Shown: one piece after another, positions 1 through 64,000 of the stretch | How positions within the stretch are numbered: position 1 is the first letter of the stretch | Layout: each line of letters starts with the position of its first letter | Assembly: GCA_021018995.1 (NCBI GenBank) | Contig: CM037595.1 | Coordinates: 98,421,491 to 98,485,490, forward strand | Source: Chloranthus sessilifolius | Taxonomy: Eukaryota > Streptophyta > Magnoliopsida > Chloranthales > Chloranthaceae | DNA length: 64,000 bases | Direction of reading: 5' to 3' | Made by a program: the position numbers and the translations under genes | The notes under the pieces: generated by a model | Databases searched by the model: none | Told to the model about the DNA's origin: nothing | What the model saw: the letters and a program-made list of their open reading frames with translations, nothing else

Positions 1-258
1 ACATAGGCACACGTGCCAACAGCTATTGCCTCTTTGGTTTTGTTTATCTGTTAAATCAAATTAATGAAGCTAAACTACAACAAATATTTTCAAATGAAAT
101 GAAGGTATTCAAATAACCCTTAAACTATGCTCATGGAAGGCATAGAAATAATAAGATATTACAATGAAAAAGCCCCAAAACAATTTTCTCTATTTCATGT
201 AATCCTTATTAGTTGCTGTGTGTCCAACAAAGTTATACTAGCACCCTCGCATGTACTA
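1..258. other. Intergenic, nothing recognised
   Basis: AT-rich sequence downstream of the peptide gene that starts on the minus strand at 480. I see no coding region, repeat or RNA gene. It should hold the 3' UTR and poly(A) site of that gene, but I could not place them. Confidence 0.5.
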
Positions 259-480
259 CTAGTGGCCAGGGCCTTTAGGACTCGGCCCGGACGCCAACTG
301 TCCAATCCAACATACCATTGTCGATTGTGCCTTTTTGTACACCGAAGAGTACGTTGCAAGGTGATTTGAGAATGCAAAATCCCCTGACAACACCCTCGTC
401 GCCTCTACTTTGCTTTGCCGGAAAATGACGACATAGAATACAAAGACAAGCATAAGAGTGCAAATTTGCCTGAAATTCAT
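259..480 (-). CDS. PIP-like secreted peptide precursor (PAMP-induced peptide family)
   Basis: A complete 73-residue single-exon ORF. Residues 1-27 are a hydrophobic N-terminus typical of a secretory signal peptide (MNFRQ, then LMLVFVFYVVIF, then a likely cleavage after KVEA). A variable middle follows, and the protein ends exactly at SGPSPKGPGH before a TAG. That ending fits the C-terminal motif SGPSxxGxGH of the plant PIP/PIPL precursors. In the known family the secreted C-terminal peptide is processed, proline-modified, sensed by the receptor kinase RLK7 and amplifies immunity or limits growth. The architecture (signal peptide, variable region, one C-terminal peptide, 70-110 residues, no intron) also fits. 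The ATG at 480 is the first in frame, and a TATA box lies 111-120 bases upstream. IDA/IDL peptides are related but end differently. The motif and layout are seen; function is inferred. No break is visible, so this is probably a working gene. Confidence 0.8.
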   Translation of the reverse strand: MNFRQICTLMLVFVFYVVIFRQSKVEATRVLSGDFAFSNHLATYSSVYKKAQSTMVCWIGQLASGPSPKGPGH

Positions 481-590
481 GCCGTAGAAGTCGTAAGTGG
501 TGGCCGCAATTTTGAGGGTTTAGAGGTTCGTATATTATTTAACAAGAGCTATTGGAAGGGAAATCTGATGTGGGTGCGTTGAGGTGGGGA

Positions 591-600
591 GTATTTATAG
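591..600 (-). promoter_or_regulatory. TATA box of the PIP-like gene
   Basis: On the minus strand this reads CTATAAATAC, a good plant TATA box, followed by a C-rich stretch. Initiation about 30 bases downstream would give an approximately 80-90 base 5' leader before the ATG at 480. It supports the peptide ORF as a real gene. Confidence 0.65.
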
Positions 601-620
601 AAGATTTGGTGTTGGGTTGG

Positions 621-1058
621 GGCCTCATTTGTGTTCAAATTGGCTCTTTGTTTTCTACTTGTTTGATAGAATTTATGGTTGGTAAGAATATTTCAAATGG
701 TCCAACCATTCGTGCTGACCAAGGAGCTTGAAAGGGTGATAGACCTCATGGTTTAACGTGTGAACGTATGAATAGCTACAATTCTACAATTCCAATTTCA
801 AAAATGTCGTCCTCTTATAAAGGACGGGGACATGGAGTCATAGTTGTTCTCCATTTTAAAAACAAACGTTTTAGCAATTTGACATGGGAAAGGGTACCGG
901 TATTTGCAGCCCAATAAGGGAACCTGGGTTTTCCATCGTCATAGCCTTTGATTGTCTTAAATTGGACGACACTTCCATTGTCATAGCCTTTGATTGTCTT
1001 AAATTGGACAATGGATGTCACTTTCGGTCCTAATTTTTTATACAATAGATTTTAAGAT
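621..1058. repeat. Intergenic, with a short tandem duplication
   Basis: The only structure seen is a direct duplication of a 29-base word starting TCATAGCCTTTGATTG at 939-967 and 981-1009 (period 42). The ORF across it is an artefact of the repeat. The rest is unassigned. Confidence 0.5.
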
Positions 1059-1265
1059 CATGGCCCAATTATTTTTATTTTTATTTTTTTGATAACTTAG
1101 GTTAATCCCAAGAGAAGAGATGCCCTCGCTCCTATCATGTAACGAGTATTTCACGATTTACACACCTTATGAGACATCCTGTTATCGCATAAGGGAGATG
1201 CCAACACTCGATCCCATGACCTATTGGTAACAGACCAAAGTCTTCTACAAACCAAGACTACCCCT
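1059..1265 (-). mobile_element. Possible tRNA-derived SINE
   Basis: Read on the minus strand, the segment starts near a tRNA-like head with a degenerate B-box (GGGATCGAGTG). It ends in an A-rich tail made of AAAAAATAAAAATAAAAAT (plus strand 1066-1089). Head plus A-rich tail suggests an old Pol III SINE. No target-site duplication was found and the A-box is unclear. Confidence 0.35.
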
Positions 1266-1269
1266 GGTG

Positions 1270-1500
1270 GATTCATGTTCTTGGCCCACTCATTTGTAAG
1301 TCAGATGTTGATTCCATGAGGCATACATCCCCAAAAGTGACCCAAGATCCTTCTCCTGGTATGCCCATGATCACGGACATTGTTGGGGATGTGTGCCTTG
1401 TAGAATCAACATCTGACCGTTTGGTAGGTGAGACATGATCTCAAGATCATTTGTATGGTAGATTTGGATGAAAACACGATCTCCATCGTAAAATTCAAAG
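1270..1500. repeat. Fragment of a foldback repeat family
   Basis: Inverted arms AGTCAGATGTTGATTC (about 1300) and GAATCAACATCTGACC (about 1402) enclose a short centre. The words 'TCTCAAGATCAT' and 'ATCTCCATC' recur in the copies at 6470, 17291, 28580 and 32945. This is a truncated or diverged copy of that family; its ends cannot be fixed. Confidence 0.45.
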
Positions 1501-1949
1501 CGGTCAACTTTTATCAAATATTCGATTGCAAATATTGAGATCCGATAAGGAAATAGGAGTTGCCATTCATTTCGTAGGCATTTTACCTGTTAATCATGTG
1601 GCGATAGAATCCTAGGATGATGGCTCGTATACAAGGAGACCATATGGTGCCATGTATAGACTATAGAGAATAAATGACCCGGTCGCTCTCAAGAGTGAGC
1701 GAGTCGGCTACCATGTACAAACTCGTCTTTCAAAGGGGTATTTTGACCAATTTGTTTCCAACATAGGCAGGATGAAATAGTTGACATTTGACAAGAGGAG
1801 GGGTTTTATTGAAAAGTTGATTTGAACGTGAGTTGGGTCTTTAGTTGGACTAGAATCGTAGTTACCAAAGTTATGGTCAGGTGAAGCAACCGAGATGCTT
1901 GCGTTAGCCGGTTACCCCGATATCCTGCCCACCCCACCTGGGTTTTGCT
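1501..1949. other. Intergenic, nothing recognised
   Basis: No credible coding region or repeat structure seen. Confidence 0.5.
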
Positions 1950-2350
1950 CCTGATCTGGCACATAAACTTGACCCCTCAAAACGGCTCGGCCATGAAGCA
2001 TCCTACTCGAACTTTGGGTCGGGTGTGCTCAAAGGACAAGTTGGGTCGGGCAAAATTTGGGTCGATCCAACCCGATCCGGTATTATGTATATAAAATCAA
2101 AGAAAATAGGTCTAACCGGGTTGGGTCAGGTTTTCAGTTTGGTAATCAGGTATGGCCAACTGTTTGGGTCGGTTCAAGCATATACCCTTGACCCGTCCAG
2201 TCAGGTTGAGGTGTACCATCGGGCCGGGCCACAGTGAGTCGGGTCAGGTCAAGGTGTACGATCGGGTCAAATGAGTTCGGGCATATTCCCTTTACGTGGC
2301 GGGCAGCCAAAATTTTGGTACCGGCCCGAAACATTGACGGTCCTACCGAC
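1950..2350. repeat. GGGTCGGGT-rich decayed MITE-like repeat
   Basis: Dense GGGTCGGG/CCCGACCC words on both strands, the same composition as the hAT-type elements at 8346 and 13802. Clear terminal repeats are lost. Short ORFs here are by-products of the repeat. Confidence 0.45.
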
Positions 2351-2708
2351 ATTCTCTTCATGAGCATTGAGCTGACGTTTGAATTTGTTTACAATGTGCC
2401 AACGTCTTGTAAGCTGTGCATTTAGATGGATGCACACGGATTTTTATGATAATTAAGTACGTGAATCTACTAAGGTACGTTCACCCCACTGCTCAATGAT
2501 ACCGCCCGAAATGATACCATACCCCTTTGCATATCGTTTTTTATCAGACTGCAGAATAAAACATTGTATCGGGTGTCACGAACCTTTATAGAATTATTTT
2601 CGTCAATACAAGTGCGTCTACTCTCCCCCGTATTCGCCTTGCATCGGATATAATTGGAAAACATAGGAAATTAAATCATGAATTATAATTTAAGGAAAAT
2701 TATAAATG
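2351..2708. other. Intergenic, nothing recognised
   Basis: AT-rich sequence without a supportable feature. Confidence 0.5.
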
Positions 2709-3366
2709 GTGGACAATCTTTTATGGACAAATTTGTTGGCAGCTTATGTGGTCGGCACCGAATTATATCGGTTTCAGTCGGCACCGAAACGATAAAACTA
2801 ACTTATCGTTTCAGTCAAGGTGTCAAATCGGATACGGGAATTGGGTATCGGTCTATGGAGGACCGATATGAATCGACCGATACATATCGGCCAATACCGA
2901 TACGTATCGGCCAATTTAAAAAAAAAAAAAAACTAAAAACTCCATTGAAATCGAGACGTATCGGCTGATACCCAATACGTAAAGGCCGATACGTATCGGC
3001 GATACCGATACATATAGATTTTACCGAAAACCGATACGTATTAGTATCGGCCGATATTTGATACCATGGTTTTAGTTGAACCAAATTATTGTGGTCAAAT
3101 TATCTGGCGGTAAGTTACTAACCACCAAATTATGGGTCAATAATTTCAAGACCATTTTTAGAGTCTTTTGATTTTTGAAAGAAAAAAATAGGCACTAAAA
3201 TTTTGGCTAGCCCTGAAAATTTTAAAATTCAATCAAATTTTTAGTTTCGGTCATGCCGGAAACTAATACCGAAATCAATATTTTGATCCTTGGGCCTCAG
3301 TATGTGTGGAGCCTATCACGTCTCGCAACATAAGCTGCCTGCAAAATTATCTATAAAAAACTTATC
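2709..3366. mobile_element. MITE of the GCAGCTTATGTGG family, split by a nested element
   Basis: The left end (about 2718-2752) reads TTTTATGGACAAATTTG then GGCAGCTTATGTGG. The right end (about 3327-3362) read on the other strand gives TTTTTTATAGATAATTTTG then CAGGCAGCTTATGTTG. These are imperfect inverted ends of one element, with the CATGG-family element at 2816-3068 nested inside. A smaller relative sits at 14258-14384 and perhaps another at 13040-13220. Exact ends and TSD are not resolved. Confidence 0.5.
2816..3068. mobile_element. CATGG-family MITE, copy A
   Basis: 253 bp with inverted ends CAAGGTGTCAAAT (left) and CATGGTATCAAAT (right, reverse strand). The flanking 8-bp TSD is GTTTCAGT (2808-2815) and GTTTTAGT (3069-3076), one mismatch. 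The interior is packed with CCGATACGTATCGG-type palindromes and an A-run. An 8-bp TSD and ends starting CA fit a non-autonomous hAT-type element. No protein is encoded. Confidence 0.7.
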
Positions 3367-3484
3367 GCACTGTATAGCAGTGTCCATAATTTAACTATGG
3401 GGATAAAAAGCTAACAAGTTTACTAAAATTGTTAATTAAGGATTAAGGAAGAATTTGAGATATGATAAATGTGAGCATTGGAGC

Positions 3485-3698
3485 CATGGATCAAAATTTC
3501 GGTCGAGACCGATACGTATCGGTATTGGTATCGAACGATATATTGAATGTATCGTTCGATACATTCAATTGTATTAAATGTATCGAACGATACATTCAAT
3601 TATCGTCCGATACCAATTGGTACCGATACGTATCATCTGATACGTATCGTTTTGGAGCTCGAACGATACATATCGGTAATCCGATATTTTGACCCATG
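3485..3698. mobile_element. CATGG-family MITE, copy B
   Basis: 214 bp with ends CATGGATCAAAAT (left) and CATGGGTCAAAATATCGG (right, reverse strand). A perfect 8-bp TSD ATTGGAGC lies at 3477-3484 and 3699-3706. The interior has repeated CGATAC / GTATCG words, including CGATACATTCAAT pairs. This copy and the one at 7009 fix the true ends of the family. Confidence 0.85.
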
Positions 3699-3805
3699 AT
3701 TGGAGCCGTGTTTGCTCAACGCTCCCAGCCAACGTTGACCAATACAAAACGGAAGAGCATACATCAAATAAAAGAATAAGAGCTACTTGGAATAGGATAT
3801 AGTGG

Positions 3806-3980
3806 CATGGGAATTTCGGGTATCGGAATAATAAAATACCGAACGATACATTGAATGTATCGTTTGGACATTTACATATAAAAGGACGATACGGTACATT
3901 GAATGTACCGTATCGTCCAAGTTTGATACCGATACGTATCGTCCGATAAGTATCGGTATCGGACGATATTTTGATCAATG
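3806..3980. mobile_element. CATGG-family MITE, copy C
   Basis: 175 bp starting CATGGGAATTTCGG and ending CGATATTTTGATCAATG. TSD TATAGTGG (3798-3805) and TATAGTGA (3981-3988), one mismatch. The interior carries CGATACATTGAATGTATCG palindromes. The left end is diverged, but the TSD supports the call. Confidence 0.7.
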
Positions 3981-3988
3981 TATAGTGA

Positions 3989-4559
3989 TATTATTTTTAC
4001 TTTGGGAGCCATTACTTGCTGTCGGAAATGTGGCTCTTGCACCGAAGTTAAAGAAAGACTTTGCGTTTTAGGAACATGTGACATGTGACATGTGAACATA
4101 CAATTTGGACTGACTGATTTAAAGTTCATAATCTATAGATCTTTAGTGGAAAAGATTATATAAAAACACGATATTTATCATATGATCTATTGTTGTCAAC
4201 CGTTGAATCAAATAATAGCCTTTGACTATATTTAATCATATGACGAAAATTATATTTTGTGCTAATCTTTGCACTTAATATCTTTAAATGACGGACTCCA
4301 AATCAACTGATTTAAATAGTGTTCTCATATGATAGAAGTCGCCAAAACTTGTGAGTCTTTGTTTTAAACTCAAAGCTAAATTTCCAAGTACAAGTAATGG
4401 CTCCCTTTTACTTTTTAAGTTTTAATATAAAAAATTAAATGCGAGCAACTCATGTCTTACATAAATTTCGTATGGGAGCGGTTACTCTACACGCTTTTTA
4501 AGTGATTGTAGCTAATTAACTAGAATTTGTTCTTACACACAGTTCTTGTGATTGCACCT
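3989..4559. other. Intergenic, AT-rich, nothing recognised
   Basis: Contains only a short run of ACATGTG repeats near 4075-4095. No coding or RNA feature seen. Confidence 0.5.
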
Positions 4560-5035
4560 AAAATAATAATGATAAATTGTATCTATTTCTTTTTCTCTCT
4601 CTAATCTCTCTTTCGCTAATCTCTCTCTCTCGCACACGGTCACATCTCTTTAACATCTCTCTTAGCAACTGCTTTAACAGAAAATTGGGCTAATTATGAA
4701 TACTCGATGTAGGACTTTCTAACCCAAATCGGGTATTCATTATGCAATAAAACCTACCTCCTAAGCTCTTAGTATTCCTCCATAATCTTCTTCGTCGCCG
4801 GAAATGAAGGTATGATCTTTTATTTTTAATCTTTTTCTTTGTCTTTCATAGGTGATTATGGCTGTGTATCTGTAAATCTTTAGATCTACTTTTCTTATTA
4901 TTATTATTATTATTTTTTTCTATGCTCATAAATAAAAAATAAATGAACTCATCTGATTGTTTATCTTTATAGCGTGATCGGCTGAAAGTGCAAAGAATTG
5001 GATGGCTACAATATCATCTAATCTCATTGTAGCTG
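4560..5035 (+). other. Possible orphan 5' end of a gene (leader and first exons)
   Basis: A CT-rich leader-like stretch (4587-4635) is followed by GCCGGAAATGAAG and a good splice donor GTATGATC (4811). A T-rich intron-like segment ends at TTTATAG, then CGTGATCGGCTGAAAG (about 4973). This looks like the start of a plant gene with a tiny first coding exon, but no continuing reading frame or known domain can be followed. It may be a truncated gene, an lncRNA start or chance. Confidence 0.2.
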
Positions 5036-5540
5036 TTTATATTTTTCACATTTATAGGCTTTTCATCACATGGTAGACATGATTTTTCTAATGCGTGTTG
5101 ATGGCCCTATTCACCACATGCAACCGCGATGCTATGTTTTATCTTTGATTATAAAGCATTTATTTTTAATTTTTGAACTATATTCATCTTATTATAATTA
5201 AATTATATGTACTTGTATTGATGACAACAGTAATACATTACTGGAATGCATGGTGTCGAATGGATGGAATTAGGAAAGGTACATTTTTACCCAAAAAAAA
5301 AAAAAAAAGTGTTCGTTTTTCACTTTATATGCCAACATGCAATCTATCTTTAGTTTATTTGTTTGACATAATGACTAATATTTGTTTTAATCACATTTTT
5401 CAATTCTATATAAGTTTTATTGCATTCTCATCAAGTCAACTTCACTTCACTAACTTAGCATTTCAGTTGCTGATACTCATTTCAATGGGTGGCAATCGGT
5501 GACATTGGGAGTCTAGCTGTTTTGACTACTTTGTTTCTCT
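5036..5540. other. Intergenic, AT-rich, nothing recognised
   Basis: ORFs here have no recognisable domain and include an A-run lysine stretch. No feature supported. Confidence 0.45.
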
Positions 5541-5549
5541 TATTACAAA

Positions 5550-6400
5550 TCAATATTTGCTGATACGGATGGCAGTTCGGTGTACCGAGCCCAACCCCAT
5601 TTTTTCGGTGAGATACACCCCAAACAGAAACCGAACCGAAATTGAAACTAAACCGAAACCGATTTTTTCGATGCAGTCATTTTGGGTTCAGCCGGATCAC
5701 TCGGCGGTGTACCGATTTGAAGAAAAAATGAATCAGTTTGGTTCGATTTGGCTTTATCGGTTTGTATTCACCTTTCATTCTGCCGCATCGGCAGAACTTG
5801 ATGAGGAAGAGAAGAAGAGTCTATGTAAAATATCCGGCTGGAGAAGTATTAGGGCTACCGGCGTAGTTCTGTTGTATGCTGGAATTTATAGCTGGGTTAG
5901 TGTCAGGTATTGCATTAACACAGAGGATGGTGGTCACGCCATCTGTACCATACACTTGGCATTAGCTTACACCAATACAAATCGTCCATGTAAAATAAAA
6001 AATCATCAATAGATGGTAAGAGCATGATCTGAAGATGCATCATGTGAAAGATTGGGATAAAAAACAGTCTGCATCATCAGATTCAAAGCAGTCAATGAGT
6101 AGACACCGGTACCTATTGGTGTAGACCGGTCGGTCACCACTGGTTCAGCTTCCATTCGGTTCGGTTCAGGTTCAGTTTGTACCGCCGGTTCGGGTCGGTT
6201 TGGGTCCGATTCGGGCCTGTTTTGGCCCATTAAGGGGTCGGTTTACTCAACCTACCCATTCGGTTTTCAGTTTTCAGCTACTCAAACCAAAAATTGAACC
6301 GATTTCACTTTGGTTCGGTTTGTGTCGGTTTTCAGAACGGTTCGGGAGGGCCGATTTTCGTTTCAGTTTCGGTGTTCGGTGTCAAACTTGTATCCCTAGT
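5550..6400. repeat. GGTTCGGTT-rich MITE-like repeat
   Basis: Two blocks (5575-5770 and 6110-6390) are dense in CCGAAC / GGTTCGG words on opposite strands. The right edge reads TAGGGATACAAGTTTGACAC on the reverse strand, like the TAGGG start of plant hAT MITEs. The left end is unclear and no reliable TSD was found. The ORFs across it (5557-6012 and others) are repeat-derived. Confidence 0.4.
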
Positions 6401-6469
6401 TGATGCTCATTTCAAAGGTCCCCTATAAGTGTATTTTTTTTAGTCATTTCAAAGGCTCCACCATTGACT

Positions 6470-6790
6470 GACTTGAATCAGATGATGGAGATCATTTTAT
6501 GTCCCCATCTTTCAAACAAGAGATATTGAGATTGTGGCCCCCATATCGGAGGGTGCACCATGAGTAGATTTCTCGGGTCACTTTTGGGGATCTTTTCTAT
6601 GTGAACCAAACATGATCTCAATATCATGGCTTCATACCATGAAACTTTGTAGAAACACCCTCTCCTTGTCCATGATTGCGAGGCTATGATAGCATGAGAC
6701 CTCTCTGGATCATGGAAATAATGGTATCTCATGAAATTTGGTATTAATATGTATATGACATAAAAGATCAGTAAATGGGTCAATCTCCTT
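6470..6790. mobile_element. Foldback element fragment, same family as 32945
   Basis: The left part contains GATGATGGAGATCATTTT and GAGATTGTGG. The right part contains CATGATCTCAATATCATGG. These match words of the foldback copies at 17291, 28580 and 32945. The arms are diverged and the ends uncertain. Confidence 0.45.
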
Positions 6791-6872
6791 TGCGAGTTTT
6801 CACATAATTAAACATGAAAATAATATTAATTTTCACAATGTTTAAAGTAGCATTTGGACCCATAAGATATTT

Positions 6873-6995
6873 TTGGCATATTATTCTCACATATAATACT
6901 ACCTCCGTTGCAAGCCCTCCTGTGTTTCATTCCCTAAAAACAGTGAAAATTTGGTATATTATCCTCACACGTAATACTACCTCCCTTGCAAACTG
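6873..6995 (+). repeat. Direct repeat of about 45 bp
   Basis: Two copies (about 6873-6917 and 6951-6995) share TAATACTACCTCC and TTGCAA with few differences, about 78 bp apart. Confidence 0.5.
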
Positions 6996-7008
6996 TAATA
7001 GTCCCACA

Positions 7009-7237
7009 CATGGATCAAAATATCGTCCGATACCGATACGTATCGGACGATACGCATCGGTATTGGACTCGAACGATACATTGAATGTATCGTTCGATAC
7101 ATTCAAATGTATTGAATGTATCGAACGATACATTCAATGTATCGTCCGATACAGATCGGAACCGATACATATCGTCCGATACGTATCGTTTTGGAGCTTG
7201 GACGATACGTATCGGTAACCCGATATTTTAACCCATG
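7009..7237. mobile_element. CATGG-family MITE, copy D
   Basis: 229 bp with inverted ends CATGGATCAAAATATCG and CATGGGTTAAAATATCGG. A perfect 8-bp TSD GTCCCACA lies at 7001-7008 and 7238-7245. The ninth flanking base differs, so the duplication is 8 bp, as in hAT. The interior is a chain of CGATAC-containing palindromes on both strands. Confidence 0.85.
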
Positions 7238-7245
7238 GTCCCACA

Positions 7246-8345
7246 TGTCATGACGCATTTTCAATCCAATTTCTTTGATTTTCGTGATTCTTATTGAATC
7301 TCTCTTTATGGATGGAGAGTTGTCCGTGGGAAGGTCGTATTGTTTCTTTTGCCATAAAGCCATTGTAGTCTTCATAAAGAATAAATTCATGTTGTCCAAC
7401 CTTGAAAATGGTATCTACGTCCAATTTTTGAAGCATTTAAGTGTTAAATCTTAAACAGAAAGAATCGTCCTTATTTACCATGATGCATTAAAATTTGTGT
7501 ATAACTATCGCACATTAATTATATATGAGAGGGTTATGGACACATTCTGTTGGTAGATCCAAAGACTAATCCTCATTAATTTCTCCGAACCCATTAGAAT
7601 TTTTTCTGATATGCATCACATATATTAAAGTAGAGAGAGAGAAAAAAAAAAGGATGTTAAACACTTAAACACAAATTTAGTAGCAACTTCTTAATGAAGG
7701 AAATATGTTCTATTTATTACTAAGTAACACCTTATTAATATGTAGATATGAAAATCCGTTTATTGACCATGTTGCGAGCCAATGGTGGCACCATAAAACT
7801 GTATCTATATTTGATAGGCCAGGAGTACTACCCAAATTTCCTTGAGCTCATATCTTTTGAGTGCCATTGCTACAATGGAGGCAGAAGTACAATCCATTGC
7901 CTTGATAGTGGATTCAACTGTGTTTGGTCAACATTTCAGCATCTTCAAATCTTGGGGGCAGGAATATGGTATAAGTATTTCCTCCTCTTGGAATGCATGT
8001 AACAAATACAGGATGTCATGTGGAAGAAAATTAAATTGCTATGGCACTATTAGATAAAATATTCAATGATACATTGTTAGGCTTCTACCAAGTATATGTA
8101 ATCATATACAAACATATAATTCTCAGTCTCTGACCCAGATTTTGAATGTGAATGCAGCTAACTGGGCACATTTATTTGCTAATAATTCCACATTTGCTAG
8201 AGAAACCTTAAAAAATAGGTCGCATTATATGTAAGCTGAGATTTGTGGTATTCATATAAGAGTTGTTGGGTCATCCATATTTTACATGTTGCATTGTGGT
8301 TACAATCCTTGATTTCCAGGTGGCATGCCATCATGTGATGGGACT
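7246..8345. other. Intergenic, AT-rich, no supportable gene
   Basis: A few ORFs (for example 7748-8002) lack recognisable domains. The region around 7840-8200 could be a worn RNase H end of a LINE, but the match is too weak to call. Confidence 0.4.
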
Positions 8346-8682
8346 TAGGGCTGCAAAAAAGCTGGGTTTACCCAATGGTTTGAGTAACCCAACCCGCCTT
8401 GTCAGGTTTAGGTTCAAAATGCTTGAGTCGGAAATCTTGACCTGCTAATTAAACAAATGGGGTCCGGATCATAGTTTCTGGACTCGACCTGATGTGGCCC
8501 AACTACCTACCTTATATTTTGAACTACACTGGCTGAATGAGACCCGACCCGGCCCGAGTGTTTACTAATTGGGCCAATTCAGGTTCGAGTTAAGGGTAAA
8601 TAAGCGGGTCTGGTCTCAGGCTGAGGATTTAAATAATCGGGTTGACCCTTACCTGACCCGATTTGACCCATTTCCAACCCTA
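8346..8682. mobile_element. hAT-type MITE with perfect TSD
   Basis: 337 bp starting TAGGGCTGCAAA and, from the other end, TAGGGTTGGAAA. A perfect 8-bp TSD ATGGGACT lies at 8338-8345 and 8683-8690. The interior is rich in GGGTC/GACCC words. TAGGG-type ends and an 8-bp TSD are typical of plant hAT MITEs. No protein is encoded. Confidence 0.85.
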
Positions 8683-8690
8683 ATGGGACT

Positions 8691-10490
8691 CAACCCAAAA
8701 GTCATACTGATTGGAGGATCAAACCATCCAACCAAAGCACATTGCATTCATTAAATTTTGAACCACGGTTCATATACACTTTTAACTGTCTTCAGTGTCC
8801 TAAAGCTGTTGATCAAAAGTCATTTTTTGGGTGTCTCCAATCTACATAATGCCATCTAAGTGGACATCGGATTGGTAACTTGTGTAGACACCAATGTTTG
8901 AAAGGGAGTCTATTTCAATTTATCAAACTTACAACATCCCATCATGATCACACTATAAGATCCCTTTAACAAAACCTCCTTTTTAACCAACCTTGCCCAC
9001 CCAAGTCAGCTGTTGCTTCCTACTCAATCCTTCTTCAAATGGGCCGACTTATATTAGAAAATGGCCGTATATCACATGTAACATTTACGCATGTAATACT
9101 CTAATGCAGAGTTCGTAGGCAGAATTGTTGATGTTGGCTCAATTTGACTTTTCAAGCTATGTCTTACTTCAAACTGTGCTTATATATCCCAATCATAGTA
9201 CCAACTTTAATGACTTTCTTTACAATCCAATTTAATTAATCCCTGATTTTCAAAAAACACTGACATAAATATGATGTAACTCAATTTTCTATCACAATCC
9301 TCTATAACTGAAGGAAACCTGCCTAATCTTGTTTATTAAAATCTAAACTGACCTATTCTGACCCTAAAACCTGTAGAATTTTCGAAGGACCTCTAAACAC
9401 ACCCTTTGCCAAAAATTAACCCTACATCCAAAATACCTTTGTCTAGAAACTCCTTGGATGTGTAACAGTTACCACACACCCATTGTTCTCATTTCCTACC
9501 TTGGTCTAGAAACCCCTTGGATGTGTAACAGTTACAACACATCCATTAATTTCATTTCCTTGAGAGATTCCCTTATCCTTCTATAATAGCGCCATACTCT
9601 TAAAGCCAAAGGTCTTGAATCTTTCTACTTTTGAGACTATATAACTTGATAGGCTCTCAATCATCCTATCTAATCTATATTTAACTCATTCTAAACCTCT
9701 CACATACGATTAGTCAAATCCGTACTTACTTCAAAGATTTTCCTAAACCCCATATGAATTTACTTTTAGCCTCTTCTTTGGTGTGATCAGGACGTGCTGC
9801 ATAGGGAATGGACATAGGGGACATCTCCATCTAGCGCTGCCATATTTCTTTTTCGTCTCATCTCCTTTCTCTTTGATACTTATTCCACGTTGATTTCACT
9901 ATATGAGAACTCTACCAAGCTTTCAGTAAAGTTGCAATATAATAAGCAATTTTTGCTTCGGCCTTCGGGGCAAGAGAAACTGTTGCTAAATTCTTTAGGG
10001 ATTTTATTATTGTATTTTTCTTCCCTCCCAAGATTGTCATTTGGTAAGAAGATTGAATGGTCAACACTTTCACTATCAATCACCAAAGTCATTTCCTATA
10101 TCTTAGAGTTGGATATGCTTTCGTCAGAATTATTTCTCATCTTCATAGGTTTCTTGCCTTCTTATTTAAGTTATTTGAAAATCTCTTCGAAAGCAACCCA
10201 CCTTTAACTTGATTCACGAGTTTAGGGTGGCCAATGGTCTTGAGTCCATCTCTCATCTTTAGTTTTCCAATGGTACTTTATTATTCTGTGACTTAGTTAC
10301 CAGAATCGGTATGAAGTGAGCGGTAGGTTGGGAGCGGGAGTGTCACCAAAAGTTTAAAAGTAAACTGTTTTATGGTCCGAAGCGGGAGCGGATCACTAAT
10401 TAGAAGCTTCCTGCTAGTAGGTTCTGTGATGCCAACTGTGATGATCTCTTCTATGCTAAATTTGTCATGCGGCTGTTCGAGATAATTTTC
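8691..10490. other. Intergenic, with a 66-bp tandem duplication
   Basis: At about 9437-9495 and 9503-9560 a segment containing CCTTGGATGTGTAACAGTTA is present twice in direct orientation. The ORFs at 9880-10207 have no recognisable domain. Nothing else seen. Confidence 0.45.
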
Positions 10491-10499
10491 TGTCAAAAA

Positions 10500-11830
10500 A
10501 TCAGCATAGCCAAATTTAAGTGAATGGGTTGCTCAAGTGAAGGATGATCTAGGTGGTGCTTTAGCTGAGTATTTGGATGCAGATGGGAGAAGTTGCCTTC
10601 CAAATCTCCTCATTTATTGATTTTCCATGCACTATTGTCCTGCTGGGTCGGTTACCAGGTTGGAAAGTACCATGAGGAATTTTCTTTGGAGTGGCGGATC
10701 CAAGAAGAAGATAATTCCCTGTAAAAACTGGGATGTGGATTGCATTCTAAAAGAAGAACTAGGGCCTCGTAAGGAAATGGCATTGGCATCTAGGAGAGGA
10801 ATTTGGAGCCCTATGGATGATGAGTCTTTCCTCAAAATATGAAGTTAAAAGGCAGAGTGGGCTCTCAACCAATCTGGTATGTCTATGGTGTGGACTACGT
10901 GGGTTCTCAACCAAATAGCGCTGTGGCGGGGATACTGGGATCATTTTTTGATGCCACATCTAGTTGGGGGAGTCATTAGAAAAAAAAGTCAACGTTCATT
11001 TTCTCTCTCCACTTACGATGGCTACAATCCAAGATTGTGACGGTGCCTCCTCTACGACTCTAGTATGGGACATTCCTCTTCGGATTGGCGATAGCGAAGT
11101 GCATTGATCTTATGGCTCTTCTTCGAGTTCTTGAAGTTGCCCATTGCTTGATGGATATTACCAACAAGCGCAGATGGTCCTTATGAGCCAAAGGCACTTT
11201 TACTGTTAAATCAATAAAGTTTATGGTAAAGATCGTGTTTCATGCCAAACCTTTGCGCCTAAGATCTTTGGATCATGGCCTTCAAATCAAACAGCTTAGA
11301 TGGTGTTTTCATATCACACAGGTCCCCAAACTACCAAGTCTTTCTTCTAAATCATGTGCAAGTAATGGCTCCTTTGTCCGATTGCTTGGTTGGTGTGATT
11401 CTTGGAGTAGAACTCTTAACAATGAACAACCTGATTAGAAGGGGCATGACAGTTTCCAACAATTTCATGTGTAGTTAGTTGGAGTGCCAAAAGTGCTTGA
11501 TAACTTGTTGCTCCACTGCCCTCTTGCTGCAGCTCTCTAGGAGTATCTTTTTGCACCCCTACCACTTGTAAACAACTTTCAGCAGAAGCCGGGGATGTGG
11601 CTGTTTTCTGGGTACTTTGGAGTGAAAGAAATTGAAGGATTTTTAAAGGAAAAAAGGAAGACTATTGGGGTTATTCCAATTGAACTGTGTTGGAGTGAGC
11701 AGTGCACTCCAAATTCTTTGTTGGGTGGACCCTGTCTTGACATCCAAGAGAAATGGAAGTCACGTTTTAGGAGAGGAAGGGACTGCTATGTAATCGATGC
11801 CTTTTTCAAGGGGCGGAGCCACATGTAGCA
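10500..11830 (+). pseudogene. L1-type LINE remnant (region after the reverse transcriptase)
   Basis: Around 10640-10790 the plus strand encodes a piece like the FLWSG...KK...W segment that follows the RT in plant L1 ORF2 (MRNFLWSGGSKKK, then NWDVDCILKEE). Around 11400-11560 it encodes a piece like the RRG-containing zinc-binding segment (NLIRRGMTVSNN) followed by an SxxHLLLHC-like remnant. Stops and frameshifts separate the pieces. The parts are in LINE order on one strand, so this is a decayed LINE 3' half. Ends are not resolved. Confidence 0.55.
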
Positions 11831-12194
11831 TGGTGGGGTCTTCAGCAGCCCCCTTCAATTTTTGGCAAGGTGTAGAGTAGGCTTCCTATACAGCTTTCTT
11901 TACGTACAAACCTCCAAATCTATGGTGTATAAGCCACTAGATTTTAAGTCCACTAGAAAAAGTGGAAGTTTGTCATAACCTAGAGAACATGATCACTCTG
12001 GGAGTGCTCGAATAGTCTTCCACTTATTACATTATCGAGTAATATTCCTAAAGAGTGGATGGTATGAGGATCAGTATTTCTGTAACTTTGGATGGAGGCC
12101 CGTTCCAAATCTAGAAAAGGTTGCTTGTGGCCCTTCCTTACATTGCATCTCATCATGTACTCCTCAAATTTTCCAATAGGCGCAACAGCAGACA
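11831..12194. other. Intergenic, nothing recognised
   Basis: No supportable coding region or repeat. Confidence 0.45.
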
Positions 12195-12580
12195 TTCTCC
12201 CAACTAGCCCGACCCAATTTTTAACTGTGTTAGGCACATAAACTTGACTCATTGGGCTAGGTCTGGTCAGGCATGAACCATTAGACCCAACCTTCTTGTC
12301 AGCCAGACTCAAGGTCAGATTGGATCTAGTTCAGACAGATCAGCCAGACCCGACCTGACCCAAGATTTTATATGTAAATAGAAGGGTAAATGGATTTTGA
12401 AGAGGGTCGGCCCAACCTGACTCTTACAAGTTTTGTGGCTTGCATAGGGCATATATTGTTGACCAATGGGGTCAAGTCAAGGTGCACCCAAGGGTCAGGT
12501 CAGATCGAGGAGCCAAAGGGTCAGGCAGACTTAAATATTGATGCTGCCCGATCCGACCCATTGGCACCCTTAATTTTGAC
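12195..12580. repeat. GGGTCAGGTC-rich MITE-like repeat
   Basis: CCCGACC / GGTCAGGTC words on both strands, in the style of the elements at 8346 and 13802, with short inverted arms near 12200 and 12560. Terminal repeats and TSD are unclear. ORFs here are repeat-derived. Confidence 0.45.
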
Positions 12581-13801
12581 CTTTGACAAAATGACAAGGC
12601 AACAAAATTCAAAAAACTAAATAAATAAACAAAACAAAAGAGGAATTTCTTACGAACCTGGCAATGACTGAGATTGCGATGGTTATAATTGGAACAATAT
12701 ATATATATATATATAGTTGGAAAAGGTTGAAGAAAATTGCAACAATAGTTGCATTGGTGTCTCTGAGTCCGTACTTGTACAAGCCTATCCCCAACGTTAG
12801 CAAAACAACCAAATTAAATTTACAGAAAGGAAGTTAATAAAAACAAGGCCATATTGAAGTTTTTCTTTCAGAAATTTCATCGAACAGGTTATGAGCATCC
12901 CAAGATATATTATATTATTAGGCAATGCTAACGGTTGCTAGTTCGAAGGGCTACCAAACCATACTAGTAACCTCTAAAACACGGTGCCACATGGCACCCA
13001 CACAATGGATTAATAAGAAATTGCATGGATCATCATTTGAAAAAAGAACGGTGTTATTTAGTTGACATATTTTATGTCGACAAAGTACAGGCGACTTATG
13101 TGGGGCGACGCAATTGGCAGCAAGTGAGTGGGGCTCAATTAATGCAAGTCGATGCAGTTAATCACGTAACGCCACTTCAGCGGCCTGCACTTCGTCCTCA
13201 ACAAATCTGTCCTTTTATAATTTTCCTTTGAAAAAAAAGAATTGAAACCTGGTCTCGATAGCAAAAGCAAAAGATTGAATTGATTCAACGGTTGAATTTT
13301 CAAATATTATAAGTCACTCGGTGGAATACCCATTTAATTTTTTTGTCAAATTGATTCACTCTTCTTTTTTGAGAGGTTGGGCCTACAGAAGATAGCCAAC
13401 CTTTCTCCTAGCCATCACTAAAGCACCAAAATAGTGCTTAAATGATCGTATTTCAGGGCTCAAGGTGTGGGTAATCCACACCCCCAAAGTGACAGATCAT
13501 AAGTTGAAGGCAGGGATCCAAAAATCAAATATTTTGAGGGGTTTTAACCCTCCGATCTCTGCCCTGCATTTTAATACCAACGTTGTGTTCATTTTTAATG
13601 ACTGATATTCAAACTCGTCAATCAGATGGTTCACATCTACTTATGGACATGATTCTTAAGGTAAAATATTTTTCAACGATTAATTGCCGCCTAAATCATT
13701 TAGATTTATCATAAATCAACGCATTGTGCATATCCTAGGTACCTAATCTATAACAAAATCTGTTTTCTTATTAAAATTTATGAATAAGAGATTGTTACGA
13801 T
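12581..13801. other. Intergenic, with an AT microsatellite and MITE scraps
   Basis: A short (AT)n at about 12699-12714. At 13040-13220 a segment with GCGACTTATGTGG resembles the MITE family at 2709. At 13380-13690 words such as AGCACCAAAATAGTG and CAGATGGTTCACAT match the MITE-like repeat at 32134. None has firm ends. Confidence 0.4.
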
Positions 13802-14100
13802 TAGGGATGCAAATGGGTCGGGTCAATCGACGGGTCAAGTGATCTGAAACATCATGCTCGGGTTTGAGTTTCAATATCTAACCGGTCAGGTTAGGTCAGG
13901 TTGAAACTCTTGGCCTATTTATTCCACGGTTGAGGTTGGGGTATTTTGACCTGACCCAACTCAACCTTTCTCACTCATATTTTAAGCTAGTTTGCCCGAC
14001 CCGAAAGGAGAAAGGAGTATTTGCTAAGTTTAGATTGAGGATTTAAATAAACGGTCCGATCGGGTTGGGATTGGGTTGACCCGACCCGTCTCCATCCCTA
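13802..14100. mobile_element. hAT-type MITE
   Basis: 299 bp with inverted ends TAGGGATGCAAATGGGTCGG and TAGGGATGGAGACGGGTCGG, 17 of 20 bases identical. The interior is GGGTC-rich. The flanks (GTTACGAT, TTGAGATG) do not give a clean TSD. Confidence 0.7.
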
Positions 14101-14257
14101 TTGAGATGTTTTGTCTTAGAGTTAGTGATAGGTACCCGACACATGTGCCAGAGTTTGCACTCGCATAAATCTCCCTTTGTCCAAGTGATCAAGTCTCCGG
14201 AGCATCAGTACTGCACTTTGTGAGAAAGCTAATTTGAAAAAGGCAGTGTTATACAAT

Positions 14258-14384
14258 GGATAACTTTTTATAGACAAGTTTACAGATAGCTTATGTGGCG
14301 TGATGTGATTGGCAGCACAGATAGTGTGGCCCAAGCACTATAGCCAGTCACGTCGTGTCACATAATCTGTCTGTAAAAAATTGA
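14258..14384. mobile_element. Small foldback MITE, GCTTATGTGG family
   Basis: The left arm contains TTTTTATAGACAAGTTTACA then GCTTATGTGGCGTGATGTG. The right arm, reversed, contains TTTTTTACAGACAGATTATG then TGACACGACGTGACTGGC. The two arms nearly meet, giving a 127-bp hairpin. It is related to the element at 2709. Confidence 0.55.
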
Positions 14385-14524
14385 AACCCCATTTAGAACT
14401 TTCCATTAGTAAAAGTTCACTATTTTTGTTTTCTTTTGAAAGGATAAAAGTTCACTATTGACTTTTCATTTACCAAGGTGATTAGTTTATGATTGACTGG
14501 GGTAAAAATATTGTTCCACCCTCA

Positions 14525-14715
14525 TAAAAATTGGGATTTTATCGGGTCGGGTTGAGTTTTCAGGTCAAGCATAAGGTCAGGACAAGTTTTTTAGTCGGGT
14601 CAGCTTGAGTGCACCATCGGGTCAGGTTGAGTTAGAAAATTGCAATTTTCTAACTGGGCAGCCAAAAATTTTACCCAACTCGGCCCGACTCAACCCGACC
14701 AATTGATAGCCCTAA
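14525..14715. repeat. Decayed hAT-type MITE, right end intact
   Basis: The right edge, reversed, reads TAGGGCTATCAATTGGTCGG, a typical TAGGG end. The left end is lost. The interior is GGGTCGGG-rich. Confidence 0.5.
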
Positions 14716-15789
14716 TAATGCAACTGATGTGGATCCTGTCTACATGCTCCCACAATAGTGTGCAACACGCATTGTGCATATCCTATGAAGTGAGAATGAA
14801 TGGTCACAATACACTTTTATCTCAGTGACAAAATATCATATGTACTTCGCTAAGCTAAAAAATTATCCATCGAGCGATCTAAACCATTCGATCTAAGTAC
14901 TTTAATAGGTACCCTTTGTTAGGTATAAATATTGTTCCTTTCTTTGGAGATCTTACGGATCAAAAGGTTCTTCTTCTCTGATGGGCATATGTTTTAGGCT
15001 TAAATTAATTGATATAAACTTCAATTGATATGAAAAATTAGAGCATAAAGAAGTTTAAATGTGATTATTATAGGTGACATTTCATTAATTCGATGTTGGA
15101 AGAGTTAATTAGAAGCTCATAGTTTTTTCGCCCTGTGCAATTATTTTTACGAGGTTCAAATTTTATAGAAAGCTAGTCAGCCCTAAAAGCTCATTAAGAG
15201 GTTTCAAACCACTCGATTCGTTATTCATATCTAACATGGGCAATGATCAGTTCTACTAAGTAGAATCAGATTTTCAATCCTACCCCATCTGCAGCCCTTG
15301 AAAATAAGAGATTCTTGATTGCGCCTCATGCTATGAAAAGTGAAAATTAAGAAAGTCAAAATTCTCCTGTATCCAAAGGCAACGAATGAGATAGGAACTT
15401 ACCATTGCCCTATTTAACATAGTGCTCATATTAAATTGCTTGAATTCTGTGGTACAGTGGCCAGGGAGTAAACATTACTCTTTGTAAAATTAATGTTTTT
15501 AAATATCCTCGGAGTAAACATTATGATATCAAACCACATGATTACGGTAACTCAACATTATAACTTTATGCTATGATATGTTGTCATGAATGGCCATTTT
15601 GTGGATAAGGCTGCTCCGATATCATCAATAACAAAGTCTTTATTTTGGTAAATAGGTTTTAAAGAGTATATTTATACTAAAATGTCAATCAACCGTTATC
15701 ATATCATACCAATGTTATGATACTTAAGAATTTAAATGAATTATCAAATCCACGATAGATTCTATTTTAGAAATTAGGGGAGGAGGTAG
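14716..15789. other. Intergenic, AT-rich, nothing recognised
   Basis: No supportable feature. Confidence 0.45.
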
Positions 15790-16290
15790 TGGAAAATTTC
15801 TCAGATCCAGGATCTGATTTTCAAAAATTATCAACGATATATGTCTAGAAACTATCATATCTAACTACTATAATCGACACCTACTTTTACCAAACGTGTA
15901 AAAATGAGAAAAATACTCACTTTTTATATAAGAAGAGGGCTGCAGTCTTTAAAGACCGCTGCAGTATTGAAAAGGCCATTGCAATCTTTGAAGACTGAAT
16001 CCGCCTTTTAAAGACAGATTTTAGTATTTTATAGATGGCCGTGGTGCGGTCTTTAAAAGACGGTTGCAGTCTTTTAAAAATCGAATCCGTCTTTCCTATA
16101 TTGAGTGGGCTGAGTTCAACTCGGTTCAATCTCTTAAAAACATCTAATTCAGTCAAATTTAGGGATATATTATCGTTAACCAAGAGCATTTTTATCAAAA
16201 TTAAATGATGGTTGTATCTAATAAATTCTAAAATCCTATACCGGTTTAATAATTTCCGAAAATGGCATCCTGGATCTGAGAAATTTTCCA
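15790..16290. mobile_element. 501-bp MITE with CTGCAGTCTTTAAAGAC palindromes
   Basis: The ends are near-identical inverted repeats: TGGAAAATTTCTCAGATCCA on the left and the same 20 bases on the reverse strand at the right. The pairing continues with mismatches for about 45 bp. The centre (15945-16100) repeats GCAGTCTTTAAAGAC-like palindromes. A TSD could not be established. Confidence 0.65.
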
Positions 16291-16866
16291 GCAGTGATTG
16301 AAATGTGACACTCCAATAAATTTGAAGACTAGGGAATTGAAATCTCCAACACTAGGACTCCATTTCCATCGCATGCGCTAACCATCAGGGCCGGCCCTGA
16401 GATTTTGGGGGCCCAAGGCGAGTTCCTAAAATGGGGCCCCTCTTTTATATTGACCTTAAAAAATGAAAATTATCAAAAAAAATATATAAATTACAAATAA
16501 AACAATACTCATTGCTTTTAGATTACAAATATCCTCATATTTCATTCTATTGTTTATAATATGAAAAGGCAACTAACAAATTAAAAAAAATACATATTAA
16601 AGAAAAATGCAACAAAAAAAGAGAACGTACCTGACGGATGAAGTAACCCAACCAATAACATTTTAACATTTTTTATTACTTTAACTACCATTGAATCTTT
16701 CATTGCCAATTTTTAGCACTTTAACAGCGTCAAAAAGTTTCAAAAATTAGATTCATTGGATAAGTCTCATCGAGTAGATTAAAATTGACGAGTCATTTGT
16801 AAAAAATGAAACTGTAACGAGCCTGAAATCACTATTTTAAGTTAGGGTCATTTAAAAAAAAAAATT

Positions 16867-16895
16867 TGTATATATATATATATATATATATATAT
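16867..16895. repeat. (AT)n microsatellite
   Basis: About 14 AT units directly beside the foldback element that follows. Confidence 0.9.
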
Positions 16896-17276
16896 GGAGC
16901 CGATACGGTCCTCCAATGGAGGACCGTGACCGTCCTCCAAGATACACATGGAGCTCCACGTGGCACCCAAAACACCGTTTGGGTGCCACATGGAGCACAA
17001 GTGGACGGTATAGATTAATATTTTAAAAAAAAATTGGAAAAAACTTTTTAAACCCACAAGTCAAAGTTTGACGGGTTTCATTGGTCCACATTTCATGATT
17101 CAAAAAACACATGGTGCAGATGAGTTTTCAATTATTATTTTTTCAAAAATGATCTATGCAATGCACCTGAGTTCCACATGGCATCGAAACAATATTTTGG
17201 ATGCCATGTGGAGCTCCACGTGAAAGTTTGGAGGACGGTGACTGTCCTCCATGGGAGGACGGACACCTTTTCCATA
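16896..17276. mobile_element. Foldback MITE with GTCCTCCA arms
   Basis: The left arm carries GGTCCTCCAATGGAGGACCG and GACCGTCCTCCAA. The right arm, reversed, carries CGTCCTCCCATGGAGGACAG and CACCGTCCTCCAA. Inner arms with CCACATGG / CCATGTGG continue the pairing. AT runs flank both sides, so the TSD cannot be read. Confidence 0.6.
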
Positions 17277-17290
17277 TATATATATATATA

Positions 17291-17709
17291 AGGGTACCTC
17301 TAAACGCGCCCACATTTCAGACCCCTTGAAAATCATTGAATCCTTCGAATCATATGACGGAAATCATTTTTTACTCATATCTTTCAATCAATAGATCTTA
17401 AGATCATGGTGCACCTATTAAATAGTCGATTTGTGATTCAACGTGTTATAGATCCCAAAAAAATGGCTATAATATCACATTTGATTGTGATGTGTGCCAG
17501 ATAATTCAAGGACATTTTTGGGGGATTTGTGACACATGGAATAAAAAATTGACCGTTTGATAGGTGGGTCATGCTTGAAGATCTATTTTGTAAAATATAG
17601 GTATGAAAATTAATCTCCATCATCTCATTCAAAGGAATCAATGATTTTCAAGGGATCGAGGGCGTGGGCTCTTCCGGAGAATGCGTGAGCGCGTTTAGAT
17701 GTACCCTAT
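17291..17709. mobile_element. Foldback element with AGGGTACCTCTAAACGCGC ends
   Basis: The left end AGGGTACCTCTAAACGCGCC and the reversed right end AGGGTACATCTAAACGCGCT match at 18 of 20 bases. The inner arms share CCCTTGAAAATCATTGA. The middle carries the TGATCTCAAGATC-type words of the family at 32945. It sits between TATATA tracts. Confidence 0.65.
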
Positions 17710-18157
17710 ATATAAATGATTTGGCCAAACAAATCTAGTCCAGTCAAAAATTGCTCATAGAATCTATTGGGTCAATACGTATGACTGGCTTGGCCTGGCC
17801 TAGTGACCTGATCAATGATCTACACCGACCTGGCCGAGACCCGATCTATGACTCATTAAAAAAAAAATGCAAATATAAGATTGGGAAGGATCAAATCCCA
17901 ACCTATTGGAGGAAAAGTAAAACAACACTAGTCACTTAACCAACTAAACAATTAGATTGATTCAATATTTTTATACATTAAAAATTATATTAAGCAACTA
18001 TATGATAAACACTTTCAAACTATGGGTTGGGGGTCGAGGTGGCCTCCTCTTGGGCCTTAGCCTAGGGCCACCTCTGCTAACAATGACGCTTTGGCCAATC
18101 TCTCTATCAAATTAGTCAAATCTCAGGAGACATACATATAATTAAGGAAATAAAATA

Positions 18158-18235
18158 GGGAAATTTACCTGACAGGCCCTGTCAGATGCGCCTTTTACGT
18201 CAGAAGCCCTGTAGTTTCACTTTTACCCAAACAAA
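18158..18235 (+). repeat. Left terminal inverted repeat of the MULE
   Basis: 78 bp starting GGGAAATTTACCTGACAGG and ending TTTTACCCAAACAAA. It pairs with 27859-27934 with a few substitutions and a 2-base gap. Confidence 0.9.
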
Positions 18236-18518
18236 CCTACTGCGCGCTGAGCTGACGCACGCCTGTTGGAAATGCCCAAACTACCCCCAATATAATAAAT
18301 AGCCGTCCTCTTTTCAAATCATTTACTGTTTACTTTTTACTTTTTCGTTCGAAGTTGGTGGAGAGTCGTTGTCGCTTCGTGGACGCTCGCGTTCAAATCT
18401 ACAACCTTCAAGCTACCAAATCTGTAAATTAGAATTAAAATCACCTTCCATCGCTATAGATTTTTTTTTTCTCCTCTCTTTGGTGCATATTTTGACATAA
18501 TTTTGTTAGGTTTTCCCA

Positions 18519-18716
18519 TATGTAATCGATATCGATCTTATATGTAATCGATATCGATCTTATATGCAATCGTTACCGATTACATATTGAGTCGCTATCG
18601 ATTATATGTAGAGTTGCTATCGATTGCATTTAGAGTCGATAACGATTATATATGTAGTCGTAATCGACTATATAAATAGTCGATGACGACTCTATAACAA
18701 ATCGATATCGACTCTC
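18519..18716. repeat. 22-bp palindromic-unit array 1 (9 units)
   Basis: Nine units of exactly 22 bp with core ARTCGNTANCGAYT in constant phase. The first two units are identical. It lies between the left end of the MULE and its first ORF. Confidence 0.85.
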
Positions 18717-18986
18717 TATGAATATAATTAATACCCATCATATGAATTAATTTTTCTATAGTTATTACCCTCGATGTCATAATAAATCATACGATGTTTT
18801 ATATTTATCTCAGCCGACGTTCAATTTATTGCCAACTACCCTTTTGTAAAACCATTATGGCAAGTTAGGTTGGAAGAATGAGAAAATTTAATACAACGAT
18901 TCGTATTCCACCATCTAGGAGCTTTAAATACAGGTTTAGTTCGTCCTTAGCAAACCTATCATCCCTACCAGGCTATATTTTTCTCA

Positions 18987-19250
18987 ATGTCAGACGACGA
19001 AGAAAAAACCTTCTATAACCCAATCAAGTTCGAGCCTGTATGGGAGGACCCACCACCACCACCAGAACCAGATCCTCTGCAGTTCCTGTGGAACGAGTAC
19101 AATGAAGTAATAGAGATTTTGGCGAAGGAAGAAAAGAAGAAGAAGAAGGAAGAAAAGAAAAAGAAGAAGGAAGAAAAGAAAAAAAAACTTAAGACGGAAC
19201 CACCCGCCTCTCCACCCCATCCACCACCTGCTCTTCATCCATCTTCCTAA
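18987..19250 (+). CDS. Small KE-rich ORF of the MULE
   Basis: An 87-residue ORF: acidic start (MSDDEEK), a PPPPPEPDP stretch, a short non-repetitive part (FLWNEYNEVIEILAK), then a lysine/glutamate run and a proline-rich end. No known domain. Its 3' half is duplicated in tandem at about 19590-19695, so the coding character is doubtful. It could be the first exon of the DUF1985/Ulp1 gene or a small element-encoded protein. The Phe-rich ORF on the other strand is its shadow. Confidence 0.35.
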   Translation: MSDDEEKTFYNPIKFEPVWEDPPPPPEPDPLQFLWNEYNEVIEILAKEEKKKKKEEKKKKKEEKKKKLKTEPPASPPHPPPALHPSS

Positions 19251-19420
19251 ATTTTCTTTTCATTTTTAATTGTAATTAAAAAAATTTGAATGTAATTGAA
19301 AAAATTTACAAGTAAATGAAACATTTTGATTCAATGGCGACTTCATGAAATCTTTTGAGTCAGTAAATTAAATATTTTCTATATAAATAAATATTTTGAG
19401 ATCATTGCGACTTTATATTG

Positions 19421-19587
19421 AGTCGATGGCGATTTCATATGTAATCGATATCGATTACATCTAGACTCGATATCGATTACATATAGAATCGGTATCGATT
19501 ATATATAGACTCGTTATCGATTACATCTAGAGTCGGTATCGATTACATGTAGGGTCGATATCGATTATATATGTAATCGATATAGAT
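19421..19587. repeat. 22-bp palindromic-unit array 2 (about 8 units)
   Basis: Seven full units and a partial one in strict 22-bp register. Cores include ATCGATATCGATT and GTCGGTATCGATT. Belongs to copy 1 of the segmental duplication. Confidence 0.85.
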
Positions 19588-19927
19588 AAAGAAGAAGGAA
19601 GAAAAGAAAAAGAACAAAAGAAAGAAAAAGAAACTTAAGACGGAACCACCGGCCTCTCCACCCCATCCACCACCTGCTCTTCATCCATCTTCCTAAATTT
19701 TGGTTAGAAGCGGAGGACCGCTTTTATCGAAGAATCTTCCTTAGGACGTTGCTGCAAGATTTTCTTTTCATTTTTAATTGTAATTGAAATATTATGAATG
19801 CAATTGAAAATTTTGCAAGTAAATGAAACATTTTGATTCAATGGTGACTTCATGAAATCTTTTGAGTCAGTAAATTAAATATTTTCTATATAAATAAATA
19901 TTTTGAGGTCATTGCGACTTTATATTG

Positions 19928-20095
19928 AGTCGATGGCGATTTCATATGTAATCGATATCAATTACATATAGACTCGATATCGATTATATATAGAATCGGT
20001 ATTGATTATATATAGACTCGATATCGATTACATCTAGAGTCGGTATAGATTACATATGTAATCGATAACGACTATATATGTAATCGATAAAGATT
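19928..20095. repeat. 22-bp palindromic-unit array 3 (about 8 units)
   Basis: The duplicate of array 2, same register and unit order, with several point differences. Confidence 0.85.
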
Positions 20096-20190
20096 TTATA
20101 TATATATTTCATCAACATTTAAACTATCCTTGTTAGTATGGGGCTCAATCCTTTCTTTTTTATTACAATTCATTTCAAAAGGCTATCAAG

Positions 20191-21030
20191 ATGGTTGTAC
20201 ACCGAGCTGTTGCCAAGTGTTCACCCAGTGTCATTTCGAATCTCTACGAAAATGCTACCCTAGCTCGGAAGAAGTTGCTGAGAGATTCCGTTTTTGGTGG
20301 AATATTTCAAATGCCTAAGGGTGTGGGATTTCTTTCCGATGTGGTGGATGCGATGTTGACATTTTGGGTTGAAAAAAACTACTTCCGAATTGGAAAGACT
20401 GATGTCTATCTTCGGAATATAGACATTGCATTGATACTGGGCATTGCCGTAGTTGGCCCAGAAAAGTATATCCCATCCGTTAAACCATCGGAAGAACAAA
20501 CCATTCGATACAAATACTTTCGTGGAATGCCTCCTGGAAAAATTCTCCGGTCTCATATAGATGCTGCAATTTGTAAAGCGGAAAGTGATGAGGACTTCGT
20601 AAAGTTGTCCCTTCTATTTGTTCTGTGCATATTTCTCTTCCCCAGGTCCCACCATCAGCTTTCGGAAGACCACATCGACCTCATCGATGATGTGGAGAAC
20701 TTTAACCGAACTCCGTGGGGTCTACACGTCTACCAAGACTTGATCGAGTATATAATGAAGGGCGCAGCGAATAGAAAAACTGCCGAGATGGATAAAGCCC
20801 TGAAGACGTACAACACATATGGATGTATATGTGTACTTCAATGGTGGGCTTATGAGATCCTGCCCGATATATCGCCATCCCAGCTAGGCCTCAAGGACCC
20901 TTTCCCACGGCTACTGAAATGGTCGGGCAGGGCGCAGTTAAGGATCAAAGGTTACACTCGCGAACAGATGTTAGAAGCAAGGTATGAGGTCTATTGCCAA
21001 TTCAAAAAGCAACATACCGATTCATTCTAG
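20191..21030 (+). CDS. DUF1985-type protein carried by the MULE
   Basis: A 279-residue open frame. Residues about 40-100 contain the pattern of DUF1985 and related plant-mobile-domain proteins: a hydrophobic helix (VVDAMLTFWVEKNYF), then RNIDIALILGI. Further on are a conserved NRTPWG segment after an acidic loop (near residue 170) and LQWWAYEILP (near residue 215), both typical of DUF1985. In Kaonashi-type MULEs this domain precedes a Ulp1 protease in one gene, and the protease exons do follow downstream on this strand. The frame ends at TAG 21028, where array 4 starts. A good splice donor (AAG|GTATGA, about 20981) suggests the true exon may stop earlier and join the exon at 21323, but the phases do not match cleanly. 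Molecular function is unknown. Confidence 0.65.
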   Translation: MVVHRAVAKCSPSVISNLYENATLARKKLLRDSVFGGIFQMPKGVGFLSDVVDAMLTFWVEKNYFRIGKTDVYLRNIDIALILGIAVVGPEKYIPSVKPSEEQTIRYKYFRGMPPGKILRSHIDAAICKAESDEDFVKLSLLFVLCIFLFPRSHHQLSEDHIDLIDDVENFNRTPWGLHVYQDLIEYIMKGAANRKTAEMDKALKTYNTYGCICVLQWWAYEILPDISPSQLGLKDPFPRLLKWSGRAQLRIKGYTREQMLEARYEVYCQFKKQHTDSF

Positions 21031-21264
21031 AATCGATAACGATTCATCACAGAATCGATAACGACTTTTTAAGAAGTCGATAGCGACTCAGTACAGAATC
21101 GTTATCAACTACTTAGGACGTTGATAGCGATTCATTTAGGAATCAATAACCACTTACTAAATAGTCGATAACGATTCATTAAATAATCGATAGCGATTCA
21201 GTAACGAATCGATATCAATTTTTTAAATAGTCGATATCGATTCTTTACATAATCGAGAATGATT
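21031..21264. repeat. 22-bp palindromic-unit array 4 (about 11 units)
   Basis: Starts one base after the stop codon of the DUF1985 frame and fills the gap to the next exon. Strict 22-bp period; cores such as AATCGATAACGATT. Confidence 0.85.
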
Positions 21265-21949
21265 TATTATATATATGATCACTTTATTTGGTTATTCACC
21301 ATGTTTCCTTTTTTTTCAAAAGGTTCGCGCTCCCCTCGTGCCTCAGGGCTTTGAATTAGAGATACCCGTGTTAAGAGAATATCTACGGGTTCAAAAGGAG
21401 GTTGGGGGGAAGAGGAAAGAACCGGTCAAGAAAGCTGTGGAAGAGATGCGGCCGAAGAAGAAAAGAAATTACATTCCGGTAGAGAATATTGATGAGGAAG
21501 AATGGGATGACGCATCGACATCAGAAGAAGAATCCCCATCGAAAAAGGGCCCCGTCCATGTCGGAGAGGATCGGCCAAGAACTAGGGGAGCCACCAAGGA
21601 GAGCCTGGCAGTAAAAGATAGCCCAGCTGAACCGTCCACCTCCAATGATCTTTTGATGAGGAGGGTCGATCATTTGACGATGGAGAACTTAAAGCTCACC
21701 AAAAGAGTTTGCGATTTGGAGGGAGAGAATAAGGCCCTGATTAAACGTTGTGCTTCTGTAGAGAAACTATGCAACTCCTTCAATGAGAAGCTGAATTCAA
21801 GGGATGCGGAGTGACAGAAGTTAAATCACTACAATCATTTGGTCAGAAAGAGCCAGTCGAATATAAAAGAACTCTTTGAAAATTTATTGGAGGCGAGACC
21901 TAAGGTATGTGTTGAAATCTGGTTTTATATGTTCAGTTTTGTTAACATA

Positions 21950-22181
21950 AATCGATATCGACTGTATATAGAGTCGATAACGATTATATACACAATCGTT
22001 ATCGACTTTATATAGAGTCGTCGATAATATAATCTGTCGTTATCGATTATATATTCAGTCGATATCGATTATATTTACAATCGATAGCGACTATATATAT
22101 AATCGATAACGATCATATATAAAATTGATAGCGACTATAAGTACAGTCGATAACGATTATATTTAAAATTGATTTTGACTT
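21950..22181. repeat. 22-bp palindromic-unit array 5 (about 11 units)
   Basis: Fills the intron between 21905 and 22237. The 22-bp phase breaks once near 22020, then resumes. Confidence 0.85.
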
Positions 22182-22890
22182 TTTAAAATGTGGACCAAAA
22201 ATTAATTCTTATTTTGTACCATTATTTCGATGTACAGGATGTGACTATGGAGGAGCTAATATCAAAGGTGTGCGACACAACCGTCGATAAGGAACCATCA
22301 GCTCCTGCGCATCAGGTTCCTCCTCCTCCTCCCGTTGATGAGGTGATGGCAACTGCTGACGAGCAGCCTGAGACTCAAACTGATAAGGGTCCTGCTGGTG
22401 AAGAGGAAACCTCTTCCCAATTGCCTCACCAACAAGCTGAGCCTCGCTTAAGACCTAGGCAAGCAAAACTCAGCAAAGTAATTGCCGTCAAACCTAAGGC
22501 ACAGCGAAGGGTAGCAAAAAGAAGCTCACCGAGAAGGCCAAGGACAAGCTGTTGAGCCTAGACCGTTGGCGTCATTACCGGGTCCCGGTCTACGGTCAAG
22601 ATGCTCTCCGAAGCTTCCACCGAAATGATGACGAGCAAAAATATATGCTAGACATATGGAACAAGCTTCTGAAGGAGGACGAGTAAGTTATTTTTCCCTG
22701 AATACTTAACTTTATTATTATATATTTATCGTGAAGATTAGTTATGTTGACCATTTTTTATGCAGAGAATATGTTAACACTGTCGACAAGTATAAGTTGG
22801 TGGTGCAATCCGTCAGATGTCTGGCGACCACGCAGTACCTGGATAACTTTGTAAGTTTAACATACTGTAGGCAAAATTAAGAATGGTTAA

Positions 22891-23124
22891 AGCTATCGAC
22901 GACTCGAAAAAGAGTCGATATCGATTCATTATAGAGTCGATAACGATGACTTACATAATCGTTATCGACTCTCAAATTAATCGATATCGATGACTTTTAG
23001 AGTCGATAACGATGGCTTATGTAATCGTTATCGACTCTTTAAATAATCGATATCGATTCATTTGAGAGTCGATAACGATGAATTAAGATATCGTCATCGA
23101 TGACTTATAGAATCGATAACTATT
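22891..23124. repeat. 22-bp palindromic-unit array 6 (10-11 units)
   Basis: Fills the intron between 22851 and 23173. Units recur in the order TCGATATCGA, TCGATAACGA, TCGTTATCGA, giving a 66-bp higher-order period. Confidence 0.85.
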
Positions 23125-24171
23125 ATATATTTCACTCTAACTGCATATTTAAATCTAACTGCATTGGTTTCAGGTTATGGGCGCCTACCTGAGACATTTG
23201 GAAGTAATTGATGATAAAATTTATCCTGATAAAAATCCCAAAAACTTCCTTATGGACCCTGCCGCGCTGACGTACATGGGCTATGAACTGAGATATTTTA
23301 ACAAGTTCCTGCTTGCTGAAAAATTATACGACCAATCGATCGAGGTTCAAGTTCAACGGTGGGCTGTCTATAGACAAAAAGAGACCGGAGGGAAGAAGCT
23401 GATGGAAACTTTCTTTTTCAATGAGCTTCGGAATCTGTGGGCTCACGAATGCAGTATAGTATGCTTTTATCCTCTTTATAATTATTCTTTTTAATTTTTC
23501 TATCATACCCTTTGAGATTATATTTCTTTTTTATAGATATTTATGCTAATATATTCAAAACAACCACTACACTGGGCGCTTGCGATCGTGAAGGTAGTAG
23601 AACGATCGATCATGATCATCGACCCTATATTTAATAGGCCCTCTAAGGAAAGATATGTGTCCCAATTGCAGGCGCTGGTAAGATATTTTGCTTAGCATAT
23701 CTTTTATCATTGTTAGCTTAGCATATCTGACACTCATCTCTATTATTTTGAAACAGACACAATACCTTTCCGTGATTTTATATTCGTATGATGACTCCGT
23801 TGCACTGATCTAGAAGAACTATCCTTGGTCATTTAGTGACTGCCGGATCAAAGCCCTCCCCCGACAGACCAACTCGTGTGATTGTGGAGTGTTTGTTGTG
23901 AAGTATGTCGAGTACTTCATGGTGGGAAAGAAATTTGATTTCACGCAATCAGACATAGATAGAATCAGGACAGAAATTGGCCATATACTGGCTACATATA
24001 TAGGCGATGGCGGAGTACTGGCGAAGGACGACAAAAAGGAGGGGGAGCAGCAGTAGTGTGGTTGTATTTTAATATTTTTATAAATGTAAATAAAATATTT
24101 TTTCTTAATGAATTATTTTGAATATAATTACACTATTTTTATGTAGCTGTGGTTAAAAAGTAGAAATAGCA

Positions 24172-24473
24172 GCCATTATCGACTACATATATAGTCGTCA
24201 TCGACTATATAACTAATCGGTAACGACTCTGTATGTAATCGCTATCGACTATATATAGAGTGGTCATCGACTATATAACTAATCGGTAACGACTCTTTAT
24301 GTAATCGCTATCGACTATATATAGAGTCGTCATCGACTGTATCCATAATCGATACCGATTCTTGAATGAATCGATATCGACTTTATAAATAGTCGATGGC
24401 GACTCTATATAGAGTCGATATCGATTATGGATACAGTCGATGACGACTCTATGATTCATCGGTAAAGACTATA
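24172..24473. repeat. 22-bp palindromic-unit array 7 (about 14 units)
   Basis: Lies between the 3' ends of the convergent Ulp1 and transposase genes. Thirteen successive units keep exact 22-bp spacing. Units 2-4 and 5-7 are a near-identical 66-bp duplication. Confidence 0.9.
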
Positions 24474-24544
24474 TTACAGTAAAAAAACATGGATTCTCAA
24501 TTTCACGTTTATATTCTATTTATCATTATTAAAAATGTACACTG

Positions 24545-27267
24545 TCAACCCATCGGTCCCACTGTCGTGCAGCTCCTGCGGTTGTGACCATATTCACTGC
24601 ACCTGCTACACTGTAGTGCCCTAACCTCACCCTTAGACCTTATCCTTCTCTTCCTCGGACGGCTGGCTTGCTTTCGACAATAATAGAGTGGTTTCACTTT
24701 CATATTTTCAGGGAGTTGCTCTGCTTGGAACTCCCATTGACTTTTATCGAGGGTGGGAACCCATTGCTCTTCGTATGTTTTGTCTAAAACAAGCGGTGAA
24801 AAATTATTTCTCACAAAAGTTATGGTAGTCGTAACTTCTTCGATTGATGGCCTCCACCGCATGGGAGCAAGGCAAGCCATAAATGTGCCAACGGCGGCAA
24901 CTACAGATCTTGTGTTCCAAGTCGACGTGATGAATGAAATTTTCGGAATTGACTTGGAATTGATCGCGCCCGTATGGTTGAGCTCTCTTTCTACCGGCCT
25001 ATTACAACATCTTCTTCATGTGCGCGTCTGCTTTCGGGCAGAGAAAGGTGGTCTATTTCTCAGATATCTCTCTGCATTTTTGAAAATGATCGGCGGCTTT
25101 CTCTCTAGTAGTTCTGATTAAGTCGATAATTGGTCTCTCTCGAGCTATCTTTACCACGCTGTTTAAACTTTCGGCAATATTCGTAGTCAGGGAATCGTAC
25201 TGCCTTCCTTCCATATGTGCGCGTGCCCAATGCTTTGAATCTATTTTTAAAATATATTCTACGACCTGAGAATCAGCAGGATCTTTCTTCATTTCGTTAA
25301 TAAAATAATCAAATTTCTCTTTCAAATATGCACGCGCGGCGCATCACCATAGACCCTTCACATTGTTCCTGGATACTTGTGTTGCAAATTTTGTGTCATA
25401 TGCCGCATGCAGTAGTTGTGATATGCGTTAGGGAAGATATGTTTCACCGCATTTTTTAAACCCTTCGACCTGTCCGTGATAAATACGAAATCTTCGTTAA
25501 ACCCACCGATCACGAATGCACCTACCCATTCAAGAAACCACATCCACGTTTCCTCTTCTTCTAACTCGACCACGGCAAATGCTAACGATAATATATGACC
25601 ATTACCGTCTTGCGCAGAGGCGATAAGTAGGATCCCTTCGAAACGTCCTCGTAGGTGTGTGCCGTCTACAAGCAATATGCGTCGAAGTGCATTGCGGTAG
25701 CTTCCGATGCATGGGCCAAAACTCTAAAAAAATCTTTGAAACTTACCGTCAAGAGTAAGTTAAAAGGATGCTTGTACATTAGGATCTACCCTCTCCATCT
25801 CCTTCACGTAGGCCGATAGATCAACAAATTGTCCTTTCCAACTGCCTTTAATATCATTAAGGGCAAGTTCTTTTTCCCTCCAAGCCTTTGCATATGAGAT
25901 TCACACATTATAAGCTTTTGCAATATCAAACATTATCGACGCCGGTGTGTAGTCGAATTCTTCCATAAGTTTATCCCGTACATAGTTTACTACGAAGGAG
26001 ATTGTTGCATTACGTGGACCGTGCGGTCTGATCTTAGCGGCTCCGCATGTGTGAGTACTATTGAATGTCTTGATTTGGAAAGAATCGAGCCCAGTCAATT
26101 TAGAAGCATGTATTCGCCACGAACAATCGGGTTCGTAGCATCCGGCTGTCACTCGATAACTAGCGATCCTCAAAGACCGAATTTGAAAGTTTTTCTCCAC
26201 CGCGTGCTCTTTCAATGCTCTTTGAAATATTTGTTTGTCTCGAAAGATCTCTTCAATTTTAAACGTCCAATTCTGATATTCAATTTTCACCTCTTCATCG
26301 GAGGAGTCGCCCGACGTCTCTGACATTTCGTAATCTCCGTCTACTAGGGGATTGTCAATGTCTCTCACAAAAATTTTCGGATCCTCTTTGATAAACTCAT
26401 CCGGTTCGCCTTCATATTCTTCTTCTAAGGTATCTTCATTCATGGCTTGAGGATGACTACGCCATTCACTAGCGGTGTTCTCGGGTGGTTGACTAGATCC
26501 TTCACCGAAGGGGTTCTGATGTGATTGACCGGATCCTTCACCGAATGGATAATCGCGTGGTTGGCTAGGCCCTTCACTGAAGGGGTGCTCATGTGTATGG
26601 ACATGGGGTTGAGTTACTCCGGTAATTCTCATTGATAGCATGGTAGAACATAAGTCTTGAGTAAACCAAGTTGTCTGTCCACCGGGGAAGATATGGTGAA
26701 AATAGTCAATTACCCTTTCTGAAGTATAGTCTAACCATTGACTACATTGTTGTGACTCATGCATGTATTTTACTGGGTCATCATACGATTCAATCGGAGC
26801 ATCGTTTAAATCAAATGTTGCTTTCCCTCTGCCATCATTCGCCGCAATATAACCGTCATCGCCTAACGGATCGGTATCGATATCTGATTTCATCCTCAAA
26901 CTTACATGGTCAAATGAATGAGTCACAAAATCGATCCGCCGAGATTTACTTGTTGTTCGGTTCCTTAATGATGAATACTTTTATAACGTCCACCGCGGAT
27001 TTATAAAACGTAAATAATGTAGCCAAATAATCAGAGTTCAAAATGTCGGCAACCACGGGCGCATTCACTATCTTCATATGAAACTTTGTGAAAACAGTTT
27101 CATCCGCCTTCACAAAACTGACAGCAGATATTCGCCTTATGAATTGTTCATAAGAAATTTCAGTTGAAATGTTAATAAGCCTCCGCCGGCCACCTTGATA
27201 CAAGCCACCATCGTTTACAAGAAGGCCATCATAGTGACAAAGAAGAGGAATCCTCACGTCCGTCATC
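24545..27267 (-). pseudogene. MULE transposase, broken
   Basis: Domains in order on the minus strand. First, 27267-26946 is a PB1-like N-terminal segment (MTDVRIPLLCHYDG...). Next, 26926-25901 is an acidic region and a MuDR-type N-terminal DNA-binding domain with C...C...H...C spacing (ending FNSTHTCG). Next, 25675-25358 is the MULE catalytic core with VDGTHLRGRF (first Asp) and FITDRSKGLKNAV (second Asp). Next, 25325-25053 continues the core. A SWIM zinc finger follows at about 24925-24860 (CSC...C.H), then a CCHC zinc knuckle near 24600 (CSRCSEYGHNRRSC). Breaks: TAA after the PB1 segment, in-frame TGA, TAA and TAG between 25900 and 25680, a frameshift and TGA near 25340, and further frameshifts before the SWIM finger. 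It is convergent with the Ulp1 gene. It could have mobilised this element before it decayed. Confidence 0.85.
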
Positions 27268-27355
27268 GTCTGTTTAAGAATGAGAAGGAAGGGGTCATAA
27301 AACTGATGAAACAAAAGAGAAAAGACAACTATAAATCTTAGCCGATTGTGTATAC

Positions 27356-27468
27356 AATCTATATCGATTCTATATAGAGTCGATATCAATTGTATATACA
27401 ATCGATATCGATTGCAAATACAATCGTCTCTATATGGAGTCGATGACGATTGTATTTGCAATCGATAT
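27356..27468. repeat. 22-bp palindromic-unit array 8 (about 6 units)
   Basis: Upstream of the transposase start (27267), between it and the right end of the MULE. Five readable cores in 22-bp steps; one unit is shortened. Confidence 0.8.
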
Positions 27469-27858
27469 TTTTTTTTTTTAAAACGGATAGAAGGATACTA
27501 AGACCTTTCTTATACTACATAAATAGGAGGTACTGCATCACTAAGAGACACTAATAAACTGAAAATTGGGTTTAAGTAGGATACCTCGCGTTGCAAGGAC
27601 AAACTTTAGGGTCTTTTTGCCACAATGAAGAAATGTAGGGGCTGCTTCTCCCAAGCCTCTGTTTTCTTCTTCGAAATAGCAGATCGGAGAAATAGCAGAT
27701 CAGACTAAGTAAGGAGACGTCGTCTAGGGTTTTGCACCTCTAACTTTTTTGTAGGATAAAATGAGGAAGAAAAAGATGCTTTGTTGATTAAAGAAGGTCA
27801 TAGAATAGGGTAATTTGGACTTTTTACTCTCCTTAGGATCGGCTAGGCTTGGAGCTAA

Positions 27859-27934
27859 TTTGTTTGGGTAAAAGTGAAACTACAGGGCTTCTGACGTAAA
27901 AGGCTCATCTGACAGCCTGTCAGGTTAATTTCCC
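27859..27934 (-). repeat. Right terminal inverted repeat of the MULE
   Basis: 76 bp, reverse complement of the left end, finishing at TTAATTTCCC. Position 27934 is the last matching base. Confidence 0.9.
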
Positions 27935-28575
27935 AATTCCTCTTACAAATATTTGCAGGTCAGAAGACTCCCAAGTCCCAACCATATGTTCAGAGCACTG
28001 TCGGTCATTGACTCTCTATCATTGTCTATTCATACCATAACCAGTCATTTTAAAAGCTCTTGATCACAAATCATACATACGATAGAGTGATTTGGAGAAT
28101 GGATTAAGTTTTGTATTTTGGCGAAAACATATGACACGTATATCATGTAGTGACCACCAAATAAGAAAGTCGCTAAGGACAAAATATGGAAGCCGTCACC
28201 ATAGAATGGCGTGGCAATTCCTAACCTTGACATTGAGATCCCCGCCCGCTTCTAGCCGCTCTCAAGCAAAGGAGTTGTACTCGCTTGAGAGCGGGTAACT
28301 CCGCTCTGGCAAGGAGCGGATAAGGCACTGACACGTTCCGTAGAGGAGCCAGTCCAAACTCAGTGAAATCCCAAGCACCGTAGAGGTGGCTTGGTCAATT
28401 TTCTTTTGCTAAAATAGTCAATAGCCTATGGTTACTATGCTTTTTACGTTTATTTATTTTGCTATCGAAACATCAATGCATTTAGTGAAGGTTGGGTGAA
28501 GGTTATTGACTCGAGCACCATCAATAGAGCTATGGTTGGGTCAAGCAGGGCATCTGCCCTTTCTATATTACAAAA
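27935..28575. other. Intergenic, nothing recognised
   Basis: Contains a short inverted GCTCTCAAGC / GCTTGAGAGC pair near 28258-28285 in a GC-richer patch. No gene seen. Confidence 0.45.
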
Positions 28576-28579
28576 ACAC

Positions 28580-29110
28580 AAACAGAAGGGTTTTGTCGCA
28601 TTTATCCCCTTTATATATGCCTTATTTACCCTTTGACTCCATGTTTTACCTATTTACACGCGAACATTGCTTTTCTGTTTCCTTTCTTTATTACCCCTAC
28701 AATAACCTTAAACTGCTTTCAGATTAGATACTTTATCCCAATCTTTGAACTAATGGATCTTGAGATCATGGCCTACAATTAGATAATCAGATTTTTATTC
28801 ACACACCACACATCTTAAAAATTGATCCAAGAATCATGTTTGGCGTACACACATGATTGGCTATGTTCTCTTTTTTGGGTGGTCTATCATATGAAATCAA
28901 AATCTGACCGCTTGATGATAGGCTCCTGATATCAATATTCCTTGCGTGGAAGATTGTGGTGAAAAATCACCACCATCTTCTGATTCAAATGAGTGAAATT
29001 TTAGTTTTATAACAATCAACTGATAAAGCAAGCGGCCAGTGTAAAAGGTGAAACATAGTGGTCGGGGTGTAAAATAGACATATTTTAAGGGGATAAATGC
29101 AAAAAGCACA
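28580..29110. mobile_element. Long-arm foldback element, same family as 32945
   Basis: The left end (GCATTTATCCCCTTTATATATG) and the reversed right end (GCATTTATCCCCTTAAAATATG) pair. The arms continue through TTTTACCTATTTACAC and GATCTTGAGATCATGG. About 530 bp. No clean TSD. Confidence 0.6.
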
Positions 29111-29145
29111 TAAATAAATAATGTGTAGCATATCTCCTTGCTTGC

Positions 29146-29410
29146 GTACGTAGAGGGGCAATGATTGGGTCCCAAATCAGGTTCAACCAAATATGGTGTT
29201 CAGCCAAATATAGTGTAGTAAGTCTCCGTGCAATGAACGCCTGATTTTGGTGTTCAACCAGATTTGGAGCCATTGGATGTGACAGAATCTCGACTAAAAG
29301 TCATCCAATAAAAATGAAAGCCGTGCAAGTGAAAATTCTGTGCTATTCAAATATGGTTGAACACCAAATCAAGTTTATCCAGTTGATCGTGACCATTGCC
29401 CCACGTATGG
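29146..29410. mobile_element. Small foldback with GGGGCAATG ends
   Basis: Left CGTACGTAGAGGGGCAATG and reversed right CATACGTGGGGCAATGG pair. Inner words CAAATATGG / TTGGTGTTCAACC occur in both orientations. TSD not clear. Confidence 0.45.
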
Positions 29411-29414
29411 ATGG

Positions 29415-32012
29415 TAGGATTGTCAAAGGATCAGCCTGGCTCTAAATGTTAATGCCTAGGCTAAATTTTGAGGGGCCTAGAGTAGAGCTTGGGCCTTTAG
29501 GCCATGTTTGATAACAAGGAAATTTCAAAGAGGAAATGAAATTAATTTCCTATTTGATTTCCTGCAAAATGATTTCCTTTGGAGATAGATTTTTCACTAT
29601 TTGATTAGTATATTTGAGAAATAACTTTCATTGGAAATTGATTTCTCTTGTTTGATTGATATGTTTGAAAATGAATTTTAAAGTTTGGATCATATATTTT
29701 CTACTTTTATAAAAGTAGAAGTTAGTTTGAACAAATATTTTGTGAGAAAAGAAGAAAAAAAAATTATTTAGAAAAATATCTAACTTATCACTTTGTGTTG
29801 CACTAGTTATAGATTGACTTTCTTTTTATCAAAATCATGATCAAAGTCAAATATTAACCAATAATTTTTTTAAGGATATTCTATTATGCTATAAATTAAC
29901 GCTATAGTAATCACTATTTATTACCAAGTAACATAAGTCACAGCTTGAAAAGTCAAACTCAAATAAAAAGTCAAAATTTAAGCAAACTTAAAATTTTAAT
30001 AAATAAAAATGTATAAAGTTAAATAACAAAGTTGTAAATGATAGAATCTACTATAAGGTTATACATTGAAAGGAAATTAAATATTTATAAAGGTTAAAAC
30101 TTTGACAAAGAGAATTTTCAATATACCAACAAGTTATAAAAGTCCAATTGCAATTTAATGTACCCACAAGTTATAAAAGTCTAAATGCAAATTAGCATAA
30201 CAGTATTCATATACATCATTAGGATACAGTAGTCAAAATTTGATTATCCACTTTTAATAAAAGTCAAATTTTGATCAAACGTAAAACTTTGATCAATAAG
30301 ATTTTTTAAGGCTAACATACAAAGTTACATAGTAAAAATTAATGTGCACTATAAGGTTACAAGTTGAAAGAAAATTAAATTAAAAAAAAAGTCAAACTTT
30401 GATTAAAATTTTTAACTTTAACCAATAGAAAATTTAGCAATTTACTGACAAACTACAAATAAACATAACAATATTCATAATCATCGCTACATTATACTAG
30501 TAAAAAATTTGACCAAATATCAACTTTTTTAAAAGTCAAACTTTGATCAAATGTAAAAAAATATACAATAAAATTTTGTAATGTACTACAAAATAATAAA
30601 TTAACAATATGATAACTGCATTGGGGCTACAAATGTTCAAAAAAATCAAATTGTGTTACAAAGCCAAAGTTTGACCAAATATCAAACTTTGACTGATAAA
30701 AATTTACATTACTAAAATACACATGACATAGTAATAATTGCTAATTACTGTCAAGATATACTTATCAATAAAAGTCAAACTTTTACCAATAAAAATGAGA
30801 TAATGTATTTTAAAGTGACAAATTAAAACAATGATAGATATTTTTAACTATAATATTCTACTAATTAAAATTTATAACTTTTTATAGAAAATCAAACTTT
30901 GACAAAAAGTCAAACCTTGACCAAAGAAACTTGCATAGATACGATATAAATTTTTGTAGTAGTAGACTATCAATAAGCATATTTTGAGTTTGATAAAAAG
31001 TAATTTTGTATAAAAGTCAAAGTTTGACTAAAGCTCAAACTATTGACTAATAAAATTGAGAATCTAGTACCATTTTATAGATCAACACAATAGTATCCCT
31101 TTTTCGCCATCAAATTATAGGAATAAAAGTTTAATCAAATATAAAATTTTAATTAAAAATCAAAGTTTGACCTTAAAGTTAACCTTTGACCCTTAAAATT
31201 TTGATAATATATTACTAACCTACAACTTATTATCATGTTTCAATAGTTAAAGTCTAATCAAAAGTCAAAACTTTAAATAGTTTATAAATCCTTTTAAAGT
31301 TTAATTACAATTCAAACTTTGACCAAAGTCAAATCGTAGCTAAAAAGTATATGATGTAGATCATGTGGTAGTCATAGTGATCGTATTGATATAATGGCTA
31401 TAAAAATTAAAGTTACTTTTTTAAAATCAAAAGATAATTTTTTTGCTTTTAAGTTTTTTACAAGTTACTTTATATTTGAAATGACAAAAAATTATTATTT
31501 TGTTACTGAGAAACTCAATTTAAGCCACTTAAAAGGTTGAAATAGTTTCCTTCTAAAATGACTTAATGTATGAAAATTCAATTTTCAAGCGGGGCCCACT
31601 TAATTTCATTTCCAAGCCCGGCCCTATATATATATATATATATTATTTTTATTTTATCAAATGTATCATTCTTTCTAAACTTTCAATCATTCTTAATAGA
31701 TGCATAACAGATTAATTTGATAATTTTCAAAATAAAGCTATCCTTCTTCATATTTGAAAGTATAATTTATATTTAAAATTATCTAATAATAAATATCATA
31801 TATATATTTTATAATATAAGAACAAAACGAAAGATAAAATGGTAATGTTCGAAAGCTCAAAGCCTGACTTGAGCCTGCTAGGGTTAGTGCTAGGGCGATC
31901 TATGTTAAAGCCCACCAAGGCTTGGGCTAGGGCCAGGGCTGACCATACTAAGGCCCGCCTAGGTTAAGGCCAGGGCAATGCAAAAGCCCAGCCTCCCCCA
32001 TTGACAGCCCTA
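29415..32012. mobile_element. hAT-type element (TAGGR ends) with nested AT-rich element
   Basis: Left end TAGGATTGTCAAAGG, reversed right end TAGGGCTGTCAATGG. Possible 8-bp TSD ATGGATGG (29407-29414) and ATAGACAG (32013-32020), 5 of 8 with only transitions. The outer 100-300 bp are rich in GGCCTAG/CTAGGCC words. An AT-rich block of about 2.1 kb (about 29500-31630) sits inside and may be a separate non-autonomous insertion, since its edges share GGAAATGAAATTAA in inverted form. Confidence 0.5.
29940..31340. repeat. Cluster of TCAAACTTTGACC motifs
   Basis: At least a dozen copies of AAAGTCAAACTTTGACC-like words on both strands (for example near 30263, 30390, 30530, 30670, 30895, 31015, 31165, 31315), spaced irregularly by about 100-150 bp in very AT-rich DNA. 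No ORF of note. Confidence 0.65.
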
Positions 32013-32133
32013 ATAGACAGTGAGATGGCCATGTTGTTGGTTTGCCCTGAAAGTGAGAGAAAGATGAGAATGATTTAATTTTTACAATGCATTGATGGTT
32101 AGTTGCCCGAAAATTTAAATGAATTAAGGCCCC

Positions 32134-32568
32134 GACTCTCCTGACAGTCATTTAAACACCAAAATAATATTTAAATTAATGATTTTACACCATCAATAGT
32201 CGAAGATGTGAGTGATATGTACCGTCATACAGATAGATCATGGATTAAAGTGTAACATATTCAAAATTGGTGTTTTAGGGGATTTAACCCATCCAATATC
32301 TGGACTACAATATCAACCATTGTTTTAATTCTAATGGCTGATTTTAATGCTCATCAATCGGATGGTTCACATACCCATAGAGGCATATTTCTTTGGGCAG
32401 CCACATGTTCCAATGATAGATTGCCACTTGGACAATTGAGATAGTCCATAGAAGTGTACCACATGGCATAATAAGAAATCACACTTTAATGGTGTGAGAT
32501 TAAAAGTTAAATTTTAATGGTATAAAATCAATAAACACCATTTTGGTGTTTAATGTCGCTCAGGAGCC
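32134..32568. mobile_element. MITE with CTCCTGA...AAACACCAAAAT ends
   Basis: The left end CTCCTGACAGTCATTTAAAC and reversed right end CTCCTGAGCGACATTAAACA pair, followed on both sides by ACCAAAAT and GATTTTACACCAT-like words. A relative is visible at 13380-13690. Confidence 0.5.
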
Positions 32569-32944
32569 ATAAATTAATGCATCATTTATTCGAATGTAAA
32601 ACTTCCAAAACTAGGTGGTAGCTGGTGAGAAAACATGCTGTGTGCGGGCTGCACCTCATTTAAGTTAACTTTTCAAAAACTATAAATATGTTTCACATAA
32701 AACCTGTTCTTTTGAAAGAACTTTATACAACCTTATTAATATATAAACTCTCAAATTTATGGTGTAGAAGCCCCAAATCTATGGTAAAATTAGTATTAAC
32801 ATTTGTCGATCATCATTAGCCTAAAGAAAATCCTGGCTACACCACTCGCAAGGGAGGCCGTTGGAACCTGCGTTGAGTTGTAATATTGCCAACCTTCCAT
32901 TATGCTACATCCCCAAGGGTTTATATGCTTATAAATAACTTTAA

Positions 32945-33519
32945 GAGATTCTGCGTTTACCCCCTAAGATATGTCGTATTTATATTCCACCCTCGGTGTT
33001 TCACCCATTTACACTGTGATCCCCGCTTTTGTGTTTTCTTTGCATTTCTCCCCCTATAGTGACGAATCAACCGTTGACTGTTTGGAATTAGATGAGGGAA
33101 ATCATTTTTCACCATAATTTTCTATCCAACGAATCTTGAAATCATGAGTCTACCATCAAATGGTCAGATTTTGATTCACATGGAACACATATTGAGAAGT
33201 GATCCAAGAACCATGTTTGATGTATACCCACGATTATGATCACTTTTTATATTATTTGTCATATGAAATCAAGATGATCGTCTGATGGTAAACTTTTGAT
33301 CTCAAGATTCAATGGGTATAAGATTATGGTGAAAAATGATCTCCATCATCTAATTCCAAGCATTTAAAGTTTAGTTGTATAGTAGTCAACGATTAATTTG
33401 TCACTGTAAGGGGCAAAATGCAATGGAAACACAAAAGTAGGGACTTCAGTCTAAATAGGTAAAACACGGGAGCGGAGTGTAAATACGACATATCTTAGGG
33501 ACGTAAATGTAGAAATCTC
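32945..33519. mobile_element. 575-bp foldback element with 9-bp TSD
   Basis: The two halves are imperfect inverted repeats over almost the whole length (arms of about 280 bp). Paired words include CTAAGATATGTCGTATTTA, CTTTTGTGTTT and ATCATTTTTCACCATAAT. A perfect 9-bp TSD TAACTTTAA lies at 32936-32944 and 33520-33528. A 9-bp TSD with very long arms fits a non-autonomous Mutator-type foldback. Relatives are at 1270, 6470, 17291 and 28580. Confidence 0.8.
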
Positions 33520-33566
33520 TAACTTTAAATGTAACACATGTGAAATGTCAAAAGTATAGTTTCATT

Positions 33567-33815
33567 CAAGGTATCAAATATATGCCGATACCGATATGTA
33601 TCGGCGCCGATACGTATCGAGTATCCAACTCGGTATTGGTATCGGCCGATACGGGCCTGTATTAGCCGATACATATCAGGTATTGGCCGATACGTATCCG
33701 GTATTGGCAATACCTGCATTTTTATTTTTTATTTTTTTTTAAATTGGTCGATACGTATCGACCGATTCATATCAATCCTCCAAGGACCGATACTGATACC
33801 GAGTTTGTTACCTTT
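33567..33815. mobile_element. CATGG-family MITE, copy E
   Basis: Left end CAAGGTATCAAATAT, reversed right end AAGGTAACAAACTCGG. The interior is full of CCGATACGTATCGG-type palindromes, closest to copy A. The right end is worn and no clear TSD remains. Confidence 0.6.
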
Positions 33816-34304
33816 TTTTATACGATAAAAAATAAAATTTACTGATTTATATACTTAAATATTTGCACATGACCAAAGATTTCACAAACTTTAATGAGGG
33901 AGATTAACTTGTGCGCAACCCTTGCTGCATGGGTTGAGCACCTAATACCATATTTTACGAATAGTAGATATCACCCCATTACGAATAATAGATATCACCC
34001 CATTATTAAGCTCATGAAAAGCCTTTTTTTCATAGGCCCTGACCCTCCACAGGCCATCATCTTTTAGCTACATTTTAGTGCTTAAATGATCTTACACCAT
34101 TAAAAGGTAAGTTATGAGAAACCCAAGTGGTCAAAGCGATAAGTCATACATTTGCATTTACATTGGAATTACCCTAAGTTATTAAAAAACAAATATATAA
34201 AATAAAGTTACAACTTTACTTAGGAAAAAAAAAAAAACAATCCTTCTGCAACACTCTAACATCAGCCCTTGTTTGTAATTTTTTTAAAGGCCAATATTAA
34301 ATTA
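33816..34304. other. Intergenic, nothing recognised
   Basis: Contains a 23-bp direct repeat with ATAGATATCACCCCATTA (about 33963 and 33987). No gene. Confidence 0.45.
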
Positions 34305-35170
34305 TTATTTTTTTTATCAGTAAAAGTGAAATCTATTCAACAAAAACAGCGATAAGCTGACCGAGTACAATAAGAGGTCAAACCGACCAAAAAAAAGAGA
34401 AACCGAAACAAAAAAAAGCAGAACAGAAAACAGAGGAGAGAGAAAGAGACGAGGGGAGAGACACTACAAAAAATAAGACTATTAGCGGCAATTTTTTTAA
34501 CAAAAATCTGTTGCTATTAGTCATGTCGCTACCAAAAACAGCCTTAAGAGCAAGTGCCGCTAAAACACCTTATTCTTGTAGTGAGAGACAGGGGCAGTCA
34601 ACCAACCAGGCAGCTAGCTCGGGTCTCAGTTGCAGGGTTCCTCCTTGTCCCCTCCTTACTCAGCGTCACCCAAGAGTACATAAAGTCCCAGACAGTCTTC
34701 AGGACCATCCCCACAGGGAGCCATTTCCAACCAAAAATGCGATTGTTTCTCTCAAGCCAGATGCTCCATACCACCGTAAAAAAAGTCACCCTCCAGAAAG
34801 CTCCCAAGTCCCATCTGGCCCTCGAGATCCACCCCAAACCATACTATAAATTGCTAAGAAATGGATAGCGAGCAGACTCAAAGCATATTGAACGACTTAA
34901 GGATGACCCCCCAGATTTTGCGAGCCGTCGAACAATGCAGAAAAAGGTGAGAAATGGATTCCTCCGACTGGAGACACAAGGCACACACATTTTGGATCTC
35001 TTTCTCCCTTCAGATCAACTGGTCCCGCGTGAGGATCCTCTCTTTGAGCAGAAGCCACGAGAAGAATTTAAATTGGGGGGGGAGTAGCCTTCCAAAGACT
35101 AGCCCATTTGCACCTAATTAGGGGTCGATCAGACAACCTCCGAAAGTAAGACCTAGTGGTGAAAACTCTA
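34305..35170 (-). pseudogene. L1-type LINE, 3' half (zf-RVT region and tail)
   Basis: On the minus strand, 35100-34900 encodes the zinc-binding region after the RT of plant L1 ORF2 (WKATPPPIKFKFFSWLLL, followed by a CALC...H..C pattern). 34837-34598 encodes the following segment with VVWSIWLERNNRIF. The 3' end near 34305-34330 is an A-rich tail after TTTCACTTTTACTGAT. A CACTA MITE sits inside at 34462. The 5' part of the same LINE continues at 47548-48490 beyond the chromovirus. The RNase H part is missing or lost. Confidence 0.8.
34462..34583. mobile_element. CACTA-type MITE
   Basis: 122 bp with inverted ends CACTACAAAAAATAAG and CACTACAAGAATAAGG, inner words TAGCGGCA/TGCCGCTA, and a 3-bp TSD AGA (34459-34461, 34584-34586). 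The CACTAC start and 3-bp TSD identify the superfamily. Confidence 0.8.
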
Positions 35171-37555
35171 TGCCACAGCCCGAATTTCGACACCTCGAAA
35201 CTCGTGCCATCAGCACGACCTTCAAGGCCATGCCCCATAAACCTGCACGAAACATTAGTATAACCAAGCAACAATAAAGTATAAGAACTGAATCGAACTA
35301 AATCTCCAATTCTATATATATAACCATCAAAATAAGTAATCCAAAAGATAATTATAATCTCATGCCAACGCATGAGCAAAAGAACCTACATGAACTATCA
35401 GTGATGACACAACAGTCACCCTGGATGGTTCGCCAAAAGAAGATATCACTGTTTAATTACATTTTCTCAAAAATGGCTTAACATACCAAGCCGTACAGTA
35501 CTCTCACAAAACTAAATCAAAGTACGCAAGGGTCCTCTAAAAGAAGTCCTTAGGAGGGGGCTTCAACTCCTCCTCCGGTACGTAATTTAAATCCTCCGGA
35601 TCTATGCCTCCCAAAGTAGCAGCAGCCGCAAGCACATGACCTATGACGTATAGTTTAAAGGGTGAGCTACATCATAGCTCAATAGGAAAACAACTGAATG
35701 AACATACAAATTAATCTCTCACATATATTCCATGATATTTAGCGGTATGATGTATAAATGAATTAGCTAGAAAAGTAATTTAAATGGCTGAAAAGATGCT
35801 CTGGATGTTATGGTTACTTTAAATGTTTTAATTTATTCTCAACTTGCTCATATAAGACAATGATTTGGCCTAAAAACTAAAATCATAACTTAAATATTCT
35901 TACTATAGCATTGGGCACCCAATGGAATACCCTTCATCGTCGTCTAATCAGATCATTTTCATATCCTTTTTCATTCATTCAATACTATCCAGGCCCCTAT
36001 CTCATAGGCGATGGGGTTTAAGTCTCATACATGCATACATATATCTCTGGGATGTGCAACAGGTGTACAGATTGGTCGCCGTACCGATCATGGATATTTT
36101 GTCGAGTCAGTCGTGGGTATCCCGCCACGTCGGTGGGGTATTCTCCAAACCTTAAATATAAAAAATACACTACATATAGTTATTCACCGTGTGATTGTGC
36201 TAAATATATTATATTAGGTCTTATCAATTCTCATTCATTTTACTTTATATTTTCACATACATCTCTAGGATGTCCAACTCAATGCATCACACAGATGTCC
36301 TTATCATATTCACATCCCCTGGGGACGTCACATACTCATCTCCTTATTTAGTGTTCACACACACACACCTTTAAGATTCATATTTTCGATGCATAAGTAT
36401 TCATTTCTATATTACTACATACATACTCTTGCTATTAAAATACATATTCAAGGCGTTCCCTACCTCATGTGCTTGAATTTCTCAAGCGTCAAGTCCAAGG
36501 CATTTCCCGTGCTCGCATTCACTTGTATGACCTATGGTATATCATAGCATAAGCAAAGCATTAAGAAAGATGCATAAAAGAGGGTACAAGACCCTTCTAG
36601 AACCCCAAAGTCCAAAATAAAAGCCAACAGAAACTGCTCAAATCGATTGATCGATATCCAACATCGATCAATCGGACTCCCAAAATCGATTAATCGATCC
36701 CAAATCGATTAATCGAAATTTCAAAATCGATTTCTCAAATCGATCAATCGATTTTCCCAAGTTATGATTTTCCAGCCACTGGGAGTACTCATACGATTAA
36801 TCAATTTTAAATAGATTAATCGAAATCCATAAATTGATTGATCGATTTGAAATCAATCAATCGGTTTCGGGAAATTTTGCCCAGCTAACTTCCAGGTCAA
36901 AATCGATCAATTTATTTTTCAAATCGATCAATCGATTTGGTCAGAAACCCAGCCCCTTGCGGGCATTTCTTCCAGCTTTCCTCTCTTTCATTTCTCCTTT
37001 CTTTTCTATATTTTTAAATTGCCATTTAACCACTCTATCCTAGAGTTAATGCACAACAACATATTCATTAAAATCTAACAAAAACTCACCTCAAATCAAC
37101 CCTTGGTTGATTCAATGGTTTAGCTCAAAGGTTAGGGCTCCTAGCTCCAACTTCAACAAATTCCAATGCATCGTCTCCGGAGTTAATGTTTGAGCACGCC
37201 TTCCAATTAAAATCCACACTAACTCTCTTTAGCATTTACTCTCCCCCTTCCTCTAAACTCTCTCTCTCTCTCTCTCTCTTCTTAACTCTCTTCACCAACC
37301 TAAGCTTAAGAGAAATAACTTTTCCTAAGTTATTTCCTCATTTTTAAGCCTTCAAGCTTTGGTGTAAAGCACATACACCAACGATAGGTATATGTGATCT
37401 CCTACTTAGCTCTTATACTACATATACATGCTTATTAACATCAACCTAAGTTGAATCATAATAATCGAGTTGATTTTTTACTTGATCAAACCTACGACCA
37501 TTCGGGCACACATCCCGAGAACACTATTCAATGCTCAAATTTTGAGAGTGTTATA
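35171..37555 (-). repeat. 3' LTR of the Tekay-like element
   Basis: 2,385 bp, TGCCACAGCCCG ... GAGTGTTATA; the terminal CA has mutated to TA. It carries a CT microsatellite (37258-37280) longer than in the other LTR, and an ATCGATTRATCGAT cluster at 36640-36945. ORFs within it are not genes. Confidence 0.9.
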
Positions 37556-37570
37556 TTCTCCCCACCTTAG
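37556..37570 (-). promoter_or_regulatory. Polypurine tract
   Basis: Next to the 3' LTR the minus strand reads CTAAGGTGGGGAGAA, the purine-rich primer for plus-strand DNA synthesis. Confidence 0.75.
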
Positions 37571-38287
37571 AAATTTTCGTCCTCGAAAATATACCCAAAG
37601 ACTTCCCTGTGGAAGACCCACACACATGGACAGAGGTAGTTGGATTCTATAACAATCATCGCACATTCCTCATGAAAACAAATTTCATTTGCAACTATTG
37701 GAGTGATTAAGCACAAGTCAAAATAGCTTACAAATTGCAATGTGATTTGCATTCGATACAAGAGAAGTAAAACCTCAAAAAGAATGACATCCATGCCAGA
37801 TAGTTCCTTACATAGCATTTTCAAAATAATTACAATCTTCAAAAAGAAACGACAATTCAAAAAGAAAAGCCACCATGATAATCACGCCGTCCCATCCCCT
37901 AACTAGTCCTCCTCATCAGCTGCACGTGTACCAGAGCCTGAAGCATCAAAAGTCTATGTCCTCGCCATCGCAAATGCGCTGCTGGTAATCAATGGGATAC
38001 ATGTACTGCATCATCTGATAAAGCAAGGCCTCGTGAAAATCCAGCTTATGGTCCATGTGTGTGGTGGTCTCCTCCATACGCCGCTAGTGCTCCAACATCT
38101 GTCGATTGTTCTCCACCATAAGGGTGAGAACATCATCAATAGTACTCGGCACAAGGGCCTGAGATGCCTGCCTCCGGTGAGCTCGTGCATAAGTAGTAGG
38201 AGTGGACTGTGAAGGACCGGGAGGTGACACTGAAGGATGCTCCTCAGGTGGTACTGGGTCATGAGGCTGCTCTCCCTTTGCTTGGTC
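37571..38287 (-). other. 3' non-coding part of the Tekay-like element
   Basis: Between the extra ORF and the polypurine tract. 38382-38011 has an out-of-phase frame shadowing the Pro/Gln-rich tail of the extra ORF. Nothing else recognised. Confidence 0.5.
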
Positions 38288-39357
38288 CTATGGTGATATA
38301 ACAGGCTGCTCCCCCTCTGCTGGTGGGTCCTGCTGTGGTGGTGGTGGTGCATCACCAGCCTGGGCAGGTGCTCGCTCCTCAACTGGTAAGGCCTTTTTCA
38401 ACATTCGGTAGCTATAGCCCCACATAGCTATGGAATAATATTTCACGTGGTTGTTGGCCTTACGCTCGGCTAGAGAAATCGCATACTCTGGGGTGTCAGA
38501 GTAGCATTCCAACATACTTGAAATCAGCCGAGCGTAGTGCATACGTTCCTTGGGCCTCAACGGGCCCTTCATCATTTTTCTCTTTATATAAATCATCCCC
38601 TCAAAGATGACCCTGGTAGCGTCAAACCAACGACCGCAGTATGCCGCGTATAGGGCCTGTTGGACCAACTCTACCCTCTTTGTATCGTGGCGCATAGGGT
38701 ATAGATTGCACTTGATTATTGAATCAAGCATCCACATGTAAGGGAGTAGGTCTACCCTCCGTATAGATTTGTCGGATCCTTTGTTTCCCCCGTCATTTGG
38801 ATCCTAATTTCTTCAAAATTGACGGATTATGGGAAAGGAGGAAAAAGGTTAGTCTCGGGCACGTGGTTTAGGTAGCACTCTAAGGACTCGTGGACATGGC
38901 GTCGGGCGAATATGTATTTACGACCATCGATCTCAGTCGTAACGATGTCATCCACGCGGCCCTTTTGGAGGTTTTGATAAAATAACCTCACGAGTCTAGG
39001 GTAGTAGTACTCGTGTAATGGTTTCAAAAGGTTGTCGAGGCCCGCGTTAATGAGGTATTGCTGAGCCCATTGGGTTTCACCCTCGACGTTGGAGTCGGTA
39101 AATAAGGCCTCATCAATAATGTACTCGTATTCAAATTCTTTTGCGGCCCACCATTCATTTGGTTGGGGTAAATTTCCGGGTGGTGGGGGTGGGGGCGACA
39201 ATCTGCGTGATGACGCGTCCGTCGAGTAAGAGAAATTTGATGCATATGGTGGTGATGATGATGATGAAGGTGTAGGTGGTGGTATTGCGGCGTTCTTACG
39301 CCGAACCGGTAGCTTGGATGTAACTTGCTTAGAAGCTAATCTAGTTTTAGGTGACAT
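38288..39357 (-). pseudogene. Extra ORF downstream of integrase (Transposase_32-like)
   Basis: On the element's coding strand, after the chromodomain. 39357-38827 (176 residues) starts MSPKTRLASKQ, has a Ser/Pro-rich stretch and then a folded part (WAAKEFEYEYIIDEALF, YYPRLVRLFYQNL, DGRKYIFARR). 38737-38288 (149 residues) continues with helices (NLYPMRHDTKRVELVQQALY, YIKRKMMKGPLRPKERMHYA) and a Pro-rich tail. A stop and frame change separate them. The order 'FYxNL ... NLxPxxHxTxR ... ALLxYAI' resembles the 'putative plant transposon protein' family (PF20167), known from plant retroelements and of unknown function. Similarity is by pattern only. Confidence 0.6.
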
Positions 39358-39614
39358 TGTGGTCTAAAATCAAGAAAACTAAAAAACCTAGGGCTGCAAC
39401 AACTCAAATTGAAAGGAAAAATGAAAAACTAGGGTTTACTGTAAGTGTTCAATCCGAATAGTTAGGGTTTTGATCCGCAAAGCCTTCAAATCCTCGCAGT
39501 TTTGGTAGCCAAGGAGAGGAGAAAAATTGGCGCCCAAATGAAAGAAAAAAAAGAAAGAAAAACAAACTGAAATTTGAATGGAAAGAAAAATCCCAAATCT
39601 GGCTTATATAGGCA

Positions 39615-39850
39615 AAAATCGATTGATCAATTTTTACAACTTAACATCAGCTTCGCGAAATCGATTGATCGATTTCAAAATTCGATTGATTGATTTTTAA
39701 AATTGATTAATCGAATTTGACTCGATTAATCAAAATTTTATACTATTTATTTCCAGGTTTTTCATCTCACTGGCATGTGCCAGTTGTTCAATTGAACAAA
39801 ATTGATTAATCGATTAATTGATTTGGAAATCGATTAATCGGTTTTGACAG
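39615..39850. repeat. ATCGATTRATCGAT motif cluster before the extra ORF
   Basis: About eight copies of ATCGATTGATCGATTT or ATCGATTAATCG-like words, the same motif clustered inside both LTRs. It lies between the chromodomain end and the extra ORF start, so it is probably a leader or promoter for the latter. Confidence 0.65.
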
Positions 39851-40076
39851 CAAATTTCCAAAAATTTTGCCTCTTATTTCCTGCCACTTCCTATTGTTAT
39901 TTCCGTCTGTTTGTCTATGACTTTTAGGGAAGTCTGTTGCGGACCTTTCATTTATCCCTTTGCACCTTTTGGTCATCCATTTCTCATGATGCAATTCCCA
40001 TTAACCATGCATTTGAATTGCACAACGGTATATTTACAATTCACTTTTGTTTCATTCATTCCTTGAATAAGTTGGC

Positions 40077-40355
40077 CTAAATGCTCAACGTTTGATTACA
40101 TAAACGGTTCAAACTTACAAGCATACATGTGAAGATACAATTAGGCTCTAAACTCTCAATAAACAAATCCGGGTATTTCTCTCTCACATCCGCCTCTCGT
40201 TCCCACGTAGCTTCTTCGGTCGAATGATTCTTCCATCGAACAAGCACTAAAGGAGTCATTTTCGTGCGCAACACTTGCTCCTTTTGATCCAATATGTCCG
40301 CCGATTCTTCTATCATGCTCATATCTTTGTGCATTTTCAAAGGTTGACCTCCCAA
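40077..40355 (-). pseudogene. Chromodomain at the integrase C-terminus
   Basis: Contains VLVRWKNHSTEEATWERE and EKYPDLF, the typical chromodomain of Tekay/Del chromoviruses, which guides integration to marked chromatin. It overlaps the preceding frame, implying a frameshift. Confidence 0.85.
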
Positions 40356-41700
40356 GATATGGGAAGGTCATTCACATACTTTATGAGCATAGAGGCATGA
40401 AAGATGTTGTGTACCCGATCAAATAGTGGTGGTAATCCAACGCAATATGCAACCTCGCCTACACAACCTAAAACCTCAAAGGATCCAAGGTATCGAGGAC
40501 TCAATTTGCCTCTCTTTTCAAATCTCATAACACCTTTCATAGGCGATACCTTCACAAACACATGCTCACTAACGGTGTAGTCTACACTTGTTCTCTTAAT
40601 ATCGGCATAGCTTTTGTCTGCGCTGAGCCGACTTAAATCTTTCTCTGATCATACGGACAATAATAGCGTTATCTTCAAGCAACTCCGTTCCTAAAAAAAA
40701 CTTTTCATAGATTTCTTTCCAATTAATAGGCGATCTACATCGCCTCCCATCGAGAGCTTCGTACGGTGCCATCCCAATGCTCGTTTGGAAGCTATTGTTG
40801 TATGCAAATTCGATCAATGGTAGGTGTTGATCTCATGATCCTTGTAACTCAAGCATACACGCTCTGAGCATATCTTCTATCACTTGATTCACCCGCTCTG
40901 TTTGCCCGTCGGTTTACGGATGGAAAGCTGAACTAAAATCTAATCGTGTACTCATGCCTTCCTGAAACTTCTTTCAAAACTTTGAAGTGTATAATGGGTC
41001 ACGATCAGAGACAATACTACTAGGAATCTCATGCAGACGTACGATCTCTTTCATATACAACTCCTCGAGTCTTCTTACTGTGTACATCGTGTTATAAGGC
41101 AAGAATTGTGCTAACTTGGTTAATCGGTCTACGACTATCCAAATGGCATTGTATCTCTTCGCTGTACGCGATAGTCCAACAATGAAGTTCATGGAGATTG
41201 ACTCCTATTTCCACTCTGGTATGGGTAGAGGCTGTAATAATCCAGCAGGAGGTTTATGATCGACTTTCACCTACTGACATGTCAAACACTGTGACACGTA
41301 CTTGGCCGCGTCTTGCTTTAAACCTCTCCACTAGTAATTCTTTCTCAAGTCTTGATACATTTTAGTGCTACCGGGGTGGATCGCATATTTCAACTTGTGA
41401 GCTTCATCAAGTATAGTTTTCCGTAGATCGACATTATCTGGAATACAAAGACGGCCCTTGAATAATAAGCAACCATTTTCTTTTATTGAGAACTATGGTT
41501 TGATGCCTTCCATCACATCTTCGCGAATCTTGATTAACTCTGAGTCTCTCATCTGTAGCTCGTGGATATGCTCAAAGATCATAGGTCTCACTGATATGTT
41601 AGCTAAGAAGGCTCTTATAGCTTACACCTCAATATTTTTATAATATAATGACAGATCTTCAAACAATTTTCATATGTGCATCCCCATGATCAGATTAACC
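40337..41700 (-). pseudogene. Integrase, Tekay-like element
   Basis: 41192-40974 holds the start of the DDE core (MNFIVGLSRTAKRYNAIWIV, then SSIVSDRDPLYTSKF with the second Asp). 40817-40596 and 40561-40337 hold the rest and the C-terminal barrel (RFEKRGKLSPRYLGSFEVL). The zinc-binding N-terminus lies in broken frames at 41280-41700. Several stops interrupt it. Confidence 0.85.
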
Positions 41701-41770
41701 AACTGAGCTGAACCCTTCCGACTCAAGACATCGGCTACCACATTAGCCTTGTCTGAATGGTATTTATGGA

Positions 41771-42739
41771 TCAATCATAGTCTTTGAGAAACTTCATCCA
41801 TCTGTGCTGCCTCATATTCAACTCTTTCTGTGTAAATAGATACCTGAGGCTCTTATGATCGGTGAAGATCTCGATGGTCTCACCATACAAGTAATGTATC
41901 CAACTCTTCAACACAAATATGACCATTGCTAGTTCTAGGTAATATGTCAGATAGTTCTTCTCATGATCTTTCAACTGTCTTGACCCGTAAGCTATCACCT
42001 TCTTATGTTGGTTGAGCACACAGTCCAAACCATTATGCGACACATCACTATATACCGCAAACCCTCCACTGCCTAAAGGAATTGCTAACACTAGAGCTGA
42101 AGTGAGTCTCTTATTGAGTTTTTGAAAACTCTTTTCACACGCTTCACTCCACTCAAACCTTACATCCTTCCTTATAAGTCTCGTAAGAGGTCCCGATATT
42201 TTAGAAAACCCCTCTACAAAACGTCGATAGTAGCCAGCTAGACCAAAGAAACTACGGACGTTGGTCACCATATTTGATTGTTCCCAATTTACTACTGCTT
42301 CAATCTTAGCTGGATCTACTGTGACACCTTCCTTTGAGACCACATATCCCAAAAAGCTAACTTCTTCCAACCAAAACTCGCACTTACTGAGTTTGGCGTA
42401 CAGTTGGTGTTCACGTAAGGTTTATAGAGCAACTCTCAAGTGTTCTTTATGGTCCTTCTTCGATTTGAAATATATAAGGATGTCGTCAATAAATACTACA
42501 ACACAAGAGTCCAGGTGTGGTTTAAACACCTGATTCATCAAATCCATAAATAGCGTCGGTGCATTTATCAAACCAAATGGTATCACTAAGAACTCGTAGT
42601 GTCCGTACTGTGTCCTGAATGTTGTCTTCTGAATGTTCTCTGCCTTGACTCTCAGATGATGGTATTCAGATCTCAGATCGATCTTGAAAAAATATCTTGC
42701 TTCTTGCAGCTGATCGAATAAATCATCAATTCTAGACAA
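41771..42739 (-). pseudogene. Reverse transcriptase and RNase H, Tekay-like element
   Basis: 42739-42422 contains RT fingers and palm with the catalytic FIDDIL box and [12 protein letters not shown]. 42370-41771 contains the RT thumb ([27 protein letters not shown]) and RNase H ([27 protein letters not shown]). RT copies the RNA, RNase H removes the template. One stop or frameshift separates the blocks; the catalytic aspartates are kept. Confidence 0.9.
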
Positions 42740-42772
42740 TGGATATCGATTCTTGATGGTCAGTTTATTTAA

Positions 42773-43606
42773 TTAGCGATTGTCAATGCACAGTCGCATT
42801 GACCCATCTGTCTTCTTTACAAATAAGACCAGTGCTCCCCATGGAGACACGCTCGGTCTTATAAACCCCTTATCCATGAGTTCTTGCAATTGCGCTTTCA
42901 ACTCTTTCAACTCAGCAGGAGCCATCCTATATGGTGCTTTAGAAATAGGCTCCGTCCCAGGTGCCAAGTCGATAGCGAATTCTACTTCTCTATCTAGAGG
43001 TAATCCTGATAATTCCTCCAGAAATACATCTTCAAATTCTCGCTCAATTGTTATCTCTGAGATGATATTCTTCCCTTTCTTATCTTCCTTTAAGAATGCC
43101 AAGTAACCACTGCATCCCTTTCTAATCAAACGCTCGGCCCTAACTGTAGAGATAAGTGGCATAAACGTCGATCTCACTCCTCAAAATCGGAACGATCTCC
43201 TTGTATTAGGTCGAAAGATGACGACTTTGTTCTTGCAATCTACTGTCACACAATATTGTGACAACCAGTCCATGCCAAGGATCACGTCGAATCTATGCAT
43301 GTCTAACAAAATTAAATTTATCGGTAGTTTAAAGACGTCTCCATCCCTGATGGTCACTATCGCCGATTTACAAACCCTTTTCGTATCGACAGATTCCCCA
43401 ATCGGGACAGATACCGCTAATACAAAGTCTAACATCTCAAGGTTGACCTTCATTCTCCTTGCAAAGCGAGGAGTAGTAAATGAGTGGGTAAACCCCGGGT
43501 CTATCAACACTCTCACCTCATAAGCTAGGTCACTCCCCTTGTCATACACTTCTAAAGTACCTATAAAGCATACATATTTATATACATAACACACTATATA
43601 CATCAA
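42773..43606 (-). pseudogene. Protease and start of RT, Tekay-like element
   Basis: 43606-43181 is the aspartic protease: the active-site triad region reads VLIDPGFTHSF, where Asp-Ser-Gly is expected, so the site is altered. ILGMDWL follows as usual. 43177-42773 is the linker and N-terminal part of the RT ([45 protein letters not shown]). A stop separates the frames. Confidence 0.85.
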
Positions 43607-43742
43607 AATTTATGAAAGAAAATTGGTCTATTCTACTTCTTATATGAATGCACCTTCTCTATTTAAAATTTTTTAAGAAATTGAAATTCTTTATTTAAAA
43701 GAAAATCTCACCTTGGATCATGTCATTTGTATTGTGTGCTTC

Positions 43743-44874
43743 CTAAGCTGTAACTGCATAGGCTCTTCCTTGTACGACCGACTTCCTTGCTTGTATAGGT
43801 CGTGGCATTAAAACAGAAGTCGTCTTCTCCTTAGTCATTTTAGGGCAATCTCGAATAATGTGGCCCACCTTTCCACATTTATAGTAACCCCGAGTACCCC
43901 TTCTGCACTCAGCTATTTTATGAGACTTTTCACACTTGGCACAAGTCTCCACTGTAGTCGACGCTGCTTGTGAGAAATCCTGTGTAACTGCTGCTCCAGT
44001 GGTGGTAGCAGGGCTCTCATATCTTATCGGCCTCCCCGACGCAAACATAGGTAGTCTTTGATAGTTTGTCTATTGTGCCAGTCTAACATACCCGGGTTGG
44101 AACGGTTGCCTCTGAATATTCGGTGCTACGAATCGCGACTTTTTGTTCACTGACTCGTAGTTCCCAACTTTATTCTGATCCGCTCTTCATCTGCCTGATT
44201 GATCCCTTCTTCTATATCTGTCTTCATTATCCTCTTCGATAACCAAGGCTTTGCTCATGACCTCTCCATAGGTATTCAACTCAAATGCCGCTACTTTCCC
44301 CTTAATGTTCGGCCTCAAGCCGCGTTGTAGTCATTTTACTTTCATTAGATCCGTGACTACAAAAATCAGGAGCAAAGCGAGCAAGCCTCATAAACTCAAC
44401 CCCATACTCTATAACTGTCATTCTTCCATGCTTGAGCTGTAAAATTTTTACTTCCATCTGATTTCGTACAACTTCAAGGAAGTACTGCTTGTTAAATTCT
44501 TTGACAAACTCATCCCACGTCCAAATCAATCTTGGGGTCTCCTGAGCCCTAGTCCTAGAAACGGACTTCCACCATGGCCCTGCCTCCCCATCTATCATGT
44601 AAGCTGCCCAACGGATACTCTCGTCCTTCGTGCATGTAAGCACGCTAAACACTTTCTCCATTTCGCTTAGCCAATTTTTCGCATCTATTGGCTCTGCTTG
44701 CCCTGAAAAGCTAGGAGGACGCATCCTCCTAAACTCTGTAAATGCTAAGGGCACTGGCGGTGTAGGACCTACTGGAGGTGTAGGTGGCTGATGATGCTCA
44801 TTGGCATTGTGAGCTGCCAAGGACGCTACTTGTTGAGCCATGGCATTTGTCATGGTTTCTATAGTATGCATCAT
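43743..44874 (-). pseudogene. gag of the Tekay-like element
   Basis: 44874-44302 encodes a retrotransposon gag core (PPSFSGQAEPIDAKNWLSEM ... GPWWKS ... FNKQYF), the structural protein that packages the RNA. 44048-43743 encodes the nucleocapsid part, where the CCHC knuckle reads YYKCGKVGHIIRDC: the usual first cysteine has become tyrosine. The two parts are separated by stops and a frame change. Confidence 0.85.
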
Positions 44875-45173
44875 CCGCTGACGCTCTTCTCTCTCCTCAT
44901 TTTTTCTCTAACTCTTTCCTGTTATCTCTGCTCTCGATCCTGACAATCTGTATCCTGATTCTCTGTCTGGCCACTACTCCCTGGTCTATTCTCCATCGAT
45001 ACCCTATTCAAAGCCGAGACCAAATCGTCTCCGCTCCGTAAGTTTCTGCCATGACCGTCCTGAGGTCGTCCCTCTAGAAGGCATAACGGTCTGCACATGA
45101 AATCTCAGTTTCATTAGCAGAAGTCCCTATGCTCTGACATTACTAAGACTTGTCAGAATTATAAAAGAAATTA

Positions 45174-45185
45174 GCTCTGATACTA
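45174..45185 (-). promoter_or_regulatory. Primer binding site (initiator tRNA-Met)
   Basis: Next to the 5' LTR the minus strand reads TAGTATCAGAGC, one base from TGGTATCAGAGC, the complement of the 3' end of plant initiator tRNA-Met commonly used by Ty3/gypsy elements. Confidence 0.75.
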
Positions 45186-45187
45186 AC

Positions 45188-47547
45188 TGTGATAGCACGG
45201 ATTTCGGTACTCTAAAACTTGTGCCATCAATACGACCCTCAAGGTCGTGCCTCATAAGTCTGCATAGAACATTGATATAACTAAGCAACAATAAAACATA
45301 AGAACTGAATCGAACTAAATCTCCAATTCTATATATATAATCATCAAAATAAGTAATCCAAAAGATGGTTCTAGTCTCATGCCAATGCATGAGCAAAAGA
45401 ACCCACCCGAACCATCAATGACGACACAACAGTCACCCTGGATGGTTCGCCAAAAGAATATATCATTGTTTAATTATATTTTCTCAAAAATAGATTGACA
45501 TACCAAGCCGTACAGTACTCTCACAAAACTAAATCAAAGTACGCAGGGGTCCTCTAGAAGAAGTCATCGGGAGGAGGCTCCAACTCCTCCTCAGGCACGT
45601 AATCCGAATCCTCCGGATCTACACCTCCCGAAGTAGCAGCAGCCGCAAGCACAAGACCTGTGACGTATAGTCTAAAGGGTGAGCTACATCATAGCTCAAT
45701 AGGGAAACAACTGCATGAACATACAAGTTAATCTCTCACATATATTACATAATATTTAGCAGCATGATGTATAAATAAATTAGCTAGAAAAGCAATTTAA
45801 ATGACTGAAAAGATGCTCTGGATATTATGGTTACTTTACATGTTTCCATTTGTTCTCAACTTACTCATATAAGAGAATGATTTGGCCTAAAGACTTAAAT
45901 CATAACTTAAATATTCTCTGATTTACTATAGCATCGGACGTACGATGGAATACCCTTCATCGTGGTCTAATCAGACAATTTTCATATTTTTTTTCATTCA
46001 TTTAATACTACCCAGGTCCCTTTCTCATAGGCGACGGGATTTAAGTCTCATAAATACATACATACATCCCTGGGATGTGCAACAGGTGTACGGATTGGCC
46101 GTCGTACCAGTCACGGATATCCTGTCGAGTCAGTCATGGATATCCCGCCACGTCGGTGGGATATTCTCCAAACCTTAAATATCAAAAGTGCATTACATAT
46201 AGCTATTCATCATGTGATTGTGCTAAATATATTATATTAGGCCTTATCAATTCTCATTCACTTTGCTTTACATTTTCACATGCATCTCTGGGATGTCCAA
46301 CTCAATACATCACATAGATGCCCTTATCATATTCACATCCCATGGGGACGTCACATACTCATTTCTTTATTTAGTGTTCACACATACACCCCCTTAAGAT
46401 TCACATTTTCGATGCATAAGTATTTATTTCTATATCACTACATACATGCTCTTTCTATTAAAATATATGTTCAAGGTGTTCCTTATCTCACGTGTTTGAA
46501 TTTCTCAAGCGTCAAGTCCAAGGCCTTTCCTGTGCTCGCATTCACTTGTATGACCTATGGTACATCATAGCATAAGCAAAGTATCAAGAAAAATACATAA
46601 AAGAGGGTACAAGACCCTCCTAGAACCCCAAAGTCCAAAACAAAAGCCAACAGAAATTGCTCAAATTGATTGATTGATCTCCAACATCTATCAATCGAAC
46701 TCCCAAAATCAATTAATTGATCCCAAATCGATTAATCGAAATTCTGAAATCGATTGATCAATTTCTCAAATCGATCAATCGGCTTTCCCAAGCTCTGATT
46801 TTTCAGCCACTGGGAGTGCTCAGACGATTAATCGAAATCCACAAATTGATCAAATCGATCAATCAGTTTCGGGCAATTTTGCCCAGCTAACTACCAGGTC
46901 AAAATCAATCAATCGATTTTCCAAATCAATCAATTGATTTGGTCAGAAACCCAACCCCTTGCGAGCATTTCTTCCAGCTTTCCTCTCTTTCATTTCTCCT
47001 TTCTTTTTTATATTTTTAATTTGCAATTTGACCAATCTATCCTAGAGTTAATGCACAATAACATATTCATTAAAATCTAACAAAAACTCACCTCAAATCA
47101 ACCCTTGGTTGATTCAATGGTTTAGCTCAAAGGTTAGGGCTCCTAGCTCCAACTTCAATGAATTCCAATGCGTCGTCTCCGGAGTTAATACTTGAGCACG
47201 CCTTCCAATTCAAATCCACACTAACTCTCTTTAGCATTTACTCTCCCCCTTCCTCTAGACTCCCTCTCTCTTCTTAACTCTCTTCACCAACCTAAGCTTA
47301 AGAGAAATAACTTCTCCTAAGTTATTTGCTCATTTTTAACCCTTCAAGCTTTGGTGTAAAGCACATACGCCAACGATAGGTATATGTGATCTCCTACTTA
47401 GCTCTTATACTACATATACATGCGTATTAACATCAACCTAAGTTGAATCATAGTAATGGAGTTGGTTTTTCACTTGGTCAAACCTACGACCATTCGGGCA
47501 CGCATCCCAAGGACACTGTTCAACGCCCAAATTTCGGGGGTGTTACA
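45188..47547 (-). repeat. 5' LTR of the Tekay-like element
   Basis: 2,360 bp, TG...CA on the plus strand (TGTGATAGCACGG ... GGTGTTACA). It pairs with 35171-37555 along its length. The element's promoter should lie here. ATCGATTRATCGAT-like words cluster at 46660-46945. Confidence 0.9.
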
Positions 47548-48490
47548 CTCCATTTCTTAGTCGCCGCCCAAAACCTGGTGTCCACTCAAGAACGATTTCT
47601 TCTAGCCCCGTTCAACCCCGCCATCAGCCGTAAGAAAGGAGTTTCTTCCTCCTCTCTAAGAAGTCTCCTAATGCCCAGGTCCCAACCAATCCCCCTGTCA
47701 AAATCCGAATAAAAGCTCGCCACGACACCAAGAGAGTCCGAAGCAATGCCGAAAATAGACGGGAACAAGTCATTGACCGACTTGTCCTCCACTCATGGGT
47801 CCTCCCAGAATCGAATGAGAGAGCCGTCACCCCAGCGGAAACGAATCCAAGGATACAATAACTTCCAGGTCGCACATATGTCCTTCCACCAGGCTGAGAT
47901 GTGTCTGTTTAATAAAACTTTAATTCCCCAGTTGCCCTCCTGAAGCCCATACTTATCAGCCAAGACCAACTACCATAGGCTCTCCGATTTCACTTTCTAG
48001 CTTAGCTCTCCAAAACCACTTTTCTAGCAAAGCAATGTTCACATTTCTTAAGGGTCAAATACCCAACCCCCCACAAGTAATCAGAAGTTTGCAAGTGTCC
48101 TAGGTCTACCTCTTGTCGATACCTGATCCCTCCCAGAGAAAGTTCATTTGAATTTGTCCCAATCTTTGGATCACCCCTATCAGGCAATTGAACATAGACA
48201 TGAAGAAGATCGACAAGCTAGCAAGAACCATTTTAAAAAGGAGGAGACGGCCCCCACTACTAAGAAGTTTTCCCGACTAGGAGATTAATCGCTGATCGAA
48301 CCTCTGAACTACAGGGTCCCATGCCCTAGCCAATGGACGACAGAGCCCAATTGAGAGACCCAAATAGGAGATTGGGAGAGCCTCACTCTGAGTGCCCACC
48401 GCTGCAGCTATTTCACTCAGCACCAAATCTTCTACTCCAATATTAAAGTTTACCAATAAGATAGATAACATTCACTGATCTCTTTGCTTA
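47548..48490 (-). pseudogene. L1-type LINE, 5' part (end of the RT), truncated
   Basis: 48471-48277 encodes the end of the L1 reverse transcriptase (LPISYLGLSIG, then WDPVVQRFDQRL). 47875-47586 encodes parts of the following connection region (VNDLFPSIFGIASD, WDLGIRRLL) in two frames. This continues at 35170 on the other side of the chromovirus: with the element and one TSD copy left out, the reading frame runs on. The LINE is 5'-truncated at about 48490, as is common after incomplete reverse transcription. Confidence 0.8.
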
Positions 48491-48860
48491 TATATGTTCC
48501 AGTAATGGACTATCACTTGAACCATTTAAATTGATCAAATGTATGATATATAACATAAAAGGTTTTTTTTTTTTTTTTTAAATTTATCATGCCATATAAC
48601 ATATACAAGAGTTAAGCGTATATTAAAGATTAAAAAAAGAAAAAAAAGTTAAGCATATATTATAATGACATAAGAACAAAAGTGTTCTTTAGCTCATTAT
48701 TGTTATAACTTATAAGGCGGTGAGAGGTGCCCCACCTGTCTACCTGTCGAGTAATTGCGCATCATGCATAGCAACCAAGTTTCGGTAGAGGAATAAAACG
48801 GCTTCAAAATTATTGTAAATTTGGCAATTTTAGGAAAATATTAACAATTAAAATTTTTAA

Positions 48861-48932
<72 letters not shown>

Positions 48933-49415
48933 TAAAGGATTCCCTAAGTTAGCAACCTAAGATTGAACCCTCGGTCATGACCCCAACTCACATGCCACTA
49001 GGCATGTTATCCCAAAAAAAAAAATCGTTGTCACGCGGCATGTAATCTAAAAAAAAAAAAAATGGCTTCAAAAAGTGTAGCACACTACCTAGTTCGAGTA
49101 GTCATCTATGTCATACATACGAGAGCACGCACACAACGTAAGATATGCACGCCTCCGCACTCGCGCGTCACACACCTAGATCCAAAGCACATACGTTTTT
49201 TTACTAGCCAACCAACCAGCTCCAAGGCCCCCACGTCTTTTTGCTGCTATCCAGAGTATTGGCTCAGTCACAGACGGGTGTTGTCTTATAATCATTTAAC
49301 TACATTTTAATTAGAGTTACATTTATTTTCAAAAAGTAGATAACCTTTTTGAAATACACTACGCCTAACCACCTGGGTGTTAGAACCCCACCAACCCACC
49401 TCTTTTCCACTAAAG
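48491..49415. repeat. Intergenic, with a long (AT)n microsatellite
   Basis: About 33 AT units at 48866-48931, plus T- and A-runs at 48565-48580, 49013-49024 and 49051-49064. No gene. Confidence 0.7.
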
Positions 49416-49419
49416 GGAT

Positions 49420-49680
49420 GTCAGCGTCGAGGGTGTCAATGTCTCGCTATCGAGGTGTCAACGTTTCGCTACCGGGGTGACAGCGCTTCGCTATCGAGGT
49501 GTTAGTGTTTTGCTTCCGGGGTGCCAACACCTCGCTAGAAAGGTATCAGTGCTTCTTTCGAGGGGTCTTAGCTCGCTATTGGGGTGTCAGGGCCTCACTA
49601 TCGAGGTGTCAATGCTTCTCCCCCAGGGTGTCAGCGCTTCACTATCGGGGTGTTAGCACTTCGCTATCGGGAGGCCCATA
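49420..49680 (+). repeat. 24-bp minisatellite, about 11 copies
   Basis: Degenerate tandem units near GGGGTGTCAGCGCTTCGCTA followed by TCGA, in 23-24 bp steps. The unit is GC-rich in an AT-rich setting. An ORF runs through it only because the unit length is a multiple of three. Confidence 0.8.
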
Positions 49681-51090
49681 TCTTTGAGTAAAATAAACCT
49701 GAAAAAATAAGTATGACATTTCCTTAGAAAAAGGAAAAGAAGAGAGAAAAGAAAGAGACCTCCAAAAAAGTTAAATATAACGGTTGAAAGGAAATATAAA
49801 TTTTAAAATATTAAAAAAAATTTAACCCTAATTAGTAAAATAGTCCTATGTCACACGGCATTCATAGAGCAGTCTAGGCGTAGAGATATCTCTAAGCAAA
49901 TATGGGTTTTAAATGGGAAAAAATTGATTTTTATAAAATGTGGGTTTAAAATGCCTCTTTTTGCAAAACATAAAAATTTTTTGGAAGGCAAATGATTATA
50001 TGACTCGAGTCATGGAAATGGTCCTAAAAATATGTTTTCTTAGTGTTTTTTTTTTTTTTTCCAAAAATGCATTTTTATTCAATATGACATCATGATCAAA
50101 GAGCATTAGTTGAGAGCATGTTTGATAACTCGTAACGTTCCCCACTCCCGTAAAAGGCATTTTGGCCTTTTCGTTGTTCGAGAATGGAGTCTGGAGTGGG
50201 TTGGGCTCAGGGAGTCACGGGATTCAAGTATTCAATCCGACCCACAACAGGCTTTTTATCTAACCTTTTATGCCCTCTTTTTTAGGCTTAGCATTATTGT
50301 TTTAAGGCCAGGTCAAGCTCCCTACAAATATAATATCCTTAATTGAATGACAAAAAGCCAAAATTTCACACAAAAAAACTTTGCATCATTGCTCTCTTGG
50401 AGTACTCGTTGGCTATTATGTGGCACTTTTAATCACATGAGTGGGTGCTACATGAATGATTGGGCTGATGATCAAGACCATTGAAATAATTTCATAAAAC
50501 AATTATGGATATCCGAATAGCCACCAATGTCAATCACGGGAAAATGAAGGGTGAAACTGTATTTGGTCTCAACCCTTTATTTTCAGTGCAATTGACACCT
50601 TCGACTGCGTGAGTTTTTATTATTTTATTTTTTTAGTCCCAATAGTCTCTATGTTCAGACTGCTCCATATAATATTTGATCATGTGTTTGAGTGCCACGT
50701 GACAGCTAACTGACCTAAGATTTGGAAACTTCATCAGGTCAATTGAACTCGAGCCGGCATGATTTTCACTAGAATAAAATTTGAGGTAAAATTCGGATCG
50801 AATGCATCATGCCCAACCCGAACTGACCCGTTGACCTCCCACTGGAGACCAGGCGTGGTCCCCCTAGACTGACTCACTAGATGTTCTCCTTTACAAGTCA
50901 TGTGGGTGGGGCTATGGGCGGTGGCAGCAAAATTCAACGGGAAGCTCAAAATAATTTGTGGCTATAATCATCAAATATAACATATTCTAATACATGCGCT
51001 TAACTAGCGATATACACAGCTGTAACCTTGTCTGGCGGCTGAGTCAACTTATTGACCCCAAAAGAGCGAAGGGATGGAGGTCATGAGGTT
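49681..51090. other. Intergenic and likely U-box gene promoter region
   Basis: No coding region seen. Around 50740-50880 a short CCCGACC-like patch resembles a scrap of a TAGGG-type MITE. The last few hundred bases should hold the promoter of the U-box gene, but I could not fix a TATA box or start site. Confidence 0.4.
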
Positions 51091-51664
51091 ACGATTTGAT
51101 TTGCCCTTCCATCTGCTCTTCATACTTCAAACTATTTTCACCAAAATCGCCTCGATTTTAGAAAATTTTCTGTAGAAACTAGTAACGTTTATGAAATTTA
51201 GTATTTTACTATTAATTTGGTGAGCATTTTCAAAAATCGATGGTTATTTGTTCATAATTAGTGTTAATTTGATTACCGTTTCGATGATCTCACGCTTTAA
51301 ATTAGCTCGGTTGTAGAATTTTTTATGGAAAGTAGTAGAATTTTGTGTAATTATTGTTAATTTGATTGATTAGAAAGATCCCAAGCGTAAATTGGGGTTT
51401 TATTGGTCTGTTCATGAGCATAGAGCGCTATTTGTTTATTTTTGTAAAATTTCAGAATTTGCTTGCGATTTTTCTCTAGGTTCATTAGTCAAATCCTCGT
51501 GTTCTTTTCTACTTTTTATTGTGGGAGGTGATATTTTTAGAGACTCTGTATTTTAGAATTAATTTGGTGTATGCCTTCAAGATCTTTAAGAAAATTGATC
51601 TCTGTCCAGTTATTTATTTTTAGTTTTTTTGTCCGTAAAACTGTCAAGTTGAAATTTCTCGAAG

Positions 51665-51666
<2 letters not shown>

Positions 51667-51696
<30 letters not shown>

Positions 51697-51699
51697 CAG
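51667..51699 (+). promoter_or_regulatory. Probable splice acceptor of a 5' UTR intron
   Basis: A run of about 30 T followed by CAG (51697-51699), 153 bases before the ATG at 51853. Such a polypyrimidine tract plus CAG suggests an intron in the 5' leader; the donor was not identified. Confidence 0.5.
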
Positions 51700-51852
51700 A
51701 TTTATGTAGATATCTATGCATTAGCTTACACGTTCAGCCGGGTCTAATTTCATTGAAAATGGAGTTATATCTAAGTGATTCCGACGAAGCTGGATGAAAA
51801 ATTGCGATTATAGTCTTCATTTGGCGGAATTTTGCAAGGATCTTGCTGTAAG

Positions 51853-54800
51853 ATGTCGAGCTTAGCTCTCCAAGCCTCGCTTGTTCCGGCCTCTGAAGCC
51901 CTTTCGAAGCTTGTCGAGGAGATATACGAGACTTTGCTTGCAGTGAATAACGTCCTCTTCGAGAAAGAGAGCTTCTCAGCACTCAAGAGTTACTTGGAAA
52001 GGATTGTTCCCATTCTAAACGAGTTGACCAAGAAGAATTCCCATAACTCCGAAACCGTTGACAATGTTATAGGGATTATTAGTAGGGAGATCAAACTGGC
52101 AAATCAACTAATCCTTGAGTGTAGCAAGAGAAACAAGTTTTATCTCTTAGTAAATTGTCGAAAGATTGTGAAGCGATTAGAGAACACGACCAGAGAGATA
52201 AGCCGAGCTCTAAGCTTTATCCAATTTGCCCATCTAGATCTCTCGTTAAGTATAAATGAGGAAATTAGCACATTGTGTGATGATATGATGAAAGCAGAGT
52301 TTAAGGCAGCCGTGGCAGAGGAGGAGATATTGAAGAAAATTGAATTGGGAATAGAGCAGAGGAATGTTGACCGATCCTATGCAAACAATTTGCTGAATCT
52401 CATTGCAGAGGCTGTTGGAATCTCGAGTAATCGGTTGGAGTTGAAGAAGGAATTCGATGAATTCAAGCGCGAAATAGAAGATGCACAGCTGAGAAAGGAC
52501 CAAGCTGACGCCATTCAAATGGATCAGATTATTGCATTACTTGGGAGGGCTGATGCCGCTTCTTCTCCTCAGGAGAAAGTGATGAAATATTTCCAAAAGC
52601 GGAAATCTTTAGGTGACCAACAGTTGGAACCTCTCCAGTCATTTATTTGTCCAATTACTCGCGATGTTATGGAAGACCCCGTGGAGACTTCATCCGGGCA
52701 GACTTTCGAAAGAAGCGCAATTGATAAGTGGCTTGCTGATGGGAATGCCACCTGCCCTTTGACCATGACCCCTCTAAAGAGCATAGCTCTCCGCCCTAAC
52801 ATTACTCTTCGGAAATCAATCGAAGAGTGGAAGGAAAGGAACAAGATGATCAAGATTGCTTCCATGAAATCTAAACTCTGCTCTGACAACGAGCAAGAAG
52901 TGCTTGATTGCCTGAGCGAATTGAAAGATCTATGCGAAGAAAATGACTCACACCGAGAATGGGTAGCTTTGGAGAACTACATACCGATCCTAGTTGAATT
53001 TCTTGGTGGAAGCAATGCGCTTATAAAGAATCGCGCTTTGACCATCCTTTGCATTTTGGCGAAGGACAGTGATGAAAATAAGGTGCCATTTTTTTTTTTG
53101 AAATTCCGCTATTGCTGCTTTGGTTTATCTTTTTTTGTATTAGTTATGAGGACCCAATCGAGAAGCAACTCTGCAGTAGGTTAAATTGGACTGTAGAGAA
53201 TTTATTCACTGATAAAAAAATTGTAGCTGTTGTATTAGCTTTTTGGATTAGATAAACCCAGTAAAGATATATCTAGTCTAGCTCCAATTTTATATAAATA
53301 TTTAAGTGGCAAGGTAATAAATTGTTATTATTCCTTGCCATTAAACAAATGAAATTGGCTTCTGGCAGGAAAGAATTGCTGTAGTGGACAATTCCATTGA
53401 ATTTATTGGTCGCTCTCTTGCACGGCGTATTGGGGAAGCTAAATTAGCAGTGGCGCTGCTATTGGAACTATCAAAAAATGAATCGGTCCGTAACCGTATA
53501 GGAAATCTACAGGGCTGCATATTCCTCCTAGTAACAATTTCAAACAGTGATAACAATCAAGCTGCTAATGATGCAAGGAAGCTCTTGGAGAACCTTTCTT
53601 TCCTTGATCAAAATGTTGTGCAGATGGCCAAGGCAAATTATTTCAAACCTCTGCTGCAGCGCCTTTCTTCAGGTACTTTCTTACAGTCCTTATTCTCAGC
53701 TTGTCATAGTGTAAGTAGAAAGCTGAAAAGTTAAATGCATAGTATTGGTGATAAACCCAACATGCAATTGCTCATATTTGACAAAATATATGAACAAAAT
53801 GATTACGTTATCACATTAGGGATAAGAACTTTTTGCGTGTGCTAGATCTGTATACATGAGCAAGGACAAGTTTATCTGAACAGTATATATACCAATCAAT
53901 ATTTGCTTCACGAAGCATATTTCATCTTTAGTATTTACTACATGAGAAAGAATCTAGAAAAAGCACATGTATAACTAAAACAAGAAAGAAATGGAAAGGC
54001 AACACATGCATACATTAGATTTTAGAAAAGCTATTCTAAAAATGCACATGTGCGAGCACACACATGTATTTCTACATGTGTGTGCACGAGCGCATGCACA
54101 CTAGATACACGTGGAATAGAGTTCTATAGAAGTAGAACTGTACAAAGCTAAACATATGCATCCATGTATAGATACAGATTTATAGATACGCTGCATTCTT
54201 CCAGTCATTATACACGTATAATGACTTAGAGACGTGTTGAAGATGCTTGAATCTAACATAACAATGCAAATAAATCCCCAAACCGCTTTCATTGGCTTGC
54301 TGAAACATGCTAAAAACTAAACTAACCATGCAATTGAATCTCAAAACCCTTCAAAGAGTACCTATTAATGCAATTCAATACCCTAACATGTTTGAAACTA
54401 TTGGCGGGAAAATTTTAGTAGTCGCAGTCAAACGTTACCATGGCTGAAAGACTGCAGTGAAGAGAACTTCACAGCCAAACATTTTGTTGTCAAAAGTGTA
54501 GAGCCAACAGAAGCCCGTGACTAAACATTTATGGCCAAAAGATCACAACATGGAGAAATTCATGGCCAGTACGAGCAATCAACTCCCAACTGTTAGAATA
54601 GTCCCACATTGTTTGTGGGCTTGTAGGTCTTGGGCTATAATCTGGGCACTCCTCACCTTACAAGCCGGTTTTGTGAGGTTGAGTTAAGCCCGTTGAATTT
54701 CTTATCATGGTATCAAATGTATTTCTCCACTCCACGTCACCCAATTCAATTGTCCACGTGATTTGACTTGGTTCAATCCCACATTGTTTGTGGGCTTGGA

Positions 54801-55804
54801 GGTCTTGGGCTATATAATTCACTCCTCACCTTACAAGCCGGTTTTGTGAGATTGAGTTAGGCTCGTTGGATTTCTTATCACCAACAACCGCCAAAAGCCA
54901 CCATTGAAGTTCAATTATCTGCGGCATGGCCCAGTAGCGATGTTAAAGCCCACGACCAAGCTTCAGTAACCACTGAAAAGCTCGTGGCGGAGCCTCAACA
55001 AGTGGCAGCAATTGCCACAGCCAAATCCAAGAATTTTGATTAATGCCTGCAGCCAAGCTTTATGGTCACCTTCTGATGCGCAACCAACTATATAACCACT
55101 CACGACCTCATCAGTTAAGCAACTTCCTCATTAACGTGGAAGTAATAACCGAGCTGAAGTATAAAAAAGGAGACTTGTTGAGATTCGAGAATAATACACA
55201 TGAACACACATCATCAGACATCAAAGAATGCACACATTGCAGAGGTACATTGTGAGGGCTTCCGTGAAGGAGACTTTAGACATCAGGCAAGACCAAGAGA
55301 TCATAAGATGAATATCGAGGAGGTATTGAAGAAAAGAGAGAAAAGGGGGATCTTCTGAAAATCTGTCACCCGCCCATATAGGCCGAGTTGACAAAATATG
55401 ATGATGATCTCACCCATTGCTTAAAAGGACCGAGTTGAGACATTATTAGAACCTTGAACAAAGACTTTGAATAAACTTCAAGCCTCGTTCAAGTTCATTC
55501 AAAATATGCACATATGGCCACTATATGGCAAGATTCCGTTGATGTAACACCATATGAAGGTTTCAATGAAGACCGTATGTTATGTCAAATATATCAAGAG
55601 ATAGAGTTCTCTCAGTATCTTTGAATGATTACTTACCTCGAAGGATTCAATTTATACCTTGGAATGATGATTGAAAATATAATCATTCGTATATATAGTC
55701 ATAAATGTGAAAACATCAAAATCGACGTTGATTTTTATTCGTACTTGCATAATTTATGAAAAGAGTTTAGAATGAAGATCAAATGGCGACAGAAAAATCA
55801 GAAG

Positions 55805-55887
<83 letters not shown>

Positions 55888-58800
55888 AAAGATACTTATT
55901 ATATTATATTGAAAACACGCCCACCGAATCTTGAAAAGCGCCTGTATAAAGTAAGTGCTCTATGGTGGGTGCTAAGTGGTCTTGAAAGGCACCCACATAC
56001 GTGGGTGCTAAGCGGTCTTCTTCTTCTCAGGCGAGTACGCCGACGACGATGTTGGTGACATCGATACCTACACCGGCGATTCCGAGGAGGAAGAAGAAGA
56101 AGCCCGCAAAACCCTCTTGAAATACATGATATCCTCTTGAAACCCTAAGAAGAATAACCCATGAACCCCTCTTGAAAATCTAAGAAGAAGAAGACGAAGA
56201 GAAAGAAGAAGCCCACAAAACCGTCTTGATTGAAACCCTCTTCTTCTTCTTCTTCTTTTTAGGGTTTCAAGGGATTTTCATAAGTTTAAAGATGGTTTCA
56301 TTTTAGAGGAGGAAGAAGAAGATGAAGAAGGTTTCATTCCAATAGGTTTCATGTGTCTCATTCTAATGGGTTCCGTAGGTCTCATTTTAGAAGAAGAGGA
56401 AGAGGAAGAGGAAGAGGAGGACGAGGACGAGGAAGAAGAAGAGGGTTTAGGGTTCCATAGGTCTCATTCTAGAAGAAGAAGAAGATGAAGAAGAAGAAGA
56501 AGAAGAAGAAGAAGAAGAGGAGGAGGAGGAGGAGGGGGGTTGGGTTTCATTCCAATGGGTCTCATTCATGTGGAAATACGACTCACCGGAACGGAGTTAC
56601 CGGAATAGAGGAAGAAGAAGAAGAGGAAGAGAAAGAAGAAAAGGAAAAGGAAGGAGAAGAATAAGAGGAGGAAGAGGAAAGACGAGGAGGGAAGAAGAAG
56701 GTTTCAAAAGGGGTTGGGTTCGTTCCAATGGTCTTATTCATGAGGATATACGACTCACCGAAATGGAGTCGCCGGAATGGAGGACTCGCCGGAACAATAG
56801 AGGGGGAGGGAGAATATGAAGAAGAGCACCCACATATGCATAACACTCATTTTTTGCCTCACACATGTCTACGTGAGCACTTTTAAAGATTCTTCGGGCG
56901 TGTTTAAAGGTATCCTATTATAAGCCAGGGAAATTTTGTTACAATCCGTTTGTTTCGAATTTACTTTCCTCTTGAAATTTGTTATAAAATTTCTGGCACA
57001 CCTAGTGGGATACAATTCTCCTCTCACCTCTAGGTACAAGAAAATAAAAATAAAATGTATAAGGTATCATTCGAAAGAATGGGTTCATGTGTCTCATTCT
57101 AATGGGTTCCATAGGTCTCATTCTAGAAGAAGAAGAGGAGGAAGAGGACGAGAATGAAGAGGAGGAGGAAGAGGGAAGAAGGAGAAGGAGGAGAAGAAGA
57201 AGGTTTCAAAAGGCACGGGTTTCGTTCCAATGGGTCTCATTCAGGAGGATATATGACACCGGAATGGAGGACTTGCTGGAACAATAGAGTGGGAGGAAGA
57301 ATATGAAGAAGAACACCTGCATACACATAACACTCATTTTTTGCCTCATACGTGTCTGCGTGAGTGCTTTTCAAGATTCCGTGGGCGTGTTTAAAGGTAT
57401 CCTATCATAAAACCCCCATAAGCCAGATAATCCGTTTGTCTTTGAATTTACTTTCCTACTCAAATTTGTTGTAAAATTTCTGGCACACCTAGTGGGATAT
57501 AATTCTCCTCTCTCCTCTAGGTACGAGAAAATAAAAATAAAATGTAATAAGGTATCATTTGAAGGAATGAAACTCGCATCTAATTCTCGCTCTTGCAAAA
57601 AACTCCGAGTACAAAGTCACTTGATGCTTGACTGCTTATCTATACTAACTCCAAAAGGAATGCCTTATATAGTCGCAATGGTCGCAACATTGAAGCATGA
57701 GAACTAATTTTCTGCATTATGTTTGAATATTTTAATCTTCATTTTTTGGCTTTAGTCTCTTCCCAAAATTACAATTAAAGGACCCACATATACCAGTGAG
57801 TACCTCCTATTTTAAAGATTTCTTGATTGATTTTCAGTAGCTCCCAAGGTTGCTGGCAACTCCTTTTGGGTTCCATCAGTCTTCGCCCTCAATGACAAAT
57901 CATTTTTTCGTTGCTTCCTAACGGCTTTTTCTTCTCCAATTTACTATACAATTTCCATGTGGATATGATAACGTGTAGAGAATTTAAGGTATAAAACCCA
58001 ACTATTTGACTCCTCTAGCTTACCATTCTGAAACCCCCCACCCAACCATTTGATTGTCCTCAGCATTCTGAAACCGCCCACTTGAGCATTTGATTCTCTG
58101 TAGTTTCTAAATCCACACCCACCACTTTTACGGTATAAAATCCAACCATTTGATTCTTCTTTGGCTTAGCAATCTGAAACAGCGCCCCACCAATTAACCA
58201 TTTGATCGTCCTCACCTTAGCAATCTGAAACCATCCATTGACCATTTGATTCTCTGTAGTTTACCAATCTGTACCCACCTCTAGACCAAGAACTTCAGAA
58301 GAGAAACTCACTAATATACTAAAAACCTGTTATTTTTACCTTAGAGGGACTAAAAAAATAAACAACAATTGAAGATTATTTAAGGTTACTTTTCAATTTT
58401 TCCCAAATTTGAACCTACCTAAACTATCCTCTCCAAAATAAGAAACTTACCAAGAAATTCCCTTGGAAAAGTCTGTGTTCAGAAATTACATGGCGCCCTC
58501 ACTGCATTCAGACACATTTTGTTTCAATAAATCTAATAGAAGATGCATAAACAAAGCCACAAAGCCCATACAAAATTTATGCACATAAGTGATGTGTTAA
58601 GTTCTATAATAACTGAAATTTTCTGTCCCTTTTTCTCAAGAAGATAAGCTATAGTTAAAAATGGCCATTACCCAGTGCTGGTCCCGTGCTTATGGGGTGC
58701 TGGGATGGATTTAGGGGATACATACCTAATTTTTGGCTTCTTACACTCTAAGTGGCTGCTTTCAGGACTCGAACCTGCGTTTTCACACTTGCTAGCCCAA

Positions 58801-59587
58801 GCCTTATACCATCACACTAAATAATGGTCCCTAAGAAGATAGGCTATAGTTAAAACTTAAAAGTAGTAAACTGAATCCTTGTGAATTAACATCTTTCAAT
58901 GGTCCCATCTATAATATCTGAAAAACAATGATTTTATCTATTAATTTTTATAAGATATTTCTGTATGCCTTAAATAATTTTGTTAATTTCTATATTTTTA
59001 GCTCTAAATCAATCTTGATTTTCAGAACTCTTGGAATGGGAAAAGTGCTATTGTCATTCACTATTTGCTGAGCACTTAAGACTGTTGGTGATGCAGGATC
59101 AGACAGTGTCAAGATGATTATGGTGACAGCTTTGGCTGAAATGGAGTTGACAGATCACAGTAAATCTGCTCTTTTTGAAGATGGTGCACTGAAGCCGCTT
59201 CTACATCTGATCTCACAAGGTAATGCCGAGGCAAAGCAAGCTGCTGTTAAAGCCCTCCAGAACCTCTCAAGCTTATCTAAGAATGGCTTACTTATGATTA
59301 GAGAAGGGGCAGTTGGCCCTCTTCTTAAACTTCTCCTCTTTCCATCTTCATCATCTCCAAGCTTGCGAGAACTGGTTGCCACAACTATTATGAACCTTGC
59401 CATATCATCTACACAACCAGAAGTTGACGGGACACTAGTAAATTTTCTGGAATCTGATGAAAACATTTCCGGGCTCTTCTCCTTGATTAACCTGACAGGA
59501 CCCGAGATACAACAAAGCATTCTTCAAACCTTTTATGCCTTGTGCCAACTCCCATCAGCAACGGACATGAGGGCTCAGCTAAGACAG
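51853..59587 (+). CDS. U-box/ARM E3 ubiquitin ligase, PUB44-like (exons 1-3, 3' end outside)
   Basis: Exons: 51853-53082 (1,230 nt, phase 0, AAG|GTGCC), 53369-53672 (304 nt, ends phase 1, TCAG|GTAC) and 59097-59587 (491 nt, starts after GCAG, completing a Gly codon). The joined frame of 675 codons is open. The ATG is the first in frame (MSSLALQASL). Residues 1-240 are helical (U-box N-terminal type), with a Lys/Glu-rich coiled-coil part. Residues about 261-333 are the U-box (FICPITRDVMEDPVETSSGQ ... CPLTMTPL), which recruits a ubiquitin-loaded E2. From about 370 on are ARM repeats (ALIKNRALTILCILAKDS, AKQAAVKALQNLSSL), which bind the substrate. Layout resembles the PUB43/44/45 group (SAUL1 type, membrane-linked, senescence and immunity). 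Exon 3 ends inside the ARM region, so more exons must lie beyond the chromovirus in intron 3. No stop or frameshift in the visible exons. Confidence 0.85.
54591..54880 (+). mobile_element. TRIM retrotransposon with intact TSD
   Basis: A 290-bp miniature LTR element: LTR1 54591-54707 (TGTTAGAATAGTCCCACATT ... CTTATCA) and LTR2 about 54764-54880 share about 100 bp (CCCACATTGTTTGTGGGCTT, TACAAGCCGGTTTTGTGAG). Directly after LTR1 comes TGGTATCAAATG, close to the tRNA-Met primer site. A perfect 5-bp TSD CCAAC lies at 54586-54590 and 54881-54885. No coding capacity, as expected for TRIMs. Confidence 0.85.
55809..55881. repeat. (AT)n microsatellite, about 36 units
   Basis: Pure TA repeat in intron 2; the Tyr-Ile ORF through it is an artefact. 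Confidence 0.95.
55895..57405. mobile_element. GAA-rich DNA between inverted ends, possible gene-capturing element
   Basis: The left segment ACACGCCCACCGAATCTTGA (about 55915) pairs with the reversed right segment ACACGCCCACGGAATCTTGA (about 57390) and, less well, with 56905. The interior has GAAGAA runs and a patch (about 56030-56100) that in one frame reads GEYADDDVGDIDTYTGDSEE, looking like a piece of an acidic plant protein. Inverted ends plus a coding-like patch suggest a Pack-type element. TSD not found. Confidence 0.35.
56560..57570 (+). repeat. Direct segmental duplication of about 490 bp
   Basis: Segments near 56700 (GAAGGTTTCAAAAGG), 56845 (CACTCATTTTTTGCCTCA) and 57000 (TGGCACACCTAGTGGGATA) recur near 57200, 57325 and 57480 with offsets of 480-500 bp. 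The two copies lie directly one after the other. Confidence 0.75.
57985..58285 (+). repeat. Minisatellite, unit about 45 bp, about 6 copies
   Basis: Recurring CCAACCATTTGATT / CTCTGTAG or CCTCAGC / CATTCTGAAACC blocks with variable spacing inside intron 2. Confidence 0.65.
58650..58835 (-). mobile_element. tRNA-derived SINE-like sequence (Au-SINE-like head)
   Basis: On the minus strand: TAGTGTGATGGTATAAGGC (A-box-like), then CAGGTTCGAGTCCTG (B-box) and AAGCAGCC, the last two as in plant Au SINEs. The 3' part differs from Au. No cloverleaf of a real tRNA can be drawn with confidence. Confidence 0.45.
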
Positions 59588-60085
59588 GTGTGCATCCTTG
59601 TATGGACTTTATCTTTCCTCCTTTACATAAAATGCAGATGTCAATATGTGAGTGCATGCATGCATGCTTGTAATTGCATTTATGGGATAATCTAAAATTC
59701 CTGATTCCAAGTTCCAAATAAAGAAGGAAGCTGAAATGTGTGTCCGGTTAAAAATCATAGAGTTCCCATATTGTAGAAGGATATTTGCATCAAAAACTGT
59801 ATCTGCGATCAATAGTATAACAGGAATTTGTCTCTTTGACACTTTTTCAAATATTTGGTCCTTTTTAGGGTGCTCAAAAGCACAGTTATTGAATTCACAC
59901 CAAATCCTCACATACTATAATCAATTCAAGCATATTTATTGGTGTATGATTTTGAACTTATGCTATTTTCTGTTGAGTTCCTTTGTGAAAAATGAACTAA
60001 GAACAGTGCTATGTGGGCCTAATTGCAAATCAAGTAACTGTGGTTAAAATTTAAAATACAAACTCTCCTTTTTCTCTTATAGAAA
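59588..60085 (+). other. Start of intron 3 of the U-box gene
   Basis: Begins GTGTGC after exon 3. No exon-like continuation seen before the chromovirus. ORFs here show no domain. Confidence 0.6.
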
Positions 60086-60089
60086 ATAT

Positions 60090-60900
60090 ATGGGTTCTGA
60101 CGCGGGACGGGAACCCTAAAATGCGTGAATAATGATTTAGTAGGGTTTGCCGAAATTAAATAAAATAAAATCAAGCTTAATCACAAAATTATCTCAATAC
60201 CTTAGGGTTCTGAGAAATCTGATAGGCAGATCATGCGAGATCCGGCTAGGGTCCAGTCCAATGCGCAAGTCTCATTAGCTTTACGGCAAGATCGGGCTTA
60301 GAGATAGAACTCTAGCTTTTCCAGGCTTGGGCGTTCGTCGTTAATCCGCTGTAGATTTACTAGTTCTCACTAGGGTTGTGGAATTGGGTTGATTTGATGG
60401 CTCAGATAAAAGCTAGGGTTTTGGATGATTTAGGGTTTTAGAAAAGATGGATGAATTAGATGAAGATAATAGGAAATAAAATAGAGATAGATAATAGAAA
60501 AGATAAAAAGATAACTTTGGGAATCACTCCCTTGGCCTCACACCAAACCCATCACGGGGAAGAAGACTCTCTCTTCCTTCAAGCAAAAGCTCTTCAATAT
60601 TCATTATTAACTAATTAAATTGTGTTTACAAGCCTCTTTAAATAGGCAACCAAATAATAATTTGAAATAAAAGAGTCCTAAAATAATAAAAGACTAAAAA
60701 GGCAAGTTTTCGCAGAAAAATAAAAATTTCGTCGTTGGGCGGAACACTCCACGGACGTCCGTCTTGAAGCTCACGGACGTTCGTCACCAGCATCACAGAC
60801 GTCCGTGAGGGTCACGGATGTCCGTGCTAAAAAACAGTGAATCTCCTTATTTCCAGACGTCCGTCCTGAACCTATGGACATCCGTCACCTGATGATGTCT
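60090..60900 (-). repeat. 3' LTR of the second chromovirus (ends approximate)
   Basis: Placed between the intron sequence and the polypurine stretch GGGGAGAAAAGGAAG (minus strand, 60906-60920). Possible outer edge TGACGCGGGACGGGAACCC at about 60099. At 60755-60895 it holds about six ACGGACGTCCGT-like palindromes. Confidence 0.55.
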
Positions 60901-60945
60901 TGTGCTTCCTTTTCTCCCCTGAAGCTGTAGACTCGGGCTTCCTCT

Positions 60946-61218
60946 TCATTTCTTCCGACACTTGTAGAAGCGATGTGGTCTAAAACCGATGTACACGTAC
61001 TCGGCGTCCCCGTCAATTTTCCCATACCAAATAGGTTTCGTCACCGATGAAACACGTTCGTGGTAGCTATCGAGTAAGTCGGGGTCCAATCGGCGAACCT
61101 CATTCTCATGGATCCATGTGTTTTCAAACTCCGGTTTTCCAACCCACTTGACTAAGTACTTTTGAAATCCTTTGTCACGTGTGGATACGGCATGATCATT
61201 TAGTATATCCTCAATCAC
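60946..61218 (-). pseudogene. Chromodomain of the second chromovirus
   Basis: MIEDILNDH, then FQKYLVKWVGKPEFENTW, LDPDLLDSYHE: a chromodomain at the end of the polyprotein. A stop lies between it and the integrase frame. Confidence 0.8.
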
Positions 61219-61224
61219 ATCTTG

Positions 61225-62226
61225 TCACTTTTTGCTTGGAGAAGGGAGAGGCACCGAGTTCAAGGTTTGGGTGAGGTTGGGGCTATGAGAGGGTTGGAAA
61301 GGATTTGTAGGAGGTGGGGTTGAACCCAAGTAAGGAATCAGGTCCTCCACATTGAATGTTGAACTAATTCTCGTACCTGGAGGAAACTCAAGCACGTATG
61401 CATTAGGACCACTCTTAGCAAAAATTCTAAAAGGTTCAGTGCCTCGGGATTGGAGCTTCTTTGCGGATCCCGATGGAAACTGCTCAGGCCTAATTCGGAC
61501 CATCACTTGATCACCCACCTGATATTCTTTGAAACGCCTGTGAGTATCAACAGATAATTTGTATTGATTGTTGCTTGAATTAATCATTTGTTTAATTTCG
61601 GCATGCAAACTATGAATGTATTGTGCAAATGTATCAGCTGACTCAGATACTCTATGCAACGCTGACATAGGGATCAAATCTAAAGGTGTCCTAGGTTTAT
61701 GACCATGTACAACCTCAAAGGGGCTCATGCCTATGGACTTATTGACAGAATTATTATAGGCAAACTTAGCTATGGGAAAAATGGTATCCCAGGTCCTAAC
61801 ATGATCACCAATAAGACTACGAAGGAGATTTCCTAAACTCCTATTGGTACTCTCGGTTTGGCCATCCGTTTGAGGGTGATAGGCCGGCGAAAATTGAAGC
61901 ATGGTGCCCATCATGTGCCAAAGGGTCTTCCAAAAATAGCTAGCCAACTTGACATCCCTATCAGACATAATGGTTTTGGGCAACCCATGAAGACGCACGA
62001 CGTCCACGAAAAACAACCTAGCAATGTGGGAAGCAACGGAGGTCTTCGAACAAGGTATGAAGTGGGCCATTTTGGAAAATCGGTCTAATATGACAAAGAT
62101 GGAATCATGCTTCCTTGGAGTTTTGGGAAGTCCAAGCACGAAATTCATTGAGAGGTCTTGCCACGGTGTGTGTGGCACGGGTAACGGGGTGTACAAGCCG
62201 GTATTTTGCTTACTCTGTTTCGACAC
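61225..62226 (-). pseudogene. Integrase of the second chromovirus
   Basis: A 333-residue open frame with the DDE core: DLSMNFVLGLP, RFSKMAHFIPC, LPKTIMSDRDVKL (second Asp), HPQTDGQTESTNRSLGNLLR (catalytic Glu region), then the C-terminal part (QVGDQVMVRIRPEQFP). The zinc-binding N-terminus is in the broken frames at 62145-62494. Confidence 0.9.
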
Positions 62227-62712
62227 TTGGCAACAGTCTTATTATGCCCGAAGTGTCCGGCTAATCCTTCGGTATGTAACTTCCAAATGAGCAAGTCACG
62301 CAATGAAGTGTGAGGGATGCAAAGGCAATTGCCTTTGAATAAGTACCCATCCTGGATGGTGTACACGGAGTGTGTGTTGGTCGGGTCACTAAGAGAGCAG
62401 TGTACTTTACCCCAAAATATGGGCACTCAGGGTACTCTTCCTTTAATCGTTCGAACCCGACGACCTCGGTGTTCATAGAGTGCAAAGTCGCCACCTACGA
62501 CTTAGCGCATTAGTAGCCCTGTTTTCAACACCGGCCTTATGCTTCAACACGAAGCTGAACCCTTGGAGGTATTCAACCCATTTCATGTACCTCGGATTTA
62601 GCTTCTCCTGAGAGGCTAAGAAACGTTAGACTTCGTGGTCGGAGAATAGCACAAATTCTTGTGACCTAAGGTAATGTTTCCAATACCATAAGGAATAAAT
62701 GACCGCATAAAA

Positions 62713-63939
62713 CTAATTGTCATAGGTGGAGTATTTTTGCTTCACCTCATTAAGCTTTTCACTAAAATAGGCCACTGGGTGACCCTCTTGGCTAAGCACT
62801 CCTATGCCTACACCCAATGCGTCGCATGCGACTTTGAAGACTTTGGAAATGTCCGGCAAGCGCATGGCGGGTGCACTACTCATCCGTTGTTTGATCTTGA
62901 CAAAGGCTTTTGCCGCAGCTTTTCCCCATTTGAAGTCTCCCTTTTTCATGTAATCAGTGATTGGGGCCATGATGGTGCTAAAGCTTCGAATGAAGCGACG
63001 ATAGAAAGTAGCCAAGCCATGGAAGCTGTGGACATCGTATATGTTCTTAGGCTCGAGCCACTCCACAATGGCTCTAACCTTTTCGGGGTTCGTGACCATT
63101 CCATCGGTCGAGATAATGAATCCCAAGAAGACAACAGAAGGTTGCATGAAGGTGCACTTCTTGAGATTTGCAAACAACTTCTCGCCCTTTAGAGTCTCAC
63201 AAACCAGCCTAAGGTGGTCCAAGTGTCGATCCTTGTCATGACTATAAATCAAGATGTCATCGAAATATACAACAAGGAATTTGTCTAGAAACGGCCTCAA
63301 CACTTGGGTCATGAGTCTCATGAAAGTATTCAGGGCGTTAGAAAGCCCAAATGGCATGGCCGTCCACTCATAAAGACTATCCTTGGTCTTGAAGGCGGTT
63401 TTCCACTCATCACCGGGGCGGATCAGGACTTGATGGTAGCCACTCTTGAGGTCTTTCTTAGAAAAAATAGTGGCACCAACTATCATATCTAGCATGTCGT
63501 CGAGCCTCGGTATGAGAAACTGATATTTGACCGTAATTTTGTTATTCGCCCGGCTATCCACACACATTCGCCAACTTCCATCCTTTTTAGGTGTGAATAG
63601 CGCGGGTACGACTCAAGGGCTCATGCTCTCTTAAATGAATCCCTTTTGAAGGAGATCATTAATTTGTCGTGTTAACTCGGCATGCTCAACCGGATTTAAC
63701 CTGTAGTGAGGCAGGTTCGGTAAGGTGGATCCGGGAATTAAATCTATGGCGTGTTGAATGTCACGCATTGGAGGGAGTTCGTTTGGTAAGTCTTTGGGGA
63801 AGACGTTCGTAAATTCTTTCAAAAGTGGCTCAACCTCTTTGGGGTATTCGCCCATAGACTCGAGAGCTTTCTCAACGGTGATGAAAACGTAGACCACGTT
63901 CTCATCCATAGAAGCCTTTTCAAACTCCGAAGGGCTCAC
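62713..63939 (-). pseudogene. RT and RNase H of the second chromovirus
   Basis: 63939-63631 is the region before the RT (DIQHAIDLIPGSTLPNLPHY). Two stops follow near 63580-63630. 63567-62713 holds the RT with [11 protein letters not shown] (catalytic), [12 protein letters not shown], the thumb ([16 protein letters not shown]) and the start of RNase H ([16 protein letters not shown]). The RNase H end at 62500-62710 has further stops. Confidence 0.9.
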
Positions 63940-64000
63940 AATATTGATGGATTTAAATGTCTCGCCCTTTTTTTCGACTTTGTTGGTCGATGGTATTTTG

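Follow-up and report, generated by a model that had tools for sequence, protein, structure and literature searches.

The non-coding gaps of a TIR-MULE carrying Ulp1 in Chloranthus sessilifolius (18159-27937 of the window, the whole stretch of 64,000 nucleotides analysed) hold eight arrays of a palindromic unit, RTCG-N4-CGAY, at a step of 22 bp, and comparison with known systems suggests that these arrays are probably the cis component of a VANC-type system by which the transposon counters silencing in a sequence-specific way. The arrays keep their phase and are confined, in the elements studied, to non-coding DNA, they recur in relatives of the element and in short derivatives, and the element carries PMD/DUF1985, Ulp1 and MuDR transposase sequences.

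The left TIR of about 79 bp (18159..18237, forward strand) matches the inverted right end (27860..27937, reverse strand) at 77 of 82 bases with 2 gaps, and has at least 40 further genome matches at 97-100% (40 of 1913 candidates scored). A target duplication was not found at the flanks of the window copy (AATAAAATA versus AATTCCTCT); perfect 9-bp duplications were present in L035, L036, L037, L038 and L052, and 8 of 9 positions matched in L040. The MULE/MuDR transposase domain, the long TIRs and the 9-bp duplications of the other copies thus place the element among the TIR-MULEs. Array 1 (18520..18717, 9 unit slots), at the left end, is followed by a short acidic/lysine-rich reading frame identified by inspection (19008..19249, forward strand, beginning MSDDEEKTFYNP), by array 2 (19417..19592, 8 slots), which lies within a duplicated segment (19251-19587 and 19759-20094, 93%) and was absent from the three full-length copies aligned, and by array 3 (19924..20099, 8 slots). 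The forward-strand gene then comprises the PMD/DUF1985 exon of a VANC-like gene (20168..21015, Pfam match with splice ends placed by eye), a 310-bp intron containing array 4 (21027..21268, 11 slots), an exon with a basic stretch, RPKKKRNYIP, and a leucine-zipper-like coil (21326..21905), a 330-bp intron containing array 5 (21946..22184, 11 slots), linker exons around an array-free 86-bp intron (22236..22851, the frame judged by eye to be broken in the window copy), a 323-bp intron containing array 6 (22887..23128, 11 slots) and the Ulp1 (Peptidase_C48) exons (23175..24055). Array 7 (24167..24474, 14 slots) separates the latter from the convergent MuDR-type transposase gene on the reverse strand (24545..27330), and array 8 (27330..27467, 5 slots, with 6 sites matching at least 6 of 8 letters) lies at the right end. 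Higher-order periods of 44 and 66 bp were seen in the arrays, the 66-bp period in arrays 6 and 7.

Where the first-pass annotation of this DNA had counted about 75 units in eight arrays, placing units on the 22-bp step gave 77 slots, a few of those at the edges being poor, and the array starts agreed. The pattern RTCGNNNNCGAY had 56 matches in the window, 52 of them in the element and 4 isolated outside it, against a mean of 1.64 and a maximum of 5 in 50 simulated sequences keeping the dinucleotide frequencies; the unit pattern counted was RTCG-N4-CGAY, with 52 exact copies in the element. All 32 matches to ARTCGNTANCGAYT in the window lay within the element, and the simulations gave 0. The annotation had seen none of the units outside the element, which is true of arrays in the window but not of the 4 isolated exact matches there, nor of the genome, which holds many. 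The strict step was borne out: in the window element and its relatives L035-L041, seven in number, 242 steps did not exceed 100 bp, and 228 of these were multiples of 22. In the window element the step is broken by a 19-bp slip at 21995-22014 and by a single irregular interval at 27401-27439; autocorrelation, which had been proposed as a check, gave peaks at lags 11 and 22 within the element. The unit had also been called exact, which describes the step and the half-sites but not the whole unit, as only 1 of 77 units in the window element was a perfect 22-bp palindrome. That all sites would face one side of the helix is only approximate: with a helical repeat of 10.5 bp, a 22-bp unit makes 2.1 turns, and successive units would drift by about 34 degrees. 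A TA stands at the core dyad and, 11 bp away, the boundary between units commonly reads T|A.

Each gap of the element above 300 bp was filled by an array, as first described, including three introns of this size, where two had been noted, in a gene model whose exon and intron limits were made by hand; the three introns of 79-86 bp had no array, again as described. No array started in an exon, so the claim that exons are free of the repeat holds at that level, but eight isolated matches at 7 or more of 8 positions did start in exons, one of them exact (26870). A further 22-bp tandem repeat, at 49444-49671, appeared on reading to be unrelated to the arrays.

In the window copy the PMD match was above the Pfam cut-off (E 1.4e-09), as it was in L049, and DUF1985 (E 5.7e-05 in the window copy) fell short of it in both of these and in L038; the Pfam matches listed did not include DUF287. 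A protein database search with the PMD exon gave 375 candidates, none at E 0.001, a PDB sequence search gave a single match at E 0.56, and a structure of this domain predicted from a model of three sequences had a mean pLDDT of 37. Peptidase_C48 was matched at E 1.1e-11, with a second match just under the cut-off (E 0.0019), and these exons have sequence relatives among the sentrin-specific (SENP) proteases of the PDB; by the pattern of the family, the catalytic residues would be a His (in HW) and an Asp in the region 23540-23674 and a Cys (in QTNSCDCG) in the region 23814-24055. The transposase gave DBD_Tnp_Mut (E 1.1e-10) and MULE (E 3.4e-22) matches above the cut-offs and lies on the strand opposite PMD/DUF1985 and Ulp1, the arrangement of a Ulp1-carrying, KI-MULE-like element. 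The bZIP_1 match to the coil exon was below cut-off (E 0.012); its heptad score was reached by 3 of 2000 shuffles in the window copy and 0 of 2000 in L036, and was not significant in L038 (151 of 2000). The coil exon of the window copy contains an in-frame TGA at 21812, and frames were broken somewhere in all four copies compared. Between the window element and L038 both domains evolve under constraint, dN/dS being 0.26 for PMD and 0.27 for Ulp1, with dS about 1 and near saturation; the value for a further piece, C3, which had probably been read out of frame, is left out of account.

A genome-wide search at 22-bp spacing, as the first-pass annotation had recommended, found the unit pair 36,651 times in the species' own 2.17-Gb genome and its reversed-pattern control 49 times. 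The PMD/DUF1985 exon had arrays next to it in all 10 loci fetched, including the window's own; in 9 of them it was flanked on either side, and none of the 10 PMD exons contained an exact unit. Arrays lay on the inner side of the TIR in 29 of 30 TIR loci, where 222 units were counted inwards of the TIR and 43 outwards, and were present in L035-L039, among which L038 is a distant relative with a PMD 57% identical, its own 9-bp target duplication and the same array layout. Array 8 measured 126, 176, 242 and 264 bp in different copies, so that its length varied roughly in steps of a whole unit. Six of seven sampled array clusters sat in elements with the window TIR, three of these being short with no coding match, and short TIR elements lacking coding matches but still bearing arrays are L040, L041 and L053; the seventh cluster, L054, is an exception located in another repeat, of the k=2 type, with 22-bp units. 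It had been proposed that arrays absent from related copies, or common as free satellites, would indicate a chance satellite invasion; they were present in the related copies, and rather than forming long arrays outside mobile elements they were short and, in 6 of 7 clusters, in TIR elements. From the genome counts and the arrays in PMD and TIR loci, invasion by a free satellite was rejected as the main reading, with L054 excepted.

CpG sites in the array units of four copies deviated in 43 of 832 cells, chiefly by C>T and G>A, compared to 127 of 1896 in coding and 31 of 448 in other sequence. This is ordinary methylation-type decay with no sign of array protection, and constraint on the half-site CpGs was not seen, these decaying like other CpGs. 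The A/T sites of half-sites and centres had 3 changes in 840 compared to 29 in 1352 spacer A/T sites (P 0.0004, array 2 and one edge slot left out), and the difference from A/T sites outside arrays was marginal (P 0.07). Across four groups of elements the central TA and flanking A/T were identical and N4, N7 and the spacers differed, half-site constancy in this comparison being partly by construction because the distant elements (L038-L041 and L052-L054) were located through the half-site pattern itself and slots were anchored on exact units, so that families with other half-sites would be missed. The window family, L038 and the short elements differed in centre usage, with a chi-square of 135 at 20 d.f. 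in a test that did not take in L039. In a Mantel test PMD distance and centre usage were correlated (r 0.81, 28 of 5000 permutations), a correlation that rests on two distant elements and fell to r 0.11 (1239 of 5000) without them, so that co-divergence of PMD with the unit centre is suggestive only.

The first-pass annotation had viewed the arrays as a platform for a dimeric protein, perhaps the transposase, a silencing or anti-silencing factor or a nucleosome-phasing device. The anti-silencing option fits best because the element has a candidate PMD/DUF1985 gene, as do the Arabidopsis VANC elements, and VANC21 binds non-coding tandem motifs; the transposase option gained no specific support. 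In the excerpts of Hosaka et al. 2017 (PMC5735166), DUF1985 is present in VANC proteins and VANC21 binds the motif YAGTATTAY, tandemly repeated in the introns, between the genes and in the non-coding DNA at the ends, and an excerpt of PMC13317346 describes some VANDALs as bearing VANC genes with Ulp1. The VANDAL/VANC system, in the passages of PMC5735166 and PMC10398659, is alike in having a DUF1985-type gene in a MULE, of which the gene with the PMD exon here would be the candidate counterpart, tandem short non-coding motifs and a repeat number that varies between copies, and in the window element and its relatives tandem short motifs are likewise concentrated in non-coding parts. The known VANC motifs (YAGTATTAY; AGTTGTCC, AGTTGTAC) are, in those passages, short and variable by family, with that of VANC21 in one orientation, whereas here the unit is palindromic with a fixed step of 22 bp. 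VANDALs are described in part of PMC6446971 as having TIRs absent or short and degenerate, with some clade members bearing TIRs, compared to the 79-bp TIRs here. New relative to the VANC precedent are a motif that is palindromic and strictly phased, a centre that varies by element group, and MITE-like carriers.

KI-MULE/KIU of Arabidopsis and the ULP1-MULEs of grapevine, melon and rice are also alike, with the Ulp1 gene opposite mudrA (PMC13317346, PMC2528002; for KI-MULE, orientation opposite the transposase, PMC2528002); the ULP1-MULEs include TIR and non-TIR forms in grapevine and TIR-MULEs in melon, and the passages of these two papers make no mention of 22-bp palindromic arrays. In the host PMD proteins MAIN/MAIL1, too, a PMD domain goes together with a short DNA motif and with the silencing of transposons, but the DOWN motif (CATGCAGTTT, MORC1 promoter) is unlike RTCG-N4-CGAY and its direct recognition is, in the excerpts, one of several models (PMC7156037, PMC9899485). 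Titles, abstract beginnings and passages from the papers listed in literature searches contained no report of such arrays that we recognised.

In the VANC-type reading, the plus-strand gene would encode the PMD/DUF1985 domain, the zipper-like coil and the Ulp1 protease, presumably joined in a single PMD-coil-Ulp1 polypeptide, which as a dimer would bind the palindromic RTCG-N4-CGAY unit. Dimers would load cooperatively along the 22-bp-phased arrays in introns, ends and intergenic space, and the bound protein would remove or block silent chromatin, leaving the element transcribed and mobile; Ulp1 may contribute to this, and the protein would act in trans on non-autonomous elements that have kept their TIRs and arrays. 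A more elaborate version, which we regard as doubtful, is that the dimer reads a two-part palindromic code (constant half-sites and a family-specific 4-bp centre) on 22-bp-phased operators common to the TIR-MULE group and its MITEs, that a cooperative filament delivers the SUMO protease against silencing complexes, and that other transposons, in which these half-sites enclose a centre of 2 or 6 bp (k=2 and k=6), tap the same or a related reader.

Short non-autonomous elements retain TIRs and arrays as would be expected of cis sites for movement, and two arrays are near the element ends, both of which could mean that the MuDR-type transposase binds the arrays, using them as internal or subterminal sites that aid transposition; this is unlikely, as six of the eight occupy introns or the space separating reading frames, away from the ends, and the first begins about 366 bp inside the left end, beyond the TIR. 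Nor is it likely that a host protein (a transcription factor, an insulator or a MAIN/MAIL1-like PMD protein) uses the arrays as promoter, enhancer or chromatin boundary, since 6 of the 7 clusters sampled show the 4-bp centre and 22-bp phase together with this group of TIRs and arrays in every large intron would exceed promoter needs. Half-site palindromes in other repeat families do suggest that the reader is not private to the MULE: with 13 centre lengths tried, RTCG-Nk-CGAY outside the element was most in excess over all 30 simulations at k=2 (17 versus 1.4) and k=6 (9 versus 1.4), with k=8 (7 versus 1.3), 9 and 12 exceeding them less, and the repeat that houses the 22-bp units of L054 is of the k=2 type. 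Among the other repeats with k=2 and k=6 half-site palindromes are the LTRs of a Ty3-type element.

Phasing or exclusion of nucleosomes via TA steps every 11 bp would agree with the TA at the dyad, the T|A commonly standing 11 bp off where units meet and the lag-11 autocorrelation, but we consider it very improbable because it leaves the fixed CpG half-sites unexplained and 11 bp drifts against the nucleosomal repeat of roughly 10.2 bp. The arrays might also be passive, either a slippage-prone palindromic satellite tolerated in non-coding DNA or a source of small RNA for host silencing, tandem repeats being possible RdDM targets according to a passage of PMC10398659. Gain and loss of about whole units between copies, the 44- and 66-bp periods and a CpG decay the same as in the rest of the element are consistent with passivity, which is nevertheless improbable given that L038, with its diverged PMD, has the unit at equivalent gaps and given the low A/T change in half-sites and centres relative to spacers (P 0.0004, or 0.07 against non-array A/T).

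If the VANC-type reading is correct, sequence-specific anti-silencing by transposons would extend to phased palindromic sites and to TIR-MULEs, and it would operate on a large scale, with 36,651 pairs of neighbouring units in 2.17 Gb. It would supply a compact, testable DNA target with natural centre variants for the study of specificity, it would explain why short non-autonomous elements retain the arrays, and it would offer a setting for studying the role of the Ulp1 domain, which is called unknown in a passage of a 2026 review (PMC13317346).

Matches to the RTCG-N4-CGAY pattern numbered 56 in the window against 1.64 expected (a maximum of 5 in 50 simulations), and 52 of these lay within the Ulp1-carrying MULE at 18159-27937, as did all 32 of the window's matches to the longer core ARTCGNTANCGAYT. 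Laid on a 22-bp step, the eight arrays of this element comprise 77 unit slots, and in the window element together with L035-L041, other loci fetched from the same genome, 228 of 242 steps of up to 100 bp were multiples of 22. The unit consensus, A-R-T-C-G-N-T-A-N-C-G-A-Y-T with A/T at the unit boundary, is symmetric and the linker holds a second dyad 11 bp away; a perfect 22-bp palindrome was found in just one of the 77 units of the window element.

Inverted repeats of about 79 bp bound the element, and three other full-length copies (L035, L036 and L037, 92-93% identity to it) all have perfect 9-bp target duplications; comparison of the flanks revealed no target duplication round the window copy, suggesting that this copy may be rearranged. 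A MuDR-type transposase is encoded on the minus strand, and the plus strand carries, in order, a PMD domain (DUF1985 also matches, below threshold), a basic stretch with a heptad coil, and a Ulp1 protease. We infer that the plus-strand exons (limits set from reading frames, splice signals and alignment, rather than transcripts) belong to one gene. The window copy of this gene is interrupted by a stop in frame and, as judged by eye, by a break of the frame, and stops are also present in the other three copies. By this exon model, arrays occupy three introns of 310-330 bp and both element ends, two arrays share the gap of 918 bp that precedes the PMD exon, the convergent gap is also array-filled, and three introns of 79-86 bp are without arrays. 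Arrays 2 and 3 sit in a local tandem duplication of an array-bearing segment (19251-20094, 93% identity), which is missing from the other three of the four copies compared.

In the genome of 2,168,743,587 bases, 36,651 sites carry the unit pair at 22 bp, compared to 49 for the pattern read backwards. A genome search with the terminal inverted repeat (TIR), in which 40 of 1913 candidates were scored, gave at least 41 matches at 97-100% identity, the window's own included. Inner-side array units were present in 29 of 30 TIR loci, L028 being the one without (222 units inside against 43 outside), the 30 loci representing fewer than 30 separate elements as L006 and L028 overlap in one nest of repeats and L017 and L031 are two ends of the L036 copy. 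Outer-side units were found in L006, L009, L017, L026 and L028; L017, L026 and L028 have another TIR on that side, and L009 has a single unit there. A search with the PMD exon (136 of 6975 candidates scored) found arrays adjoining it in all ten loci fetched (L042-L051, L042 being the window's own), on both sides in nine and on one side in L044, with no exact unit inside the exon in these ten. All seven array clusters in the first 3.01 Mb from one end of contig C1 were also examined, a small sample drawn from one chromosome end. The element's TIR was found in six of the seven: the coding relatives L038 and L039, L052 (an element with deletions that retains a PMD exon and remnants of the transposase) and the short elements L040, L041 and L053, which have no coding match. 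Both TIR ends were visible in five of the six (in L041 one of them is truncated, and in L053 one is incomplete), and the fetched stretch of L039 includes just one. A search of the remaining fetched locus, L054, found no such TIR round its short array of 22-bp units (4677-5000), which lies within a different, GTATCGG-type palindromic repeat with no detectable TIR-MULE.

The family of the window element, L038, L039 and the short elements have the central TA and flanking A/T in common and vary in outer centre letters and spacers; their half-sites are alike, partly by construction, because exact units served as anchors for the slots and the loci were found via the half-site pattern. In 21 slots found by interpolation alone, 6-7 of the 8 half-site letters matched. 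The short elements, L038 and the window family differ in centre usage (chi-square of 135 with 20 d.f.), a difference that the P value overstates because units within one element are not independent; among 15 PMD-bearing elements, PMD distance correlated with centre distance (r 0.81, 28 of 5000 permutations) through L038 and L052 only. Array length varies between copies by about whole units. Comparison of the window element with L038 gave dN/dS values of 0.26 (PMD), 0.27 (Ulp1) and 0.24 (MULE domain). PMD and Ulp1 have a dS of about 1.0, and the transposase pieces one of 0.22-0.45; on these distances, the element's two halves seem to have different histories and may have been exchanged between families.

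Elsewhere in the window, repeats at 2872-3990, 7009-7237 and 33567-33760 are rich in GTATCGNNCGATAC palindromes, which have the RTCG/CGAY half-sites and a 2-bp centre; these repeats are mutually related, some in direct and some in inverted orientation. A pair of direct repeats, each about 2.4 kb long (35177-37553 and 45194-47545, 88.6% identity) and probably LTRs, flanks reading frames for gag and RNase H of Ty3 type and contains six of the nine palindromes whose centre is 6 bp (ATCGATTAATCGAT type). A GC-richer 22-bp minisatellite of about 10 copies (49444-49671) is apparently unrelated to the arrays, and U-box and armadillo-repeat reading frames at 51814-53181 and 59072-59692 probably belong to a host gene for a ubiquitin ligase of PUB type.

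The reader of the half-site palindromes might be a host protein and not the element's own, since other repeats in the window show an excess of palindromes that have these half-sites round a centre of 2 or 6 bp (17 with a 2-bp centre outside the element against 1.4 expected; 13 centre lengths were tried, with a weaker excess at 8, 9 and 12). The closest known system is VANDAL/VANC of Arabidopsis, in which a protein with a DUF1985 domain recognises short motifs, repeated in tandem in intronic, intergenic and terminal DNA, and causes loss of DNA methylation (PMC5735166; PMC10398659); a review (PMC13317346) adds that some VANDALs carry VANC genes with a Ulp1 domain of unknown function. As array placement is common to both systems, and gene type apparently so, an anti-silencing platform would be the likeliest function of the arrays. 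Their CpG letters decay in the four copies at near the rate of the rest of the element, with C>T and G>A changes predominating; the copies therefore look to have been ordinarily methylated over the recent past, which is what silenced copies should show and leaves the anti-silencing model neither favoured nor opposed. The element-encoded protein would act as a dimer on the palindromic unit, a reading consistent with both the palindrome and the coil of heptads. The arrays are a real, genome-wide feature of this TIR-MULE group, and are most likely a VANC-like target array whose palindromic, phased design is new in comparison with VANDAL/VANC.
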